From Amphiura filiformis (Eukaryota > Echinodermata > Ophiuroidea > Amphilepidida > Amphiuridae), in NCBI RefSeq assembly GCF_039555335.1, contig NC_092629.1, positions 949,001 through 1,013,000 on the forward strand: 64,000 nucleotides of DNA, in the 5' to 3' direction. Of this stretch, positions 1-64,000 are shown piece by piece. The notes beneath the pieces are model-generated. The model had not been told where the DNA came from. It did not search any database and worked only from the letters and a program-made list of their open reading frames with translations. The position numbers and the translations under genes were made by a program. The number at the start of each line of letters is the position of its first letter. Position 1 is the stretch's first letter.

Positions 1-2620
1 GAAAGTCAAAATTTTCGCGCGCTTCGCGCACATTTCAGCCTGCGGGTGGGGAGCACGCCAACTTTGGAGGTGATGCGTATGTAGGGCTGTTAAGACCCCC
101 TTTTTCAGCATCGCTGTCACCCTTAGACTCCATATTTTTTACGAACACATGCTCTGTCACCCGAAGACCCCCTATTTTTCCTGTTGATCTGTAACCCAAA
201 GACCGTTACAAGTTCAATTTGAACAGCAACTTTCATTTATCACTGATTTTGTTACTTATTTTGAAAAAAAAAAAAAAAAAAACTAAGAAATTCCGAAGCC
301 ATGTAGAACTAGAAATTCGATTTTTGAGGTTTCTGTAGCGCTGTTTCGGCTCTCACCCAAAGATTCCATTTAAAGGTCATGTTCCGCCCAATGGCCCCAT
401 ATTTTTTACATTTTGTTCTCACCGAATGCCAAAAATCATGCTCTCACCCAATTTTTACATTTTGCTCTCACCGATTGCCCCTTAGTGCGAAAGTGCCAGC
501 CCTACACCTATATCCATTTCATATTGAAGTGCCCCCGGATTTCAGCACAAAATCAATTGAAAGAACATTTTAAGACCGATATTCAACTTCTATTACCAAA
601 ATTAATCAGTGGTAGCGCAATTGGTTCAAAATTGCCCGGGTGGGGGGGGTGTAGGGGTGCCAATTTTGTTTCTTGCCCCGGGCCGGGCGCTACCAACCCC
701 AGTTACGCCACTGGATACTGGGCTTGTTAAATTTAGAAATAGCGGGCCTTTCTTAAAATTAGTGATGGCGAACTTTAGATATAGCGAACCTTCAATAAAT
801 TAGTGATAGCGGGCCTTATTTTAAAATTAGTGATAGCGAACCTTAGAAATACTAAACCTTATTTCAAATTACTGAAATTACTTGAGTGATATCGAACCTT
901 AGGTATAGTGGATCTTTTTGTACCGGGGCCAGCAAAGCTGGCCACGGTACTTATTAGTTGGATATAAAAAATTGTTGTTTCTAGGCTATGTATGAAACAG
1001 AAATTCATAAAGAAAGCATGTACCTGAATCAAGTTGTTTTGATGATGATTTATGCTTGTAATGTGTAAACATATAACTTGTGGTTGAACGGATATCAGAA
1101 ATATTGTGTTGATTTTGCATGGTAAGGTAAAATAGGTATATGTTTTAGGAAAATAATTTTTCTGAATCTAGACTAGGAAGTTTTGCTGGTTCTCTTCACT
1201 AGAACACTTATCTTGGCAGGCTATGGGATCATGTGGGCAGACACACCGCGGTACCGGGTACCATACATGTTTTGTGTGAGTTCAGTATCTCAGTGTGTTG
1301 TATGGTATGTGATCCAATATCTCTGGTGAGAGCTACCTGCTGAGTTATGATGACATATTTAATTTACACATCTTACTCTATTCATGTTCCTAGTGGTCTG
1401 TCTGTGGTGGTCTGTTATCTTAATATGTGTTGGATAATTTTCAACTACATGTAACATGTTTGACCATGCAACATGCAGTAAACATGGTAAAAGTTGAATC
1501 CTCACATCGAAGACCTGTAGGCCTATTAATAAATAAGCAAGATCACTGAATATTGGAAATATGTACATTTCCTGGTAACACGATGATGACCAAAAGCTAT
1601 TGATGCACACATCACCTTCAAATATTTGGGTCTATTTTTATGATGACAAATATGTCACAACTATAGAATGAAGCTTTATAGGGCATAGGTACAGGTCCTA
1701 AGTATAATGATTGAATTTTGTTACTAAGAATATTATCAGTAAACATTCAATTCTTGGCTTTAAAGGTGCTATTTTTGGGTTCAGTTTTCGAAAAATAATA
1801 GTTCTCGAAATTTTGCTTGTTACTTTGTATGCTTAAATTCTCAAAAAACAAAAAGAGCTATGAATGAATTAATCTATACTATAAGGTGCGAACGTCGGTT
1901 GTTTTTTAGGCCACAAGACCATTTAGCAATCCATGTAGCCTTATGTGGGGTATATGTGTCAGTGTAGGGGTGTTTGTACCCTAACAGTGTCTGCTTCCTA
2001 CTCATGCCATCCAAACCTGGTGATAATAATATTTGAGTAGGAGGACATGTGAATTAGCGTCAACTAGGAATAATCCTTTTCACCATGATTACCACCAATC
2101 AACCAGTACTTCCCATCATCCAAAATCTCCCTATTTTGCCAGCCAACAATATCACATAATTGTCAGAGATTACCCCATATGTTTAATTGCAAGCATCCAA
2201 CCAAGGCCAATCAATTAGATGTACATCCTTGAATCACAATTGTCATTTTAAAACCATGTCTCGCCTGTCAAATATTACACATTACAAGCATCTTTCAGAA
2301 GGATTATTTAATCTTCACATGAAATCATTCCTGTCCCGGTACATCCCTTTTTAAAGGTTTTTTATTTGTAATTAGTGATAGCGAACCTTAGAGACAGCGA
2401 ACCTTGAGAGATAGCGGTCCTTAGAGGTAGCGAACAGGCGCCACTGCGAAAGTGCCATTTCATATTGAAGTGCCCTCGGGTGCTAGGATCACTAAATACT
2501 CCTTTAGGCCCCCTTTCAAAATAGACCCTAACCTAGTACCAGTAGGCCTACCAACCTATTAACCTTATATAAACTCAATATGCCCAGGAAAATTAGTGTG
2601 GTCATTTTTTCAGCCCCCCC
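1..2620. other. Gene-free repeat-rich DNA
   Basis: No supported gene. Two stretches, about 731-920 and 2372-2440, are tandem variants of AGTGATAGCGAACCTTAGA. The sequence GAAGTGCCC with CATTTCATATTGAAGTG occurs both at about 500-535 and at 2447-2478, so the two ends may belong to copies of one repeat. The remainder is AT-rich and unassigned. Confidence 0.6.
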
Positions 2621-2621
2621 G

Positions 2622-3214
2622 CCTTAAGGGAACAACCCAAAAGTTTGATGAAGCCCTATAAACAAAAGTCCTTTCGTTAGGGAGGGGGTCAAAAAGTCCG
2701 ATTACGTTTGTAAAGAAGTAGTTAAAACATCGATCAAAGTTGATCTTTTTTTAAGAATTTAAAATATAATTGTAAAATTTTAGTATTTTGTGAAGTACGA
2801 TATTGACATTTTACAGTTGCTTCAAAATGATTGCAAATACAGAATGCAGTGCTCACAACCTGCTACTTGTAAGTTCATTTTTAAAGCAGCTGTACCTGTA
2901 CCGCACTTTGATTCTTTTTTATTTTAAAATCCAGCAAGTCCTAATTTTTATGAGGAAAAATATTTCAAAAGAAAATAGAACATTTGTTCTTTAAAAGGGA
3001 TCAATATCCTAGCATTGTCGCACCCCTCCACAACCCCATCGACCATATGGACGGCCCTGTGCCCATTATAGCTCCAGCTAGCTCCCAATGAATACTGGTT
3101 GGAATTTTCGATATTTGACACTTACGTTAGAGGGGGGGGGGGGGGGGGGTTAGCCTTCTAACGAAAGGATTTAGTTTATAGGGCTTCATCGAACTTATGG
3201 GTTGTTCCCTAAGG
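2622..3214. mobile_element. Inverted-repeat element, about 590 bp
   Basis: The left end CCTTAAGGGAACAACCCA and the right end TGGGTTGTTCCCTAAGG are inverted, and the match continues inward for about 70 bases with small differences (GAAGCCCTATAAAC / GTTTATAGGGCTTC and CCTTTCGTTAG / CTAACGAAAGG). The right arm begins after a 19-base G run at 3131-3149. No coding capacity. A TTAA overlaps the left end but the right side reads CTAA, so the target duplication is uncertain. Confidence 0.7.
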
Positions 3215-3331
3215 CCCCCTTTATTGCATTAGGCCCCTTCAGTAAAGCACTGAAAGCTGTATACAATGAGGGCCTGCTTGAAAAGCAGTGCTTGTCACTG
3301 AAGCAGTATTAGGCCTACCCTCAATAAAGAA

Positions 3332-3358
3332 AGAATAAATAAATAAATAAATAAATAA
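3332..3358. repeat. (TAAA)n microsatellite
   Basis: About six to seven tandem AAAT units follow an inverted-repeat element. Confidence 0.85.
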
Positions 3359-3549
3359 CAAGTGTAGATCGAAAAAAAGTTTTGATCACTGCCGCAGCTG
3401 GTGCTCCTTTCAAAAAAGGAATTGCCTTTCGTTGCAGGTTTTTTGATGGTCGCAATCCACACCACCTCAATGCCTTCGGCAAAATATTTCCCTAAAATAT
3501 CGCAAAGTAGTTTGATTGACAGATTTCACCTCTGACCTCGATCACAAAC

Positions 3550-3792
3550 ATGGCTGCGCCCTGGGACATTCACACACACACAAAATGCAATACACACGAT
3601 AGTTGTGAAAATCAATCGCATTATTTGCCTCGTTTACCGACGTGCTTTGACAAGTTTGCAATAGGTTTTCAATTCATCTTGTCAGAGAAGCAAATAATAA
3701 GATGGACTAAGGACAAATATTGCCACGGACATCGCATCCCGCATCGAATAGACGGCGAAAACATGACGAGATATCGAGATTTGTTCCATTGA
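3550..3792 (+). CDS. Candidate small open frame with good start context, unrecognised
   Basis: ACAAACATGGCTGCGCC gives a good Kozak context (A at -3, G at +4) and opens 80 codons, MAAPWDIHTHTK...RYRDLFH-stop. The region 3,400-3,900 is not part of any repeat I could identify here and holds more CpGs than its neighbours, so it could be a first exon or a decayed gene start. No domain is visible and the start of the frame is partly CA repeat. Confidence 0.2.
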   Translation: MAAPWDIHTHTKCNTHDSCENQSHYLPRLPTCFDKFAIGFQFILSEKQIIRWTKDKYCHGHRIPHRIDGENMTRYRDLFH

Positions 3793-3956
3793 CTACCATG
3801 TACTGCACTGCCCTGCCCGTATGTTTTCATATGCATCAATTGATCATACCTTTGTCTGTGTGTACATCTAGCTGAGCATGCTGTATGTTGGATTGTGTTG
3901 CTTGTTGTGTACACGACTCTGCAAGGTGGGTGGGTTTCTTTTATATAACCAATACT

Positions 3957-4381
3957 CAGGGGCGTAGCCAGCTTTCTTGGTCAGGGGGGGCAAAATAAAA
4001 TTTTTGGGGCACAGACGAAAAAAATTGCAGTTGCATCATACAATACATAGAGACTCTATGTCTTCGAGCTTCTCGAAAAGGGCCTTATTGGGGTGATGTG
4101 CGCGCGTAGCGCGAAAAAAAATGGTATTTAACACTATTTTCGCCCATTATCCGGCTAAAAAGGGCCTTATTGTTACAATGTGCGCGCGTAGCGCGGAAAA
4201 ATTTTGTATTTTACACTATTTTGGCCCTGAATTTTGCTAGAAAAGGGGCTCCTTGCCCTTTTTCTTTTCCTTTGCCTTCCTGATTTTCTCTTTCATTTTT
4301 TGTCAGAGGGCACTTTTTCTTTCATTTTTTTTTGTCAGGGGGCACTCTGCCCCCTGCCCCCCCTGCTGGCTACGCTTACTG
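3957..4381. mobile_element. Non-autonomous hAT-type element with 8-bp target duplication
   Basis: Starts CAGGGGCGTAGCCAGC and ends GCTGGCTACGCTTACTG. It is flanked by the exact 8-bp direct repeat CCAATACT (3949-3956 and 4382-4389), the hallmark of hAT insertion. Inside, the segment GGGCCTTATT...GTGCGCGCGTAGCGCG is duplicated (about 4081-4140 and 4148-4210). No transposase frame. Confidence 0.85.
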
Positions 4382-4384
4382 CCA

Positions 4385-4580
4385 ATACTATAATATTTAC
4401 AGTAATTTCTTGGCCAAACTGGAACACTATAAACGCTAGTGGCTCACGATAAACACACGCTAATATAGCGTGGTACAGAAGAAAGCATACACGCGCCTTA
4501 CATTGCGTACACGCTTAGTACGCTACAAGGACGCAACGCACATGTTCCAGTTTGGCCAAGAAAATACTGTAAATATTATA
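4385..4580. mobile_element. Short inverted-repeat element (MITE)
   Basis: The arms are about 40 bases, beginning ACTATAATATTTACAGTA and ending TACTGTAAATATTATAGT, both continuing into CTTGGCCAAACTGGAAC. The left end abuts the hAT target duplication, so the hAT element probably landed on the edge of this element. Confidence 0.75.
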
Positions 4581-4596
4581 GTCTAAGTCTACCGCT

Positions 4597-4768
4597 CACA
4601 AACACTTGTTAGGGGGCATGATGCAAAAAGGGTGGCCCTGAATTTTTTTTACCCTCTCTAAAGGGGGGCTGGAAAAAAAAAAAAAAATGACCATAATTTT
4701 CATGTCAAAAGGAGGTCCCTGAAATTTTTCGAGGTCTGTAAAGTCCCCCTTACAAGTGTTTGTGAACG
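4597..4768. mobile_element. Short inverted-repeat element (CACAAACACTTGT ends)
   Basis: CTCACAAACACTTGTTAGGG on the left mirrors CCCTTACAAGTGTTTGTGAA on the right. A related left end occurs at 8891 (TTCACAAACACTTGTAACAG) with no clear partner, so the family is dispersed. Confidence 0.65.
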
Positions 4769-4930
4769 GTCCTTTACATTTAATTATTTTGTTTAAAAAG
4801 GTGATGATTTAACTAAAAAAAATGAGGGGTCTTGCCACCATGTCTGTATATCAAAAATTAGCTAAGTTTTATGGGCAAATGACTGTTTTCAAATTATCTG
4901 CATATTTCTGCAGCCATCATTGACATGCTG

Positions 4931-5335
4931 CGCAATAATTATGAACCGGGGGATTTCCAAACGGCTCGCCAAAAATCACTTGCCCCCCCCCCTTCTTGCC
5001 CCGCCAAAATTTGCTTCCCCCCTCTCGGCCTGCCAAAAATTCTTTGCCCCCCTGCGTATGCCAAATTTTGGGATCCCAATTTACAAACCTCAAATGGTCT
5101 AGATATATGTTGCGAGCGCAGCGTGAATGAACATTTATGTATTTAAGCTTTTCCGTCCTGTTTTCCATAAGCCTTTTATGTAAAAAGCGCCCCATGAACG
5201 TGTGCCAAAAATCGCTTGCCCCTCCCTCTTGGCTTGCCGAAAATTGCTTGCCCGGCCCCCCCTCTCTGCTCGCCAAACATTTCTTGCCCCCCCCAATTTT
5301 ACCCTCCCCAGGGCTCATAATTATTGCACAGCCCC
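4931..5335. mobile_element. Family E element (CAATAATTATG ends, C-rich internal repeats)
   Basis: Inverted ends GCAATAATTATGA / TCATAATTATTGC enclose repeated GCCAAAAATCTTGCCCCCCC-like units in both orientations. Related copies lie at about 9089-9436, 10053-10526 and 61565-61880. Reading frames across it are by-products of the C/G runs. Confidence 0.75.
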
Positions 5336-5573
5336 TTACTCAGTTACTGTACAAAAATTTATTCTGCAACCTACTACAGGAATTTTTAATAAATCGTGGC
5401 AATGTGATTTTCAATTTTAAAAGCGAGTGCATCCGAGTTAAAAGAATGAAACTAAAAGCATCGCTGGATGCTGTCCATGGTAAAAGGCAGTCTATAATCC
5501 TGATACATGGATAATAATTTGTAATTTATCATTGGCTAATATTATTTTACATTTTATTTTATTCTCATTTCCA

Positions 5574-5747
5574 GGTGCAGTACATGTAGAACAACTGAGA
5601 ATAATGGCGCAATTCTTGAAAGACCGAAAAGATAATGATTTGGAAGTGAACAGCTGGCATCTGTATTCTGTAAACTATCTGTTGCATGCATTTAAAACTC
5701 TCCCAACATGCTGCTGGACCGATAAAGTCAACAATTTAATTTTTTGA
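5574..5747 (+). CDS. Candidate terminal exon or exon remnant, unrecognised
   Basis: An acceptor-like TTATTCTCATTTCCAG precedes an open frame GAVHVEQLRIMAQFLKDRKD, then NDLEVNSWHLYSVNYLLHAF to a stop at 5745-5747. Composition is protein-like and unlike the flanking repeats. The stretch just before (5430-5480) is also open (KRMKLKASLDAVHG) with a weak donor GTAAAA, so a short intron is possible. I do not recognise a family. Confidence 0.22.
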   Translation, partial: GAVHVEQLRIMAQFLKDRKDNDLEVNSWHLYSVNYLLHAFKTLPTCCWTDKVNNLIF

Positions 5748-6289
5748 AGAAAAATCTTATCTGGAGGTTTAACATTTTAAAAGAAATTAAATACTTGCAT
5801 AGCAATACATGTTGTGCATAAACTAACTACATGCACGATGCAGTAGTAATTTAGTAAATAATGAACTCCAATTATAAAAACAATAAGGACCTCAAAAAGT
5901 GACACTGACAAGTGATGCCTACAAGTACAATGCAGAGTTCCTTGTAGACTGTAAATTATAGCACAGAATGATTGGAAATGTTCAATGTGCAGGCATTTTT
6001 ATTTGGTTCGCCTCAAGTTCGGTAGGCCTAATGACATCGATGTCTTTTCGCGGTTGTGCCATTACAAACCAACTAAGGCTCTCACCAATTCTGAGTTCCC
6101 GCCTGTTCTTGGCCTACCCGGGTCAAAGTACCTGAAAAATGGCAATTTTTTTTTACAAAATTTGAAAAAATAACCTGGCAGTTAACCTGGCCTTAAATTA
6201 CTCAGGTGTTATTCGAGGTTGGAAACCAGAGAAATACTGCTATATAAAAAAAAATTAAAAATTGGATGAAGTTGAACATTTTAATTACT

Positions 6290-6361
6290 TTTGCTTCTAT
6301 TGAACAGCTAGCAATGCATACTAATTCAATGTGTCCCTGCCTGTTCAATAGAAGCAAAAGT
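6290..6361. repeat. Hairpin-forming inverted repeat
   Basis: CTTTTGCTTCTATTGAACAG and its exact reverse complement (6342-6361) are separated by about 30 bases. This is a perfect 20-bp stem followed by a T run. Confidence 0.8.
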
Positions 6362-6662
6362 TTTTTTTTTTTTTGTGCAAATTAAATCAGGTACCGGTAC
6401 CCAAGTACATAATTACCTGTTAGTTGAGAGCCCTAAAACCAACATTGTACATGTGCGCTCTACGCAATTAACTTTACGAGTGCGATTCAATACTCCACCC
6501 CAGCCCAAAAAATTTTGCACCAATGTCACTACCGAACTTGAGGCAAACTAGGGTTCCGGTGGGTGTGTGTGTGTGGGGGGGGGGTGGCAGTGATGGGTAA
6601 GGTGTACCTTCATTCCAATAATTAAAAATCTGGATACTGCAAATATGATGAGTATCCACTTC

Positions 6663-6805
6663 AAGGGTTTAAGTCCAGAAGGCCCCGATTGCAATAGCTG
6701 CCATGTAGACATCTCAGTAATTTTTGCATTATGTAGTGTACATATCTAAAATATGACACCTGGCAGCTATTGCAGATAGGGCCTTCTGGTCCTAAATCTT
6801 CGACT
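6663..6805. mobile_element. Short inverted-repeat element (CAATAGCTGCCA family)
   Basis: Arms GTCCAGAAGGCCC...GCAATAGCTGCCA and TGGCAGCTATTGCAGA...GGGCCTTCTGG form a long imperfect stem. A second copy is at 60493-60596. Confidence 0.7.
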
Positions 6806-7049
6806 TGTAAATGCTTTATTATTGGCAGACAAACTATTTCTTTCATGAAGACTAGCATTGGCAGGTGTCAGTCAATACTAGTCTTTTGTGAAAGTACCAT
6901 ATTACCGGGTAAGTAGGGCTTGAATTGCAGTGAGGCCACCAAGGCCATTGCCTGCCCTATTTCAGTTTTGGCCTTGGTGCCCCATATCTTTGTCATTTTC
7001 AAGGCATTCTTCATCACTTGTTGGCCTTGGTGCCCTTGCTAGTCTTTTG

Positions 7050-7172
7050 GGAAATTGGGAAGGCTTGTGTGCAGGCCTCGAATTTCAATGTGCTTTTTTT
7101 TTGGGGGGGCACCCATTTTCAAGCCCCCCCCAAAAAAAAAAATTGAGGCCTGCACACAAGCCTTCCCAAAAG
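7050..7172. mobile_element. Inverted-repeat element with G/C and A/T runs
   Basis: GGGAAGGCTTGTGTGCAGGCC (7050s) is mirrored by GGCCTGCACACAAGCCTTCCC (ending near 7168); the loop holds T8G7 and C7A11 runs, which themselves pair. Confidence 0.75.
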
Positions 7173-7637
7173 TCTTGTGTTTTTCCATAGACAAAGAAAT
7201 GATTTTTTTGTACTTGCAATTCATTACTAAAGTTATTTTTACACTATATAAAAAAGACAAGAGTTCATGAAAAAACAACAACAAGAAAGCATGGTGAATA
7301 CGGTCGGTATGTAGTTTTGATCACTGTTTATTTTGAGATTTGTAAGAAATTTAACAAAATAAAAAGCACTATTTTTTTAATTAAAAAAGTATGAAGTTCT
7401 GTGTTTGCTTGTGTTTGGCATCAATAAACAATCAAACCAAAATAGTTCATCACACCTACTAAATAGAGAATAAATGATGGGAATTTTTTTACTAGCCTCT
7501 ACTATTGTGTGATGGAAGAAAATATCCAGTATACGTTCCCTACAAATTCCTCAATCAGTCTACTAGTGATTGTAATCAGAGACAAGTCCAAAATTGGATT
7601 AAAACATTTAAATGAAATTTAACTGAATTCTAATCTA

Positions 7638-8060
7638 TTCTTAAACACTTGAGAATGTTCCTGCAATCTTATTGGTTCTTACCCGTGTGATACGACATGA
7701 TATCACACGGGTCAGCTGCTAATGCATCGACGCGATAGGCGTACTCGCTATTTGAACCAATTGGAGGCGATAGCAAACAATGGGACTGATCGATTTTAAG
7801 CCCTAGGTATAATTCCTTGCAAAATGTAGGATTTAATTTGATTAAAATTTGTAATTCTTTTGATATTTTTATTTGAATTGAAATGTTTAAGAATGAGAAT
7901 AAAGGTATTGTTTTTTTAGCAGCTGTCATGCATCTATCATCTCATATAACACAGAGCGAGTTAGGCGACATCATTATTTTGTTTTACTTAAAAAATGATG
8001 TCGCCGTGTTATATAAGACGATAGATGCACTCCAGCGTTAAAAACAATACCTTTATTCTC
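7638..8060. mobile_element. Family P element copy 1 (GTATTGTTTTTAGC hairpin)
   Basis: Contains a long palindrome (AATAAAGGTATTGTTTTT ... AAAAACAATACCTTTATT, arms about 75 bases, with GCATCTATC and ATATAACAC) plus a unique flank with TATCACACGGG and AACCAATTGGAGGCGATAG. Copies 2 (24945-25385) and 3 (40738-41048) carry the same parts in the opposite order. No coding capacity. Confidence 0.75.
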
Positions 8061-8063
8061 TAA

Positions 8064-8253
8064 TTAGAAACATTCAATCTAGAATTCAATCTAATTCGAT
8101 TTTTAAAATCGCTTTGATTTTTAAAATCCAATTCGATTCAATCTAATTTGATTTTAATTTAAGGGGTTAAAAATCAATCTAAGCAATTTTTAATCCCTTA
8201 AATTAAAATTGAATTAAATTATATTCTAATCTGTCTAGATTGAATATTTCTAA
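8064..8253. repeat. AT-rich inverted repeat
   Basis: Arms with ATTAGAAACATTCAATCTAG / CTAGATTGAATATTTCTAAT enclose several variants of TTCAATCTAATT. Directly adjoins family P copy 1. Origin unknown. Confidence 0.55.
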
Positions 8254-8431
8254 TACTAGATCTGATGAATAATTTTTTACACATTCCATTACACCTAATT
8301 TATGAGTCCCGACTTTTAATACTAGTATTGTTCTTCAATTAGAAACATAGTGAAGTGCGTTTCTGAACTCAGTTATTTCAGTCCTTTGTTTTGTCTGCCT
8401 CTGCTGCAAAAAGCGACATGGAATGGCTCAC

Positions 8432-8512
8432 AGGGGCATTGGTCAATGGTGACTGGCAGTTGGTTGTTACTTGTACAGTAGCTCTCATCTTTTGGCAGGT
8501 CTGAACCGGGGT
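8432..8512 (-). CDS. Candidate internal exon, cysteine-containing, gene not recognised
   Basis: On the - strand a strong acceptor (TATTTTCCTTTACAG) is followed by 81 open bases, D-PGSDLPKDESYCTSNNQL-PVTIDQCP, and a possible donor T|GTGAGC. Both ends are phase 1, as in exons that code for modular extracellular domains; the SYC...QCPC spacing is reminiscent of the end of a thrombospondin type 1 repeat, but no WSxW part is present. If the donor is not used, the frame runs to a stop at 8373. No partner exon was found nearby, so this could be chance or an exon of a gene with very long introns. Confidence 0.3.
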
Positions 8513-9088
8513 CTGTAAAGGAAAATAGGATTTTAGAAAATTTGTTAGGGTAGAGCTGGGACAGTGGCACAATACCTCCAGCATGTTACAGCAGCTTCGT
8601 TTGAAATCCTTGCCCCCACTCACACTTCCCCAAATGAACACATTCTTCAATAAAAAATCAGCATTTCCCCAGCCCCCTTTGGTGGTGGTGGCAGATTTAC
8701 CCCCAGCTACATGTAACTGTTCTCTTGATTGCGGAAGTCTAGTTTTGTCACTGGAGAATGTTACCCCTGAACCCCCCCCCCTGTGGTGCGGTGTCATTGA
8801 GCACTGAATGATTTCATTTATGGGGCAAATTATTAACCCCCCCAGTTGGTCGCACACCACAGGGTTCATTTAGGTGTCATATTTGGGAACGTTCACAAAC
8901 ACTTGTAACAGGGGGGGCCTAATGCCCAAAGAAAAATTGCCGGGGGCTTTAAAATTTTCACCTTAATTTTTCTTGTAGAACATTATTACACTATTTTCTA
9001 TAGGGTTGACATTCATTAATCAGGGCCAAAAAGGGGGCCCTGAAATTAATATTAGGTCTGAAAGTGGGGCCCTGAAAAATATTTCTGA

Positions 9089-9436
9089 CCCCCGAAGCTG
9101 AGAGGGGGGGGGGCAAATGATTTGTGGCACACATTCTTGGGGCGCCTTTTAAATAAAACGCTCTAAAAGGCTGAGGAAAACCGTACGGAAACGCTTAAAT
9201 ATGCCAATTTTCCTGCTCGCTGCATTCGCAACATGTAGGCATATAGACCATTTTAAGGTTTGTAAATTGGGATCCCAAAAGTTTGGCATGTGCAAAAGGA
9301 GGGGGGGGGGTAAATATTTTTTGGCGGGCCAAGAGGTGGGGCAAGTGATTTTGGCATGCCGTGGGGGGGGGCAAGCAATTTTGGCAAGCCGTTTGAAATT
9401 CCCCCAGAGGGAGCTCATAATTATTGCACAACCCCT
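9089..9436. mobile_element. Family E element, second copy
   Basis: The right end CTCATAATTATTGCACAACC matches the other family E copies, and internal G-rich units (GGGGCAAGCAATTTTGGCAAGCCG) match the interior of 4931-5335 in reverse. The left end is degenerate. Confidence 0.6.
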
Positions 9437-10052
9437 AAATGCAGTTTTAACTGAAATATTTAACAAGCAAAAAATTACATGTACATACTTCATCAAAGAG
9501 GTAAACAAATCAAGTGTTTTGTATTTTGAAGGTGGTTAGGGGGCTGGCATTTTCTTTGGAAGGGGGGTCCCAAAAATACAGGGGGTCATAGAATTTTCAG
9601 ACTAAAAATAGGGGGTTATAATTTTTGTTAACACCCAAAATAGGGGGTTATAGAATTATTAAGGGCTGGTGACTCAAAATTTGACTTCACAATCGAAATG
9701 TGCGTACAATCTATGCAAAATGTTTGCGTGCAACGCGCGCCTTGACTTGTTTACACTTACAATAAAAATTTTAACACGCTCAATGCACTTTCTTCACTAT
9801 AAAGTTTTGGTGCGTGCCGCGCCTTAGTTCCGGCAATAAATAATTTGTCTTGAGTCTGTGTAGATGGAAGGGGGGGGGGGGGGTCATAAAATTTTCCAAC
9901 CAAATTTAGGGGGTCGTAAAAATTTTTTGCCCGCGATAGGGGGGTCATAAATTTCTCCGGTCACCGACATATTTGGGACCCCCCATTTCGAAGAAAATGC
10001 CAGCCCTAGGCCCCTTATGTGTGGGAATTCTCTTAACTAAAATCTAAATTAA

Positions 10053-10526
10053 GGGTGGTGCAATAATTATGTGTACCCGGGGTGAATTCTCAAAATGGTC
10101 TTGCAAAATCGCTGTTCCCCCCCCCCTCTGGCCGTGCCAAAAGTCTTTGCCCCCCTTTCGACGTGCCAAAAACCTTTGCCCCCCCTTTGATGTGCCAAAA
10201 AATCTTTGCCCCACCCCCCTTACACATGCAAGATTTTGGGGAACCCGAATTTAAAACCTTAAATTGCCTTATCATATAGTCTGAGCGCATAGCAGGAAAT
10301 TTTGCATATTTGAACGTATTCCTAACGTTTTCCTATGCCTTTTTAGGGCGTAATATAGAAAACGGTGCCCAAATATCTGTGTCAAAAATTGCTTGCCCCC
10401 CCCCCTTTCGACCTGCCAAAAATCACTTGACCCCCCTTTTGACCTGCCAAAAAATGCTTGCCCCCCCTTTTGGCCTGCCAAAAATCTCCCCCCCCCCCCC
10501 GGGTACACATAATTATTGCACCACCC
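10053..10526. mobile_element. Family E element, best-preserved copy
   Basis: The ends are a perfect 30-bp inverted repeat beginning GGGTGGTGCAATAATTATGT. The interior has at least six units of TGCCAAAAATCTTTGCCCCCC type in one orientation. The region 10,560-11,100 next to it is unassigned and shows no repeat or gene I recognise. Confidence 0.85.
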
Positions 10527-11099
10527 CTAACAGGTTTGGACGTTTTCTTTTGTAATGAAGACATTTGATATAAATAAAAAAACACTCGTTGGGAGACACT
10601 CAGTGATAAAGTGCATTTTAGGGTATGAACTCGTGAAAATACTATCTCGACATTGCCGAATTCCACAGTCTTGCACTACTGGCGAAGGGAACAGAATCCG
10701 AAACCGCGGACAAATACCTCGTATAAATTGTTACACTCGTAAGGCAAAAATTTCCATTCTTAACTATTTAAATGGAAAAAGAGAGTGTATACCACACATG
10801 GACGAGTCGAATTACGAGAAAAATTTACAAAATATTGTTGTACAATAAAGTTTAGCCTAGCCGAAAGCTTGAGATTCCCATTGAGTTTAATACGAACCTG
10901 TCAATTCAATTGACCATTATACCAAAAACATGCCCACATTTCGACTCGATTTTCTACCAAACTGGTAGTAGATCTCCTACAATTTTTTGATATTACATAA
11001 ATGAAAGTGTTATTTACCTAAAATATCCATTTCAGTCGAGATCTACGACTGGAATTCCTGTAATTCGTTGCCAAATATTGGTAATTTCTTCATTTTGCA

Positions 11100-11322
11100 C
11101 CACACAAACCAATGGATAACGTTACTTCCGGGTCGCCGTGAAGGAAGGAAAAGTAGGCGGGGCTTGTGAGAAAAACTTCTAGAATCGTTTGAGCCTGGTT
11201 TGAGCCGGGACGGTAGAAACACCGAGTGCATTAAAAGTAACGAACCCAATGTGGTGGTGTGGTCGCAATCCGTGCAGAAAACTTCCAGTGATCCGGGCCG
11301 GTAAAGCACTGAAAGCTGTAAA
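11100..11322 (+). promoter_or_regulatory. Likely NDUFB7 promoter and 5' UTR
   Basis: The stretch before the start codon has many more CpG dinucleotides than its surroundings. It holds a CCAAT motif at 11109-11113 and ACTTCCGGGT at 11124-11133, an ETS/GABP-type core of the kind common in promoters of nuclear genes for respiratory subunits (family knowledge). No TATA box is evident. The transcription start cannot be set from sequence. A divergent transcript could begin here too, but none is recognisable on the - strand. Confidence 0.55.
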
Positions 11323-11434
11323 ATGGGGCATATGTGGTCCACATATGTCACTAATCCTGACACATCACCAGATATATATAATATGCCAACCTTTGATCCG
11401 CTTTATGGATTTCCAGAGGGAAGGAAAGAAAGAG
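11323..11434 (+). CDS. NDUFB7: NDUFB7 exon 1 (coding part)
   Basis: It encodes residues 1-37 and the first base of codon 38. The start is the ATG at 11323 because it gives the family N-terminus MGH..., with Gly2 and Ser6 in register for myristoylation; the second in-frame ATG (11332) would lose this. The conserved block MPTFDPLYGFPEGRKER follows. The donor is G|GTACAG after 11434, weak at +4 to +6 but in the right phase: G joins TG of exon 2 to give Val38. An upstream ATG at 11249 lies in another frame and overlaps the start, so it could act as a uORF. Confidence 0.95.
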
Positions 11435-14400
11435 GTACAGTCAGCATGAAAAACCAATATTTTTAAGCTTACCAATTTCGAACGTTTGAGGACTTGTTCT
11501 CAAGTTGTAGGTACTCCCGTAGGGTGGCTCCGGGGTTTTAGTTTGGCAAGTTTGCATTAGTATATCTAGTAAAATACTCACTTTAGAAACCTGTGTTACT
11601 GATGTATGCCATCTGTGATTGCTCAACTTATTCTACGCATCAGCTTTTGTCCAAAGAAATATTAAAAAAAGACAATTTTTGAGTGATTTTTATGTCTTTA
11701 CTTTATGAGCAGCGAAAAGACCACTCCACGACTAAATTATCAAATTCGTGGACATCATGGAACATACTCTTTGCGTGGCTGTGCGTAGTAAGCAGTTGTA
11801 CGCAGTGTTCGATTTTCATCTATTTTTTTGTGTAGCAAAAATTGCTACTCACTTTCAGATTTGAGTAGCAATTCCAAATTTTTGAGTAGCAGTTTGTTTT
11901 CACCATATTTTATCGATTTTTTTGTATACTTGTCTTCTCACATGCCGGTACTATGCTTAAAAAATCGACAAAAATCAAACACTGCATGGGTACCATCTTT
12001 AGACCCCTATTGGAAAAGAGAAAGGCCTCACCTTCTGGGAAAATCCACCTTATTCTGCATTGCCCTTCCGATCCATGCATCTGATAGATGATCATGTTTT
12101 GAAATTGCAATAATAATTACCACATACCCCACCCATGCATGGGAAACTGTAACATTAGTTAAGCTTAATATTACTGGGTCATTTTGTCATTTGGAAGGAA
12201 ATTTACTAGATGATGTGAAACTTTACCATATGCACGGGTTAACATAGTAAAGAGGCAACGTCCCGGGGCAACGTTATGCAATTGCAGTGTTGCAGAACGA
12301 ATGTGGTTCAAAATTCGGCACTTAAACTTCCTAAGCTGATTATCATGTGCCCTTTCTAGACGCAAATTTTTCCTTCAGTATTCAGAAAAATCCTACATTT
12401 TTGAGTAGAGGAAACTCACTTATTTACTAGCTGAAGCATTAAAATAATGTGAGGAACCTATGAAATCCTAAAAATCTTGTGTAATTTTGGAAGATTGTCA
12501 CCAAGGACACACAATATTTCCGTCTCACCACTGAACTATACACCCATATAAACATTGCTACTTCTATGACGTCATAAACAGTGTTCGATTTTCATCTATT
12601 TTTTTGTGTAGCAAAAATTGCTACTCACTTTCAGATTTGAGTAGCAATTCCAAAATTTTGAGTAGCAGTTTGTTTTCACCATATTTTATCGATTTTTTGT
12701 ATTTTCTTATCTTCTCACAGATTACTCAATCCCAGTACTCAATGCTTAAAAAATGTTATGCAACTGCAGTGTTGCAGACCGAATGTGGTTCAAAGGTCGC
12801 ACCTAAACTTCCTAAGCTGATTATCGTGTGCCCTTTCTAAACGCAAATTTTCCTTCAGTAATCAAGAGAAGTCCTACATTTTTGAGTAGAGGAAACTCAC
12901 TAATTTATTTTCTGAAGCATTAAAATAATGTGAGGAATCTATGAAATCCTAAAAATCTTGTATAATTTTGGAAGATTGTCACCAAGGACACACGATATTT
13001 CCATCTCACCACTGAACTATACACCATATAAACAGTGCTACTTCTATGACGTCATAAAATTAATATGCACGTTTTTAGTTATCTGGTAATACATGGAAGT
13101 TTGTAACACAACACGTCATGGAAATAAATTTGCATACAAGGGAGGATACTGTATTTAGTTTAATGGCGTAAACATCACGATTTAGGGACTTTTGAGTCAT
13201 ATTGTTGTGGATTATTTTCTTGGAAATAGAATTTATGGAAACATTTTTGACTTCGACAAATGGCAACTTGCAAATGATGGTATCAGCATGGTTCACGATC
13301 GCAAGTAGGCATTTTTCCCCAATTTTTTGGGATCGCATTTTTTGCTACTGGTCTGTGTAGTTGAGTAGCAGTTTGTAAAAAATGACTCGCATTTTGCGAT
13401 GCGAATCCAGGTAAATCGAACACTGGTCATAAATGAATATGCATGTTTTTTTGTTATCTGGTAATACATGGAAGTGTATAACACAACACGTCATGAAAAA
13501 AAAATTTGCATACAAGGGAGGATACTGTATTTAGTTTAATGGCGTAAACAGCACGATTTGGGGGCTTTTGGGTCATATTTTTGTGGATGATTTTCTTGGA
13601 AATGAAATTTATGGAAACATTTTTGACTTCGACAAATGTTAACTTGCAAATAATGGTATATCAGCGTGGTTCACGGTCGCAAGTAGGCATTTCCCCGATT
13701 TTTTGCTACTGGTCTGTGTAGTTGAGTAGCAGTTTGTAAAAATGACTCGCATTTTGCGATGCGAATCCAGGTAAATCGAACACTGGTTGTACGCAGATAG
13801 TCTCGCTAATATGGACGCGTAGAGTCGCGTTGTACGCGCGTGTAGTTAGCATGATTAGTCGCGGAGTAATAAGCGTAGTTGAATGTTCCACGATGTCCAC
13901 AAATTTAATATTTTTTCTATAGTGAGTCTATAGGTATGCCAGGCAAACCTTAGTTTACACATTTGCTAGTCAACCAAATTCGCCGACAATGTCAATGCAT
14001 ATTTAGATAGAAATTTTAACAACTGGCCAAAGAAGGAAACCTACATAAATATGTTTTCAATACTTCACTTGACCCAAATATATGATTTTTTATGGTGATA
14101 ATACAATCGCACATGGAGTTTTAGAGGATTTTGATAGCAGTTCCATTAAAAAAGCTGCTATCATAATGAGACTAAGATCTAGAAATACCCCCGAAATGCC
14201 GTTTTGGGGAATTTTGCTAGCTGAATCTTTTTGATGAAAGTCAATCTTTGACAAGATGTAACTTTGCTACGGAAAGTGCTATGAAAAAAGGTTCTCAGTG
14301 TTGGCTTTGTTTACTCAAGGGCTTTAATTTGACATAAAATGATGCAGTTTGATGGCAAATTTGAATTCACCTAGCATACCTATAGTCTATGTACATGTGA

Positions 14401-17400
14401 ATATGGTGATGAATGCACGCTAAATCACGGTGACACATACACATAGCTCCTTGGAACTCACGATTGGAGCCGTGAGTTCCAATTATTGGAACTAGCCAAA
14501 CGCAAACAATTGAAACATTCAGTTCAGTTGATTCATGCATGCATGCATATATTCAGTGCACGAACATGACGATTGACGAATGTACTACTGATCATGTGTA
14601 CATGTTTCTGTTTCTGTTACGTAACTTCCCTTAGGAAACTCAGTATGACAGACAAAGCTGCACCTTCATTAAGCTGGTTAGACCAGTTACATTTTAAAGA
14701 TGAGAAACGTTTGTTGTGTTACTTTAGTTTAGAAGTCTAGTTTCGAATTAGCTCACCGATAGCTTTACAATTGAAGAATTAAACTAGAGTAATTTATCGA
14801 AAACGGATCATCGATCATCATCAACATCAATCATGCATCATACGCATCGCTTGAGTGAATAACTTTCTTCACAATTTCTTTAAGCCTAAGTAGTCCTGCC
14901 AGCAAGACTTCAGTCTTTATCATAAACATAATAACATCTACGGACCTGAAGTCTTGTAGTGGTACATAGGGATGCACTGTACGTTTAAAAATTCAAGCAT
15001 CAAGAAATATACCTTATATTTGACATCACAAGTAGAATGCTGCTCAATATGATAAATCCAAATCATGAAAATTAAGACAATTTGCAGAGCAATAGTTTGA
15101 CCACTTTTGCACTAAGTAAATTACTCCCATGCAGATTGCAGGTTTTGCCAACTCAAGGAATTTGAACCCACCCAAAAGATGCTTACTAATAGTAATTGAC
15201 CAATGTAGATCAATTACCGGGTACCTCAACTTTGTGAGTATAGACCACTTGACATGTGACGTCATTGCCCGGCAGTATGCGCACGCATAATGGCACTTTA
15301 TATTGTTCTTTGCCCTGCAGTGTGCGTACGCATCGTAGTTTGCTCAGGGCATGTGCATTTTAAATCTCCCACCACATTTCATATAGTACAAGAAAGCCAT
15401 TGAACAGTGAAGCGGTTCGTTCGAGCATATCAACAGACCAATCCTTCGCCTTTGTTGATAAACAATGATAACAAGTGGTCTATAGACTACATGTAGTACA
15501 GTGGGATTAAAATCATCCACACACGCCCAAACCCTGGTACAATGGGATTAAAATCATCAGTGCATGCCCAAACTGTCCTTGAGAGAGTTCCTCAGCTACA
15601 TCCTTAGAGCCCAAAATGAGCCCACATATTGTGATGTTTCTTATTTGTGGAACAGATGTCAATAGAGGGAACTGTAACTCGGTATGCCGAGTTACAGTTA
15701 CTGGAACTATAAGCCTAAGGCCAAGTAAAAGAAATGTATATCATCCGGGCTTTTTCAAAAATCAGCGAGGTAGGCCTTTATTATTTGTTATTATGTTATT
15801 TTTTTCATCATTCATTTTTGAGACTGTGTATAATTGCAAATTTTTGCAAAGTGTTTGTCAACAGTCGCCACATCACAAAAACGGGGAGGTCCCTAATATT
15901 TTTGTTATTTCCCCAAAGCCCTACCCCTACCCTAGCTAGATTTTAAAAAGGAGTATTTCGTGATCCTAGCATCCTCTATTTATGTCATTTTTCATTAGAT
16001 ATCCACGAAAAAACCTATTCCCAAAATTTGAGTTGATTCCGATTTTGCGTTCGCGAGTTATGCATGATTATAAATGTGTATTACACTGCTCCGTAGACAA
16101 TGCGTTGTAATTTCGTTTGGGTGCACCAGAACGAAATTCAAATTTCACAATATCTTTGCTAAATGAATTAATCTGCAAGAAATATTTTGTACATAAACAT
16201 TATGTAGCCAGAGGTTTCCAGTGATACAAAACAAAATGTATAAAAATCTCAACTTTTTTTGAGAAAAGTGGGTGGATGAGGCTGTGGATCACGAATTAAG
16301 AGAGTGTTTGCAATGTGTTTATGATAATCAAGAACTTTTAACATGTCTTTATTTTATTTACAACAATTTTTCAATTTCAAAGTTCAAGAAAAATAACAAA
16401 AATATTTGAAAATCTCCAAAAATCGGCGTGGGTGGGGGCAATATACATGTTATTAATTTAACTTGGCCTAAATGCTTATTAATTTCTTGAGCGAAGCCTC
16501 GTTTTGGTGGTAGGTGGTTGGGGACAATCACACCAAATGATTCGAAAAAAAAAAAAAAAAATTAAAGGTTTCTCACCATTGTCAAAATGTCATTGAAATA
16601 CTGTGTGAGCCCGGACGCGATATCCCACCAAAGATTACCCACATTGCACTCTGTTCTGAATTAATGAACTCATTTTTTGAAGTTCGGAAGTAAACGCATC
16701 CAATCACGATGCTGGGGCTATTGCATCCCGGGGATGGATAGATTGCATCAAAACTGTTGTGTTGGGTAAACGCAATTTACTCGCACTTGCACTTTAACTC
16801 AATATTAGACTGTTGAAAATAGGTACCGGTAACCTTTATTGTAAAAGCAGGGCTATCAACTCTCACGCATTCAGCATGAGTCTCACGCATTTGGACACTT
16901 TCTCTCGACAAGGTAGTGAAATATCATGCAGGTCTGCCAACTCTCATGCATTTGAATGCAATTTAGTGTCTAATGTGCTCTCAGGTCCCACAAAAATACT
17001 GTGCAAACGTTGCTATCCGATCCCTTAGCTTGCACATTTAAGAATTTATGGACATTTGTGTGCCATGTCATAAAATAAGGAAAAAATGGGCTATTCCATT
17101 TAAAATCCACACTATCCCTGTGGAACATTTTGGAAACACCTTCTATAGGGGAGCAAGTTTTTCAAATGTAATTGGTCTAAGTTAATCATTTTGAGAACCT
17201 GTAGTCCCCCTGTATTATGTTTTTACCTATATCTTCAGTATTTCAAACGGAAGTTGGGTATGTCCATAAATAAGGGGGCCAATGGGTTTTTCTCTGACTT
17301 TGCCCATGCCAAATTTCTGATTAATGCAACAGAACTATTCCAGCATATCTAGTGTTTTATTATACCTTACCAATATGGCTACTATATTACATTATATGAG

Positions 17401-20400
17401 TTAAATTTCCAGGAGTTTTACTTTTTGAGTTGTAAAAACAGATATATTTTGCCTTTGTGTCCCGCATAATTTTGGTGTCCCGCTTGGAGAGTTATGTTGG
17501 TCAATTTTGATTGCTCCTAATTTGCCTAAGGTTGGTCATTTTTTAATGAATGACGTCTCCTCAGATGACTTACCACAAGGTTAACCTAAAGACATGATAT
17601 CATGTCTGCGGAACTCAGAAACTTTTGCTGATGGGCATTTGAAATTTTGGTGTCCCGCCATGCTGACAGTGTTATGTTGGTCATTTTCAGTGTCAACAAC
17701 ATAAATTGGTTGAAACTGGGACTTCTGATATTGATTTTCAGAAGTTTCCCGCACTACCCTTTCAGAATTTCTTTAAATTTCACTTAAATGTTATACATTT
17801 GTACCTATAGCCATTTAAAAATTAAAGTGAAATTTAAAAAAATTCTGAGAGGGTAGTGCAGGAGCCATCTGTTGAATTGACATGGACTGACCCAAAGTTG
17901 AATTTTGGTAGTTTTTTTGCAGTGTTGAAAAAATAAAAATGCAATTTTTAAAATTATGAAGATCTCTTACAAACTTGTTAATTTTCTCATTAAAGGATAC
18001 TGGATCACATTCTAACTAATATGAATTTTAAGTCATTTCAAGATCTTTTTTATTTCTGAAAATGAAGTAAAAATATACCTTTGGTTGTCCTAGTTATGTT
18101 GGTCATATTTCATGTTGGATCTGAATTGGGACCTGTGAGTTTGCTATGTATGTCCAGCAAATTTAAAACCATTTACTTTTTTGCATATTTTAGACAATGC
18201 TTTATCTAAAAACACCCTTCAAATTAGTTTTATGCCATTTTGAGTCATTGTCACACTTTTGGACCCCTTATTTATGGACATACCCAGTTACCCAATTGTC
18301 TATTTTATTTGAAACTTATACTCCCTCTGTGGAAGACTTTAGCTAAATCCTCCACATGGGTAATGTGGATTATAAATGGAAGAGCCCAATAAAGGTTGTC
18401 TTGAGGACAAACTAGGCATAGATTCTGCTTATCCTTAAAATATTTCAGTTGTGTGATATTTTTAGGTGCAAAAAAACAAAAAACAAAATTGACGATGATC
18501 AAGAAACTTACTAAATTATTCAATCATGCAGTGATTGTTGCATCTCCAGGAAAATGATGCGGGTGGGGACGAAAACCAGAAAATAAATTTGATACCATGA
18601 GCTTAGCCCAATGTACATAGTGAGTAATCTACTGGTTGTTTTCTTATTTGCAGTGATGGTTGCTACGCAGCAGGAGATGAATGACGCCAGACTACCGCTG
18701 GACAAACGCGACTTCTGCGCTCATTTCCTCATAGACTTCTACAAATGTAGACAAGCAGAATTCCCCAATCTGTCGGCATGTATGGGCAAGAAACATGACT
18801 ATGATCAGTGTGAATATCAAGAGTAAGTAGGACTAAGTAGGACTAGAAACATGATTATGATCAGTGTGAATATCAAGAGTAAGTAGGACTAGAAAAATGA
18901 CTATGATCAGTGTGAATATCAAGACTAAGTAGGGCAAGAAACATGACTATGATCAGTGTGAATATCAAGAGTAAGTAGGACTAGAAACATGACTATGATC
19001 AGTGTGAATATCAAGAGTAAGTAGGGCAAGAAACATGACTATGATCAGTGTGAATATCAAGAGTAAGTAGGACTAAAAACATGACTATGATCAGTGTGAA
19101 TATCAAGAGTAAGTAGGACTAAGTAGGACTAGAAACATGATTATGATCAGTGTGAATATCAAGAGTATGTAGGACTAGAAACATGACTGATCAGTGTGAA
19201 TATCAAGAGTAAGTAGGACTAGAAACATGACTATGATCAGTGTGAATATCAAGAGTAAGTAGGACTAGAAACATGACTATGATCAGTGTGAATAATAAGA
19301 GTAAGTAGGGGTGCTCCTCCCTAATTGCCCCCAAAATGCATTGCCCCCAGTGCTGTGAGCAAAATTGGTGGGTGCCTAAATTTATAAAGTTAGGCGCCAT
19401 TGGCTCCTTGATCAGTTTTTGCACTGTACAGCACTGATTGCCATTAAAATGCATGGCCCCCTTCAATTAAGTCAACATTTTGAACTTTGTTGTTTTGCCG
19501 CTTCAGGGCTGAACAAAGCAAAGAAACAGTTCCCTTGTAACATGAAACTCAACCAAGCTGCAAGTGTTCTGACTGAAATGCCATTTGGGTGGAATTCCTG
19601 ATAAAGAATTGAGTTATTCCAGTTTAAATCCATACACCCTATGGAAGACATGACCTTAATCTTCTCTGCAGGGAGTGTGAATTATAAATGGGGCAACCTG
19701 AATGGGGGACTCCATTTGAAATCTGCACTCCCTGCAAGGGAGATTAAGGTCATGATTTCCATATGGGACAGCCCATTCTTTGTTCAGATTCAGTATGGGC
19801 CAATCCAGGATGAAAACACTAGACCAGTGGTGGCCAACCTGCTGCCTGCAGGCCACATGCAGCCCATAGTGATCTAGCAAATAGAGGCCGTCAGTGTGAC
19901 GTCACAGTGGCCATCTTGTGGGTGCTAGTAAACTCTGTTCAAAGTTTCAGGGCATGAACAACAGGTGAATTAGGTACTAGCAGTCAGTCAACCTATAGAG
20001 GTCAATCATATCAAGCAAGTGAACAAGGAGATTGTGTGCACGAATCGTACATACAAACACTAAATGAGTCATGCTTGAAAAACGCTGACGGCCTCTACAC
20101 TGTATAAGGGGATGAAGGCCTTGCTAATAAGAATGGTGTTCATTTCTAAAAGTTTATCAATTCCAGAAGATAAGTGTTGGTCACTAACTCTGAGGGTGGC
20201 GGCCCATAGGAAACATTAGCACCCTCCTAAGAACTTCCCAGATGTCCACTATCCCTTCATCAGAACCAAAATCATAGAAAATCCCACTTTTTGGGGCAAA
20301 AAATTACTTTGTTTCTGTTGTTGTATTTTCAGTTACGTAATGAGGATGAAGGAATACGAACGAGAGAAGCGACTACTGCAGCGATCCAAGAGAAAGAGGC

Positions 20401-20432
20401 TAAAGGCAGCACGAGAAGAGCTATATGAATAA
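11323..20432 (+). CDS. NDUFB7: NDUFB7, NADH:ubiquinone oxidoreductase subunit B7 (three exons, complete)
   Basis: The spliced CDS is 11323-11434, 18654-18822, 20333-20432: 381 nt, 126 residues plus stop, close to the human protein (about 137). NDUFB7 (B18) is an accessory subunit of the membrane arm of mitochondrial complex I, on the intermembrane-space side; it carries a CHCH fold with twin CX9C motifs that are oxidised on import (family knowledge). Seen here: Cys59-x9-Cys69 and Cys80-x9-Cys90, both exact; family signatures MPTFDPLYGFPEGRKER (residues 21-37), MVATQQEM (39-46) and YVMRMKEYEREKRLLQR (95-111); a basic, probably helical tail ending in ELYE. The N-terminus MGHMWS fits the MGxxxS/T myristoylation pattern; the mammalian subunit is known to be N-myristoylated. 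All junctions are GT-AG and both introns split a codon consistently. It is convergent with the SARA-type gene. No alternative identity is plausible. Confidence 0.97.
11803..13785. mobile_element. hAT-type element (outer copy), interrupted by another copy of itself
   Basis: Ends CAGTGTTCGATTTTCATC and AGGTAAATCGAACACTG; flanked by the exact 8-bp duplication GTTGTACG (11795-11802 and 13786-13793). Inside NDUFB7 intron 1. Removing the inner element (12579-13425) and one copy of its target duplication leaves about 1.13 kb. No intact transposase frame. Repeated ATTGCTACTC/GAGTAGCA words mark both ends. Confidence 0.92.
12579..13425. mobile_element. hAT-type element (inner copy) nested in 11803-13785
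   Basis: Same ends as the outer copy, 847 bp, flanked by the exact 8-bp duplication GTCATAAA (12571-12578 and 13426-13433). The insertion point falls in a TGACGTCATAAA that the element itself carries internally (near 13048-13058), so a younger copy hit an older one at a site both share. Confidence 0.92.
13794..15940. other. NDUFB7 intron 1, unassigned part
   Basis: No coding signal. It holds a hairpin with GGAACTCACGATTGGAGCC at about 14452-14482 and a short perfect palindrome GTAACTCGGTATGCCGAGTTAC at about 15673-15694. Otherwise it is unique-looking AT-rich intron. Confidence 0.5.
15949..16297. repeat. Family C dispersed repeat, copy 1
   Basis: Runs from GGAGTATTTCGTGATCCTAG to GAGGCTGTGGATCACGAA and contains a palindromic core based on ACGAAATT. 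Other copies: 22869-23170 (+), 47600-47932 (-), 50672-50972 (-), 61899-62208 (-). Ends are short inverted GTGATCC-like words, so it may be a non-autonomous DNA element of about 330 bp. Confidence 0.75.
17098..18387. mobile_element. Family A element split by another inverted-repeat element
   Basis: The left half starts GGGCTATTCCATTTAAAATC and the right half ends GGATTATAAATGGAAGAGCCC, the standard family A ends. Between them lies 17255-18286, described separately. In NDUFB7 intron 1. Confidence 0.75.
17255..18286. mobile_element. Inverted-repeat element of about 1.03 kb, nested in family A
   Basis: Ends TGGGTATGTCCATAAATAAG and CTTATTTATGGACATACCCA. Internal words GTTATGTTGGTCA repeat four times. 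A second internal inverted pair (TTTAAATTTCACTTAAATG / ATTAAAGTGAAATTTAAA) sits near 17,765-17,850. No coding frame. Confidence 0.75.
18654..18822 (+). CDS. NDUFB7: NDUFB7 exon 2 (CHCH domain)
   Basis: The acceptor is TTCTTATTTGCAG ending at 18653 and the donor is GA|GTAAGT after 18822. The exon encodes residues 38-93 and the first two bases of codon 94, and holds all four CX9C cysteines. The last 39 coding bases plus the first 7 intron bases are the ancestral unit of the tandem array that follows directly. If the donor is skipped, the frame reads EYQE then TAA at 18824, so splicing exactly here is required for a full-length protein. Confidence 0.97.
18784..19310 (+). repeat. Tandem array of the NDUFB7 exon 2/intron 2 junction, 46-bp unit, 11 copies
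   Basis: The unit is the last 39 bases of exon 2 (from GGGCAAGAAACATGACTATG) plus GTAAGTA of the intron. Unit 1 is the real exon end; ten further units follow in intron 2. Two later units (around 18933 and 19023) keep the exon-like GGGCAAG start, while most others read GGACTAG. Nine units including the real one keep GAGTAAGT, the unit ending near 19168 has GAGTATGT, and the one near 18925 has lost the donor (GACTAAGT). Two junctions contain an extra AAGTAGGACT. Units are nearly identical, so expansion looks recent. Confidence 0.95.
19611..19782. mobile_element. Family A element, in NDUFB7 intron 2
   Basis: Starts GTTATTCCAGTTTAAATCCA, contains the inverted pair CATGACCTTAATCTTC / AGATTAAGGTCATG and AGGGAGTGTGAATT, and ends GGACAGCCCA. 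Confidence 0.75.
19884..20098. mobile_element. Inverted-repeat element (TAGAGGCCGTCAG ends), NDUFB7 intron 2
   Basis: TAGAGGCCGTCAG at the left is mirrored exactly by CTGACGGCCTCTA at the right; 215 bp, no coding capacity. Confidence 0.8.
20333..20432 (+). CDS. NDUFB7: NDUFB7 exon 3 (C-terminal tail and stop)
   Basis: The acceptor is TTGTATTTTCAG ending at 20332. The first T completes GAT (Asp94) with GA of exon 2, giving the family sequence DYVMRMKEYEREK. It encodes a very basic helix (KRLLQRSKRKRLKAAREE) and stops at TAA 20430-20432. A partial repeat of the end, CTAAAGGCAGCACGA with a following CTCTATGAATAAT, appears about 70 bases downstream (20470-20502) in the 3' UTR. I saw no consensus AATAAA within about 350 bases of the stop, so the poly(A) site is unplaced. 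Confidence 0.96.
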
Positions 20433-20912
20433 TGCATCAGATTACATACAGACTCAAATAGAAATTGTCTAAAGGCAGCACGATGAGAGCTCTATGAATA
20501 ATTCATCAGATATAGAGAGACTTACAGACTTATAGAAATTGTGTGAACCACTCCTGCTGTCACAATTCTTTCACATAATTTTGCTTATAATGTCCTAATA
20601 AGGAAGTTGGACTCCTGATTGGCCAATTGAGTCAGGTTACGAATCAAAAACAAGCATTTGCTGTACAAGCAATGCCTTATGTAGGTAATAAGTCCTGTTC
20701 CTTCCAACTGACGTTATCATGGTATGATCATTTGCAAACTTATGCGGCAGTTTTGTGACAGGATATTTAAGCAAGAATGCCTAAAGTGCAAAAAAAAAAG
20801 ACAACAATTTGCACTTTAGTTCTTCTTGCAACCTCAAAACACAAACTTGTGTTAAGATGACAAAAAAACAACCAAACCCTGTTCTATGGGCCTACCAACT
20901 CACCCAGAAAAA
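20433..20912. other. NDUFB7 3' UTR and downstream
   Basis: Contains the echo of the coding end (about 20470-20502) and a hairpin GCCTAAAGTGCAAA / TTTGCACTTTAG around an A run at 20779-20819. No poly(A) signal of consensus form is seen. No other gene. Confidence 0.5.
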
Positions 20913-20913
20913 T

Positions 20914-21191
20914 GGGCTATTCCATTTAAAATCCACACTACCCCTGTAGAAGATTTTGGAAATATCTTCCACAGAGGGAGTATGAATTTCAAATGGAATT
21001 CACACATTAGCAGCTCCATTTGAAACTTGCCTTCCCTCTGTGGAAGATTCAGGTTGAATCTTTCTCAAGAGGGTATGAAATTCAATTGGAGCTGCCTAAT
21101 GTGCTTATTCCATTTGAAATTCATACTGCCTCTATAGAAGATATTTCCTAAATATTTCATGGGGGAGTGTGGATTTGAAATGGAATAGCCC
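20914..21191. mobile_element. Family A element, full length
   Basis: Starts GGGCTATTCCATTTAAAATC and ends GATTTGAAATGGAATAGCCC, perfectly inverted over the first 12 bases. Internal inverted sub-repeats with TTCCACAGAGGGAG and CTCCCTCTGTGGAAG give a four-arm structure. Confidence 0.85.
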
Positions 21192-21429
21192 AATGCGAGC
21201 AAAGCAAGGCAAAAAAGTTACAATTTATTTACAAATTTTGTTGATTTTTAGAGGCTTTTTGCTAAAAAAACACAAAAAATGCCAGACTGACCGACCCTAC
21301 TTGAAAGGTCCGTCCGCCCGTAGAACAGTGTTTTGTTTTCGTTGTCGCCTAATGGCTTGAAATGGTTTGATGTGTTGACCTGGATGACCCTGAATCACAA
21401 AGCTGTGGATATGTAAATCGGACATGGAA

Positions 21430-21900
21430 GCATCTGGGAAGGCCGAGGGTGGTACTCAGTACAAATGACTATACGGGGGCGTGCCGAAAACATGGGAAGC
21501 ATTTTCGGCCTTTTGATATATCAATGGTCCATTTTTATAGGCCAATTTTGGTATATGGAATTATTATTATTATTATTATTAATCAACACTTATATGGCGC
21601 TCTAAACAATGAGCACAGCGCCTTACAAAATATACAGGCAATATACAGAATTATGGATGGATCCTTTTTTTTCTTCAAAATTTGCTGAAATTTTTCGGAA
21701 AATAGCCCAATTTTGCCTCACTGTAGCCAAAATTTGTTAATTTTCCCCAAACTTGGGGGAAAAGTTGTAAAAATTAAAGACAATTTATGTTAAATTTGTC
21801 CAAAAATTTGGAATTTTGGTATATCAATGGTCCAAATTTTTGAAAAAAATTGGTATTTTGATGGATCCACTTTCAAATTCTCAGCAGCATACATACCCCT
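21430..21900. repeat. Dispersed repeat (ACTCAGTACAAATGAC), with a TTA-rich insertion
   Basis: Shares GTACTCAGTACAAATGACTA, TTTTGGTATATGGA and TTGATGGATCCACTTTCAA with 51750-52220 and, in part, 62520-62660. At about 21560-21655 a (TTA)n tract with CAACACTTATATGGCGCTC resembles the tail of a short retroelement. Confidence 0.55.
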
Positions 21901-22104
21901 ACCCAAATCAAACTTGAGTACCCCTCCCCATGGCTGGGAAGGCAGTGCAAATTAAAGTGATGTATCTTAACATCGTTGAGTGCCAGAAAGTGACACCTGA
22001 TTATGCATGGTCTTACCACACCAATCATTGGCTATGGCGTATTTATCTTTTAAGCGTCTGGTTGATGTATTGGAAAAGTGACAAGCTGATGTAGCCATCA
22101 GATT

Positions 22105-22272
22105 TCATACATCCTATGAGAAAGCTTCAACCTGAATCTTCCACAAAGGGACAGTTTCAAATGGAGCTGCCTAATGTGCTAATTCTATTTATAATCCGTA
22201 ATCCTTCTGTGGAACATAATTATTTCCAAAATCTTCCACAGGGGAGGGTGTGGATTTCAAGTAGTAAAGCCC
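22105..22272. mobile_element. Family A element, 5' truncated
   Basis: Contains AATCTTCCACAAAGGGA and CTTCCACAGGGGAGGGTGTG and ends near AAGCCCA; the left GGGCTATTCC end is absent. Confidence 0.6.
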
Positions 22273-22313
22273 ACTATGTATAACCCTTTCACATCGCTGG
22301 TATAACATCAGCA

Positions 22314-22526
22314 TATTGTAAAAGTAGAAATTTTCGCGAGGTTTTTATTTTCGCGAATTTCGCGAGTGGACATAAAATCGCGAAAATAAAAACTCGCGAA
22401 AATAACCTTTTGCATTAGGTTTCTATTGTAACAATATCAAAACCGCGAAATTTAATTCTCGCGCATTTGACAAAATCTTCAAAATCGCGAAAATATCTTC
22501 TCGCGAAAATATTGACTTTTACAGTA
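22314..22526. mobile_element. TTTTCGCGA-rich inverted-repeat element
   Basis: TATTGTAAAAGTAGAAATTT on the left is mirrored by TATTGACTTTTACAGTA on the right, and CGCGAAAAT words fill the interior. A related copy is at 23356-23522. CpG-dense compared with its surroundings. Confidence 0.7.
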
Positions 22527-22868
22527 TTGGTGTTCATTTCACTTCATTGGGTGCTAACATTTAATGAAACAATGAAATGTGTTAGATTCAATACTCTACT
22601 GGCCAAGAAAAAGAACGATTACACAATTTTGGTGTTTTTGTAACAAAATTTGTGGTTCCAAGGAAAAAACAGGATCAGGAAAAGCACCCAAATTGAAAAT
22701 TTGGGGTGAATTTTGAAAAATGATTGGGAAATGCACCCAAAACCTTACAATTTGGGTGTTTTCTGTAATAAATTTTTGGGCCTAATTTAAGGTTATTAAC
22801 CAATGGTTGTGATCTTTCATTTCACATGGTTTTATTCACAGCAAATTCAGTGGTCATTCATAACCTAA

Positions 22869-23170
22869 AGGAGTATTTCATGATCCTATCATCCTCTTTT
22901 TATGACATTTTTAAACAGATACCCACGAAAAAGGTTTATTCCCAAAATTTCAGTTGATTCCGATTGTGCGTGTATGAGTTATGCATGATTATGTGTATAC
23001 TCCATAGACCACTGTGTTGATACAACGTAATTCAAACTTGGCAATATTTTTGCTAAACGAATTAATCTGCAAGAAATTCTGCCAGAGATTTCAAGTGGTA
23101 TAAAAATCTCAACTTTTTTTGAGAAAAGTAAGGGGAGGAGGGTATATGGATCACGAAATGTCCCTCTAAA
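22869..23170. repeat. Family C dispersed repeat, copy 2
   Basis: GGAGTATTTCATGATCCTAT to GGATCACGAAATGTCCCTC, with ACGAAAAAGGTTTATTCCCA and GAGTTATGCATGATTATG as in copy 1; shorter in the middle. Confidence 0.7.
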
Positions 23171-23355
23171 CCTGTTTTAGGGACCCTTAAACCAGTTTTA
23201 GAGAACCTTAAACCTGTTTGAGGGAACTTTAAAGCTGTTTATGGGAAAAAGGTTTCCCTTTTGTGCGTGTTCAAACAGATTTTAAACAAAATATTAAAAT
23301 TTATGGAAAACAGAAAAAAAGAGTTATTTGTCTTTATCTTACTGAAATAAAAAAT

Positions 23356-23522
23356 TACTGTAAAAGTGTAAATTTTTGTGCGATTAATTTTTTGTACTTT
23401 GCCAATTTTGAATTTGTGATTTTAAGTTTCCCTCCATTAACTTATACACAAAATGAATATATTCGCGTATTGATATTTTCGCAGTAGCAGCTTGGAACGC
23501 GAAAATGTCCACTTTTACAGTA
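23356..23522. mobile_element. Second TTTTCGCG-type element
   Basis: Starts TACTGTAAAAGTGTAAATTT and ends CCACTTTTACAGTA, with TATTCGCG and TTTTCGCAG inside. Confidence 0.65.
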
Positions 23523-23906
23523 GTTAGCATCTGATGTTCTTGTCAATCAAACTCTGCACTGTCTGTGATTGGTAACGGTTACCACCGGGCACATACCTAG
23601 AATTTTTTGGGGTGTGGAATTTCCAAAATGCGGACCTATTACACACCTGAAACTTTTCCTCTTTTTAGCTAATTTCCTCTTTTTAGCTGATTTCCTCTTT
23701 TTTTTATTCCTGAAATTTACGCATTGTTATTTTCAGCCCAATTTGAGCATTTTTGGCATGATTTTGCTCTATTTTCCTCTTTTAAAGCATTTTCCTTTTT
23801 TTCACAAATGGTCAGTTTCAGGTCTGCTTTTAAATTTGCTTACATGCAAAAAGTGGAGTTAACCCCTATGAAAAGGATATTTTAGGGCTAATTTGAATGG
23901 ATTATA

Positions 23907-24930
23907 CAGGGTGTCCCAGAAAAAATTACCGAGTGAATAAAATTGAACGTAAGTCGAGAAATAGACATCAGAATCAAAAAATTCAAAATGTAGCGCATAG
24001 CCTATTTTGTTGTGCACCACATACGAACATTTTATTTGATTCGGTTGACTGGTTCCGGAGAAATCAACGATTGCATAATGCGTACATCAATGCAGTTCAT
24101 TCCAAGTTTGATCAACAGGCGATTTTTTCATACTCGCTCATCGCTTCCTAAAGTTTGTGTATCTCATTAAATTTAGTCCACATTATTAAAATCCGACGGT
24201 GTTATGTCATTCATGCTTTCACTGAAGATGAATAACAGTTTGTCCGAGAAAACTTTGATTTCTGCAATTGGAAGCTCTCCAACTTTAATTCTGTAGGTTG
24301 TGCAAATATACTTTACAAAGAACATTTGAGCCCAGAATGACATTGATAAAGTGCTTACAGCTATACGTGTGATTTTTGATACCACGCAACATTAATGTTG
24401 AAGTTTAAAAGAATTTAAACTTTGCATTACAATTTCTTTGAAATATTCCCAAAACATTAATGTGTGTGAGAAATTTTTAAGCCAGCTGGAATTCTTTATG
24501 TAGTAATTCTCTATGCAACATTTATGTTAATATTAACGAAAAAAGATATTTACAAATACCGAGCTTTATCTTACATGCAAGCTTTCATTTTCAATATCGT
24601 GCAGGTTTTCAAATTTGAACAAAACCTAATTAAATGTTTTGCAAGAAACTTGATTTCATAGAACAAAATATGAAGCCCATTGAGAGTTTAACCACTAGTG
24701 CGCATTGTGTTCAATGATCTTTCTTTCAAACTTGGAATGAAGTGAATTGACACAGGCGTTATGTAATCGCTCATTTCTTCGCGATTAATCAATCGATTCC
24801 AGTAAAATCGGCATATAAGAGGTAGAATAAGATGGGCTACACGCTGATATTTCGACTTTTGGATTCTGATGTCTATTTTTCGACTTACGACCATATTTAT
24901 TTGCCCGGTAATTTTTTCTGGGACACCCTG
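23907..24930. mobile_element. Tc1/mariner-like non-autonomous element, 1,024 bp
   Basis: Begins CAGGGTGTCCCAGAAAAAAT and ends with its reverse complement, ATTTTTTCTGGGACACCCTG; the inverted arms extend about 100 bases with mismatches. Flanked by TA on both sides (23905-23906, 24931-24932). No transposase frame survives. Confidence 0.85.
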
Positions 24931-24944
24931 TATGTCCTGTATTT

Positions 24945-25385
24945 AGAGAATAAAGGTATTGTTTTTAGCTGCTGGAGTGCATCTATCGTCTCATATAACA
25001 CGGGCGACATCATTATAATTACAACGAGGTGAAGCCGAGTTGTTTTACGCCGAAAATTATGATGCCGCGTGTTATATGAGACGATAGATGCACGACAGCG
25101 GCTAAAAACAATACCTTTATTCTTATTCTTAAACACTTCAATGCAAATAAATATATTTATCATAAATATACCAAGTTTTAATCACATTAAATCCTACATT
25201 TTACAAGGAATTTCCTAGGGCTTAGAATTGATCAGTCCGATTGTTGCTATGCACCTCCGATTGGTTCAAATAGTGCGTACGAGTATCGCATTGACACAAA
25301 TGTGCTAAAGTGTGTGATATCGTGTCATATCACAAGGGTAAGAACCAATGAGATTGCAAAAACATTCTCAAGTGTTTAAGAATTG
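24945..25385. mobile_element. Family P element copy 2
   Basis: AATAAAGGTATTGTTTTTAG through a palindrome of about 180 bp, then the family flank with ATGCACCTCCGATTGGTTC and AACATTCTCAAGTGTTTAAG. It directly follows the mariner-like element. Confidence 0.8.
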
Positions 25386-25807
25386 TTCATTTACCGCCAT
25401 GCCCCTATAAGCGCCCACCCAGCGAGTTTACTATTATGATCCATCATTATGGGCAGGGTCCAACTACACATGCATCAAACACGGAACCATCTACACATAA
25501 AATCCAGGCGGCGGATGACATGATCGAGCCGGCAACTTGTGAAACCGCCTGGCCGTATGGCATTTTCCAATATAGTGTTGTTTAGTTTTGTGGGGTTCAT
25601 TATCGAACCCCAACGGTTTTAGCTTGTATTTATATTATTTATCAACATAGGCCTATTTGTTTGTGATATTTCAAGCGTTTTAAAATTTCAAAATAATCCC
25701 ATTCAATTACACGGTTGACAATGAAAATTTACTGAATTTAGAGAATGCAATGCAGCCACCACCTGATAAAATCCATATTTTGGGTCATGCAATAATGTAA
25801 ACAGGTG

Positions 25808-25992
25808 GAACAGCCAATCCAGAGGGGTATGTAAATTAACTGGAACAGCCACCCCCAGAGGGTATATTTAATTTAACTGTTCCAGTTAAATTACGTACCC
25901 CCTCTGGGCTGCTCCAGTTAATTTACATACACACTCTGGGCTGTTCCAGTTAAATTACATACACCCTCTGGGATGTTCCAGTAAAATTACAT
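25808..25992. repeat. Tandem and inverted units of about 44 bp (CTGTTCCAGTTAAATTACAT)
   Basis: Two units in one orientation are followed by three or four in the other, based on GGAACAGCC and CCCTCTGGG. It forms a long stem-loop. Confidence 0.7.
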
Positions 25993-26027
25993 ACACTTTA
26001 GTTTTATTGAAATGAACGGCTTATTAA

Positions 26028-26725
26028 ACTAAACGCAGCCAAATTAAAAAGTCGCCAGCTAGTTCTATCCCCATTTAATCAGAGTCCGATGAGTTCATGG
26101 CAAAATAATTTATATAATAATTTTCTATACACTTTCCTTCGAAGGTTGATACCAAATTTGATATCAAAATTTTAATCAAAGTGAGCATAGGAACCGTTGT
26201 TTGGAAATTTGTGCAATTTTAAAAATGACAAATTACGAATTGACCATGCAAAAACCAATGCATGGTTATCAGCTTATTATGTGGCCTGAAGCAACCCGTA
26301 CAGGAATCATTGTACACTTGCCTGCGCACAATTAAAAGAGCAGGGTATTTGATTTGCATTTTGACATGCATGGGTAAACCTTTAATGACAATGAAATTAG
26401 ACTTCTCAGATGTGTGTAGATGTTGAGAAGAGGTGGTTTATAATCGATAACCTGCCGGCCTATTCAGGCAACGTAATTCTTGACACTCACACTAGCCCTG
26501 CCGCGTGAGAACAACTGCCTATGTCATTTTAAAAATTGCATGAATTTCCAAACAACGGTTCCTATGCTCATGATGATTAAACTTTTGCTATCAAATTTGG
26601 TATCAACCTTCAAAGGAAAGTGTATATAAAATTATTATATAAATTATTTTGCCATAAACTCATCAGACTCTGATTAAATGGCGATGGAACTAGTACTGGC
26701 GACTTTTTAATTTGGCTGTGTTTAT
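26028..26725. mobile_element. Long-inverted-repeat element, about 700 bp
   Basis: The arms are about 190 bases: CAGCCAAATTAAAAAGTCGC on the left against GCGACTTTTTAATTTGGCTG on the right, continuing through TGATACCAAATTTGATA and CATAGGAACCGTTGTTTGGA. The interior (about 26,230-26,530) is unique. No frame of note. Confidence 0.8.
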
Positions 26726-26729
26726 ATCC

Positions 26730-28270
26730 TGGGATGGTGGTGTGATACCACAATGGCAAATGAAGACGACTGTCGCAAAAGTGGTTTCTTTTTCTCTGGT
26801 AACAGAAGAAAACATACTAGTTTTAGAGGATGTGCTTGCTTTCCTCTTTAATTTTGCAATAATTACATAAAAATAAGGATACACAGGGAAATTTAATGTG
26901 CAGAAGTACAGAATTTGAAAGAACTCATTTTAGCTATAGAAATTTTGATACCTCATTTGTCTGGATAGCTCAAAATTTGTAGCCATGGTGACACCTTGAA
27001 TCAGAGAAGATGTAAAGAAAGGAGATAGATCCAGCTATCCTCAAACAAAATATGTGTGTTGCCGCTCATTCAAAAGCAATCACACTATTTAGGTTTAACA
27101 ATAAAATACAACAAAAGGGTTCGAACCCATGACGGGTGTGATACACAAGTTGCTGCTTACTAGTTATAGGGAAAGGTCATTGTCTGTATATCATCAATAC
27201 TATGCATACCATGCATGCAGATCCTAACATCCTGTTTATTTCAAATAAAATATGACCGAAGTTCCATGGCAAATAATAATTTTGCACGCTTGGTTACGCT
27301 TTCAACCTCTACGATTTATGATACAGCCTATTTTCAATTATCAAAATATCTTTATTAGGTTTGCAGGAAATGACAGGAAAATACATAAAACAATAAAATA
27401 TAGATGATCAAAAATTATCCCTTTTCTAACAAAATCCTAAAACACTCTCCTAAATAATTAATATATGTTCCAAAATGAGCGGATTTTTTTGGAATCTTTA
27501 CAAAACTACATTTCTTTCTTATAGTATCCACGTGTGGCATCCCTTCAGAGCAACATCAGGTACTTAACACACACGTGTCATACTTTCAAGGGATTCTCTA
27601 TAGAAACATTGGATATGGTTTCAATTCTGGAGTGAAAATTAATCAACCGTAGTCGGCAACACACATCACATCAAAGGCTACTCAAGTAGATGTGTAACTA
27701 CTTGAGAATAAAGGACTATGAATAGGTGCGACAGGATTACCTACGGGATTATCTCAAGGATATAATTCCGTTCTCCTCCTTCTTTTCAACTTTCCTGCTT
27801 GAATGAAGAGAGATGCAGAAACAAAAAGGTGGCACTAAAAAGCTACTCAATGTTTCATTACATTCTTTACATGACTGGACAAGGATAACACACAGTGAGT
27901 GATTACTAGATAACAAAAGCAACATTATCAATAGGTTTAGGGGCAATTTTTGAATGTGCATAGATTATTTTCATTCAAAGGGTCACTCTGGAGACAATTT
28001 TAAGGCTATCAAGACAAATAAGGCATCAAATTTGCAGAACATCTGTGTTTCATTTTGGTATCTCAAGATTCAAATTGGGATGCATAGATTTTGAGTTATT
28101 GCCTCATGATAAAAGGGGGATAATACTTTTCAGGATGTGTTTTACTATTGGACCTGTAGCTATATGTCTTGTATTGTTTACATGGCTTCCACATCAAAAT
28201 TATGTAGCTGAGCTCCTCATATTGCACCATATTTTTGCTGAACCATGAAATGGTATCAGCCTATAAGAGT
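26730..28270. other. Intergenic, no feature recognised
   Basis: AT-rich sequence with neither a gene nor a repeat I can assign. A possible box B-like word GGGTTCGAACCC at 27118-27129 hints at an old tRNA-derived element, but box A is not evident. Confidence 0.4.
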
Positions 28271-28328
28271 GAATGTTACTAGCTTACTTACTAGCTTACT
28301 TACTAAGTTACTAGCTTACTAACTGACT
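28271..28328. repeat. Short tandem repeat of TAGCTTACTTAC
   Basis: Five to six degenerate units. Confidence 0.7.
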
Positions 28329-28469
28329 AACCATTTGGTCTGCAATGGACATATCTCTAAATGCCACGAAGGTATGACCCCATGAGTGGTGTCATATGAA
28401 AGAGGAAAACATAAAGAATATAATAAAAATATTTCCAAACGTCCGGAGGTCATCCAGGGGTCAAAAAGG

Positions 28470-28996
28470 TCATTTTAACTGAAAATGCTCCGATTGAGCT
28501 TAAATTTAAATGCAATGATCCTTGTGACATTCTAAACATGTTTCAAACATTAAAAAATTTATTTAAGGTCATTAAGGGGTCATAAAGGGGTCAAAGGTCA
28601 AGGTTCTCAAAATGCTCCAATTGAACTGAAATTTAAATGCAATGATCCTTATGACATTCTAAACATTTAAAAAATATTTTAAGATTCATTTAAAGTCATT
28701 AAGGGGTCATAAAGGGGTCAAAGGTCAAGTTTTCCAAAATGCTGCGATGGAGCTGAAATTTAAACGCAATGATCCTTATGACATTCTAAACATGTTGAAA
28801 ATATTTTAAAATTCATTTAAGGTCATTAAGGGGCAATAAAGGGGTCAAAGGTCAAGTTTTCAAAATGCTTCAATTGACCTGAAATTTAAATGCAATGATC
28901 CTTATGACATTCTTAACATGTTTTAAATATTTTAAAATTCATTTAAGGTCATTAAGGGGTCATACAGAGGTCAAAAGTCAAGTTTTCAAAATGCCA
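28470..28996. repeat. Minisatellite, unit about 126 bp
   Basis: Four units and a partial fifth begin AAAATGCTCC/AAAATGCTTC at about 28482, 28607, 28737 and 28864, each with AAATTTAAATGCAATGATCC and GGTCATTAAGGGGTCATA. Divergence between units is about 10%, estimated by eye. Confidence 0.8.
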
Positions 28997-29718
28997 GCTT
29001 CTCACGATCAAGGTATATTAAAACGGCAATTAATGAAACAGTCTTATTAAAATTAATACTATCCTGCACAGTATTGCTGCTTGATCAGATCGTCACAGTC
29101 ATCCGCCTAACACCTCGTGCCCTTGCAAAGGGCACAGTTGCTCTAGTTTATTTTATATTCTTTACTTTTCCTCTTTCATTAACACCACTCGGGTGGTCAT
29201 ACCTTCGTAGCATTTCAAGATTATGTCCATTACAGACTCCGGGTGACAGTGGTATAGGCCTACCACAATATACTGCCAAAGCCACATGGTTCAGCTATGG
29301 TGCGGTTATCGCTCTAGTTTTAAATTTTTTTGCAAATGGAATAAAAGCAGAACATGAAATAACACACTACTACATGAAAAGTAATGTTAAACTGATATAA
29401 CATTATATGCCATTTAATTACATAACCAGATCTATACAATACAAATTATATTATAAATATTATGCTATTATTAATGAGATAAAATGCAACTTAATTAAAC
29501 CATATCATTTGTACAAATTAACATAAATTTTCATCACTACATGAAAAGGTATATTTGCTCATCCTCATGCAGCAAGTCCAAACAATAATTTCTTACAGGA
29601 CCCCTAATTGGTCAATTACATAATATAATCATTTGAGCAACCAATCAAAATAGAGCTTATATATCTCATAGCACTATTAGCATAACCCTACAGCCCTACC
29701 AGTATTTTGTGCGTGGCA

Positions 29719-30009
29719 ATGATCAACCAGTTGAAATCCATACATCCCCTTATGGAAGACATTACCTTAATATTTCACACAGGGAGTGTGAAATACAAAT
29801 GGAGTTACCAGAATGGGTGACTCCACTTGAAATCTACACCCCCTGTGTGGGAGATAAAGGTCATGTCTTCAATAGGGGGTGTATAGATTAGATAAAACTC
29901 AGTATGGAGTTGCCTAATGTGTTTATTCCATATAAATCCATACTCCCCCTGTGGAAGATATTTCTAACATTTTCCAGCAGGGGAGTGTTGATTTTAAATG
30001 GTATAACCT
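29719..30009. mobile_element. Family A element
   Basis: Contains TTGAAATCCATACATCCCC, both inverted AGGGAGTGTGAA and CACCCCCTGTGTGGGAG parts, and a right end GATTTTAAATGGTATAACC; the ends are degenerate. Confidence 0.7.
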
Positions 30010-30473
30010 ATTGCTAGCATCCATCCGTTGTCAAATTATAATTCATATGTTTTATGCAATTAAAATAATACACTCTTGAGGCTACTATGGACACTGGGGG
30101 TCTTTACTACAGGAATACCCCAGGGTTACACAAAAAATAAACAATATCTTTTCAATTTATTACATTTGCTTTTTAAATAAAGAGAAAACAGCAAAAAAGG
30201 TTGAATAGATTGATTATAAATACTAGAAAATGGGTGATTTATACCATCTTATTTGTCCAATGTCCTCATTACAAGAAATCTCTTGGGTTGATCCCTCCCC
30301 GACCCCTAGGTATGCATCTGGAGGTAAAGGTGACTGTATGGTGTATACTCATGATTGTGTAACATTATAAACAACATAGGCATATTCAAAACTTAATGTT
30401 CATACATTCACTTTGATTTATATTTGGACCCCTTCTTCATGAGTTAGGAATCAAATTCAAAACTTACAGAACG

Positions 30474-31018
30474 GCTATTCCAGTTGAAATCCATACACAA
30501 CCTATGGAAGACATTCTCACGGTCGAGGTTGTTCCATCCAGTGTACTTACCCATTTCCCATGTCTGTCAAAGGGGACAATTGGTTTGTACAGGGCCTTTC
30601 AGTTCCAGTCAAGTTTCTCTGCATAGAATACACCAATTTGCTTTTCCTTTTGTAATTATTGGGAGTTTATTCCCCTGATAAGAAATAGAACTTTTTGAAT
30701 TTTTTCACCAAGAGGTATTTATTTTATGACATGTTTTGCGATTTCCCCCATTGAGTACAACGGTAAGTGTCCTTTGTGTACGAGAGCGCAAGAGGGAACA
30801 GCCGAACCTCTGCAAAAACGGCCAATGGGATGAATCAATCTATCACAAGTGACGTCATGCCGACCGTCAGAATGCCCATAATCTCTCCCACACAGGGGGT
30901 GTAGATTTCAAATGGAGTCACCTATTCAGGTAATCCCATTTGAAATTCACACTCCCTGTGTGGAAGATTAAGCTCATGTCTTCCATAGAGAGTGTATGGA
31001 TTTCGACCAGAATAGCCC
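30474..31018. mobile_element. Family A element interrupted by about 370 bp
   Basis: The left end GGCTATTCCAGTTGAAATCC at 30474 and the right half 30888-31018, ending CGACCAGAATAGCCCA. The intervening block (about 30516-30885) has ACGGTCGAGG on one side and CCGACCGTCAG on the other, possibly ends of a further insertion. Confidence 0.6.
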
Positions 31019-31454
31019 AATTCTCTATACATCTATTTATTTCATTTTCACAATGATGTAAAGATTTATTATATCATATGAAGTTATACCACATTTTTAA
31101 TATTGCACAATTTACTGTGCAAGAATTTCTGACTGTACACTTAATCTCATTCCCAATTTTGTTATGGATATTGACTATGGTGATGATTTATATTCATTGT
31201 TAGCACCCACAAATGCTGAATGAGATACAAGTATGTTTAGAATGAGATAATAGGTCTACTGTCTTTCTTACAGCCTTTCTGATTGGTTAATCATCCGATA
31301 TAGTCATCTGTGTGGCCAATTAAAATACAGCTTCTAAATGTTTAAGCTCACCACCATTCATACCACATTGCTGATTGGCTCAATAAATCATAATACAATC
31401 GGTAGGCAGCACTCATGGGTTTAGGATATGTTATCAAATTTAATCAGTTTTATG

Positions 31455-31607
31455 TATATGGCTTTACCTAAATCTTCCACAATTGGAGTGATTATTTGAA
31501 ATTGAAGTTACCATGCCTATTTTATATGAAACCCATACTCCCTCTGTGGAAGACTGACGGTACATAATCTACAAGGGGAGTATGGATTTCAAATGGAATA
31601 GCCCAAT
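31455..31607. mobile_element. Family A element, partial
   Basis: AAATCTTCCACAATTGGAG through CTCCCTCTGTGGAAGACTG to GATTTCAAATGGAATAGCCC; the left end is lost. Confidence 0.65.
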
Positions 31608-33037
31608 GTCCAAGCTGGTTATGCAGCTGAACACCATGGAAATACCCAGAGAAGGTATCTTACACTTCCCATTATGCATTTGTCCCGTTTCAATATTCTG
31701 TGCTATCTAGCGCAACATGGGTCGTTAGTAAAGAAGTGTACCTCAATGAACAGAGTACATCTAGATCTTGCAAAATATGTTTATTTCTTGACTATCGACC
31801 CATGTTTAGCCAGTCTATTCTCAACATGAAACAAAGGGAACCTGTACAAAGTAATATGAGAATCACTTGATGAAATGAGGTGATATATCATGTTGCAAAG
31901 GATTCTGGGAAGGGTAAGATATCTTCTTTGGCGACATACAGCCTTTGAGGGAACACTGCCATGCAGAATAGTTTCACACTCAAAGCCACACATTATAAGA
32001 AATAAAGGGTAATATAAATAATACAATGTATTGTCCTTTACACCCAAATAATGTGTACGAGGCCCAAACCCATTATTTAAACATTTTAACTGCCAAGGAC
32101 ACATAATTTACGTGTAAAGGAAAATGCTGCACCCTTTATTTCTATTCTATTACCACAAAATAGTATGATTTAAAAAGAAAATATCACTTTTTTGCCCAAA
32201 TATTTGAAGTTGTTTACTTCAAGGTGGTGCGCATACGCGTAGCCAAAGCATAAGTGACAAGTGTGTATTGCATAAATATTGAACGTATAACCAAGCGTAA
32301 TGCTTTGCGTAGAATGTGTAACGGCGCTTATACTGCATAACGCTTTGCTGTGCACTGTTATGCGAGAAGAACATAAAGTTTGTTGCCCTGGCCACTTTTT
32401 CATGTGATGCATTTCAACAAATCACAGTGCGCGATTTTGAATAATAGAATATTATATCAACTACTTGAGCACAAAAAGGAAGTACTTTTTCAAATAAGTT
32501 GATAACTCACTGGGCTATGAGCATTGTACTGAATACATACATGTAAAGGGAACTGGACATTTTATAAGTGTAGTGCTGTTACACAAAAATCTGATTGCAG
32601 TACATGTAAAGTCTGATTGTAGAAATGTCCGCTACCCTTGGCTTTGCATATTTACATTGCTCATAGTCCAGTGTACAAGTGAAAGATTTGAAAATGCACT
32701 TCGATATCAACATAAAAGGTCCGTCACATGAAAGGGAAAATTCTTTTCTTGCATTGTTTATCAGAAATGCACAATGATATGATGTAATACCGCCCCCAAG
32801 TGTTTGACTCTCAAGCATTCATCATCGTAATTCACTGCATAATTCACTGCTATAAAAAACTGCTAATTGAATACATACAGGTCATTTAAATTGACTATAC
32901 ATAAAAAGATGATATAACATAAGATCCATATATGCCTGCGTATGTACATACAAATACATGAAAATAGTTTTTTTGATATCAAAGAATGCATATATTAGTA
33001 GAGCGGTCTTACATAACAAAATGATACATCTTGCATA

Positions 33038-33410
33038 TGGGCTATTCCAGTTGAAATCCATTACACCCCCTTTGGAAGATATAATCTTAATCTCTCATGC
33101 AGGGGGTGTAGATTTCAAATGGAGAAACCCATTTATTTATACTTTCTTTAAGCAGGGTAATCAGATAAACCCATTTGAAATTCATGCTCCCTCTGTGGAA
33201 GATAAGGTCATGTCCAGGGACAGGCGATTTGCGCGGAAAAAAATAGCAAATTGCGCGGAATTGCGCGGAACTTTTTTTTTTCAGTGCAAATCATGTATCT
33301 CTGCCCACAGGAAAAAAATATCCAAATTGCGCGGAATTGCGCGGAAAAAAAGTTCCGCGCAAATCGCCTGTCCCTGGTCATGTCTTCCATAGGGTATTGA
33401 TTTTAACTCC
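33038..33410. mobile_element. Family A element containing a small hAT insertion
   Basis: Starts GGGCTATTCCAGTTGAAATC; the right arm is broken at AAGGTCATGTC by the element at 33215-33376 and resumes TCATGTCTTCCATAGGG. Confidence 0.75.
33215..33376. mobile_element. Palindromic hAT-type MITE (GCGCGGAA-rich), 162 bp
   Basis: Ends CAGGGACAGGCGATTTGCGC and GCGCAAATCGCCTGTCCCTG are perfect inverted repeats, flanked by the exact 8-bp duplication GTCATGTC (33207-33214, 33377-33384). Internal TTGCGCGGAATTGCGCGGAA occurs in both arms. Confidence 0.9.
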
Positions 33411-33592
33411 GAATAAACCACATAATTATGATTGTGTTTATATCATACTTTCCTCTACCCATGATTTTGGAGCCTAGACTAGCCCTTTGTGTGATTTCAG
33501 CCTGACCAAAGGAATTGCAATTAACACAGCAACCTGCACTATATATCTTTCACAGGGCAATAAACTGTAACGCATCTGTCAAAATCTGATAC

Positions 33593-33752
33593 AAAATTCA
33601 AATCCACACACCCCCTATGGAAGACATAACCTAAATCGTTCACACAGGGAGTGTGAATCTTCAATGGGACTACTAATTGGGTGATTCTGTTTGAAATCCC
33701 TGTGTGGGAGATTAAGGTGATGTCTCCCATAAGGGTTAGCCCAAGATAACAA
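33593..33752. mobile_element. Family A element, partial
   Basis: CAAATCCACACACCCCCTATG, CACAGGGAGTGTGAATC and GGGAGATTAAGGTGATGTC in family order; the terminal GGGCTATTCC is lost at the left. Confidence 0.65.
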
Positions 33753-33897
33753 TACAACTAAGTCTGGCATATATCTTGGAGTGCAAATTGGAGGTGGTAT
33801 TTTGTATTTTTGTATGGGGGGAGCAGGTCCACATTTTGGAAATGCTGCACGTCTGCGTACAGACCTGGATGTCTAGAAAGGTTTTGGAACTATAATA

Positions 33898-34212
33898 CTG
33901 GTTTCATACTTTCCTGCCGCTTGCTTATTTGAACTCTATTTTGCTTCACTGCGCAGTCACACCAGAAACGCTTAGCAGTGACCAGCGGCAAACCGATGTA
34001 CCGATGACTCCACCGCTTTGTCCAAAGTGGCAGATTGCTAGGAGTTAAATTTAAGTCAAATTGGGAGCAGTGCAGCTCTGACGGTACGAATAGAATACAA
34101 TTTTTGTCATGCCGCTGCCGCTCAGTAGTTTCCTGCTCAGGTTGCAGAAAACTACAAGCGGCATGATGAAGCGTCATGCAGCTGCAATCAGCAGAAAGTA
34201 TGAAACCAATAT
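33898..34212. mobile_element. Inverted-repeat element (TGGTTTCATACTTTC ends)
   Basis: ACTGGTTTCATACTTTC on the left is mirrored by GAAAGTATGAAACCAAT on the right; the interior has CCGCT/AGCGG words that pair as well. Confidence 0.75.
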
Positions 34213-34761
34213 TAGACACCAAAAACCATGGGAGGAGAAAGTATGTTTATAACAGTCTGCAGATCACATATGCACTGTTAAGTCCAAGTTAAAAGCTTTG
34301 TATATTACATGATTTTATAATAACCCAATTGGGCAATTCCATTTGAATACCACACACCCCTTGAAGAACCAACCAAATCCAATTGTTTATATTATTATTA
34401 GATTCAACCATTTTCATCCATAAAAAGTGGAAAATGTTGTGGAAATTCTTTGGAGTTCCAAATAAACTTATTTTAGGCCGAATCATGCACTATTCAACTT
34501 TGTTTTGTAAATTTCAAAGAATTTTCAACTGGTAATCAACACAAAACTAGCAAACATTTCCAGCTCGAATGAACAAAGGGTGTGACTGGAATCAACAAGG
34601 GTGTGTGGATTTTAAAAGGAATAGCCCACTTATGTAGGGAGTATATAGAAATATATGGAGAATTCAGGTATTCATTGATGGCAGAAGATATACATCAAAG
34701 AAATGAATTTTATTTCTGCAGTTGCTGAGATGGAATTTAATATAATTTGCTTGTAACCCCC

Positions 34762-35240
34762 TGTTCTAACAATGTTTCTGATTGGATAATTACATGATGT
34801 ATTCATCTGAGTGACCAATCACATTACATGTAAGATAAAAAGTAACCCTCTGGTTTCTTACAACGTTTCTGATTGGATAATTACATGATTTATTTATTCA
34901 TCTGAGTAACCAATTAAAATACAGCTTCTAAATATTCATGCTCAATCCTCTTCAGTCCTACCACCATTCTTACCATGTTGCTGATTGGCTCAATAAATCA
35001 AAAGAATCTTCTTGTAACCAATCAGCAGGTAGTACTCATGGGGTTCATCCTCTTCAACCCTACCACCATTCTTACCATGCTGCTGATTGGATTAATAAAT
35101 CATAATAGTCTTCTTGTAACCAATCAGCAGGTAGTACTCATGGGATTAAACCTCTTCAACTAACACCATTCTTACCATGTTGCTGATTGGCTCAATAAAT
35201 CCTAATAGTCGTCTTGTAACCAATCAGCAAGTAGCACTCA
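34762..35240. repeat. Family D array: paired ATTGG/CCAAT repeats
   Basis: Units combine GCTGATTGG with AACCAATCAGCAG, spaced about 40 bases, and repeat about every 100 bp at 34975, 35077 and 35178, preceded by two GATTGGATAATTACATGAT units. The same family recurs singly at 29590-29670, 31270-31395, 35640-35990, 41425-41600, 42430-42555, 45180-45250, 60615-60775, 61005-61055, 62215-62410, 63265-63475 and 63895-63960. Confidence 0.75.
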
Positions 35241-35639
35241 TGGGGTTAAATATATTCTTGATTTTGAACTATCATACTCGTAATAATTTAAGGCACTGTG
35301 TTATTTACACTATTTCAAAATGTTGGATTGAAGTAGCTAATGTGTTGATATAATCTATGGGTATATGTATACTATACACTGGCAACTACAAGTAATATCA
35401 TTGTCTGCATCAGTGTCGTATCACAAAAAGCTCCCTTGTGTGATTTATTTTATTATTATCATTAAGTGTGATGAGATTTTAAATATTAATTTTGAGGTAT
35501 TTTCACAATAATATAATCTCATGTCTATTCATAAATGAAAGGAGCATGCTGAAATATAAAATAATATGAAATACAACAATGATAACAAAAATCACCAAGG
35601 CAGCCTTTTGAGATTTTATAGTATGTGATGCAGACGACG

Positions 35640-35990
35640 GTCTTTCTTACAGAGCCCCTGATTGGATAATTTCATGATATAATCATCTGAGTAACCAATC
35701 AAAATAGAGTTGTTACATCTCTCAGTAATTTTATAGTATGTGATGCAGACGACGGTATATGCTCACCTATAATTACAGCAGGTGAGCAAATGGACACTAC
35801 TGTCTTTCTTACAGAGCCCCTGATTGGATAAATACATAATATAATCATCTGAGTAACCAATCAAAATAGAGCTGTTACATCTCTCAGTAATTTTATGCTT
35901 AATCAACTTCAGCTGTACTGACTATTCTTACCATATCTCTGATTGGCGCAATACATGATATAGCCCTCTTTGTAACCCATCAAAATAGTT
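35640..35990. repeat. Family D array, second cluster
   Basis: TCTTTCTTACAGAGCCCCTG followed by ATTGGATAA... and AACCAATCAAAATAGAG, repeated at about 35640 and 35803, with a third degenerate unit at 35935. GTATGTGATGCAGACGACGG is also duplicated (35619 and 35736). Confidence 0.7.
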
Positions 35991-36965
35991 CTTATAGGCC
36001 AAGAATTTGGCCAGTAGTGTCCATGGGATATTTTTGCTTTTTCATTTTTTTAAATTTGATAATGTTGAATTGCTTATCTCTATCTATAATACATACGCTT
36101 CCTTATCTCTGTTCATAAGATGTATACAATGATATGTGCTGATGGTATATATGAGAGATTACACTCGATCAGTGTCTTAGCTAGCCACCCGTCTGTCCGT
36201 TATTTTAGACGGGGAGTTTGCTCCTGGGACGAGCCACTTAAGTGCCTTTGACAGATGCTACATTGTAGGTGTTGAGAAAGGCTGTTGACCTTTTTAGTAG
36301 ACCAGATTTGCAAAACAAGACCATAGCAACACATATTTGAATTCCCCCAATGGGTTGTAGAAGTTTGGAAAATGTTTTAACGGTCAAATTAGGACAAACA
36401 ATTTTATTCTAATCATTGATGTGCAAACCTCAATTTCTAGCTAAGACCCTGCACTTGATACACACTTTTAAATATGAATTTGATGAAACATGTATGGACA
36501 TCATCAACTGCTTCTTCTTTATCGGGGAATTTTGTGATTCATAACTTCACACTCTCCCTACATACCTTTAAAATGTGGAGATATTTATACCACCAGAAAC
36601 CTTGGACTACATAATGTAAGTATGTATGTAGGGGTGCGTTTGTTTTTGCCAGCAAACGAGGACACACACTCGCACTTCACATTCAAACCGCGGACCATCC
36701 TGCAATGGGGAACTGTCCTCGGTTTCTGGATGCCTGCAAACGACCGCAAATGCATGTATAATGTATATGCGAAATACGACCTCTATCGGTATATAAGAAA
36801 TAACATCCGCAGTTGCTAGGTTAAATTCTATACACACAAAAATACACAAACCAAATGGCGGAAAACGTCCTTGGTATGTTGATTGAGTACGGATTCAGAC
36901 GACCACGTTTGCATGGTCCTCAACAGCGTCCACGTTTGGAGGCGATTACACATGGGGATGGGGGT

Positions 36966-37041
36966 GTGTGTAGGGGTGTATGTATGTATGTAGGGGTGTA
37001 TGTATGTGTGTAGGGGTGTATGTATGTATGTAGGGGTGTAC
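36966..37041. repeat. Minisatellite of GTATGTATGTAGGGGT units
   Basis: Four to five units on the edge of a CpG-richer stretch (36,620-36,960) in which I see no supported gene. Confidence 0.85.
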
Positions 37042-37194
37042 ACATAACATTTCTTGCAGATTTGATCATTTACCTAAGAAATTGTATTTGTATTTTCTGG
37101 CTGTGGGTGGCCTAAGGAGTGGGGTAATAAAACTATTTAATTATGCATAGTTTGGAAACGCAAAATCAACTGACATTTTGAAAATAAGGTTTTC

Positions 37195-37198
<4 letters not shown>

Positions 37199-37238
<40 letters not shown>
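37199..37238. repeat. (AT)n microsatellite
   Basis: About 19 uninterrupted AT dinucleotides. Confidence 0.95.
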
Positions 37239-37240
<2 letters not shown>

Positions 37241-37324
37241 ATATTGAAAAAAGATGATGAAATCACAAAATGACCCTTTAAATGTAGCAATACCTTTTTA
37301 ACAGTAGTTTACAATTTTTAACCT

Positions 37325-37700
37325 GAATCAATGCTTAATGATGTGGAATATTAATTCCAGTACGACAGGTCCGTCTTCATGAATATGTGAAATCTTGGTA
37401 TAATGGCGCTTGCTGGCAATATGTGAAATCATATCAACTCACAACTCCCCTAATCTCCATCCATGCTGTCATTCAATATGACCTATTAATTCAAGTATGA
37501 CGAGTCGGCCTTGATGAATATGTGAAACCAACTCAACTCATAACTCCCTTCTTCTCCATTCATGCCGTCATTCAATGATGTGGAATATTAATTCAAGTAC
37601 GACAGGTCCGCCTTTGTGATGTGACACTGCATTATGTAATACTGGAGAAGAGTCCATTGTATGACAGGTCTGCCTTGATGAATATATGAAACCAACTCAA
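37325..37700 (-). pseudogene. Tandem partial copies of the SARA terminal exon end, in the 3' UTR region
   Basis: At least four copies of the segment coding for the protein C-terminus follow the true stop codon. One at 37568-37646 still reads [29 protein letters not shown]. One at 37328-37400 reads [23 protein letters not shown]. One at 37469-37525 reads HIHQGRLVILELIGHIE-stop, and a shorter one lies at 37650-37690. The linking sequence CAACTCAACTCATAACTCCC also repeats. Copies sit downstream of the stop, so they should be untranslated. Confidence 0.85.
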
Positions 37701-37731
37701 CTCATAACTCCCTTCTTCTCCATTCATGCCG

Positions 37732-37884
37732 TCATTCAATGATGTGGAATATTAATTCAAGTACGACAGGTCCGCCCTCATGATGTGAGACTGCATTATG
37801 TAATACTGGAATGAGTTCATTGTCTAGTTCATTCATGTAAACAGGAGGAAGCTGTTGGGCTTTAGCTCCTGCCTCGTATCCAAC
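37732..37884 (-). CDS. ZFYVE9: SARA terminal exon and stop codon
   Basis: The acceptor ACATTTCCAG is directly above 37884. It encodes [20 protein letters not shown], then [20 protein letters not shown] and [10 protein letters not shown] followed by TGA (37732-37734). The VGYQAG...LP-QYMN-LD-ALVPVIH...GPVV-ELIF-I-E pattern of the SARA C-terminus is clear. The 3' UTR that follows (lower coordinates) contains several partial copies of the exon's own coding end. The 89-bp satellite of intron 10 begins only about 10 bases above the acceptor. Confidence 0.95.
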   Translation of the reverse strand, partial: VGYEAGAKAQQLPPVYMNELDNELIPVLHNAVSHHEGGPVVLELIFHIIE

Positions 37885-40800
37885 CTGGAAATGTAAACAA
37901 AAATTGATTCAAGTCATTAAGTGTTTCAAAACATATTATAGGTATATACTGTGTCATGTCTCAAGTTGAGAGTGCCCTCAGTGTGAACAAAATTGATTCA
38001 AGTCATTAAGTGTTTCAAAACATATTATAGGTATATACTGTGTCATGTCTCAAGTTGAGAGTGCCCTCAGTGTGAACAAAATTGATTCAAGTCATTAAGT
38101 GTTTCAAAACATATTATAGGTATATACTGTGTCATGTCTCAAGTTGAGAGTGCCCTCAGTGTGAACAAAATTGATTCAAGTCATTAAGTGTTTCAAAACA
38201 TATTATAGGTATATACTACTGTGTCATGTCTCAAGTTGAGAGTGCCCTCAGTGTGAACAAAATTGATTCAAGTCATTAAGTGTTTCAAAACATATTATAG
38301 GTATATACTGTGTCATGTCTCAAGTTGAGAGTGCCCTCAGTGTGAACAAAATTGATTCAAGTCATTAAGTGTTTCAAAACATATTATAGGTATATACTGT
38401 GTCATGTCTCAAGTTGAGAGTGCCCTCAGTGTGAACAAAATTGATTCAAGTCAGCAAGTATTTCAAAACATATTATAGGTATATACTAAAAGAAAAAAAA
38501 AAGGAAGGTTTTATTTCAAACTCTAATGGTGACCCGCAGGTCAAATTGCTAGAATTGAACATTAAACACACCTAAACAGACACAATGCAATTTTGCAGGC
38601 AGCAGCTTAATCAGCGCCAATATTGCAACATTGAAACAAACAACTATACAAACATCTAATCCAACCCAACCCCATCCCCCAGTAGGCAATGAGGATAAAG
38701 TGCCTTGCCCAAGGACACAACACGTTGGCACGAAAGGGGCTCGAACTCGCAACCTATGGATTATGAGTCGGGCGCCTTATCCACTCGACCACACATGCTC
38801 ATGTCTCAAGTTGAGAGTGCCCTCAGTGTGAACAAAATTGATTCAAGTCAGCAAGTATTTCAAAACATATTATAGGTACCGTATTCGTTCCAATAAGCGC
38901 CCACCTACGGTATTTTCAATTCGTTTAGGGAAATCATGAATTCCAACATTTTTGCAAATATCTCCAAAACCTTTCATGATACAATCTCAAGTGAGTTTGT
39001 GCTTATGTAGGGATATGTTGGCCATGTTATGAAGGTAATAAAACCGTTGCCATAATACGTAAATGGGCGCTTATTGGAATGAATACGGTATATACTGTGT
39101 CATGTCTCAAGTTGAGAGTGCCCTCAGTGTGAACAAAATTGATTCAAGTCAGCAAGTGTTTCAAAACATATTATAGGTATATACTGTGTCATGTCTCAAG
39201 TTGAGAGTGCCCTCAGTGTGAACAAAATTGATTCAAGTCAGCAAGTGTTTCAAAACATATTATAGGTATATACTGTGTCATGTCTCAAGTTGAGAGTGCC
39301 CTCAGTGTGAACAAAATTGATTCAAGTCAGCAAGTGTTTCAAAACATATTATAGGTATATACTGTGTCATGTCTCAAGTTGAGAGTGCCCTCAGTGTGAA
39401 CAAAATTGATTCAAGTCAGCAAGTGTTTCAAAACATATTATAGGTATATACTGTGTCATGTCTCAAGTTGAGAGTGCCCTCAGTGTGTTTACACAGTTGC
39501 ATTGACAGTGTGTGGACAAACCACCCTTCTATGCATGTGTATACGCCACGCGAGATTAGGTTAGCCCTTACGATTTGAAACTGTCACTGCGAAATATGCA
39601 CAATGTGCTATTCTCAACTTGAGACGAGACACAGTATATATTCTCTAATTTCTAAAAATATAAAAGCCCATGGATGTAGTTATGTCGGTCAGCGCCGACT
39701 GGTACTCGTCGCCTTACTGGTGCGTTTTTTGCTGTTAAAAAATGCGTAGAAAATCTGACCCTTAGGTATGTTATACCTTAGTTCCTACCTTTTCAGTATC
39801 AATAGTGACTCTCAACCCAAGTTTTGCTAATCCCATTTCTCTCAGCTCATCAAGGTGCTCAGATAATGCAACGCTGAATGCCACCGACAACGACTCCGCT
39901 AGTTTGCTTAGATCTACCGGCTCATGGTGGCGTCCTATAGGCTCGTTGTTCTCCAGGAAGAAGACCTCCGTCCAGCGTAGGGGCGTGATTTTCCCGGAAG
40001 TCGGTGCTGTTGTGTATTCTGACACTTTCGATGCCTTCCATTGACCTACCATCAATTGGACTTGTGACCCTTTAGAAAAAGATATTTCAAATGTTATTAG
40101 TTTTAAAAGGATATACATTGGAAACCAACCCTAAGAGTTTTTCATACAGAGAATTTAACCATATTCTACCTGCGAACATTTGATACAAAACTGGATGGAT
40201 TGAGCATGATGCATGAATTTATTGCTCGAGCGAGCTATAGGTTTCAAATATCATGCCGTGGTATTTGTGAACTCTTGATAGACTGATATATCCATGTATC
40301 ATGAGAAAAATCTATCCAATTTTATCATTATTGTGTTTCCAGAATAAATAGTCTTCAGAAATATGTAAATGGTGCTACTCTCCAAGTAGTGAATTAATTG
40401 GACGGCTAGGTTATGTAAAAAGGTACGGTATAGGATGCAAGATTCTGAAAACATAATAATGAAGTTAATCAATTATTGCATGTAGGCTGCCAAGTGGATT
40501 AATGATTTTGCTACCACCCACCCAGCCAGGGAACAGCCAACTAACCTTTCATCTGCACCATAATATAAGACCCTCACAACACATGTTGTTGTGGGGCCCA
40601 AATTTTAAATCGAAATCAATCCACTGCAATAAAAAAATGGCTGTTTTTAGTTTTATACAGCTAAACTATTTACTGTAAAATTATGGTGTTGAAGAGCTTG
40701 ACTTTTATTTCAATGTTAACCATGTATAATGTTTAGACAATAAAGGTATTGTTTTTAGCCGCTGTCGTGCATCCATCATCCATATAAAACGGGCGACATC

Positions 40801-43800
40801 ATTATTTTAAGTCAAAAATAATGATGTCACGTGTTATATGAGACGATAGATGCACAACAGCAGCTAAAAACAATACCTTCCTTCATTCTCATTCTTATCG
40901 ATCAGTCCCATTGTTGCTATGCACCTCGGATTGGTTCAAATAGCACGTAGAATTATCGCGTCGACACGCACATGCTAAAGTGTGTGATGTCATATCACAC
41001 AAGTAATAAGAACCAATAAGATTGCAGGAACTTTCTTTAAGAATGTCATGTAAGTGCATGAAAGTTGTATGTGCAATAGCTGTCTTTTGCCACGTGGCCC
41101 TTAAATATGTTTAAAACAAAAGTACTAAGAGTTACATAAGAGGGTTTGCTTTAAACATGTTCAGGGGCCAATGACACATAAAACGATATTGTGGTTTATC
41201 AATGCCTGGCTTTAAATTTGTAGCATCCTTTAAGTGTGAAGTCTGAGGGTAGTAGGACTTCAAATGCTTCCTGGAACAACTTCAATCACCTAATGAACAT
41301 TCACAGAACCCAATGGCCCATGAGCTAAACATTTGTCAGATTTCTGTATTCCTCTGCAAATGCAATTTCTAAATCGAACATAGGGCAGCCATTGCATGCA
41401 CTTCACAATTCAACCCCATGAGAACTACCTGCCAATTGGCCAAAAAAGTTTTCATTATTAATTGGCCCAATCAGCAACATTGTTAGAATAATTTCACCAC
41501 ACAAAAAAATTGGGGTGAATTATTTGCAAATCTCCATTCTGATTGGTGATTAAAGTGAGAACATCATGTAATTGACCAATCAGAGGCAATGTTAGATCGG
41601 CAGGTAGTGCTCAGGGGGTTAATAAGTTCCAACTTACCCCATGTTAAACTTCTGATCGTCTTCAACCCACTTAACACAGACAGTCTCTTCAACTGTCTCA
41701 ACAGTCACACTCTTGCACGGTATGACAAAGTTCTGCATTTCCCTGATAGCCTGTCGCAGAGATGTCATCATTTCTGGTCTTATCTGCACCATGAGGCCGT
41801 CTTCCACGATACTGGACTTAGCCGTCAACCCAGAGCTTGATTTCAAGGCACCGTTGAACACTACAAAACTGGCTCCCGTTACTGGATGCAGGAAAAGACA
41901 AAATCATCACTTGCTTGATTGATTGTTTCATTGACCGACTGATTAAAGCAATATTGTGAGACTTTGGACAAATTTTAAGATTTGGATGTTACAAAATGAT
42001 ACAATGATATCAGTTTTCACAATCATTTTGAGCCAAACAAATGAGGTAAAATAAAAAACAAAAACAAAAAAAAACTAAGCAGTGTGGAGACTGATATTGG
42101 TCTCTATCATTTTTGGTCAAGAAAACTTTCATTACATCGCCTGGAACAAGAATGTGTGTATATCAAACAATCTGATGGTGGTTCCTAGCCTTTTGTAATA
42201 GAAAAAAAAATTAACATATTTGCAAAATGACCTCAAGTGACCCCTTTTTTTACAATTTACATCACACATAACAATGTACCCAAGGGTGGTGGGTCCAAAG
42301 CATGTGAGAGAAACCAACAAAAGAGGCCAAGCATTAACATTTTTCTGCACATAGAGCCACACACACACACCACACAGCCCCACATACATCGGAGACCTTT
42401 TTTTATAATCTTCTTTCCAAACTAGGGACAATTAACCAATCAGGGGCACTGTAAGAAAGGCAGAAGTGCCTGTTGGAATAGAAGCCCCAATTTGATTGGT
42501 TACGTAGATGATTATATCATGTAATGAACCAATCAGGGGCACTGTACGAAAGTAGGCCTCATGAGGTAAAAAACACAATGTCTCACCTCTTCTGGGTTTA
42601 TTCTGTATATTAATCGCCTGCGTCTGATAACTACCGTCGCGTTCTGAATGCACACCAGATGTGAGTCAGCCTCCGAGCTGAAATTGGCGGCGAGCGCCAT
42701 CACATGCTCGTTGGAATTATTGAGTACTTTCATGACGTCGTCGTAGCGGTTCTTGGGGAAGTTGATGTTGGTTTCTCTGTCTTTCATTAGGATGGTGACA
42801 CCGGGTATGACCGGCAAGAGGTACTGGTAATTCTTGAAATCCTGTGATGAGGCAGGAAATAAAAGTGCCAATAAATGGGCTATTCCCCTTAAAATCCACA
42901 CATCCCGTATGGAAGACATGATCTTAATCTCCCACATAGGGAGTGTGAATTTCAAATGGAGTCACCCAATCAGTGTCGTCTGCTCCAAAATGGGCTATTC
43001 CAGTTGAAATCCATACACCCCGTATGAAAGACATGATCTTAATCTCCTACATAGGGAGTGTGAATTTCAAATGGAGTCACCCATTCAGTGTTGTCTGCTC
43101 TAAAAAATGGGCTTTTCCCTTTGAAATCCATACTCCCCTTACGGAAGACATGACCTTAATCTCCTACACAGGGAGTGTGAATGTCAGACAGGGCTACCTG
43201 AATGGCGACTCCATTTGCAATCTACACCCCATGTGGGAGATTAAGGTAATGTTTTGCATACAGAGTATATGCAGAGATGCCAACATTAACATCCAGAAAA
43301 TAGGGAGGATTTAAACAACAACAAAAAGGGAAGTTTTCAAAATTACATGCAACTAAAGGCACAAAAATTGGCAGAAATAGGGAGGTTGCCAAATTTGGGT
43401 GTCAAAATGGCTAAAATGTTTACAAAATAGGGAACCTCCCTCTAAACATGATTGCAGTGTGAGGCATGCACTTATCAGACCCTGCAATGACTCCATTGAT
43501 GCAGCCAGGCTAACCACAGAACGTCCGCTGAACAAAGTCAAGTTTCACTAGGACTATTTTTTTTTAAATACATTGCTTCTTTTATTCTCTTGATTATATT
43601 CCACAATCTAGTGGATTGCCTGTGATTTCATTGGATGAGAGCTTCACTTCAGGAAGAACAAGTGAAATTGGGGGAGGGAGACAAAAATACGCACATAATT
43701 TGGAATTTCTGTACTTGTTTTTGTTCTGACAGGCCCATGCTACCACCACTGATTCCTCATCTCCTTTGTTTTACTTACTGCAAGTAGGTTCATTATGGTG

Positions 43801-46800
43801 TGTCCTATCTCCCCAAAGACTGGTTTACGAAATCTCACACTCATCAGAGGACATGGGTAATCTGAAAACATAAAAGACAGGTTACAGGTTGATTCAAATC
43901 CCTAAGTCCTAATCCTAACCCTGACTTTAATTATAACTCCTATAATACATCCATGTGCAATAGTGTGATCAGTTATGGGGAACGAATTGGGGGTATTAGG
44001 GTCCTTGCCGCCAGACGCGGAAACAATGGAAAACAATTCTGCTTTATAATCACACTGTAATGCATTGTGTCGCTCCTTTGACACAATCAGTGCGTTGCGC
44101 CATGCAACATGTCTAGTATCGCGCACAAGCACTTTTTAGCGAACGCTAGGGATCGGGGAATAGGCTATGAGGGTATCATCCCCCTAAAATTTTTTTGTTT
44201 TTTGCTCTTTTAATGATGAAATACCATAATCCACTTCTGGAAAACCGGAAATCCGTAAAAAAAAAGGAAAACTTACATACCTGACTGATTACTTCAGGTG
44301 TTTTGAGAAAAACACAAATACCCAATAATTTGTACACCATGCATATATCAAAATGGCGGACAAGTCCGGCTTGTCTAGTTTTAATTCTATGGTTACAACC
44401 TTTTTTCACACGAGTCAAATATAAAAGTTACACTCAACCATGGCAAAAGGAAGTAAATTGCTAGTGATGTAACTAGAAGTTGCACCCTTTAATCATATTA
44501 GGGCACCCTTTAACCATATTAGGGCACCCTTTAACCATATTAGGGCACCCTTTTACCATATGTGACACGATCTGCTCCACGGGGGCCAAAGGAGGCATTT
44601 TTGAAAATTGAGTTACTATAATTATTATCTTGTATATATTCTTATGTATTTTATTGGTCTTTTTTACACATATTTTTGCCTTTATCTCAATTTCAAATGT
44701 GTCACCTTTGGCCCCCATGGGCCAGATCGTGTCACATATTAGGGCACTCTTTTACCATATTAGGACACCCTTTTACCATATTAGGCCACCCTTTAACCCT
44801 ATTAGAGCCAATCATAGTACATTCACAGAAATTCCAATTGCTTTACATATCCACACTCACATCTAAACTCAGCTCCTAGTCTCAGCAGCAGTCTGAGCGG
44901 GAACACTTTGGCCCAAGGTGTTTCCCATTTCTGTAGAAGTACTGCAAATAAGTAGGGTGCTTCGGGTAAGACTAGCTGTCTCAGGCACTGAAAAGTTGGC
45001 TGTAGGTAGAGGAAACCGCCATGATCTCGACTGCCAAGAAATCCTGGCTGGGTACAGATAGTGTGACTCATATGGGACATTGTGTTTCCTGTAGAGAAGA
45101 ATGATAACAGAATATATAGATATATATATAGAATGAAATGTTTTCATACTTATGTTGCCATTAAGTACCAAGATATCAAAAGCTCTATTTTGAATGGTTA
45201 CTGAGATGATTATATCATGGAATGAACCAATCAGGGGTACTGTAAGAAAGGCAGTATGTAGAGTAGAGGAAACTGCCATGATCTGGGGTCGATTTCACTA
45301 AACTTTTGTAATCTTCTTAACCCAAGTAACTGTGTGTAAAGTTATGAATACCCAAATACTAGACGTAACTTTACGATGGGTCCCTGTAGAAATCCCTATT
45401 ACTTACGAAGGGTACCGTTCGTAAGTAAGTTTCGAACGATTTCAAGACTTAATGAAGCTTCGTAAAGTTTATTGAAATGGACCCCTGGACTGCCAAGAAA
45501 ACCTGGCTGTGTGCATATAGTGTGACTCATATGGGACATTGTGTTTCCTGTTCACCATGTGATAAGAGAATAAAGAGAATGAAATGTTAATACTTATGTT
45601 GCCATTTATCAATTCATCCACAGGGCTTCACAATTTACTTTTTTGGAATAAAAAAATAATAATTATGAAATATGAAATATAGCTAAATCCTAATCCTTTA
45701 AGGGGTGGGGTATGAACGTTTGGACAGTATTTATTGTGGGACATTAGATCACATCAGACATATCAAATTGCATTCTGAATACGAAGAATGTCCTTCTGAT
45801 ATCATATAATTTAGATTTTTTGAAATTCGCAATGTAATACACATTTTATGGCAAATGATTAAAAATTGTGATTTTTGATATTTAACAGTACTTGAAGTAA
45901 ACTTTATAAAAATTATTTGATATCAGAAAGACATTCTTCGTATTCAGAATTAGTTGTAACTGGCAACGAAAGTCAAATTTTAATGTTTGAAAATTTTAAT
46001 TTTTGAAAATAAAGGCCAAAACATGGCATTTTTAGGGCATTTTTCGAATGCTATAAAAATCAAGCGAATCAATTTTATATGTAATTTGGCAGTTTGGTCA
46101 AGATATGCGATACATAAAATACCAGTAATAAATATGCAAAGAATACAACACAGAACTATATAGTACAGCTGTATAGAGGAAACCTACATGATCATGGCTG
46201 CCAAGAAAACCTTGGTGCAAACATTATAATGTGACTCATGTGGGACACTGTACTTACTGTGACAAGATAATGCAGAATGAAATGTTATACTTATGTTGTA
46301 TTTTATTCTAAGCCTGAAATGTCTTTGTTTGCAGGTTTTTTTAATTTGATTGAATATATGCAAAGTAATCACAAACACACCTATGTATGCACTCACACCC
46401 CTCCCCCCACACACACAAGTGGCAACAGGATAAAAATCACCGAATCGGAGAAGAAAATGGAAAACATAACAAGCTTATTTCTACCAAAAACGTTGGCTAT
46501 TTTGGGTGTACAATTATCAAAAGGCCCAAGCAAACCCCATATATTACTAAAATTCCTTTTATTTTACTTGTCTATAGGCCTACTGTACTCTTAATATCCA
46601 AATCATTTTCTTGGCACTACCTATATGCAGAAACATCTCACAAGCTGCCATTTTGTTTTATTTCATTTGACCCAGTATTTCTAGAAAATTGACAAACTAT
46701 ATCCCTAGCATTGGTGAATTTTAGGGATTTTTTTAAAAAAGAAAAAAAAAACCTGGAATTTGACCTTTTAGAACACAGAAAACTAGCCACTGTTAACACA

Positions 46801-49800
46801 CACCCTTAAGCTTGTAACATTAACAGTGCCTTTCAGAGTGAAATGTGTGTCCTCTGCATATATATCCTTGGAATGACAATGTGTTCAACACACTATCCTA
46901 TAGAACACATGAGTGTATGTGAAATGCCTATGTGCTGTTGACATAAACCTATAAAAGTTAGTTTGGTTTTAGACATAAGGGAGTGGGAATGTCCAAGAAT
47001 AATTCTAGAATGATTTTGGCCTGACAGTGTTGCATCCTGCCTTTCCCCAGCTACCCCTTGCTTCATCGCCTCTGGGTACCTACCTTTTGAAGGTTCTTCA
47101 TAAACAGTCTGTAAATATACCTTGTGACCATCATTCTACTCAAAAACCTTTCTAAACCTCCCCTGGGTACCTTTACCCTTTGAAGCTTTTTCATAAACAG
47201 TAAATGAATATATAGTTGGGTAACAACTTTTCATCAGGCAAACACTCTAAGAATAGGGATGACCAATGAACCATCAACTTGATTAGAACACTCCCATAGA
47301 CATGCAGGGAGCTCAGCTGTGCACTGCTTGAAAACGTTTTGTGTTTGCTGGAGCTGTGCACTGCTTGCACAGCCCCAGCAAACACAAAACGTTTTCGACA
47401 TCATTCTCAAAAGGTTGTTAGAAAACGTTTAAATGTTGGGTTATATAAAGGGTATCAAAACATTTTAATAACATTCCAAAAACATTTTTGAAAATTTGGT
47501 ACAAATCATTCTAAACAGAATGTTATTTTGGGGTTGAAAAAATATTTTGCAAAAACTGTTTGCCCAAAATATTTACAATAACGTTTTTATTTTTTTTTTT
47601 CGTGATCCACAGCCTCATCCCTCCACTTTTCCAAAAAAAGTTGAGATTTTTACACCACTGGATACCTCTGGCTACATAATGTTTATGTACCAAATATTTC
47701 TTGCAGATTAATTGTGTAGCAAAAATATCGCTAAATTTGAATTTCGTTCTGGTGCACCAGAACGAAATTACAACACATTGTCTATGGAGCAGTGTAATAC
47801 ACATAATCATGCATAACTCGCAAACGCAAAATCGGAATCAACTGAAATTTTGGAAATAAGCTTTTTTCGTGAATATCTACTGAAAAATGTCATAAAAAGA
47901 GGATGCTAGGATCACGAAATCCTCCTTTAAAATGTTTTCACGACCTTTATATAACCCGACATTTTAATGTTATTAAAACGTTTTGTAAAACACATTTTAA
48001 GAACATTTCTGTGTTTGCTGGGTGCAAATATTTTAACATAATGTTATTTACGTGTTGACAAAATATTTGGCCTAAAATGTTTGCAAAAAATAGTTTACAA
48101 TGACATTTCGAAAACATTTAAAAAATATTTTTGTAGTGTGTTTTCATACAAAACGTTTTAAAACGATTTCATGACCTTTATATAACCTGACATTTTAATG
48201 TTATTAAAACGTTTTTACCTAAACCAAAACCCAAAATATAACTTATTTAAAAAGTTTTAAAAACGTTTTTGTGTTTGCTGGGGATATTTCTAAATTGAGC
48301 TCATTCTTTTATTTTTCAATATTTTTCTGTAAAAATTGGGGAAGTTAATGCCAGTTATATTTTGTAACTATCCTGCAAATTACAGCAACATAACTTATTT
48401 TGTTTTCCTGTAAGTGCGAGTCAAAATTGGTCTATCGCCACAGTGCGCTTAATTGCCAGTGGCTGAGATCAGCGCTGCTCAGAACGGCACAAAATGTTCA
48501 GATCAATAAGATCAGGTGAAAACCTTGGCCTACTGAGCTGTAATTTGGCAGAGTGGCCAGTAATACCTCTATCATACCCTCAGTAAAAAGGTTAAAAAGT
48601 TGAACAAGTAGATCTCGAGTTACAAATTAAATCAACAGCTTCCCTTTGGAATTTCCATACTCCTTTCGAATCATGTTAAGAAGACACCTTTCTGAACATA
48701 AATGTGAAGTTTTGTGCTCATTCGATGTATTTTTCACCTGATCTTGACCTTAAATGTTTTCTTATATTTAGGCCTATACCTACTACAACTTGCTGCTGGG
48801 TAAGACACACATTGTATTGTGACAACACAAGAACTGGATGTTGCTAGATAAAGCACCCAAAGCTGCCATAGAGGTTATCCGTGTTCTATAAGCTGCATAT
48901 CCTATCAGCGACTGCTATACCTTGTTTAGGACTTTCAAAAGAAGTACCTGAATGTGTAACCATAAATGTTTCAAAATAGCCTGCCAAAGTCATGCAGGTA
49001 ACTCCCGAGGTCATGCATTGAATTGGTTTGAATGAGGAATACTGTGGGAACCAGCGCCTTTTGTTAGAAGTCACACATGAGTGAAGTGGATAACCTCTAT
49101 TGTTGTGAATGAGTCAATGAGCTTCAATGGCACTAAGATTTTGTTTGCATACACCTACTAATTGGTCATATTAAACCCAATAACATTGCAATTTTTGGTG
49201 CTGAAAAAAAGTTCACCTGGACTTAGTGCAATTTTGATTTTGTGCCATATCGGCCCGATTCGCCATCTTGGATAATTTTTGGAAAATGTTCTCTAAATGC
49301 ATGATTTCAATGCCTCGGTTTGAAAAAATAATTTATGCCATTGACTAGTACAGTGAGATTTCATAAGAAACCTCCTTTGATACTTTCACAATATGCTTGT
49401 TTCATGTTTGCATATATTTTAAAATAAAGAAATATATAAAGGTAAATATATGCTTATGCCAATTTTGCTTCCAATTGCTATTTTTGGACTTCGTCATTTT
49501 ATTTGGTTCCAGTGACCGGTCAGAATGGGAAACTTTGAAAATTCATAATTCGAAAAGTTTTTGACCGATTTTGACCATTTAACCACCAAAATACTTCTGT
49601 TGATGAGTTCTATCCAGAAAACAATCTTTTGTAGCAATAGGGGCAACATGAAATTTTGATGGTCATCCCTACTAAGATGCAGCTTACATCCTGGACAGCC
49701 CCCCCCTTTTCGTGGCAACCCCCTACCTCACCTCTCCTCTCTTGGGTACATACCTTTTGAAGTTTCTTCATAAACAGTCTGTAAATGCGTGAATATATCT

Positions 49801-52800
49801 TTGGGTACAACTTTTCATCAGGCAAACACTCTAAGACGATGTAGCTTACATCTTGGACAGCCCCTCCCCACCCTTTCTCCAGCTACCCTCCCCTCCCCTC
49901 CCCCACCTCACCTCCCCTGGGTACCTACCTTTTGAAGTTTCTTCATAAACAGTCTGTAAATGTGTGAATATATCTTTGGGTAACAACTTTTCATCAGGCA
50001 AACACTCTTACGATGAAGAAGCTTTCATCCTGGACAACTTCCCCACCCTCTCCCTGGCTACCCTCTCTCCCTCCCTCGGTACCTACCTTTTGAAGCTTCT
50101 TCATAAACAGTCTGTAGATGTGTGAATATATCTTTGGGTACCATCTTCTCATCAGGCAAACACTCTAAGACGATGACGATCTCGTCCTGACCGGCTGTCG
50201 TCATTCCTTTGGTGGCAAAACACCAGCAGGTTCTATTGACGCAGCAATTTACTGGAAGAAATGCGATAATAATAATCATGGTATTAAACTATGGTCCCAC
50301 ATTTGGCAAAAACAATTTTGATTTAGAGAAAGAGAAATATTGTTTTCAGTATTTGCAAAAAAAAGAAAAAAAAAAAAAAAAGTCAACAATGGTTGATAAC
50401 AGAGGCTGGAGCCTGGAACCCTTTTAAAACAAGTTGAAATAATTAAAAAAAGTGCACACTAAATTTGAAAAGTGCACACCATATTTTTACCGGACTGTGT
50501 GCATTTCAACGGTAATGGCATTGGTAAATTGGCAAAAATTATGTTGTAAACTCGAAAGTGAACCGGTTTTTAAGCTTACCTAACAATTTTCCAGGAATTA
50601 TCTTTGTAAAAATGACCTCTATCAAACGCCCCTTTTAAAAAAAATTTCACGTCCAGGGGTATTGATTAGACGATACAAAAGGGCATTTTGTGATCCAGAC
50701 TCACCCCCCAAAAAAAGTTGAAACTGGAAACCCCTGGCTATATAATAATTGTGTACAAAAAATTATTGTAGATTAATTAGTTTAGCAAAAATACCGTCAA
50801 ATTTGAATTACGTTCTGGTACACAGAACAAATTACAACAGTGGTCTATTGAGCAGTGTAATACACAAACGTAAAGTCGATAATCACAGACATTTTGGGAA
50901 TAAGCTTTTTCGTGGATATCTACTGAAAAATGTTACAAAAAGAGGATGTTAGGATCACAAAATACTCCTTTAAGTGTCCAAAAAGTCACTGATCCCAAAC
51001 TTGTGTTTCCAGTCTCCTGATATATATATGTAGAATAATTTGTGGTGGGATCACAGGATATAGTTTGATCAGCTTGTAATCGGCTGGCCTTATAACATCA
51101 TGGATTAGTAGTGGTAAAAGCCTAACAATTCCCACTGATTACGAGTTGATCAAACTATAAACAAATTATCATGTCTAGCATAAATAGGTAAACTTTCATT
51201 GTAGTACTTACAGTTAACTATTTTGACCATAACTAGAAGATTCTTGTTGAGAACAAAAACTACAGGATTGGAGTTGTCTTCACCTGGAGTGAAAACAGTA
51301 ATAATAATAATTAAAACAAGAAGAAGAAGAAGAAGAAGAAGAAGAAGAAGAAGAAGAAGAAGAAGAAGAAGAAGAAGAAGAAGAAGAAGAAGAAGAAGAA
51401 GAAGAAGAAGAAGAAGAAGAAGAAGAAGAAGAAGAAGAAGAAGAAGAAGAAGAAGAAGAAGAAGAAGAAGAAGAAGAAGAAGAAGAAGAAGAAGAATTAC
51501 ATGTAAATTACCCCCATAAAAGCAACAAACAAAACCAGGGAACTCATAAAAACTGAATATTAATCAGGCTTATTTCCAATCGAGGTCCTTTCACCAAATT
51601 ATTAAAAATGGAGGCAGATAAAAAATTGGACAAGGGGAAATAAACAAGAATTAGATAAGTGAGCAAAGGGAAGACAGTAAAGAAACAACCTCATTGCATT
51701 GGAAATAGCCATTGAGAGATGTTTACGTATTGCACTTAAACTTGATGGGGGTGTACTCAGTACAAATGACCATACGGGAAGTGCTTCTAACATGAGTAGC
51801 ATTTGCTGTCTTTTGGAAATCAATAACCCCATTTTTAGGCCAATTTTGGTATATGGACAGGTCCTTTTTTCAAAATTTTCTCAACTTTTTTGGAAAAATT
51901 TGCCTCACTATAGCCAAAAATTTTGGAAATCTCCCAAAAATTCAGGTAAAAATTGTAAAAACTAAGACAATATTATAATATAAAATTGGATCGATTGAGC
52001 CCATATTTATATAGTCGAGTCCAATATTTCAAAACTCGAGAGCAAATAGCGAGACCAATAAATATTGGGTGACTGTAAAGCATCAAATTTTATCATTATT
52101 ATGTGTTGGATCCAATATTTTCACACACTTGAATTCATCAAAACATAATAATGTGTTAAATTTGGCTGAAAATTTTGACTTTTGGTATGAAAAATTGGTA
52201 TATTGATGGATCCACTTTCAATTGTCATACAATAGCAAAAGTTATTTGTAAATAGATGTAATAACTAGAATTTCGCGGTTCTCGACTTGTGCGGTTCTCG
52301 ACGCAAAGCGTCGGCCGCGATGCCTCCACCTTGACGCGTATCATTTGAACCGGTGCCCATACAACAGTTTAGTAACTTGACCTTAGATGACCCCTGGGTG
52401 ACCTTGGATGACCTTCCAAAAATAGGACTCTAAATGTTGACTGCACCCACCAAGTTTCATGCCCATACAACAGTTTTTAGTAACTTGACCTCAGATGACC
52501 CCGGATGACCCCAAAATGACCTTCCAAAATTTTGGCTCTAAATGTTGACTGTACCCACCAAGTTTCATGCCCATACGACAATTTTTAGTAATTTGACCTC
52601 AGATGACCCCTGGATGACCTCGGGTGACCTTGACCCACTGACCAATACAAACTTGTTCTTTCTAGGGTCAAGATGCACCCACCCACCAAGTTTGAGGAAC
52701 ATGCGACCCCTAGTCTCCGAGAAAATGGTATTTTGCTTGTTACGCATACATTATGCAAATTAGGTACTTATTTACCATATTTTGCGCTGAAAATTTAATC

Positions 52801-55800
52801 AGGTCAAGAACCTCTGGCCCCGCTACTCCCCACCAAGTTACGTCACTGTAACCCATACGGATCTCCAGATAATCTGTTCACAAGGTTTTTTTGCTTGATA
52901 CGCATAAATTATGCAAATTAGGTATGTAATTAGCATATTTTGCGCTGAAAATCTAATCAGGTCGAGAACATTTGGCCACGCTACTTCCCACCAAGTTACG
53001 TCACTGTACCCCATACGGATCTCCAGATAATCTGTTCACAAGGTATTTTGCTTATTACGCATATTACGCATAAATTATGCAAATTAGGTACTTAATTACC
53101 ATATTTTATGCATTTAAAACCTCCTATAATTTGAAGACCCCAATGACCATCCCTCCACCAACTTGCATCACTGTACGCCTTACCAGTTCTGAGAAATTGC
53201 ACTGCAAGCTCGGACGGACAGACAGACAGACAGACAGACGGACAACCAGGAAACATAATACCTCCGGTGGAGGCATAAGGAGGCATAAAAAGTATTGAAG
53301 AGGCATCCACCATAGATCCTAAGATCTAATATATCTGGCTGGAGTGCCTAATGAATTAGTGACACTTATATCATGACAAGGTTCACACCTTCCAAGGAAC
53401 ATATTTTCTCTATACCATTGGTTCCTATGACACAGAAAACTACCAAATATCAAGGGGGAAAATGTCAAAAAGTAGCCCAATTCCATTCTTTGCCATTGCT
53501 TATTATAATGAGACAGGAAATCTTTTAATCCACCCAATTGATAAGCCAGTTCCTATTATACAGTACAGGAAGACATACATGGGCCATTAATTAACACCAT
53601 AAGCCTAATTACTAATAAACCTGGGAGGACACATAACTTGCTATGTCATGCAACATTAGGCCTAAACAAATTTATTCCCCTTTCCTGACCAACCCAAATT
53701 TTTGACATTTCCAAAAATGTTTTAGTGTACAAAAGAATACTGACTGAAATTGTAGATTTTTAGGAAAAGTTTTTTAGAGGAATCTTTTATTTTTAATATT
53801 CTTTCCTAAATGACCAACCTAAATTTTCCAAATTTCCAAAAATGCTTTTACTGTACAAAAGAAACTGTTGATTTTTAGGAAAATGATTTTTAAAGGATTC
53901 TTTTATTTTTATTTTATTTTTCAATATCCATCCAAAATGCAACATTGCTGAATTAACACTTCTTAACTACTCAGAACATTAATTGAAGTAGTTCAAATAG
54001 TCATACCCATATATTGTTAGTGTTTACAATATAATGAATTACAAACAAAAATCCAGAGGTATAGTTGTAGCATTATTGAAGATAAATAAATCCATGATAG
54101 AGCTATTCCAGTTGAAATCCATACACCCCTTATGGAAGACACTACATAATATTCCACACAATTAGTGACACTTGTGTCATGACAAGGTTCACACCTTCCA
54201 AGGAACATATTTTCTCTATACCATTGGTTCCTATGACACAGAAAACTACCAAATATCAAGGGGGGAAAATGTCAAAAAGTAGCCCAATTCCATTCTTTGC
54301 CATTGCTTATTATAATGAGACAGGAAATCTTTTAATCCACCCAATTGATAAGCCAGTTCCTATTATACAGTACAGGAAGACATACATGGGCCATTAATTA
54401 ACACCATAAGCCTAATTACTAATAAACCGGGGAGGACACATAACTTGCTATGTCATGCAACATTAGGCCTAAACAAATTTATTCCCCTTTCCTGACCAAC
54501 CCAAATTATTGACATTTCCAAAAATGTTTTAGTGTACAAAAGAATACTGACTGAAATTGTAGATTTTTAGGAAAAGTTTTTTAGAGGAATCTTTTATTTT
54601 TTAATATTCTTTCCTAAATGACCAACCTAAATTTTCCAAATTTCCAAAAATGCTTTTACTGTACAAAAGAAACTGTTGATTTTTAGGAAAATGATTTTTA
54701 AAGGATTCTTTTATTTTTATTTTATTTTTCAATATCCATCCAAAATGCAACATTGCTGAATTAACACTTCTTAACTACTCAGAACATTAATTGAAGTAGT
54801 TCAAATAGTCATACCCATATATTGTTAGTGTTTACAATATAATGAATTACAAACAAAAATCCAGAGGTATAGTTGTAGCATTATTGAAGATAAATAAATC
54901 CATGATAGAGCTATTCCAGTTGAAATCCATACACCCCTTATGGAAGACACTACATAATATTCCACACAATTAGTGACACTTGTGTCATGACAAGGTTCAC
55001 ACCTTCCAAGGAACATATTTTCTCTATACCATTGGTTCCTATGACACAGAAAACTACCAAATATCAAGGGGGAAAATGTCAAAAAGTAGCCCAATTCCAT
55101 TCTTTGCCATTGCTTATTATAATGAGACAGGAAATCTTTTAATCCACCCAATTGATAAGCCAGTTCCTATTATACCGTACAGGAAGACATACATGGGCCA
55201 TTAATTAACACCATAAGCCTAATTACTAATAAACCTGGGAGGACACATAACTTGCTATGTCATGCAACATTAGGCCTAAAAAATGTATTCCCCTTTCCTG
55301 ACCAACCCAAATTTTTGACATTTCCAAAAATGTTTTAGTGTACAAAAGAATACCGACTGAAATTGTAGATTTTTAGGAAAAGTTTTTAGAGGAATCTTTT
55401 ATTTTTTAATATTCTTTCCTAAATGACCAACCTAAATTTTCCAAATTTCCAAAAATGCTTTTACTGTACAAAAGAAACTGTTGATTTTTAGGAAAATGAT
55501 TTGTAAAGGATTCTTTTATTTTTATTTTATTTTTCAATATCCATCCAAAATGCAACATTGCTGAATTAACACTTCTTAACTACTCAGAACATTAATTGAA
55601 GTAGTTCAAATAGTCATACCCATATATTGTAAGTGTTTACAATATAATGAATTACAGACAAAAATCCAGAGGTCTACTGTCTGTTCAATTAGCTTAGATT
55701 CTTGAATTTTTAAGATATTTGAAAAAATAAATAATTGTGGCCAAAGTCATCAAAGAAAAGTGTTAGCACAGCCTAAGACCTAACATGGTTTATACTTTTC

Positions 55801-57798
55801 AAATTCCAAAGTTCAATTTAAAACCCCATTTCTTTTCAATTTTGCCTCATTTTAGGTAGTTACTTGGGTCCACCATAAGGGTTCGCGACCTTTTTACAAA
55901 TCGAGTGGGACGGTCCATTCTCAACTTAGGGCATAGACCCTATCCAATTTGGCAAAACAATCTGTCCACCAATCTGTTCTGCCATTCCAATGGTTCTCTC
56001 GTTCCGGTTATTGGATAGATTCTATAGGTGATGATGGTCCACCAGTTTTTGTTACACGAAATTATATGGCGCGATTACGTTTTATGCATAACATTATTCT
56101 GAGCATTATTTTTTCCTAAACAATGACATTAAAATTATGGATTTCGTTCTTATTTCAACTGGTTTACAATGTAACTTGAGTTTTGTTTAAGGGGGTACTA
56201 CACCCCTGCCCAATTTTGTGCCTATTTTTGCATTTTTCTCAAAAATTATAGCGCATTGGTGACAAGTAAGATATGACAGCGTTCAAGCTTTGACTTACGC
56301 TTACGGACAAAGGTGTGAAAAAAATTATTTAGGGGTGAAAACAATAAAAATTCTTGATTGTTTATATGCTTCCAAGGGTAAAATATCATGTAGTTTCAGA
56401 TTCTGGCACTTAAAACTCCGTATCTTTTATAGATTTCAAGTAAAATTCAGTTTTATGTCTGATTTTGGCGAAAATAGCCATTTTGGGGTGACAAAAAAAT
56501 TGACTTGCAGATTTCCTGTGAGTGTATGAACATGAACACTATTAAATAGAGCCTAAATTTCTATACTAAGTGTGTAACAAGGGTACAATTGTGATATTAA
56601 AAGCATTGAATGGGATCAACATCTTTCTTTATTTTCGTAGCAGCAGTAGAAACTTGAGCGCTCGGGTGACAATTGATTTGGAAAAAAGTACAACATTTGC
56701 CTCATTTTCGAATTGAAAAGGCCATATCTCCACAATGGTATGAGCTATAGGAATGCTTTAAGTGTCTTTTTGCTCAGTATTTCAATAGCTAAATGGTAAT
56801 ATAATAAATAAGTAAGCTTCATTTACAGAAAAGAAAATAACTTACAATATGCTACCCCCACCCCTAAGAATTTTGAGGGCGTGAAAAATTAATGGATTCT
56901 CTAAAAAATAAGTCCTTCAAAACTGGGAGGTTTAAGGCTAAACAAACACAAACTTGCTCTTGCCAATACCTCCCTCTAGAGCAAGTTTATGTTTATTTAG
57001 CCTTAAGTATCCCCATTTTGAAGGACTTATTTTTTTTAGAGCAGATTTTCACTCATATTTGAGGATTTCGGCAGAAATATGCTTGTACATTGCTATGGGG
57101 AAAATTTTCAAGTTGGTAATTATGCATTTTTTATGTCAGATTCAGTTTCTACACAAAATTTCACCCTAGAAAATGTTCCTTTACGTAGGATATCTTTCAC
57201 TTTAGTGTTTTCACCATTCTGGCCACCAAACGTAAGTCAAAGCTTGAATGCTGTCATATGTATATTATAGGGGCAAGGACTACAACTACTGCACTGAAAA
57301 TTTTATTTCAGCACAGACAACAGTTGTGGAGTTACAGTCAAAAATGAGGGAAAACCAATATTTGATCAATAAATCAATAACTACTTGCCTTGAGTTGCTG
57401 AATTTTCAGTGCAGTAATTGTAGTCTTTGCCCGTATAATTTACATATCTTACCTGTCACCAATGCACTAGGTGTATAATTTTTGAGAAAAATGCAAAAAT
57501 AGGCACAAAATTGGCCAGGGGTGTAGTACCCCCTTAATACCATCATTCCTTCCCAAGAATACCAGCTTTCGCTTGACATTTTCAGATACAGTGACTTTAC
57601 AAGAATTGTTTTCTGTAACCTGATTGTTTTAAATAATATTTTCTGATGCAAAAATTCTTTTGTTTCCAAATGTCCTTCTCATGCAAAAAAAAACCCGGAA
57701 TAACAAATTGAAAATAAATGTGTAATTTTATAGTAGACCTATAGGCGATACCTTCTCAGACCAATTCAGTAAAATAAATAAATAAATAGATAAATAAG

Positions 57799-57841
<43 letters not shown>

Positions 57842-60800
57842 ATACACAAGGAATGTATTTATATATATAAGTTGGGCATATTTTAGAACAGCTTAGTTCA
57901 TAAATAATAACGTAATGTTTCAACAGTAGGGTTTCAACACAAATTGTGCATACTGGCTATTTTGATGGACAATACTTCCTGATACGGATGGTCGAATAAA
58001 TACTATCTCAGCGCATTATGACATTTGTCCCCATTGCTCTAAATGGATTGATTCAAAAAAGTTTATGGTACCCGACGTTCTACGGCTTTTTATAAAAATA
58101 TCGCGGAAAAGACCAAAATTGAAAAGAAATGAGGTTCTAAACTGAACTTTAGAATTTGAAAAGTATAAATCATGTTAGGTCTAAGGCTGTGCTAACACTT
58201 TTCTTTGATGACTTTGACCACAATTTTCTATTTTTTCAAATATCTTTAAAATTCAAGAATCTAAGCTAATTGAACAGACAGTAGTTGTAGCATTATTGAA
58301 GATAAATAAATCCATGATAGAGCTATTCCAGTTGAAATCCATACACCCCTTATGGAAGACACTTCATAATCTTCCACACAAGGAGTGTGAATTTCAAATG
58401 TGGTTATCTTTGATATCTACACCTCCTGTGTGGGAGATTAAGGTCATAGGGGGTGGTGGATTTCAACTGGAACAGCCCATATTGCAAGCTGCTGATTATG
58501 TAACCTTGGTCTTTGTCAATCAGAATTTTGCATGTTACAGGATATATTGCAGACTTTAAAAATGGTTAAAAATCATATGACGTAAGGAGTCCTTAATATT
58601 TATTAAATAAAATTTTATAGTATTGGATTTCTCGCTTATTTGATAAAAAAATATTGCTAGTTATCACACACCAGAAGCAACTGAAGAGTTTGAAGTCAAC
58701 TGATTGCAAATTTTCTGATCAAGCGACAGCAATATACAACAAAAAAATATGACAAAATCTGATCCAATCAGACTAAAGTCTTAGAGCACGGAACGATCGT
58801 TTGAACATTACTTGCTCAATACCCAATCTTGCCGTATCATACTTGGATGTAAAGTTATGAACTTTTTTACATGTCCCTTTTCTAATGTTTTTAATTGGTT
58901 TTCTCTTGTGCCAACTTTGGTCTGATTGGATCAGATCATGTCACATGATATAGGCATTAAGATTGCTCAAGTAGTATGAGGATGTAAATGGCTATACTTA
59001 AGCATTGGGAAAATGTGTGATTTTTGAGAGCAATATGCCTGTGCCAAATTTTGAAGAAAAAAAGTGGTGCAAGGGAACCAAGCAAGCTGGACACTTGATT
59101 GGAGCACTATCTTTATAAGCGAATGCTAGGGATTAGGGAAGAGGCTATCAGTGCTCTCCTTTTATGATGAAATATCATCATCCAATTCTGGAAATGTAAA
59201 AAAAAAAAAAAAAATTAAATTTAAATAAATAAAAAAATAGCAACTTACTTCTGAGATCAGCAAGGAGCTGTTCAACATCTGGGTTTTCTTCGACCATAAA
59301 TTCTAAAATATAAGAAAGAAAGAAATCATCGCTGATGAGACTGAATGACGGGTTTAGACAAGAAAAGCTCATGAATGCCCGTTATGTAGCAGCCAGCTGG
59401 TTCAGCTAGTCATGTACCTATCAAAAACATTGATTCTTCAAACTGTGCAACGTTTCCACGAAATATACAATATCAGGGCTCCCATACTTGGCTCCTTTCC
59501 AATTTAAGGACTTTTTAAGGACTTCCAAGGTCAAACAATCTGACTTTCCAGGATTTTATGACTGTGTGTACCATGAAATATAGCGCTACAAGATATTTAT
59601 ATTGAATGGTTTTGAGTGTGGGAAAATATTGCATGAGTTGAAGATGCCTGCAATATTTTTTTTTTATCGAGTGCAACTTATTCTTTCATTCAATATTATT
59701 ATTATTATTTTTATCAGAATGAATTGGTAAAATTAATAACTTTGACTGATTTAACCTAACTCAATGTGAGTGTAATACCAATCAGCAAAATGTACGCACA
59801 CACACACATCATCTGCGCACAAAAATTGTAGTCATCCGGGCACTAGCTGCGATATGCAGATTTATTGTACCACTGAAGGCTGATAAAAATAACAATGGGG
59901 CGTATTTTGCCATTCAGCTTTTTAGCTGCAAATTGGTTTTGAATAAATCTGAATCCTAGAGTATTTAAAATTGTCAAGGACTTTCAAGGACAAATTTCCA
60001 GGACTTTCCAGGTTTTTCAAAATTCAAGGACTTTCAAGACCAAGGTGCATCATGGGAACCCTGAGTAAACATTGTATGAACGTGGTTCATACATGTGAAC
60101 ATGATATGGTTCATAAATGGAATTTCATATTTTATACTGCAACTACAAAGTAGCAAATGACATAAAAAAATGTGAAATATTTGTCTGCATATAAAAATAC
60201 ATAAATATTCACAATTTTCACAATGTGTACATAGTTTCAATGGAATGAATACGGGGCCACAACATGCACTACCTATCAAGAGATTACAAACACTAGGATC
60301 CACAACATGTTCATCTATCAGGGCACAGGTCTTTAACCCCAATACATTTGTACACTCATTGAATGACCTTTGACAATTTGGGTACAAAAACTCATACTCT
60401 GCATCTTGAGGTCAAATTTTGCACTATGAGTGTTTAATTGCAGTTATTGAACTATGCCATTGGGATGAGGCAATTATGGTCCATAGTGAAAAAGGCTCTA
60501 CCTGCAATAGCTGCCTTATAGACATTTGACAATTTCTGCATTCTAATTGTACATATATGATACCTGGCAGCTATTACAGAAAAGGCCTTCTTGTATGCAC
60601 TAACCACCTCTAAGAACTATTCTGATTGGTTACAAAGAGAGCGATGTCATGTATTGAGCCAATCAGAGATTACGATAAGAATAGTCATAAGAGCAGAAGG
60701 AGATTAAACTTAAAATGCTCTATTTTCATTGGTAATCATATGATTATAGCATGTAATTTAACCAATCAGGGGCTCTGGATATATGATATTACAGAAAAGG

Positions 60801-63676
60801 CCTTGTATGTACTAACCCCTCGACATCTACTATATGGGTCACAGACAGTCCTATGATGATATCTGTTTTATATTTCCCCTGTGCTCAATTAGCCCGAGGG
60901 ACTCACACCTCTGTCTCTACTTTGCTTCAAGGTCTGAGGGTGTCTACCTTAGACTGTGATACTATAAGGGAATAGGACTCATGGGGCCAAGTTACATCCC
61001 CATTGATTGGTTACTCAGATGATTGTATCATATAATGAACCAATCAGAGACACTGTAAGGGAGTAAATTCTGGGGGGGGGGGATATGGATGACATTTTAG
61101 GCTTATTGTTCTCTACGACCAAACGCAGCGGGACACAAGTATATCACTATAACAATTACTATAGCAACCTACTAAATACGACAACCAGTAACTAGGACAC
61201 CGACCTACCAACACCTAACAACCACCCTACCTCCTTTAACCTCAGTCGTGCAAACTATAGGTGGCAAGGCGCCCTCATTGTGTGGTATAAGACTATGTGA
61301 CCCCGCTTGGTTTAATAATCTCCTTCTTGAACCACCCTGTATACTTGTACCACCCTGTACCTCCACGTGCTCTTTAGAAGTAGGAGGTGACTGAGAATTC
61401 AAGTTTGTTTTATTGTGACTCTTGGTGGCGCTATTACTCGGTAAATCACCTTGGTCAACGCCAGGATGGATTCCGTCTGAAAATCGGACGCGGCGAGTTT
61501 CTTTGGGTCCCGAACCTGTACCTGTAGATGCAGTGAATACAAGTAAAAAATATACATATTATAATTGGTTGTGTAATAATCAAGTGTACCCCTGGGGTGA
61601 TGTCTCAAATTTGTCTGCCAAAAATTGTTTGCCCTCGCCTAACATTTTTTGACAGGATGAAAGGGGAGGCAAACAATTTTTGGCACAGATTTTGGAGAAC
61701 CCTAAAGAGCTGTAGAAAAACATCCAAATATGCACAGTTTCCTGATAGCTGTGCTCGCACTACATGATTCAAAGAAGGGCCAAAGATTTTGTGGCATGAC
61801 AGGGGCCCCTCCTTTCGAGTGCTAGGGCCTCATTACAATTCACCCCTGGTGTACAAACAATTATTGCACCACCTCAAACCAATGTCTTGTGTGTCATTTA
61901 AAAGGGCATTTTGTGATTCACAGCATCATCCCCCCACTTTTCTCAAAAAGAGTTGAGATTTTTATACCACTGGAAACCTCTGGCTCATAATAAATAAGTC
62001 ATTTAGCAAAAATATCATAAAATTTGAATTACGTTCTGGTATACCAGAATGAAATTACAACATGGAGCAGTGTAATACACATAATCATGCGTAACTCGCT
62101 AACGCAAAATTGGAATCAACTGAAATTTTAGGAATAAGCTTTTTTCGTGGATATCTACTGAAAAATGTCATAAAAAGAGGATGCTAGGATCACGAAATAC
62201 TCCTTTAACCCCCATGAGCACTACCTGCCGATCTAACATTGCCTGATTGGTCAATTACATTATATCTTCACTTTAATCACCAATCAGAATGGAGCTTTGC
62301 AAATAATTCACCCCAATTTTTTGTGTGGTGAAATTATTCTAACAATGTTGCTGATTGGTCTAATTGAAAATGAAAACTTCTTTTTGGCCAATTGGCAGGC
62401 AGTTCTCATAGGCTTAAGTTGTATGTAAAGGTGGGTGGTCCATAGAGACCTCCAGGCAACAATGCCGTACCTCCATTTTCGTAGACAATGACATTTTGGT
62501 ACCAAAAATTTTCAGAAAAAAACAATGGGGTTTCCAGTGATACTTGGTATATCAATGATTCCTTTTTACCCAATTTTGGTGTATAGATGGGTCCTTTTTT
62601 CCAAGTTTGTCATTTTTTTTGAAAATGGCTCAATTTTCCCCAAAATTTGTGGGCAAAGTTGTAAAAACTCATTGTCTTGTTTTCCTACATACAGAACAAA
62701 TGTTTTGCTGATCCCAGTTACGTGTGAAGTTGGGACATTGTGTGAACATCCCGGGGGGTTACACCCATTGTGGCCTGTACACCATCCTCAATAATAAAAA
62801 TGTGTAAAAAGGGTAGCTTTTCATGAGTAGGCGCGTATCGTGTTTAGGGTGTCAAAAACATGAAAAATTGAAAAAAAGGTAGCAAAATTGCAATTGCTCA
62901 AACACGGAAATGAAGTTTAGGGTATGAAATTTGATGCAAGGAATAAAATCCCTGTTTAGGGTGTGAAAACAGGCGCGTGTTACCTGTTTAGGGTATAGTT
63001 TTAGCCAAGGGTTAAATCCTTGTTTAGGTGCTTTTCAAAAGTTGATTATCGCGGATGGTGTACAGGCCACAATGGGAGTGACCCCGGGTGAACATTACAA
63101 ATATGCCCCAAAAAAAATCAAGTTTGAAAAATGAAAAACAGAAATTTATTGAAAAAGATCATATGTTATGGCTTTAAATAAAGTGTAATTTGTGTGAATG
63201 ATTAACACTATGTGCAAGAAATTCCAAAGACTAACCCCATGGGCACTACAAGCTGCATTAACAGCATCTAAGAACTATTCTGATTGGTTACAAAGAGGGC
63301 TATGTCATGTATTGAGCCAATCAGAGATATAGTAAGAATAGTCATAAGAGCTGAAGGAGATTAAGCTTAAAACCAGCACAAGCTGTATTTTGATTGGTTA
63401 CTCGGATGATTATATCATGTAATAAACCAATCAGGGGCTCTGTATTAAAGAAAGGTAGTGCCCATGGAGTTAAGAGATGATTACCTTCGTTTGCTGGTCT
63501 CCTTAGTGACGATTTGTTGACAGGAACCATAACACTAGGGGGCGCTACAGCTGATGCATCTGGGTTGAGTGTAGCGGTCTGCGAGGGTTGCTGTGTAGGG
63601 GGAACAGTAGAGCAATACTCAGCTGGATTATGGGTCGGGGGCATTGGGTGGCGGTTCTGTCTCTGCAATGATTGAG
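37732..63676 (-). CDS. ZFYVE9: SARA/endofin-type FYVE-domain protein, last 11 exons (5' part outside the window)
   Basis: Joined on the - strand from 63485-63676 through 61231-61521, 59249-59302, 51212-51283, 50087-50251, 44861-45088, 43779-43861, 42587-42841, 41638-41881 and 39789-40069 to 37732-37884. That is about 671 residues to a TGA stop. All ten introns are GT-AG; phases agree everywhere once one-base frameshifts in exons 8 and 10 are allowed for. The protein anchors Smad2/3 to TGF-beta receptors on early endosomes (vertebrate ZFYVE9/SARA) and is related to ZFYVE16/endofin; invertebrates usually have one such gene, so orthology to one paralogue is not implied. Visible: Smad-binding region, RVxF motif, and the long conserved C-terminal domain. 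The FYVE finger should lie just beyond position 63,676. The gene spans at least 26 kb and its introns are mostly transposon and satellite DNA. Confidence 0.96.
38490..38792 (-). mobile_element. tRNA-derived SINE-like insertion in the satellite
   Basis: On the - strand the head (38792 down to 38737) looks like a tRNA: box A-like TGGTCGAGTGG, an anticodon loop with CTCATAA, and box B-like GAGTTCGAGCC. Behind it comes the block TGTGTCCTTGGGCAAGGCA (reverse of 38701-38720) that accompanies such heads in many animal SINEs. The tail side ends in an A-rich run on the + strand. It is not a functional tRNA: no acceptor stem is visible. Confidence 0.75.
38879..39088. mobile_element. TA-flanked MITE, 210 bp, inserted in the satellite
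   Basis: CCGTATTCGTTCCAATAAGC mirrors GCTTATTGGAATGAATACGG with one mismatch, followed inward by GCCCA/TGGGC. The satellite's TA is duplicated at 38877-38878 and 39089-39090; removing the insert restores a perfect satellite unit. Tc1/mariner-type by its target site. Confidence 0.9.
39789..40069 (-). CDS. ZFYVE9: SARA exon 10 of those visible, with apparent one-base insertion
   Basis: The acceptor is TTTTTCTAAAG above 40069 and the donor GAAAAG|GTAGGA below 39789. It begins [20 protein letters not shown] in one frame and continues [14 protein letters not shown] through [15 protein letters not shown] in another. The change lies in the homopolymer pair TTTTCCC at 39989-39995 (+ strand); removing one base gives [17 protein letters not shown], the expected spacing. 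Length 281 is one base too long for the flanking phases, supporting a single-base insertion. Unshifted reading stops about 20 codons later. Confidence 0.9.
40738..41048. mobile_element. Family P element copy 3
   Basis: AATAAAGGTATTGTTTTTAG palindrome then the family flank (ATGCACCTCGGATTGGTTC, GTGTGATGTCATATCACAC) to TCTTTAAGAATG. In SARA intron 9. Confidence 0.75.
41638..41881 (-). CDS. ZFYVE9: SARA exon 9 of those visible
   Basis: The acceptor is TCCTGCATCCAG above 41881 and the donor ATGGG|GTAAGT below 41638. It encodes [19 protein letters not shown], then [20 protein letters not shown] and [18 protein letters not shown], ending [13 protein letters not shown]. The TGASF-VF-GALKSSS and [13 protein letters not shown] blocks match the family. 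Phase is 1 in, 2 out. No lesion is seen in this exon. Confidence 0.95.
42587..42841 (-). CDS. ZFYVE9: SARA exon 8 of those visible, with apparent one-base deletion
   Basis: The acceptor is CCTCATCACAG above 42841 and the donor AGAG|GTGAGA below 42587. It encodes [20 protein letters not shown] and continues to [11 protein letters not shown] in one frame; the family sequence then continues as [17 protein letters not shown] in another. The switch is at about 42638-42642 (GTCGCG on the + strand) and corresponds to one missing base. Length 255 gives phase 0 at the end, but exon 9 needs phase 1, which independently confirms the missing base. Without correction, translation stops at the TAA formed by the first bases of exon 9. 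Confidence 0.9.
42877..43270. repeat. Three family A elements in tandem, SARA intron 7
   Basis: GGGCTATTCC(C/A) or GGGCTTTTCC starts occur at about 42877, 42992 and 43109, each followed by GGAAGACATGA and AGGGAGTGTGAAT(T/G)TC. The first two are half-elements of about 110 bp sharing TCACCCA(A/T)TCAGTG...GTCTGCTC, so they arose by local duplication. The first begins only about 35 bases before the exon 8 acceptor. Confidence 0.75.
43779..43861 (-). CDS. ZFYVE9: SARA exon 7 of those visible
   Basis: The acceptor is TGTTTTCAG above 43861 and the donor GCA|GTAAGT below 43779. The 83-nt exon encodes [28 protein letters not shown], corresponding to the [27 protein letters not shown] stretch of SARA. 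The first codon is completed by T from exon 6 and the exon ends in phase 0. It is too short to be found as an open frame alone; homology and phase define it. Confidence 0.95.
44488..44810. repeat. Minisatellite ACCATATTAGGGCACCCTTT, split by a MITE
   Basis: Units of about 24 bp occur at 44488-44560 and again at 44741-44810. The intervening block (about 44561-44740) has inverted ends TGTGACACGATCTG / CAGATCGTGTCACA and GGGGGCCAAAGG / CCTTTGGCCCCC. The right block ends about 50 bases from the exon 6 donor. Confidence 0.8.
44861..45088 (-). CDS. ZFYVE9: SARA exon 6 of those visible
   Basis: The acceptor is CTTCTCTACAG above 45088 and the donor TTTAGAT|GTGAGT below 44861. It encodes [19 protein letters not shown], then [20 protein letters not shown] and [37 protein letters not shown]. 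The HGGFLY, LVLP-PYLF and [20 protein letters not shown] blocks are diagnostic. Two decayed copies of its 5' edge lie upstream in the intron at 45253-45600 and 46150-46300. Confidence 0.96.
45253..45610 (-). pseudogene. Partial copy of SARA exon 6 5' edge, split by a small transposon
   Basis: 45485-45610 repeats the acceptor side of exon 6 (CAG then [20 protein letters not shown]) and the intron sequence before it. The homology resumes at 45253-45280 (GTAGAGGAAACTGCCATGAT) beyond an inserted inverted-repeat element at about 45277-45488. The copy ends where exon 6 would continue with LYLQPTF. Confidence 0.85.
45277..45488. mobile_element. Inverted-repeat MITE inside an exon 6 copy
   Basis: GGTCGATTTCACTAAACTTT mirrors AAAGTTTATTGAAATGGACC. 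It interrupts the exon 6 copy between CATGATC and GACTGCCAAG; CTGG flanks both sides and may be the target duplication. Confidence 0.75.
45690..46140. repeat. Inverted-repeat sequence (ATACGAAGAATGTC)
   Basis: ATTCTGAATACGAAGAATGTC and GACATTCTTCGTATTCAGAAT are inverted about 160 bases apart (45774-45950), with matching AGTACTTGAAGTAAAC between. No coding capacity. Confidence 0.6.
46150..46310 (-). pseudogene. Second, older partial copy of SARA exon 6 5' edge
   Basis: It shares with exon 6 the order GAGGAAACC, CATGATC, CTGCCAAGAAA, GTGACTCAT, GGGACA and the intron segment AGAATGAAATGTTATACTTATG, but it has several substitutions and small indels. The acceptor is lost (CAGTAAG at the junction) and the reading frame is broken. 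It appears older than the 45.25-45.6 kb copy. Confidence 0.75.
47041..47260 (-). pseudogene. Two more distant decayed copies of SARA exon 5
   Basis: 47177-47250 reads [15 protein letters not shown] before breaking up, with a degenerate donor (GGTAAAG). 47084-47130 keeps only the donor-proximal part plus the intron flank CCCAGCTACCCC also seen beside the copies near 49,900. They lie 2.5 kb from the nearer copies, separated by transposon insertions at 47,373-48,283 and other repeats, suggesting that one array was split by later insertions. Confidence 0.75.
47373..48283. mobile_element. Inverted-repeat element with CCCCAGCAAACACA ends
   Basis: CCCCAGCAAACACAAAACGT on the left mirrors ACGTTTTTGTGTTTGCTGGG on the right. 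Many AAAACGTTTT words lie inside, and family C copy 3 (47600-47932) is nested in it. A stray end of the same family (ACGTTTTGTGTTTGCTGG at about 47335-47352) abuts its left side. Confidence 0.75.
47600..47932. repeat. Family C dispersed repeat, copy 3 (reverse)
   Basis: CGTGATCCACAGCCTCATCC to GGATCACGAAATCCTCCTTT, containing the perfect palindrome CGTTCTGGTGCACCAGAACG. Nested in 47373-48283. Confidence 0.8.
48868..49103. mobile_element. MITE with AGAGGTTATCC ends, SARA intron 5' of exon 5 copies
   Basis: ATAGAGGTTATCC at the left mirrors GGATAACCTCTAT at the right; 236 bp. A 62-codon frame inside has no recognisable features. Confidence 0.65.
49754..50036 (-). pseudogene. Two tandem partial copies of SARA exon 5
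   Basis: Copies at 49929-50036 and 49754-49862 repeat the 3' two-thirds of exon 5 (the CLPDEK...EEASKG part), its donor (GTAGGT and GTATGT) and about 60 bases of pyrimidine-poor intron after it, with a period of about 158-175 bp. The nearer copy still reads [20 protein letters not shown] but has a stop just before it and lacks the 5' part of the exon. The farther copy has lost one base after CLPDEKL and is frameshifted. They look like decayed duplicates, not usable alternative exons. Confidence 0.85.
50087..50251 (-). CDS. ZFYVE9: SARA exon 5 of those visible
   Basis: The acceptor is TTTCTTCCAG above 50251 and the donor AAAAG|GTAGGT below 50087. It encodes [17 protein letters not shown], then [20 protein letters not shown] and [16 protein letters not shown], the CWCF-TKGM and CLPDEK-PKDIF signatures of the SARA C-terminal domain. 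Its junction with exon 4 gives three more residues (LNC) than the human proteins as I recall them. Four partial decayed copies of this exon lie downstream on the same strand. Confidence 0.95.
50672..50972. repeat. Family C dispersed repeat, copy 4 (reverse)
   Basis: TTTGTGATCCAGACTCACCC to AGGATCACAAAATACTCCTT with family core words; between SARA exons 4 and 5. Confidence 0.7.
51212..51283 (-). CDS. ZFYVE9: SARA exon 4 of those visible (start of conserved C-terminal domain)
   Basis: The acceptor is CTCCAG above 51283 and the donor AACT|GTAAGT below 51212. The 72-nt exon encodes [24 protein letters not shown], corresponding to the PLVFVLNANLLSMVKIVN block of SARA. On the coding strand, a roughly 180-bp (CTT)n tract ends only about 35 bases before the acceptor and may lengthen or disturb the polypyrimidine tract. 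Confidence 0.93.
51318..51496. repeat. (AAG)n microsatellite, about 60 units
   Basis: An uninterrupted run of about 179 bases. It reads (CTT)n on the SARA coding strand and ends about 35 bases before the exon 4 acceptor. The long arginine-like frame it creates is not a gene. Confidence 0.97.
51750..52220. repeat. Dispersed repeat, second copy (ACTCAGTACAAATGAC)
   Basis: Matches 21430-21900: GTACTCAGTACAAATGACCA, TAGGCCAATTTTGGTATATG and TTGATGGATCCACTTTCAA. Its middle is expanded by a TCCAATATTT-containing stretch. Confidence 0.6.
52260..53300. repeat. Degenerate tandem repeats ending in a (GGACAGACA)n tract
   Basis: CCACCAAGTTTCATGCCCAT recurs at 52448 and 52556, AACTTGACCTCAGATGACCC recurs nearby, and ACTCCCCACCAAGTTACGTC recurs at about 52830 and 52985 with TACGCATAAATTATGCAAAT. 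It closes with GGACAGACAGACAGACAGAC at about 53214 and CATAATACCTCCGGTGGAGG. No reverse transcriptase or other domain. Confidence 0.6.
53353..55674. repeat. Tandem triplication, unit about 806 bp, SARA intron 3
   Basis: The anchor TCATGACAAGGTTCACACCT occurs at 53371, 54177 and 54985. Units are nearly identical, differing by a few substitutions and A/T-run lengths. Each of units 2 and 3 is preceded by a truncated family A end (CTATTCCAGTTGAAATCCAT ... CCACACAATTAG). The third unit is broken at 55674 by a transposon and resumes at 58282. Confidence 0.92.
56899..57046. repeat. Large hairpin inside the TTAA element
   Basis: CTAAAAAATAAGTCCTTCAA / TTGAAGGACTTATTTTTTTT and AGGCTAAACAAACA / TTTATTTAGCCTTAA form a stem around CTTGCTCTTGCC ... 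TAGAGCAAG. Confidence 0.75.
57271..57432. mobile_element. MITE nested at the third level
   Basis: GGGCAAGGACTACAACTACT mirrors GCAGTAATTGTAGTCTTTGCCC, continuing through GCACTGAAAATT / AATTTTCAGTGC. 162 bp. Confidence 0.8.
57773..57845. repeat. (TAAA)n microsatellite
   Basis: About 17 units with two variants near the start; inside the 2.6 kb element. Confidence 0.9.
58318..58485. mobile_element. Family A element, complete, after the triplication
   Basis: GAGCTATTCCAGTTGAAATC to GATTTCAACTGGAACAGCCC. It is the full-length version of the truncated copies at 54098-54165 and 54905-54970, so the triplication captured its left end. Confidence 0.75.
59249..59302 (-). CDS. ZFYVE9: SARA exon 3 of those visible (54-nt microexon-sized linker)
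   Basis: The acceptor is TTCTTATATTTTAG and the donor AGAA|GTAAGT. It encodes [19 protein letters not shown] including split codons; joined to exon 2 it reads [13 protein letters not shown], matching the VKG-acidic-aromatic-x-VEE pattern of the family. A 54-nt exon is easily missed by gene predictors, but phase agreement on both sides (1 in, 1 out) and strong splice sites support it. The intron to the next exon is 8 kb and is filled with nested transposons. Confidence 0.88.
59474..60063. mobile_element. Possible element with CAGGG(C/T)TCCCAT ends
   Basis: CAGGGCTCCCATACTTGG at the left against CATGGGAACCCTG at the right, both next to repeated AAGGACTTTC(A/C)AGG words. No target duplication could be matched, so this is tentative. 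Confidence 0.45.
60493..60596. mobile_element. Second CAATAGCTGCC-type inverted-repeat element
   Basis: GGCTCTACCTGCAATAGCTG against CAGCTATTACAGAAAAGGCC; matches 6663-6805 in sequence and shape. Confidence 0.65.
61231..61521 (-). CDS. ZFYVE9: SARA exon 2 of those visible (RVxF motif, Ser/Thr-rich linker)
   Basis: The acceptor TGCATCTACAG is just above 61521; a second AG six bases into the exon could be used instead without changing frame. The donor is GGAG|GTAGGG. The exon encodes [19 protein letters not shown] near its start. RVRF (61481-61492) fits the RVxF consensus for protein phosphatase 1 docking, and SARA proteins are known to bind PP1c. A poorly conserved linker follows, ending in the family block [14 protein letters not shown]. 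Confidence 0.92.
61565..61880. mobile_element. Family E element, fourth copy, SARA intron 1
   Basis: TGTGTAATAATCAAGTGTAC and ACAAACAATTATTGCACCACC ends with TGCCAAAAATTGTTTGCC inside. It begins about 45 bases before the exon 2 acceptor. Confidence 0.65.
61899..62208. repeat. Family C dispersed repeat, copy 5 (reverse)
   Basis: TTTTGTGATTCACAGCATCA to GGATCACGAAATACTCCTTT with family core words. Confidence 0.75.
62743..63094. mobile_element. Inverted-repeat element (CCATTGTGGCCTGTACACCA)
   Basis: CCATTGTGGCCTGTACACCA at 62768-62787 mirrors TGGTGTACAGGCCACAATGG at 63056-63075, with CCCGGGG words outside both. The interior has several GTTTAGGGTATGAAA-like units. Confidence 0.8.
63485..63676 (-). 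CDS. ZFYVE9: SARA exon 1 of those visible (Smad-binding region)
   Basis: The acceptor TTTATAATTTCAG lies just above 63676 and the donor G|GTAATC just below 63485. It encodes [27 protein letters not shown] and continues through [20 protein letters not shown]. The [11 protein letters not shown] and VMVPV blocks match the proline-rich Smad-binding segment directly after the FYVE finger in SARA. The exon opens with two bases of a split codon and ends with one, a phase shared with most introns here. This is the most 5' exon in the window. Confidence 0.93.
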
Positions 63677-64000
63677 CTGAAATTATAAATGAAATTTAAA
63701 AATATTGTTATGGGTAATATTTTTTTTCTGTTTTGTCGCAAAGCCACACATCCTCATCCAATCCAATCTAAAAATGGAGGACTAAAAATAAAACTTTTGA
63801 CATCATCTAACAGCATTTCTGATTGTTGGAAACTTGAAATGCTCATTTCCATTGCAAATTATGACTAGGCTTTAAACTATTTATGGTCAATACCCTCCTT
63901 GATTGGTTTAAATTGGGCACAATATTCATTTGGCCAATCGGCATGTAGTTCTCATGGGGTTTTACCTATAAATAACATAAAGCAGCTATGGTGTATATAG

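Follow-up and report, generated by a model that had tools for sequence, protein, structure and literature searches.

A minisatellite spanning the boundary of exon 2 and intron 2 in NDUFB7 of Amphiura filiformis

How does a gene find the end of its exon when that end, together with its 5′ splice site, is repeated again and again in the adjoining intron? The question is raised by a locus of Amphiura filiformis that we analysed within a 64,000-nt stretch of genomic DNA (hereafter the window, to which all coordinates refer). Here, eleven similar units extend from the end of exon 2 into intron 2 of a gene spanning 11323-20432 on the + strand. The gene is NDUFB7, which encodes the B18 subunit of complex I, as both homology and its cysteine pattern demonstrate. 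The product of exons 2 and 3 (88 residues) matches the Pfam family NDUF_B7 (PF05676; E=9.7e-28, 96.1 bits against a cut-off of 26) and NDUFB7 chains of known structure (E≤0.001 for 35 distinct PDB sequences; the best, 3.3e-30). The three-exon product is identical at 126/126 residues to the best of 63 protein hits, P0001, an A. filiformis protein whose annotation reads NADH dehydrogenase [ubiquinone] 1 beta subcomplex subunit 7-like. In an alignment of 10 NDUFB7 proteins chosen out of the 63 hits, the twin CX9C cysteines (C59/C69 and C80/C90) are invariant in 10/10. The gene identity and exon structure (Table 1) given in an initial annotation of this DNA are thereby upheld; among 12 ends tried for exon 1 (11428-11439), 11434 was the only one to yield a 126-aa product that agrees with the annotated protein at every residue. 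Introns 1 and 2 measure 7,219 and 1,510 nt, respectively.

Table 1. Coordinates of NDUFB7 exons and of array features in the window
Feature	Position	Strand	Description
NDUFB7 exon 1, coding part	11323..11434	+	MGHMW...GRKER and first base of V codon; donor AGAG|GTACAG
NDUFB7 exon 2 with donor 1	18654..18822	+	169 nt; phase 2 end GA|T; from translation; acceptor TTATTTGCAG
Junction minisatellite	18784..19310	+	11 head-to-tail units of ~46 bp, two 10-bp inserts, one 2-bp deletion
Unit 1	18784..18829	+	Functional exon end and 5′ splice site AGA|GTAAGTA
Donor 1, GTAAGT	18823..18828	+	
In-frame TAA within donor 1	18824..18826	+	Read in all products not cut at donor 1
10-bp insert AAGTAGGACT	18835..18844	+	After unit 1 and again after unit 7; spacing 56 instead of 46
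Other array donors (start positions)	18879, 18971, 19017, 19063, 19109, 19165 (GTATGT), 19209, 19255, 19301	+	
Unit 3 lost donor, CTAAGT	18925	+	
NDUFB7 exon 3, coding part with stop	20333..20432	+	YVMRMKEYEREKRLL...EELYE, TAA; from translation; acceptor TTGTATTTTCAG

In each unit of the array, with some changes, the final 39 bases of exon 2 are followed by the initial 7 of intron 2; the whole measures 527 bp. TRF called the repeat at 18834-19309 (period 46 bp, 10.2 copies, 89% matches), and in-register alignment placed the eleven unit cores at 18790, 18846, 18892, 18938, 18984, 19030, 19076, 19132, 19178, 19222 and 19268, with successive spacings of 56, 46, 46, 46, 46, 46, 56, 46, 44 and 46; the 2-bp deletion lies in unit 9. 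The donor hexamer is GTAAGT in 9/11 units, GTATGT in unit 8 and CTAAGT in unit 3, leaving a GT donor in 10/11, and the codon context of the last CX9C cysteine (CAGTGTGAATA) is present in 11/11. When the 42-bp unit core was searched for with ≤3 mismatches, it gave 10 matches in the window, all within the array and none elsewhere (unit 9 was missed owing to its deletion), and 0 in 100 dinucleotide shuffles. Intron 2 holds 9 copies of GTAAGT, whereas 500 shuffles averaged 0.65 and never exceeded 4. These comparisons exclude the array as a product of chance. TRF, the alignment and the shuffles thus agree with the eleven tandem units first described, as the counts do with the copied cysteine codon and the ten retained donors. 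The earlier wording needs some amendment. A unit of 39 exonic and 7 intronic bases is correct, but not "exactly" so: it is one of four equivalent phasings, because the unit edge falls in a 3-bp GGG common to exon and intron, and the 10-bp inserts and the 2-bp deletion had gone unmentioned. The label "satellite" is too strong for a minisatellite of 0.5 kb.

The same GGG bears on the origin of the array. It stands in the exon where the unit begins (GTATGGG|CAAG) and recurs in the intron directly after the last unit (GTAAGTAGGG|GTGC), thus marking both ends of the duplicated segment, the match extending to 3 bases and no more. A first tandem duplication at this match is therefore likely, with the caveat that a 3-base identity is frequent by chance. 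Units 4 and 6 repeat the exon's 39 bases unchanged, and the other eight downstream units carry GGACTA in place of GGGCAA, some with additional changes; the mean pairwise difference between units is 5.0%, gaps and 10-bp inserts left out. Units 1-2 and 7-8 agree at 98/100 bases and share the same 10-bp insert (whose phase is ambiguous, as it is a direct repeat of its neighbour) and the same C-to-T change, the identity indicating that an exchange copied a block of about that size. Judged by these patterns, the array was probably born by tandem duplication at the GGG match and then extended by unequal exchange.

What would happen if donor 1 were missed can be computed. Read through after the phase-2 end of exon 2 (GA|T), the GTAAGT donor gives GAG TAA; with a phase-2 intron and this donor, every transcript in which donor 1 is missed therefore reads the TAA at once. 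One and the same 94-residue product, ending CEYQE, accordingly results from intron retention and from each of the nine later donors that are intact. This product retains both CX9C pairs and lacks 12 of the 37 columns that are invariant among the 10 aligned NDUFB7 proteins, a thirteenth (D94) being changed. That later donors retain the in-frame TAA and lose the conserved C-terminus, as initially proposed, is hence borne out by the computed products. Predicted exon 2, 169 nt with donor 1, lengthens to 225-647 nt with the other donors. A premature stop more than 50-55 nt upstream of the last junction marks a transcript for nonsense-mediated decay. The stop stands 52 nt from that junction with the donor of unit 2, a borderline value, and 144-474 nt from it with the donors of units 4-11; by the 50-55-nt rule, transcripts from the later donors should mostly be decay targets.

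At the level of annotation, donor 1 is the site in use. P0001, which requires it, is the single annotated product of A. filiformis in the set of 63 hits. Clustering at 90% identity leaves P0001 in a cluster of 1, with no annotated truncated form beside it. The sites themselves offer little by which to tell donor 1 from its copies. In a simple duplex calculation of pairing with the U1 5′ end over all GT sites of exon 2 and intron 2, nine array donors tie at -8.0 kcal/mol, at ranks 3-11 of 108, and are outscored by two intron sites outside the array, 19368 (-9.5) and 19965 (-8.4). The nine share an identical -3 to +8 context. In 8/9 later intact donors the 9-base core equals that of donor 1, and the 39 exonic bases upstream are nearly alike. 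Masking of the later donors by RNA structure was rejected, as predicted folding leaves donor 1 no more open than the rest (local unpaired probability 0.068, against 0.195 for donor 2, 0.462 for donor 5 and a range of 0.040-0.462 over the 11 units). The idea that the units act as cassette micro-exons was likewise rejected, no AG in the array being preceded by a pyrimidine-rich stretch: by pyrimidine content alone, the measure used here in place of a full acceptor model, the 20 nt preceding the 61 array AGs reach a fraction of 0.5 at most, versus 0.75 at both true acceptors. One intron AG outside the array, at 19506, equals the true acceptors at 75%.

What sets donor 1 apart is its position. In five human minigenes studied by Carranza et al. 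(2022), each carrying a pair of identical CAG/guaagu donors between flanking introns of 365 nt, use of the upstream donor was exclusive (PMC9225289). Among human splicing events with near-equal donors, the same paper finds that exon-defined ones favour the upstream donor, with 60% upstream over all classes; it also describes an unfiltered event set in which ~60% favoured the downstream donor, and minigenes with both donors weakened, in which larger exons were skipped (PMC9225289). The comparison spans a distance, as the minigenes carried two CAG/guaagu donors in human cells and NDUFB7 carries ten with AGA/guaagu. The initial annotation had held that the gene must favour the first donor over its competitors. 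Use of donor 1 agrees with the annotated protein; the need for a special device does not follow, since cross-exon proximity under exon definition sufficed in the human minigenes, and no special mechanism favouring donor 1 seems to be required.

On its sequence, the array can be placed in a known kind, the minisatellites that lie across exon-intron junctions, as in human CBS and IFI6; like these, it is built of tandem units of ~10-100 bp containing an exon end and a donor. Repeats of the CBS 31-bp VNTR are reportedly used as alternative donors, and the IFI6 minisatellite has a frame-keeping unit of 12 bp. The source studies are Lievers et al. (2001) for CBS and, for IFI6, Turri, Cuin and Porter (1995), whose title has the minisatellite supplying multiple splice donor sites. 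The CBS repeat, named c.1444_1467+7(16_21) or "31 bp VNTR" in a passage of PMC2630376, is the closer likeness: by its HGVS name it joins an exon end to the first 7 bases of the intron (24 + 7), and it is tandem, with single-base differences between units. It differs in its unit of 31 bp, its 16-21 copies, its polymorphism, and its gene and phylum. A table in PMC1395315 gives exon 13-intron 13 as its location, with raised homocysteine listed, and a statement in PMC5188458, which calls the repeat non-coding, has more units lowering enzyme activity and raising homocysteine; for CBS a link between copy number and activity is thus reported. IFI6 (G1P3, 6-16) resembles NDUFB7 in having donor-bearing minisatellite units behind an exon, and two of its downstream units are described as serving as donors, giving three mRNAs (PMC4526556). 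The NDUFB7 unit, unlike that of IFI6, is 46 bp and breaks the frame, and the TAA is always met. As IFI6 uses downstream units and a higher number of CBS repeats accompanies lower activity, some leakage to later donors in NDUFB7 is plausible. CBS also provides a case in which splicing strongly prefers one of two copies of a junction, 844ins68, a single 68-bp duplication of the intron 7/exon 8 junction with the distal copy used (PMC2630376); we take it to be an acceptor duplication because of that junction, although the passage says "donor". Intron gain by tandem duplication, which in the yeast genes described is present in several copies, likewise copies splice signals within a gene, but there a new intron arises, whereas the NDUFB7 array sits within an intron that was already there and offers no convincing acceptor. 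The NDUFB7 array is named in no title among those listed from full-text searches of openly licensed literature, a result of little weight for print overall.

Why, then, is the array there? We consider it probable that it is a young, near-neutral minisatellite across the exon 2/intron 2 junction, spliced by way of donor 1, with misread transcripts decayed. The anatomy of the array, the variants common to its units, the reading consequences and the match of the annotated protein to donor 1 are direct observations. From them we infer a mechanism of duplication, donor choice in vivo, decay and neutrality, in the following sequence. A first tandem duplication, joined at GGG, would have placed a copy of the exon end and donor in the intron, and unequal exchange or slippage would have raised the unit number to 11, units 1-2 and 7-8 being copies of one block. 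The spliceosome would treat the array as one donor: exon 2, because it is short and lies between long introns, would be defined as a whole across its own length, and of the competing donors the one closest to the upstream 3′ splice site would win. Most transcripts missing donor 1 would be removed by nonsense-mediated decay, which would hide the array from selection. Such masking of faulty splicing by decay has been proposed for new Drosophila introns, in a passage of PMC2809761. Across the array units, no depletion of changes in the donor hexamers was seen: 2 of ~9 independent substitutions fall there versus 1.2 expected, and one of the two destroys a donor, the substitutions having been counted by eye from the alignment and their number leaving almost no power for a test of constraint.

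The most serious rival, which we nevertheless judge unlikely, is that some transcripts use later donors, read the TAA and are degraded, so that NDUFB7 mRNA falls with copy number, much as more units of the CBS VNTR, which lies at an exon-intron boundary, are said to lower activity (PMC5188458) and as the CBS VNTR is tabulated with raised homocysteine (PMC1395315). The 10/11 intact donors, of which nine agree throughout -3 to +8, and the premature stop reached from all nine later intact donors are consistent with such a brake; cross-exon proximity, which predicts donor 1, speaks against it, as do the destruction of one donor, the alteration of another and the lack of depletion in the hexamers. 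Tuning of NDUFB7 output by non-productive splicing, which had been offered as an alternative to strict donor choice, may be possible. That the minisatellite works in brittle stars as a heritable, fast-mutating rheostat on a complex I subunit, the number of units governing NDUFB7 mRNA output because each one adds a competing donor whose TAA sends the transcript to decay, strikes us as distinctly improbable. Were the brake real, individuals with arrays of different length would differ functionally in a subunit of complex I.

We give still less credence to an assembly artefact, by which expansion or collapse would have falsified the length or the existence of the array. Tandem arrays are prone to error, and if the window stems from the published Nanopore assembly, the figures given in PMC11310086 apply: a diploid base error rate of 0.00068, a structural one of 0.002, and 3.22% heterozygosity with alternative haplotypes afterwards removed. 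Set against this, the shared and private variants of the units fit a biological history, 527 bp is short relative to long reads, and the window, with 37 non-overlapping tandem arrays covering 9.5% of it, makes such arrays ordinary here. Least probable of all is that the extra donors, uncut, bind U1 snRNP beyond the 3′ end of the exon and thereby strengthen the definition of exon 2 or block early polyadenylation: the nine donors tied at -8.0 kcal/mol (ranks 3-11 of 108) would suit this, but donor constraint was not seen in what is a weak test, and to our knowledge introns in general need no such reservoir.

Other repeats and genes were recorded in the window. The 3′ end of NDUFB7 is duplicated too (20385-20442 and 20454-20511; 58 nt, 84% identical, spacing 69): the segment at 20385-20442 covers the coding end, the stop codon and the first part of the 3′ UTR, and the second copy lies beyond the stop codon. 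Together with the exon 2/intron 2 array, NDUFB7 therefore has two tandem duplications across functional borders. An imperfect inverted repeat at 19637-19766 (55-nt arms, 80% complementary, 20 nt apart) looks MITE-like by eye, and similar motifs recur by eye at ~20918-21190. The 37 tandem arrays, merged by hand from 48 TRF rows, amount to 6,088 bases. They include a perfect run of ~60 AAG triplets at 51318-51496 and two arrays ~600 bp apart (37892-38488 and 39087-39487), built of almost the same 89-bp unit, which are probably very recent because neighbouring copies match at 97% and 100%. On the minus strand, 39774-63695 holds pieces of a SARA-like gene, which we take to be ZFYVE9 (SARA_C at 39774-40130 and 42536-42961; SARA at 63345-63695); Pfam searches of 10 of the 21 window ORFs gave SARA-family matches in 3 and none in 7.

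Returning to the near-neutral minisatellite, the array most likely does little. The locus also suggests how such a repeat may be borne in a housekeeping gene: in a phase-2 intron, a read-through GTAAGT is a stop, so that errors end early and the protein does not gain repeats. Should copy number alter output, the human CBS VNTR would have in this array a counterpart among invertebrates. Along the array, the strength of the sites and their nearby exonic context hardly vary, and only order and distance differ among the donors. The NDUFB7 array is thus a natural counterpart of the two-donor minigene experiment, and a natural test, in an echinoderm and readable from ordinary RNA-seq, of donor choice among near-equal sites.
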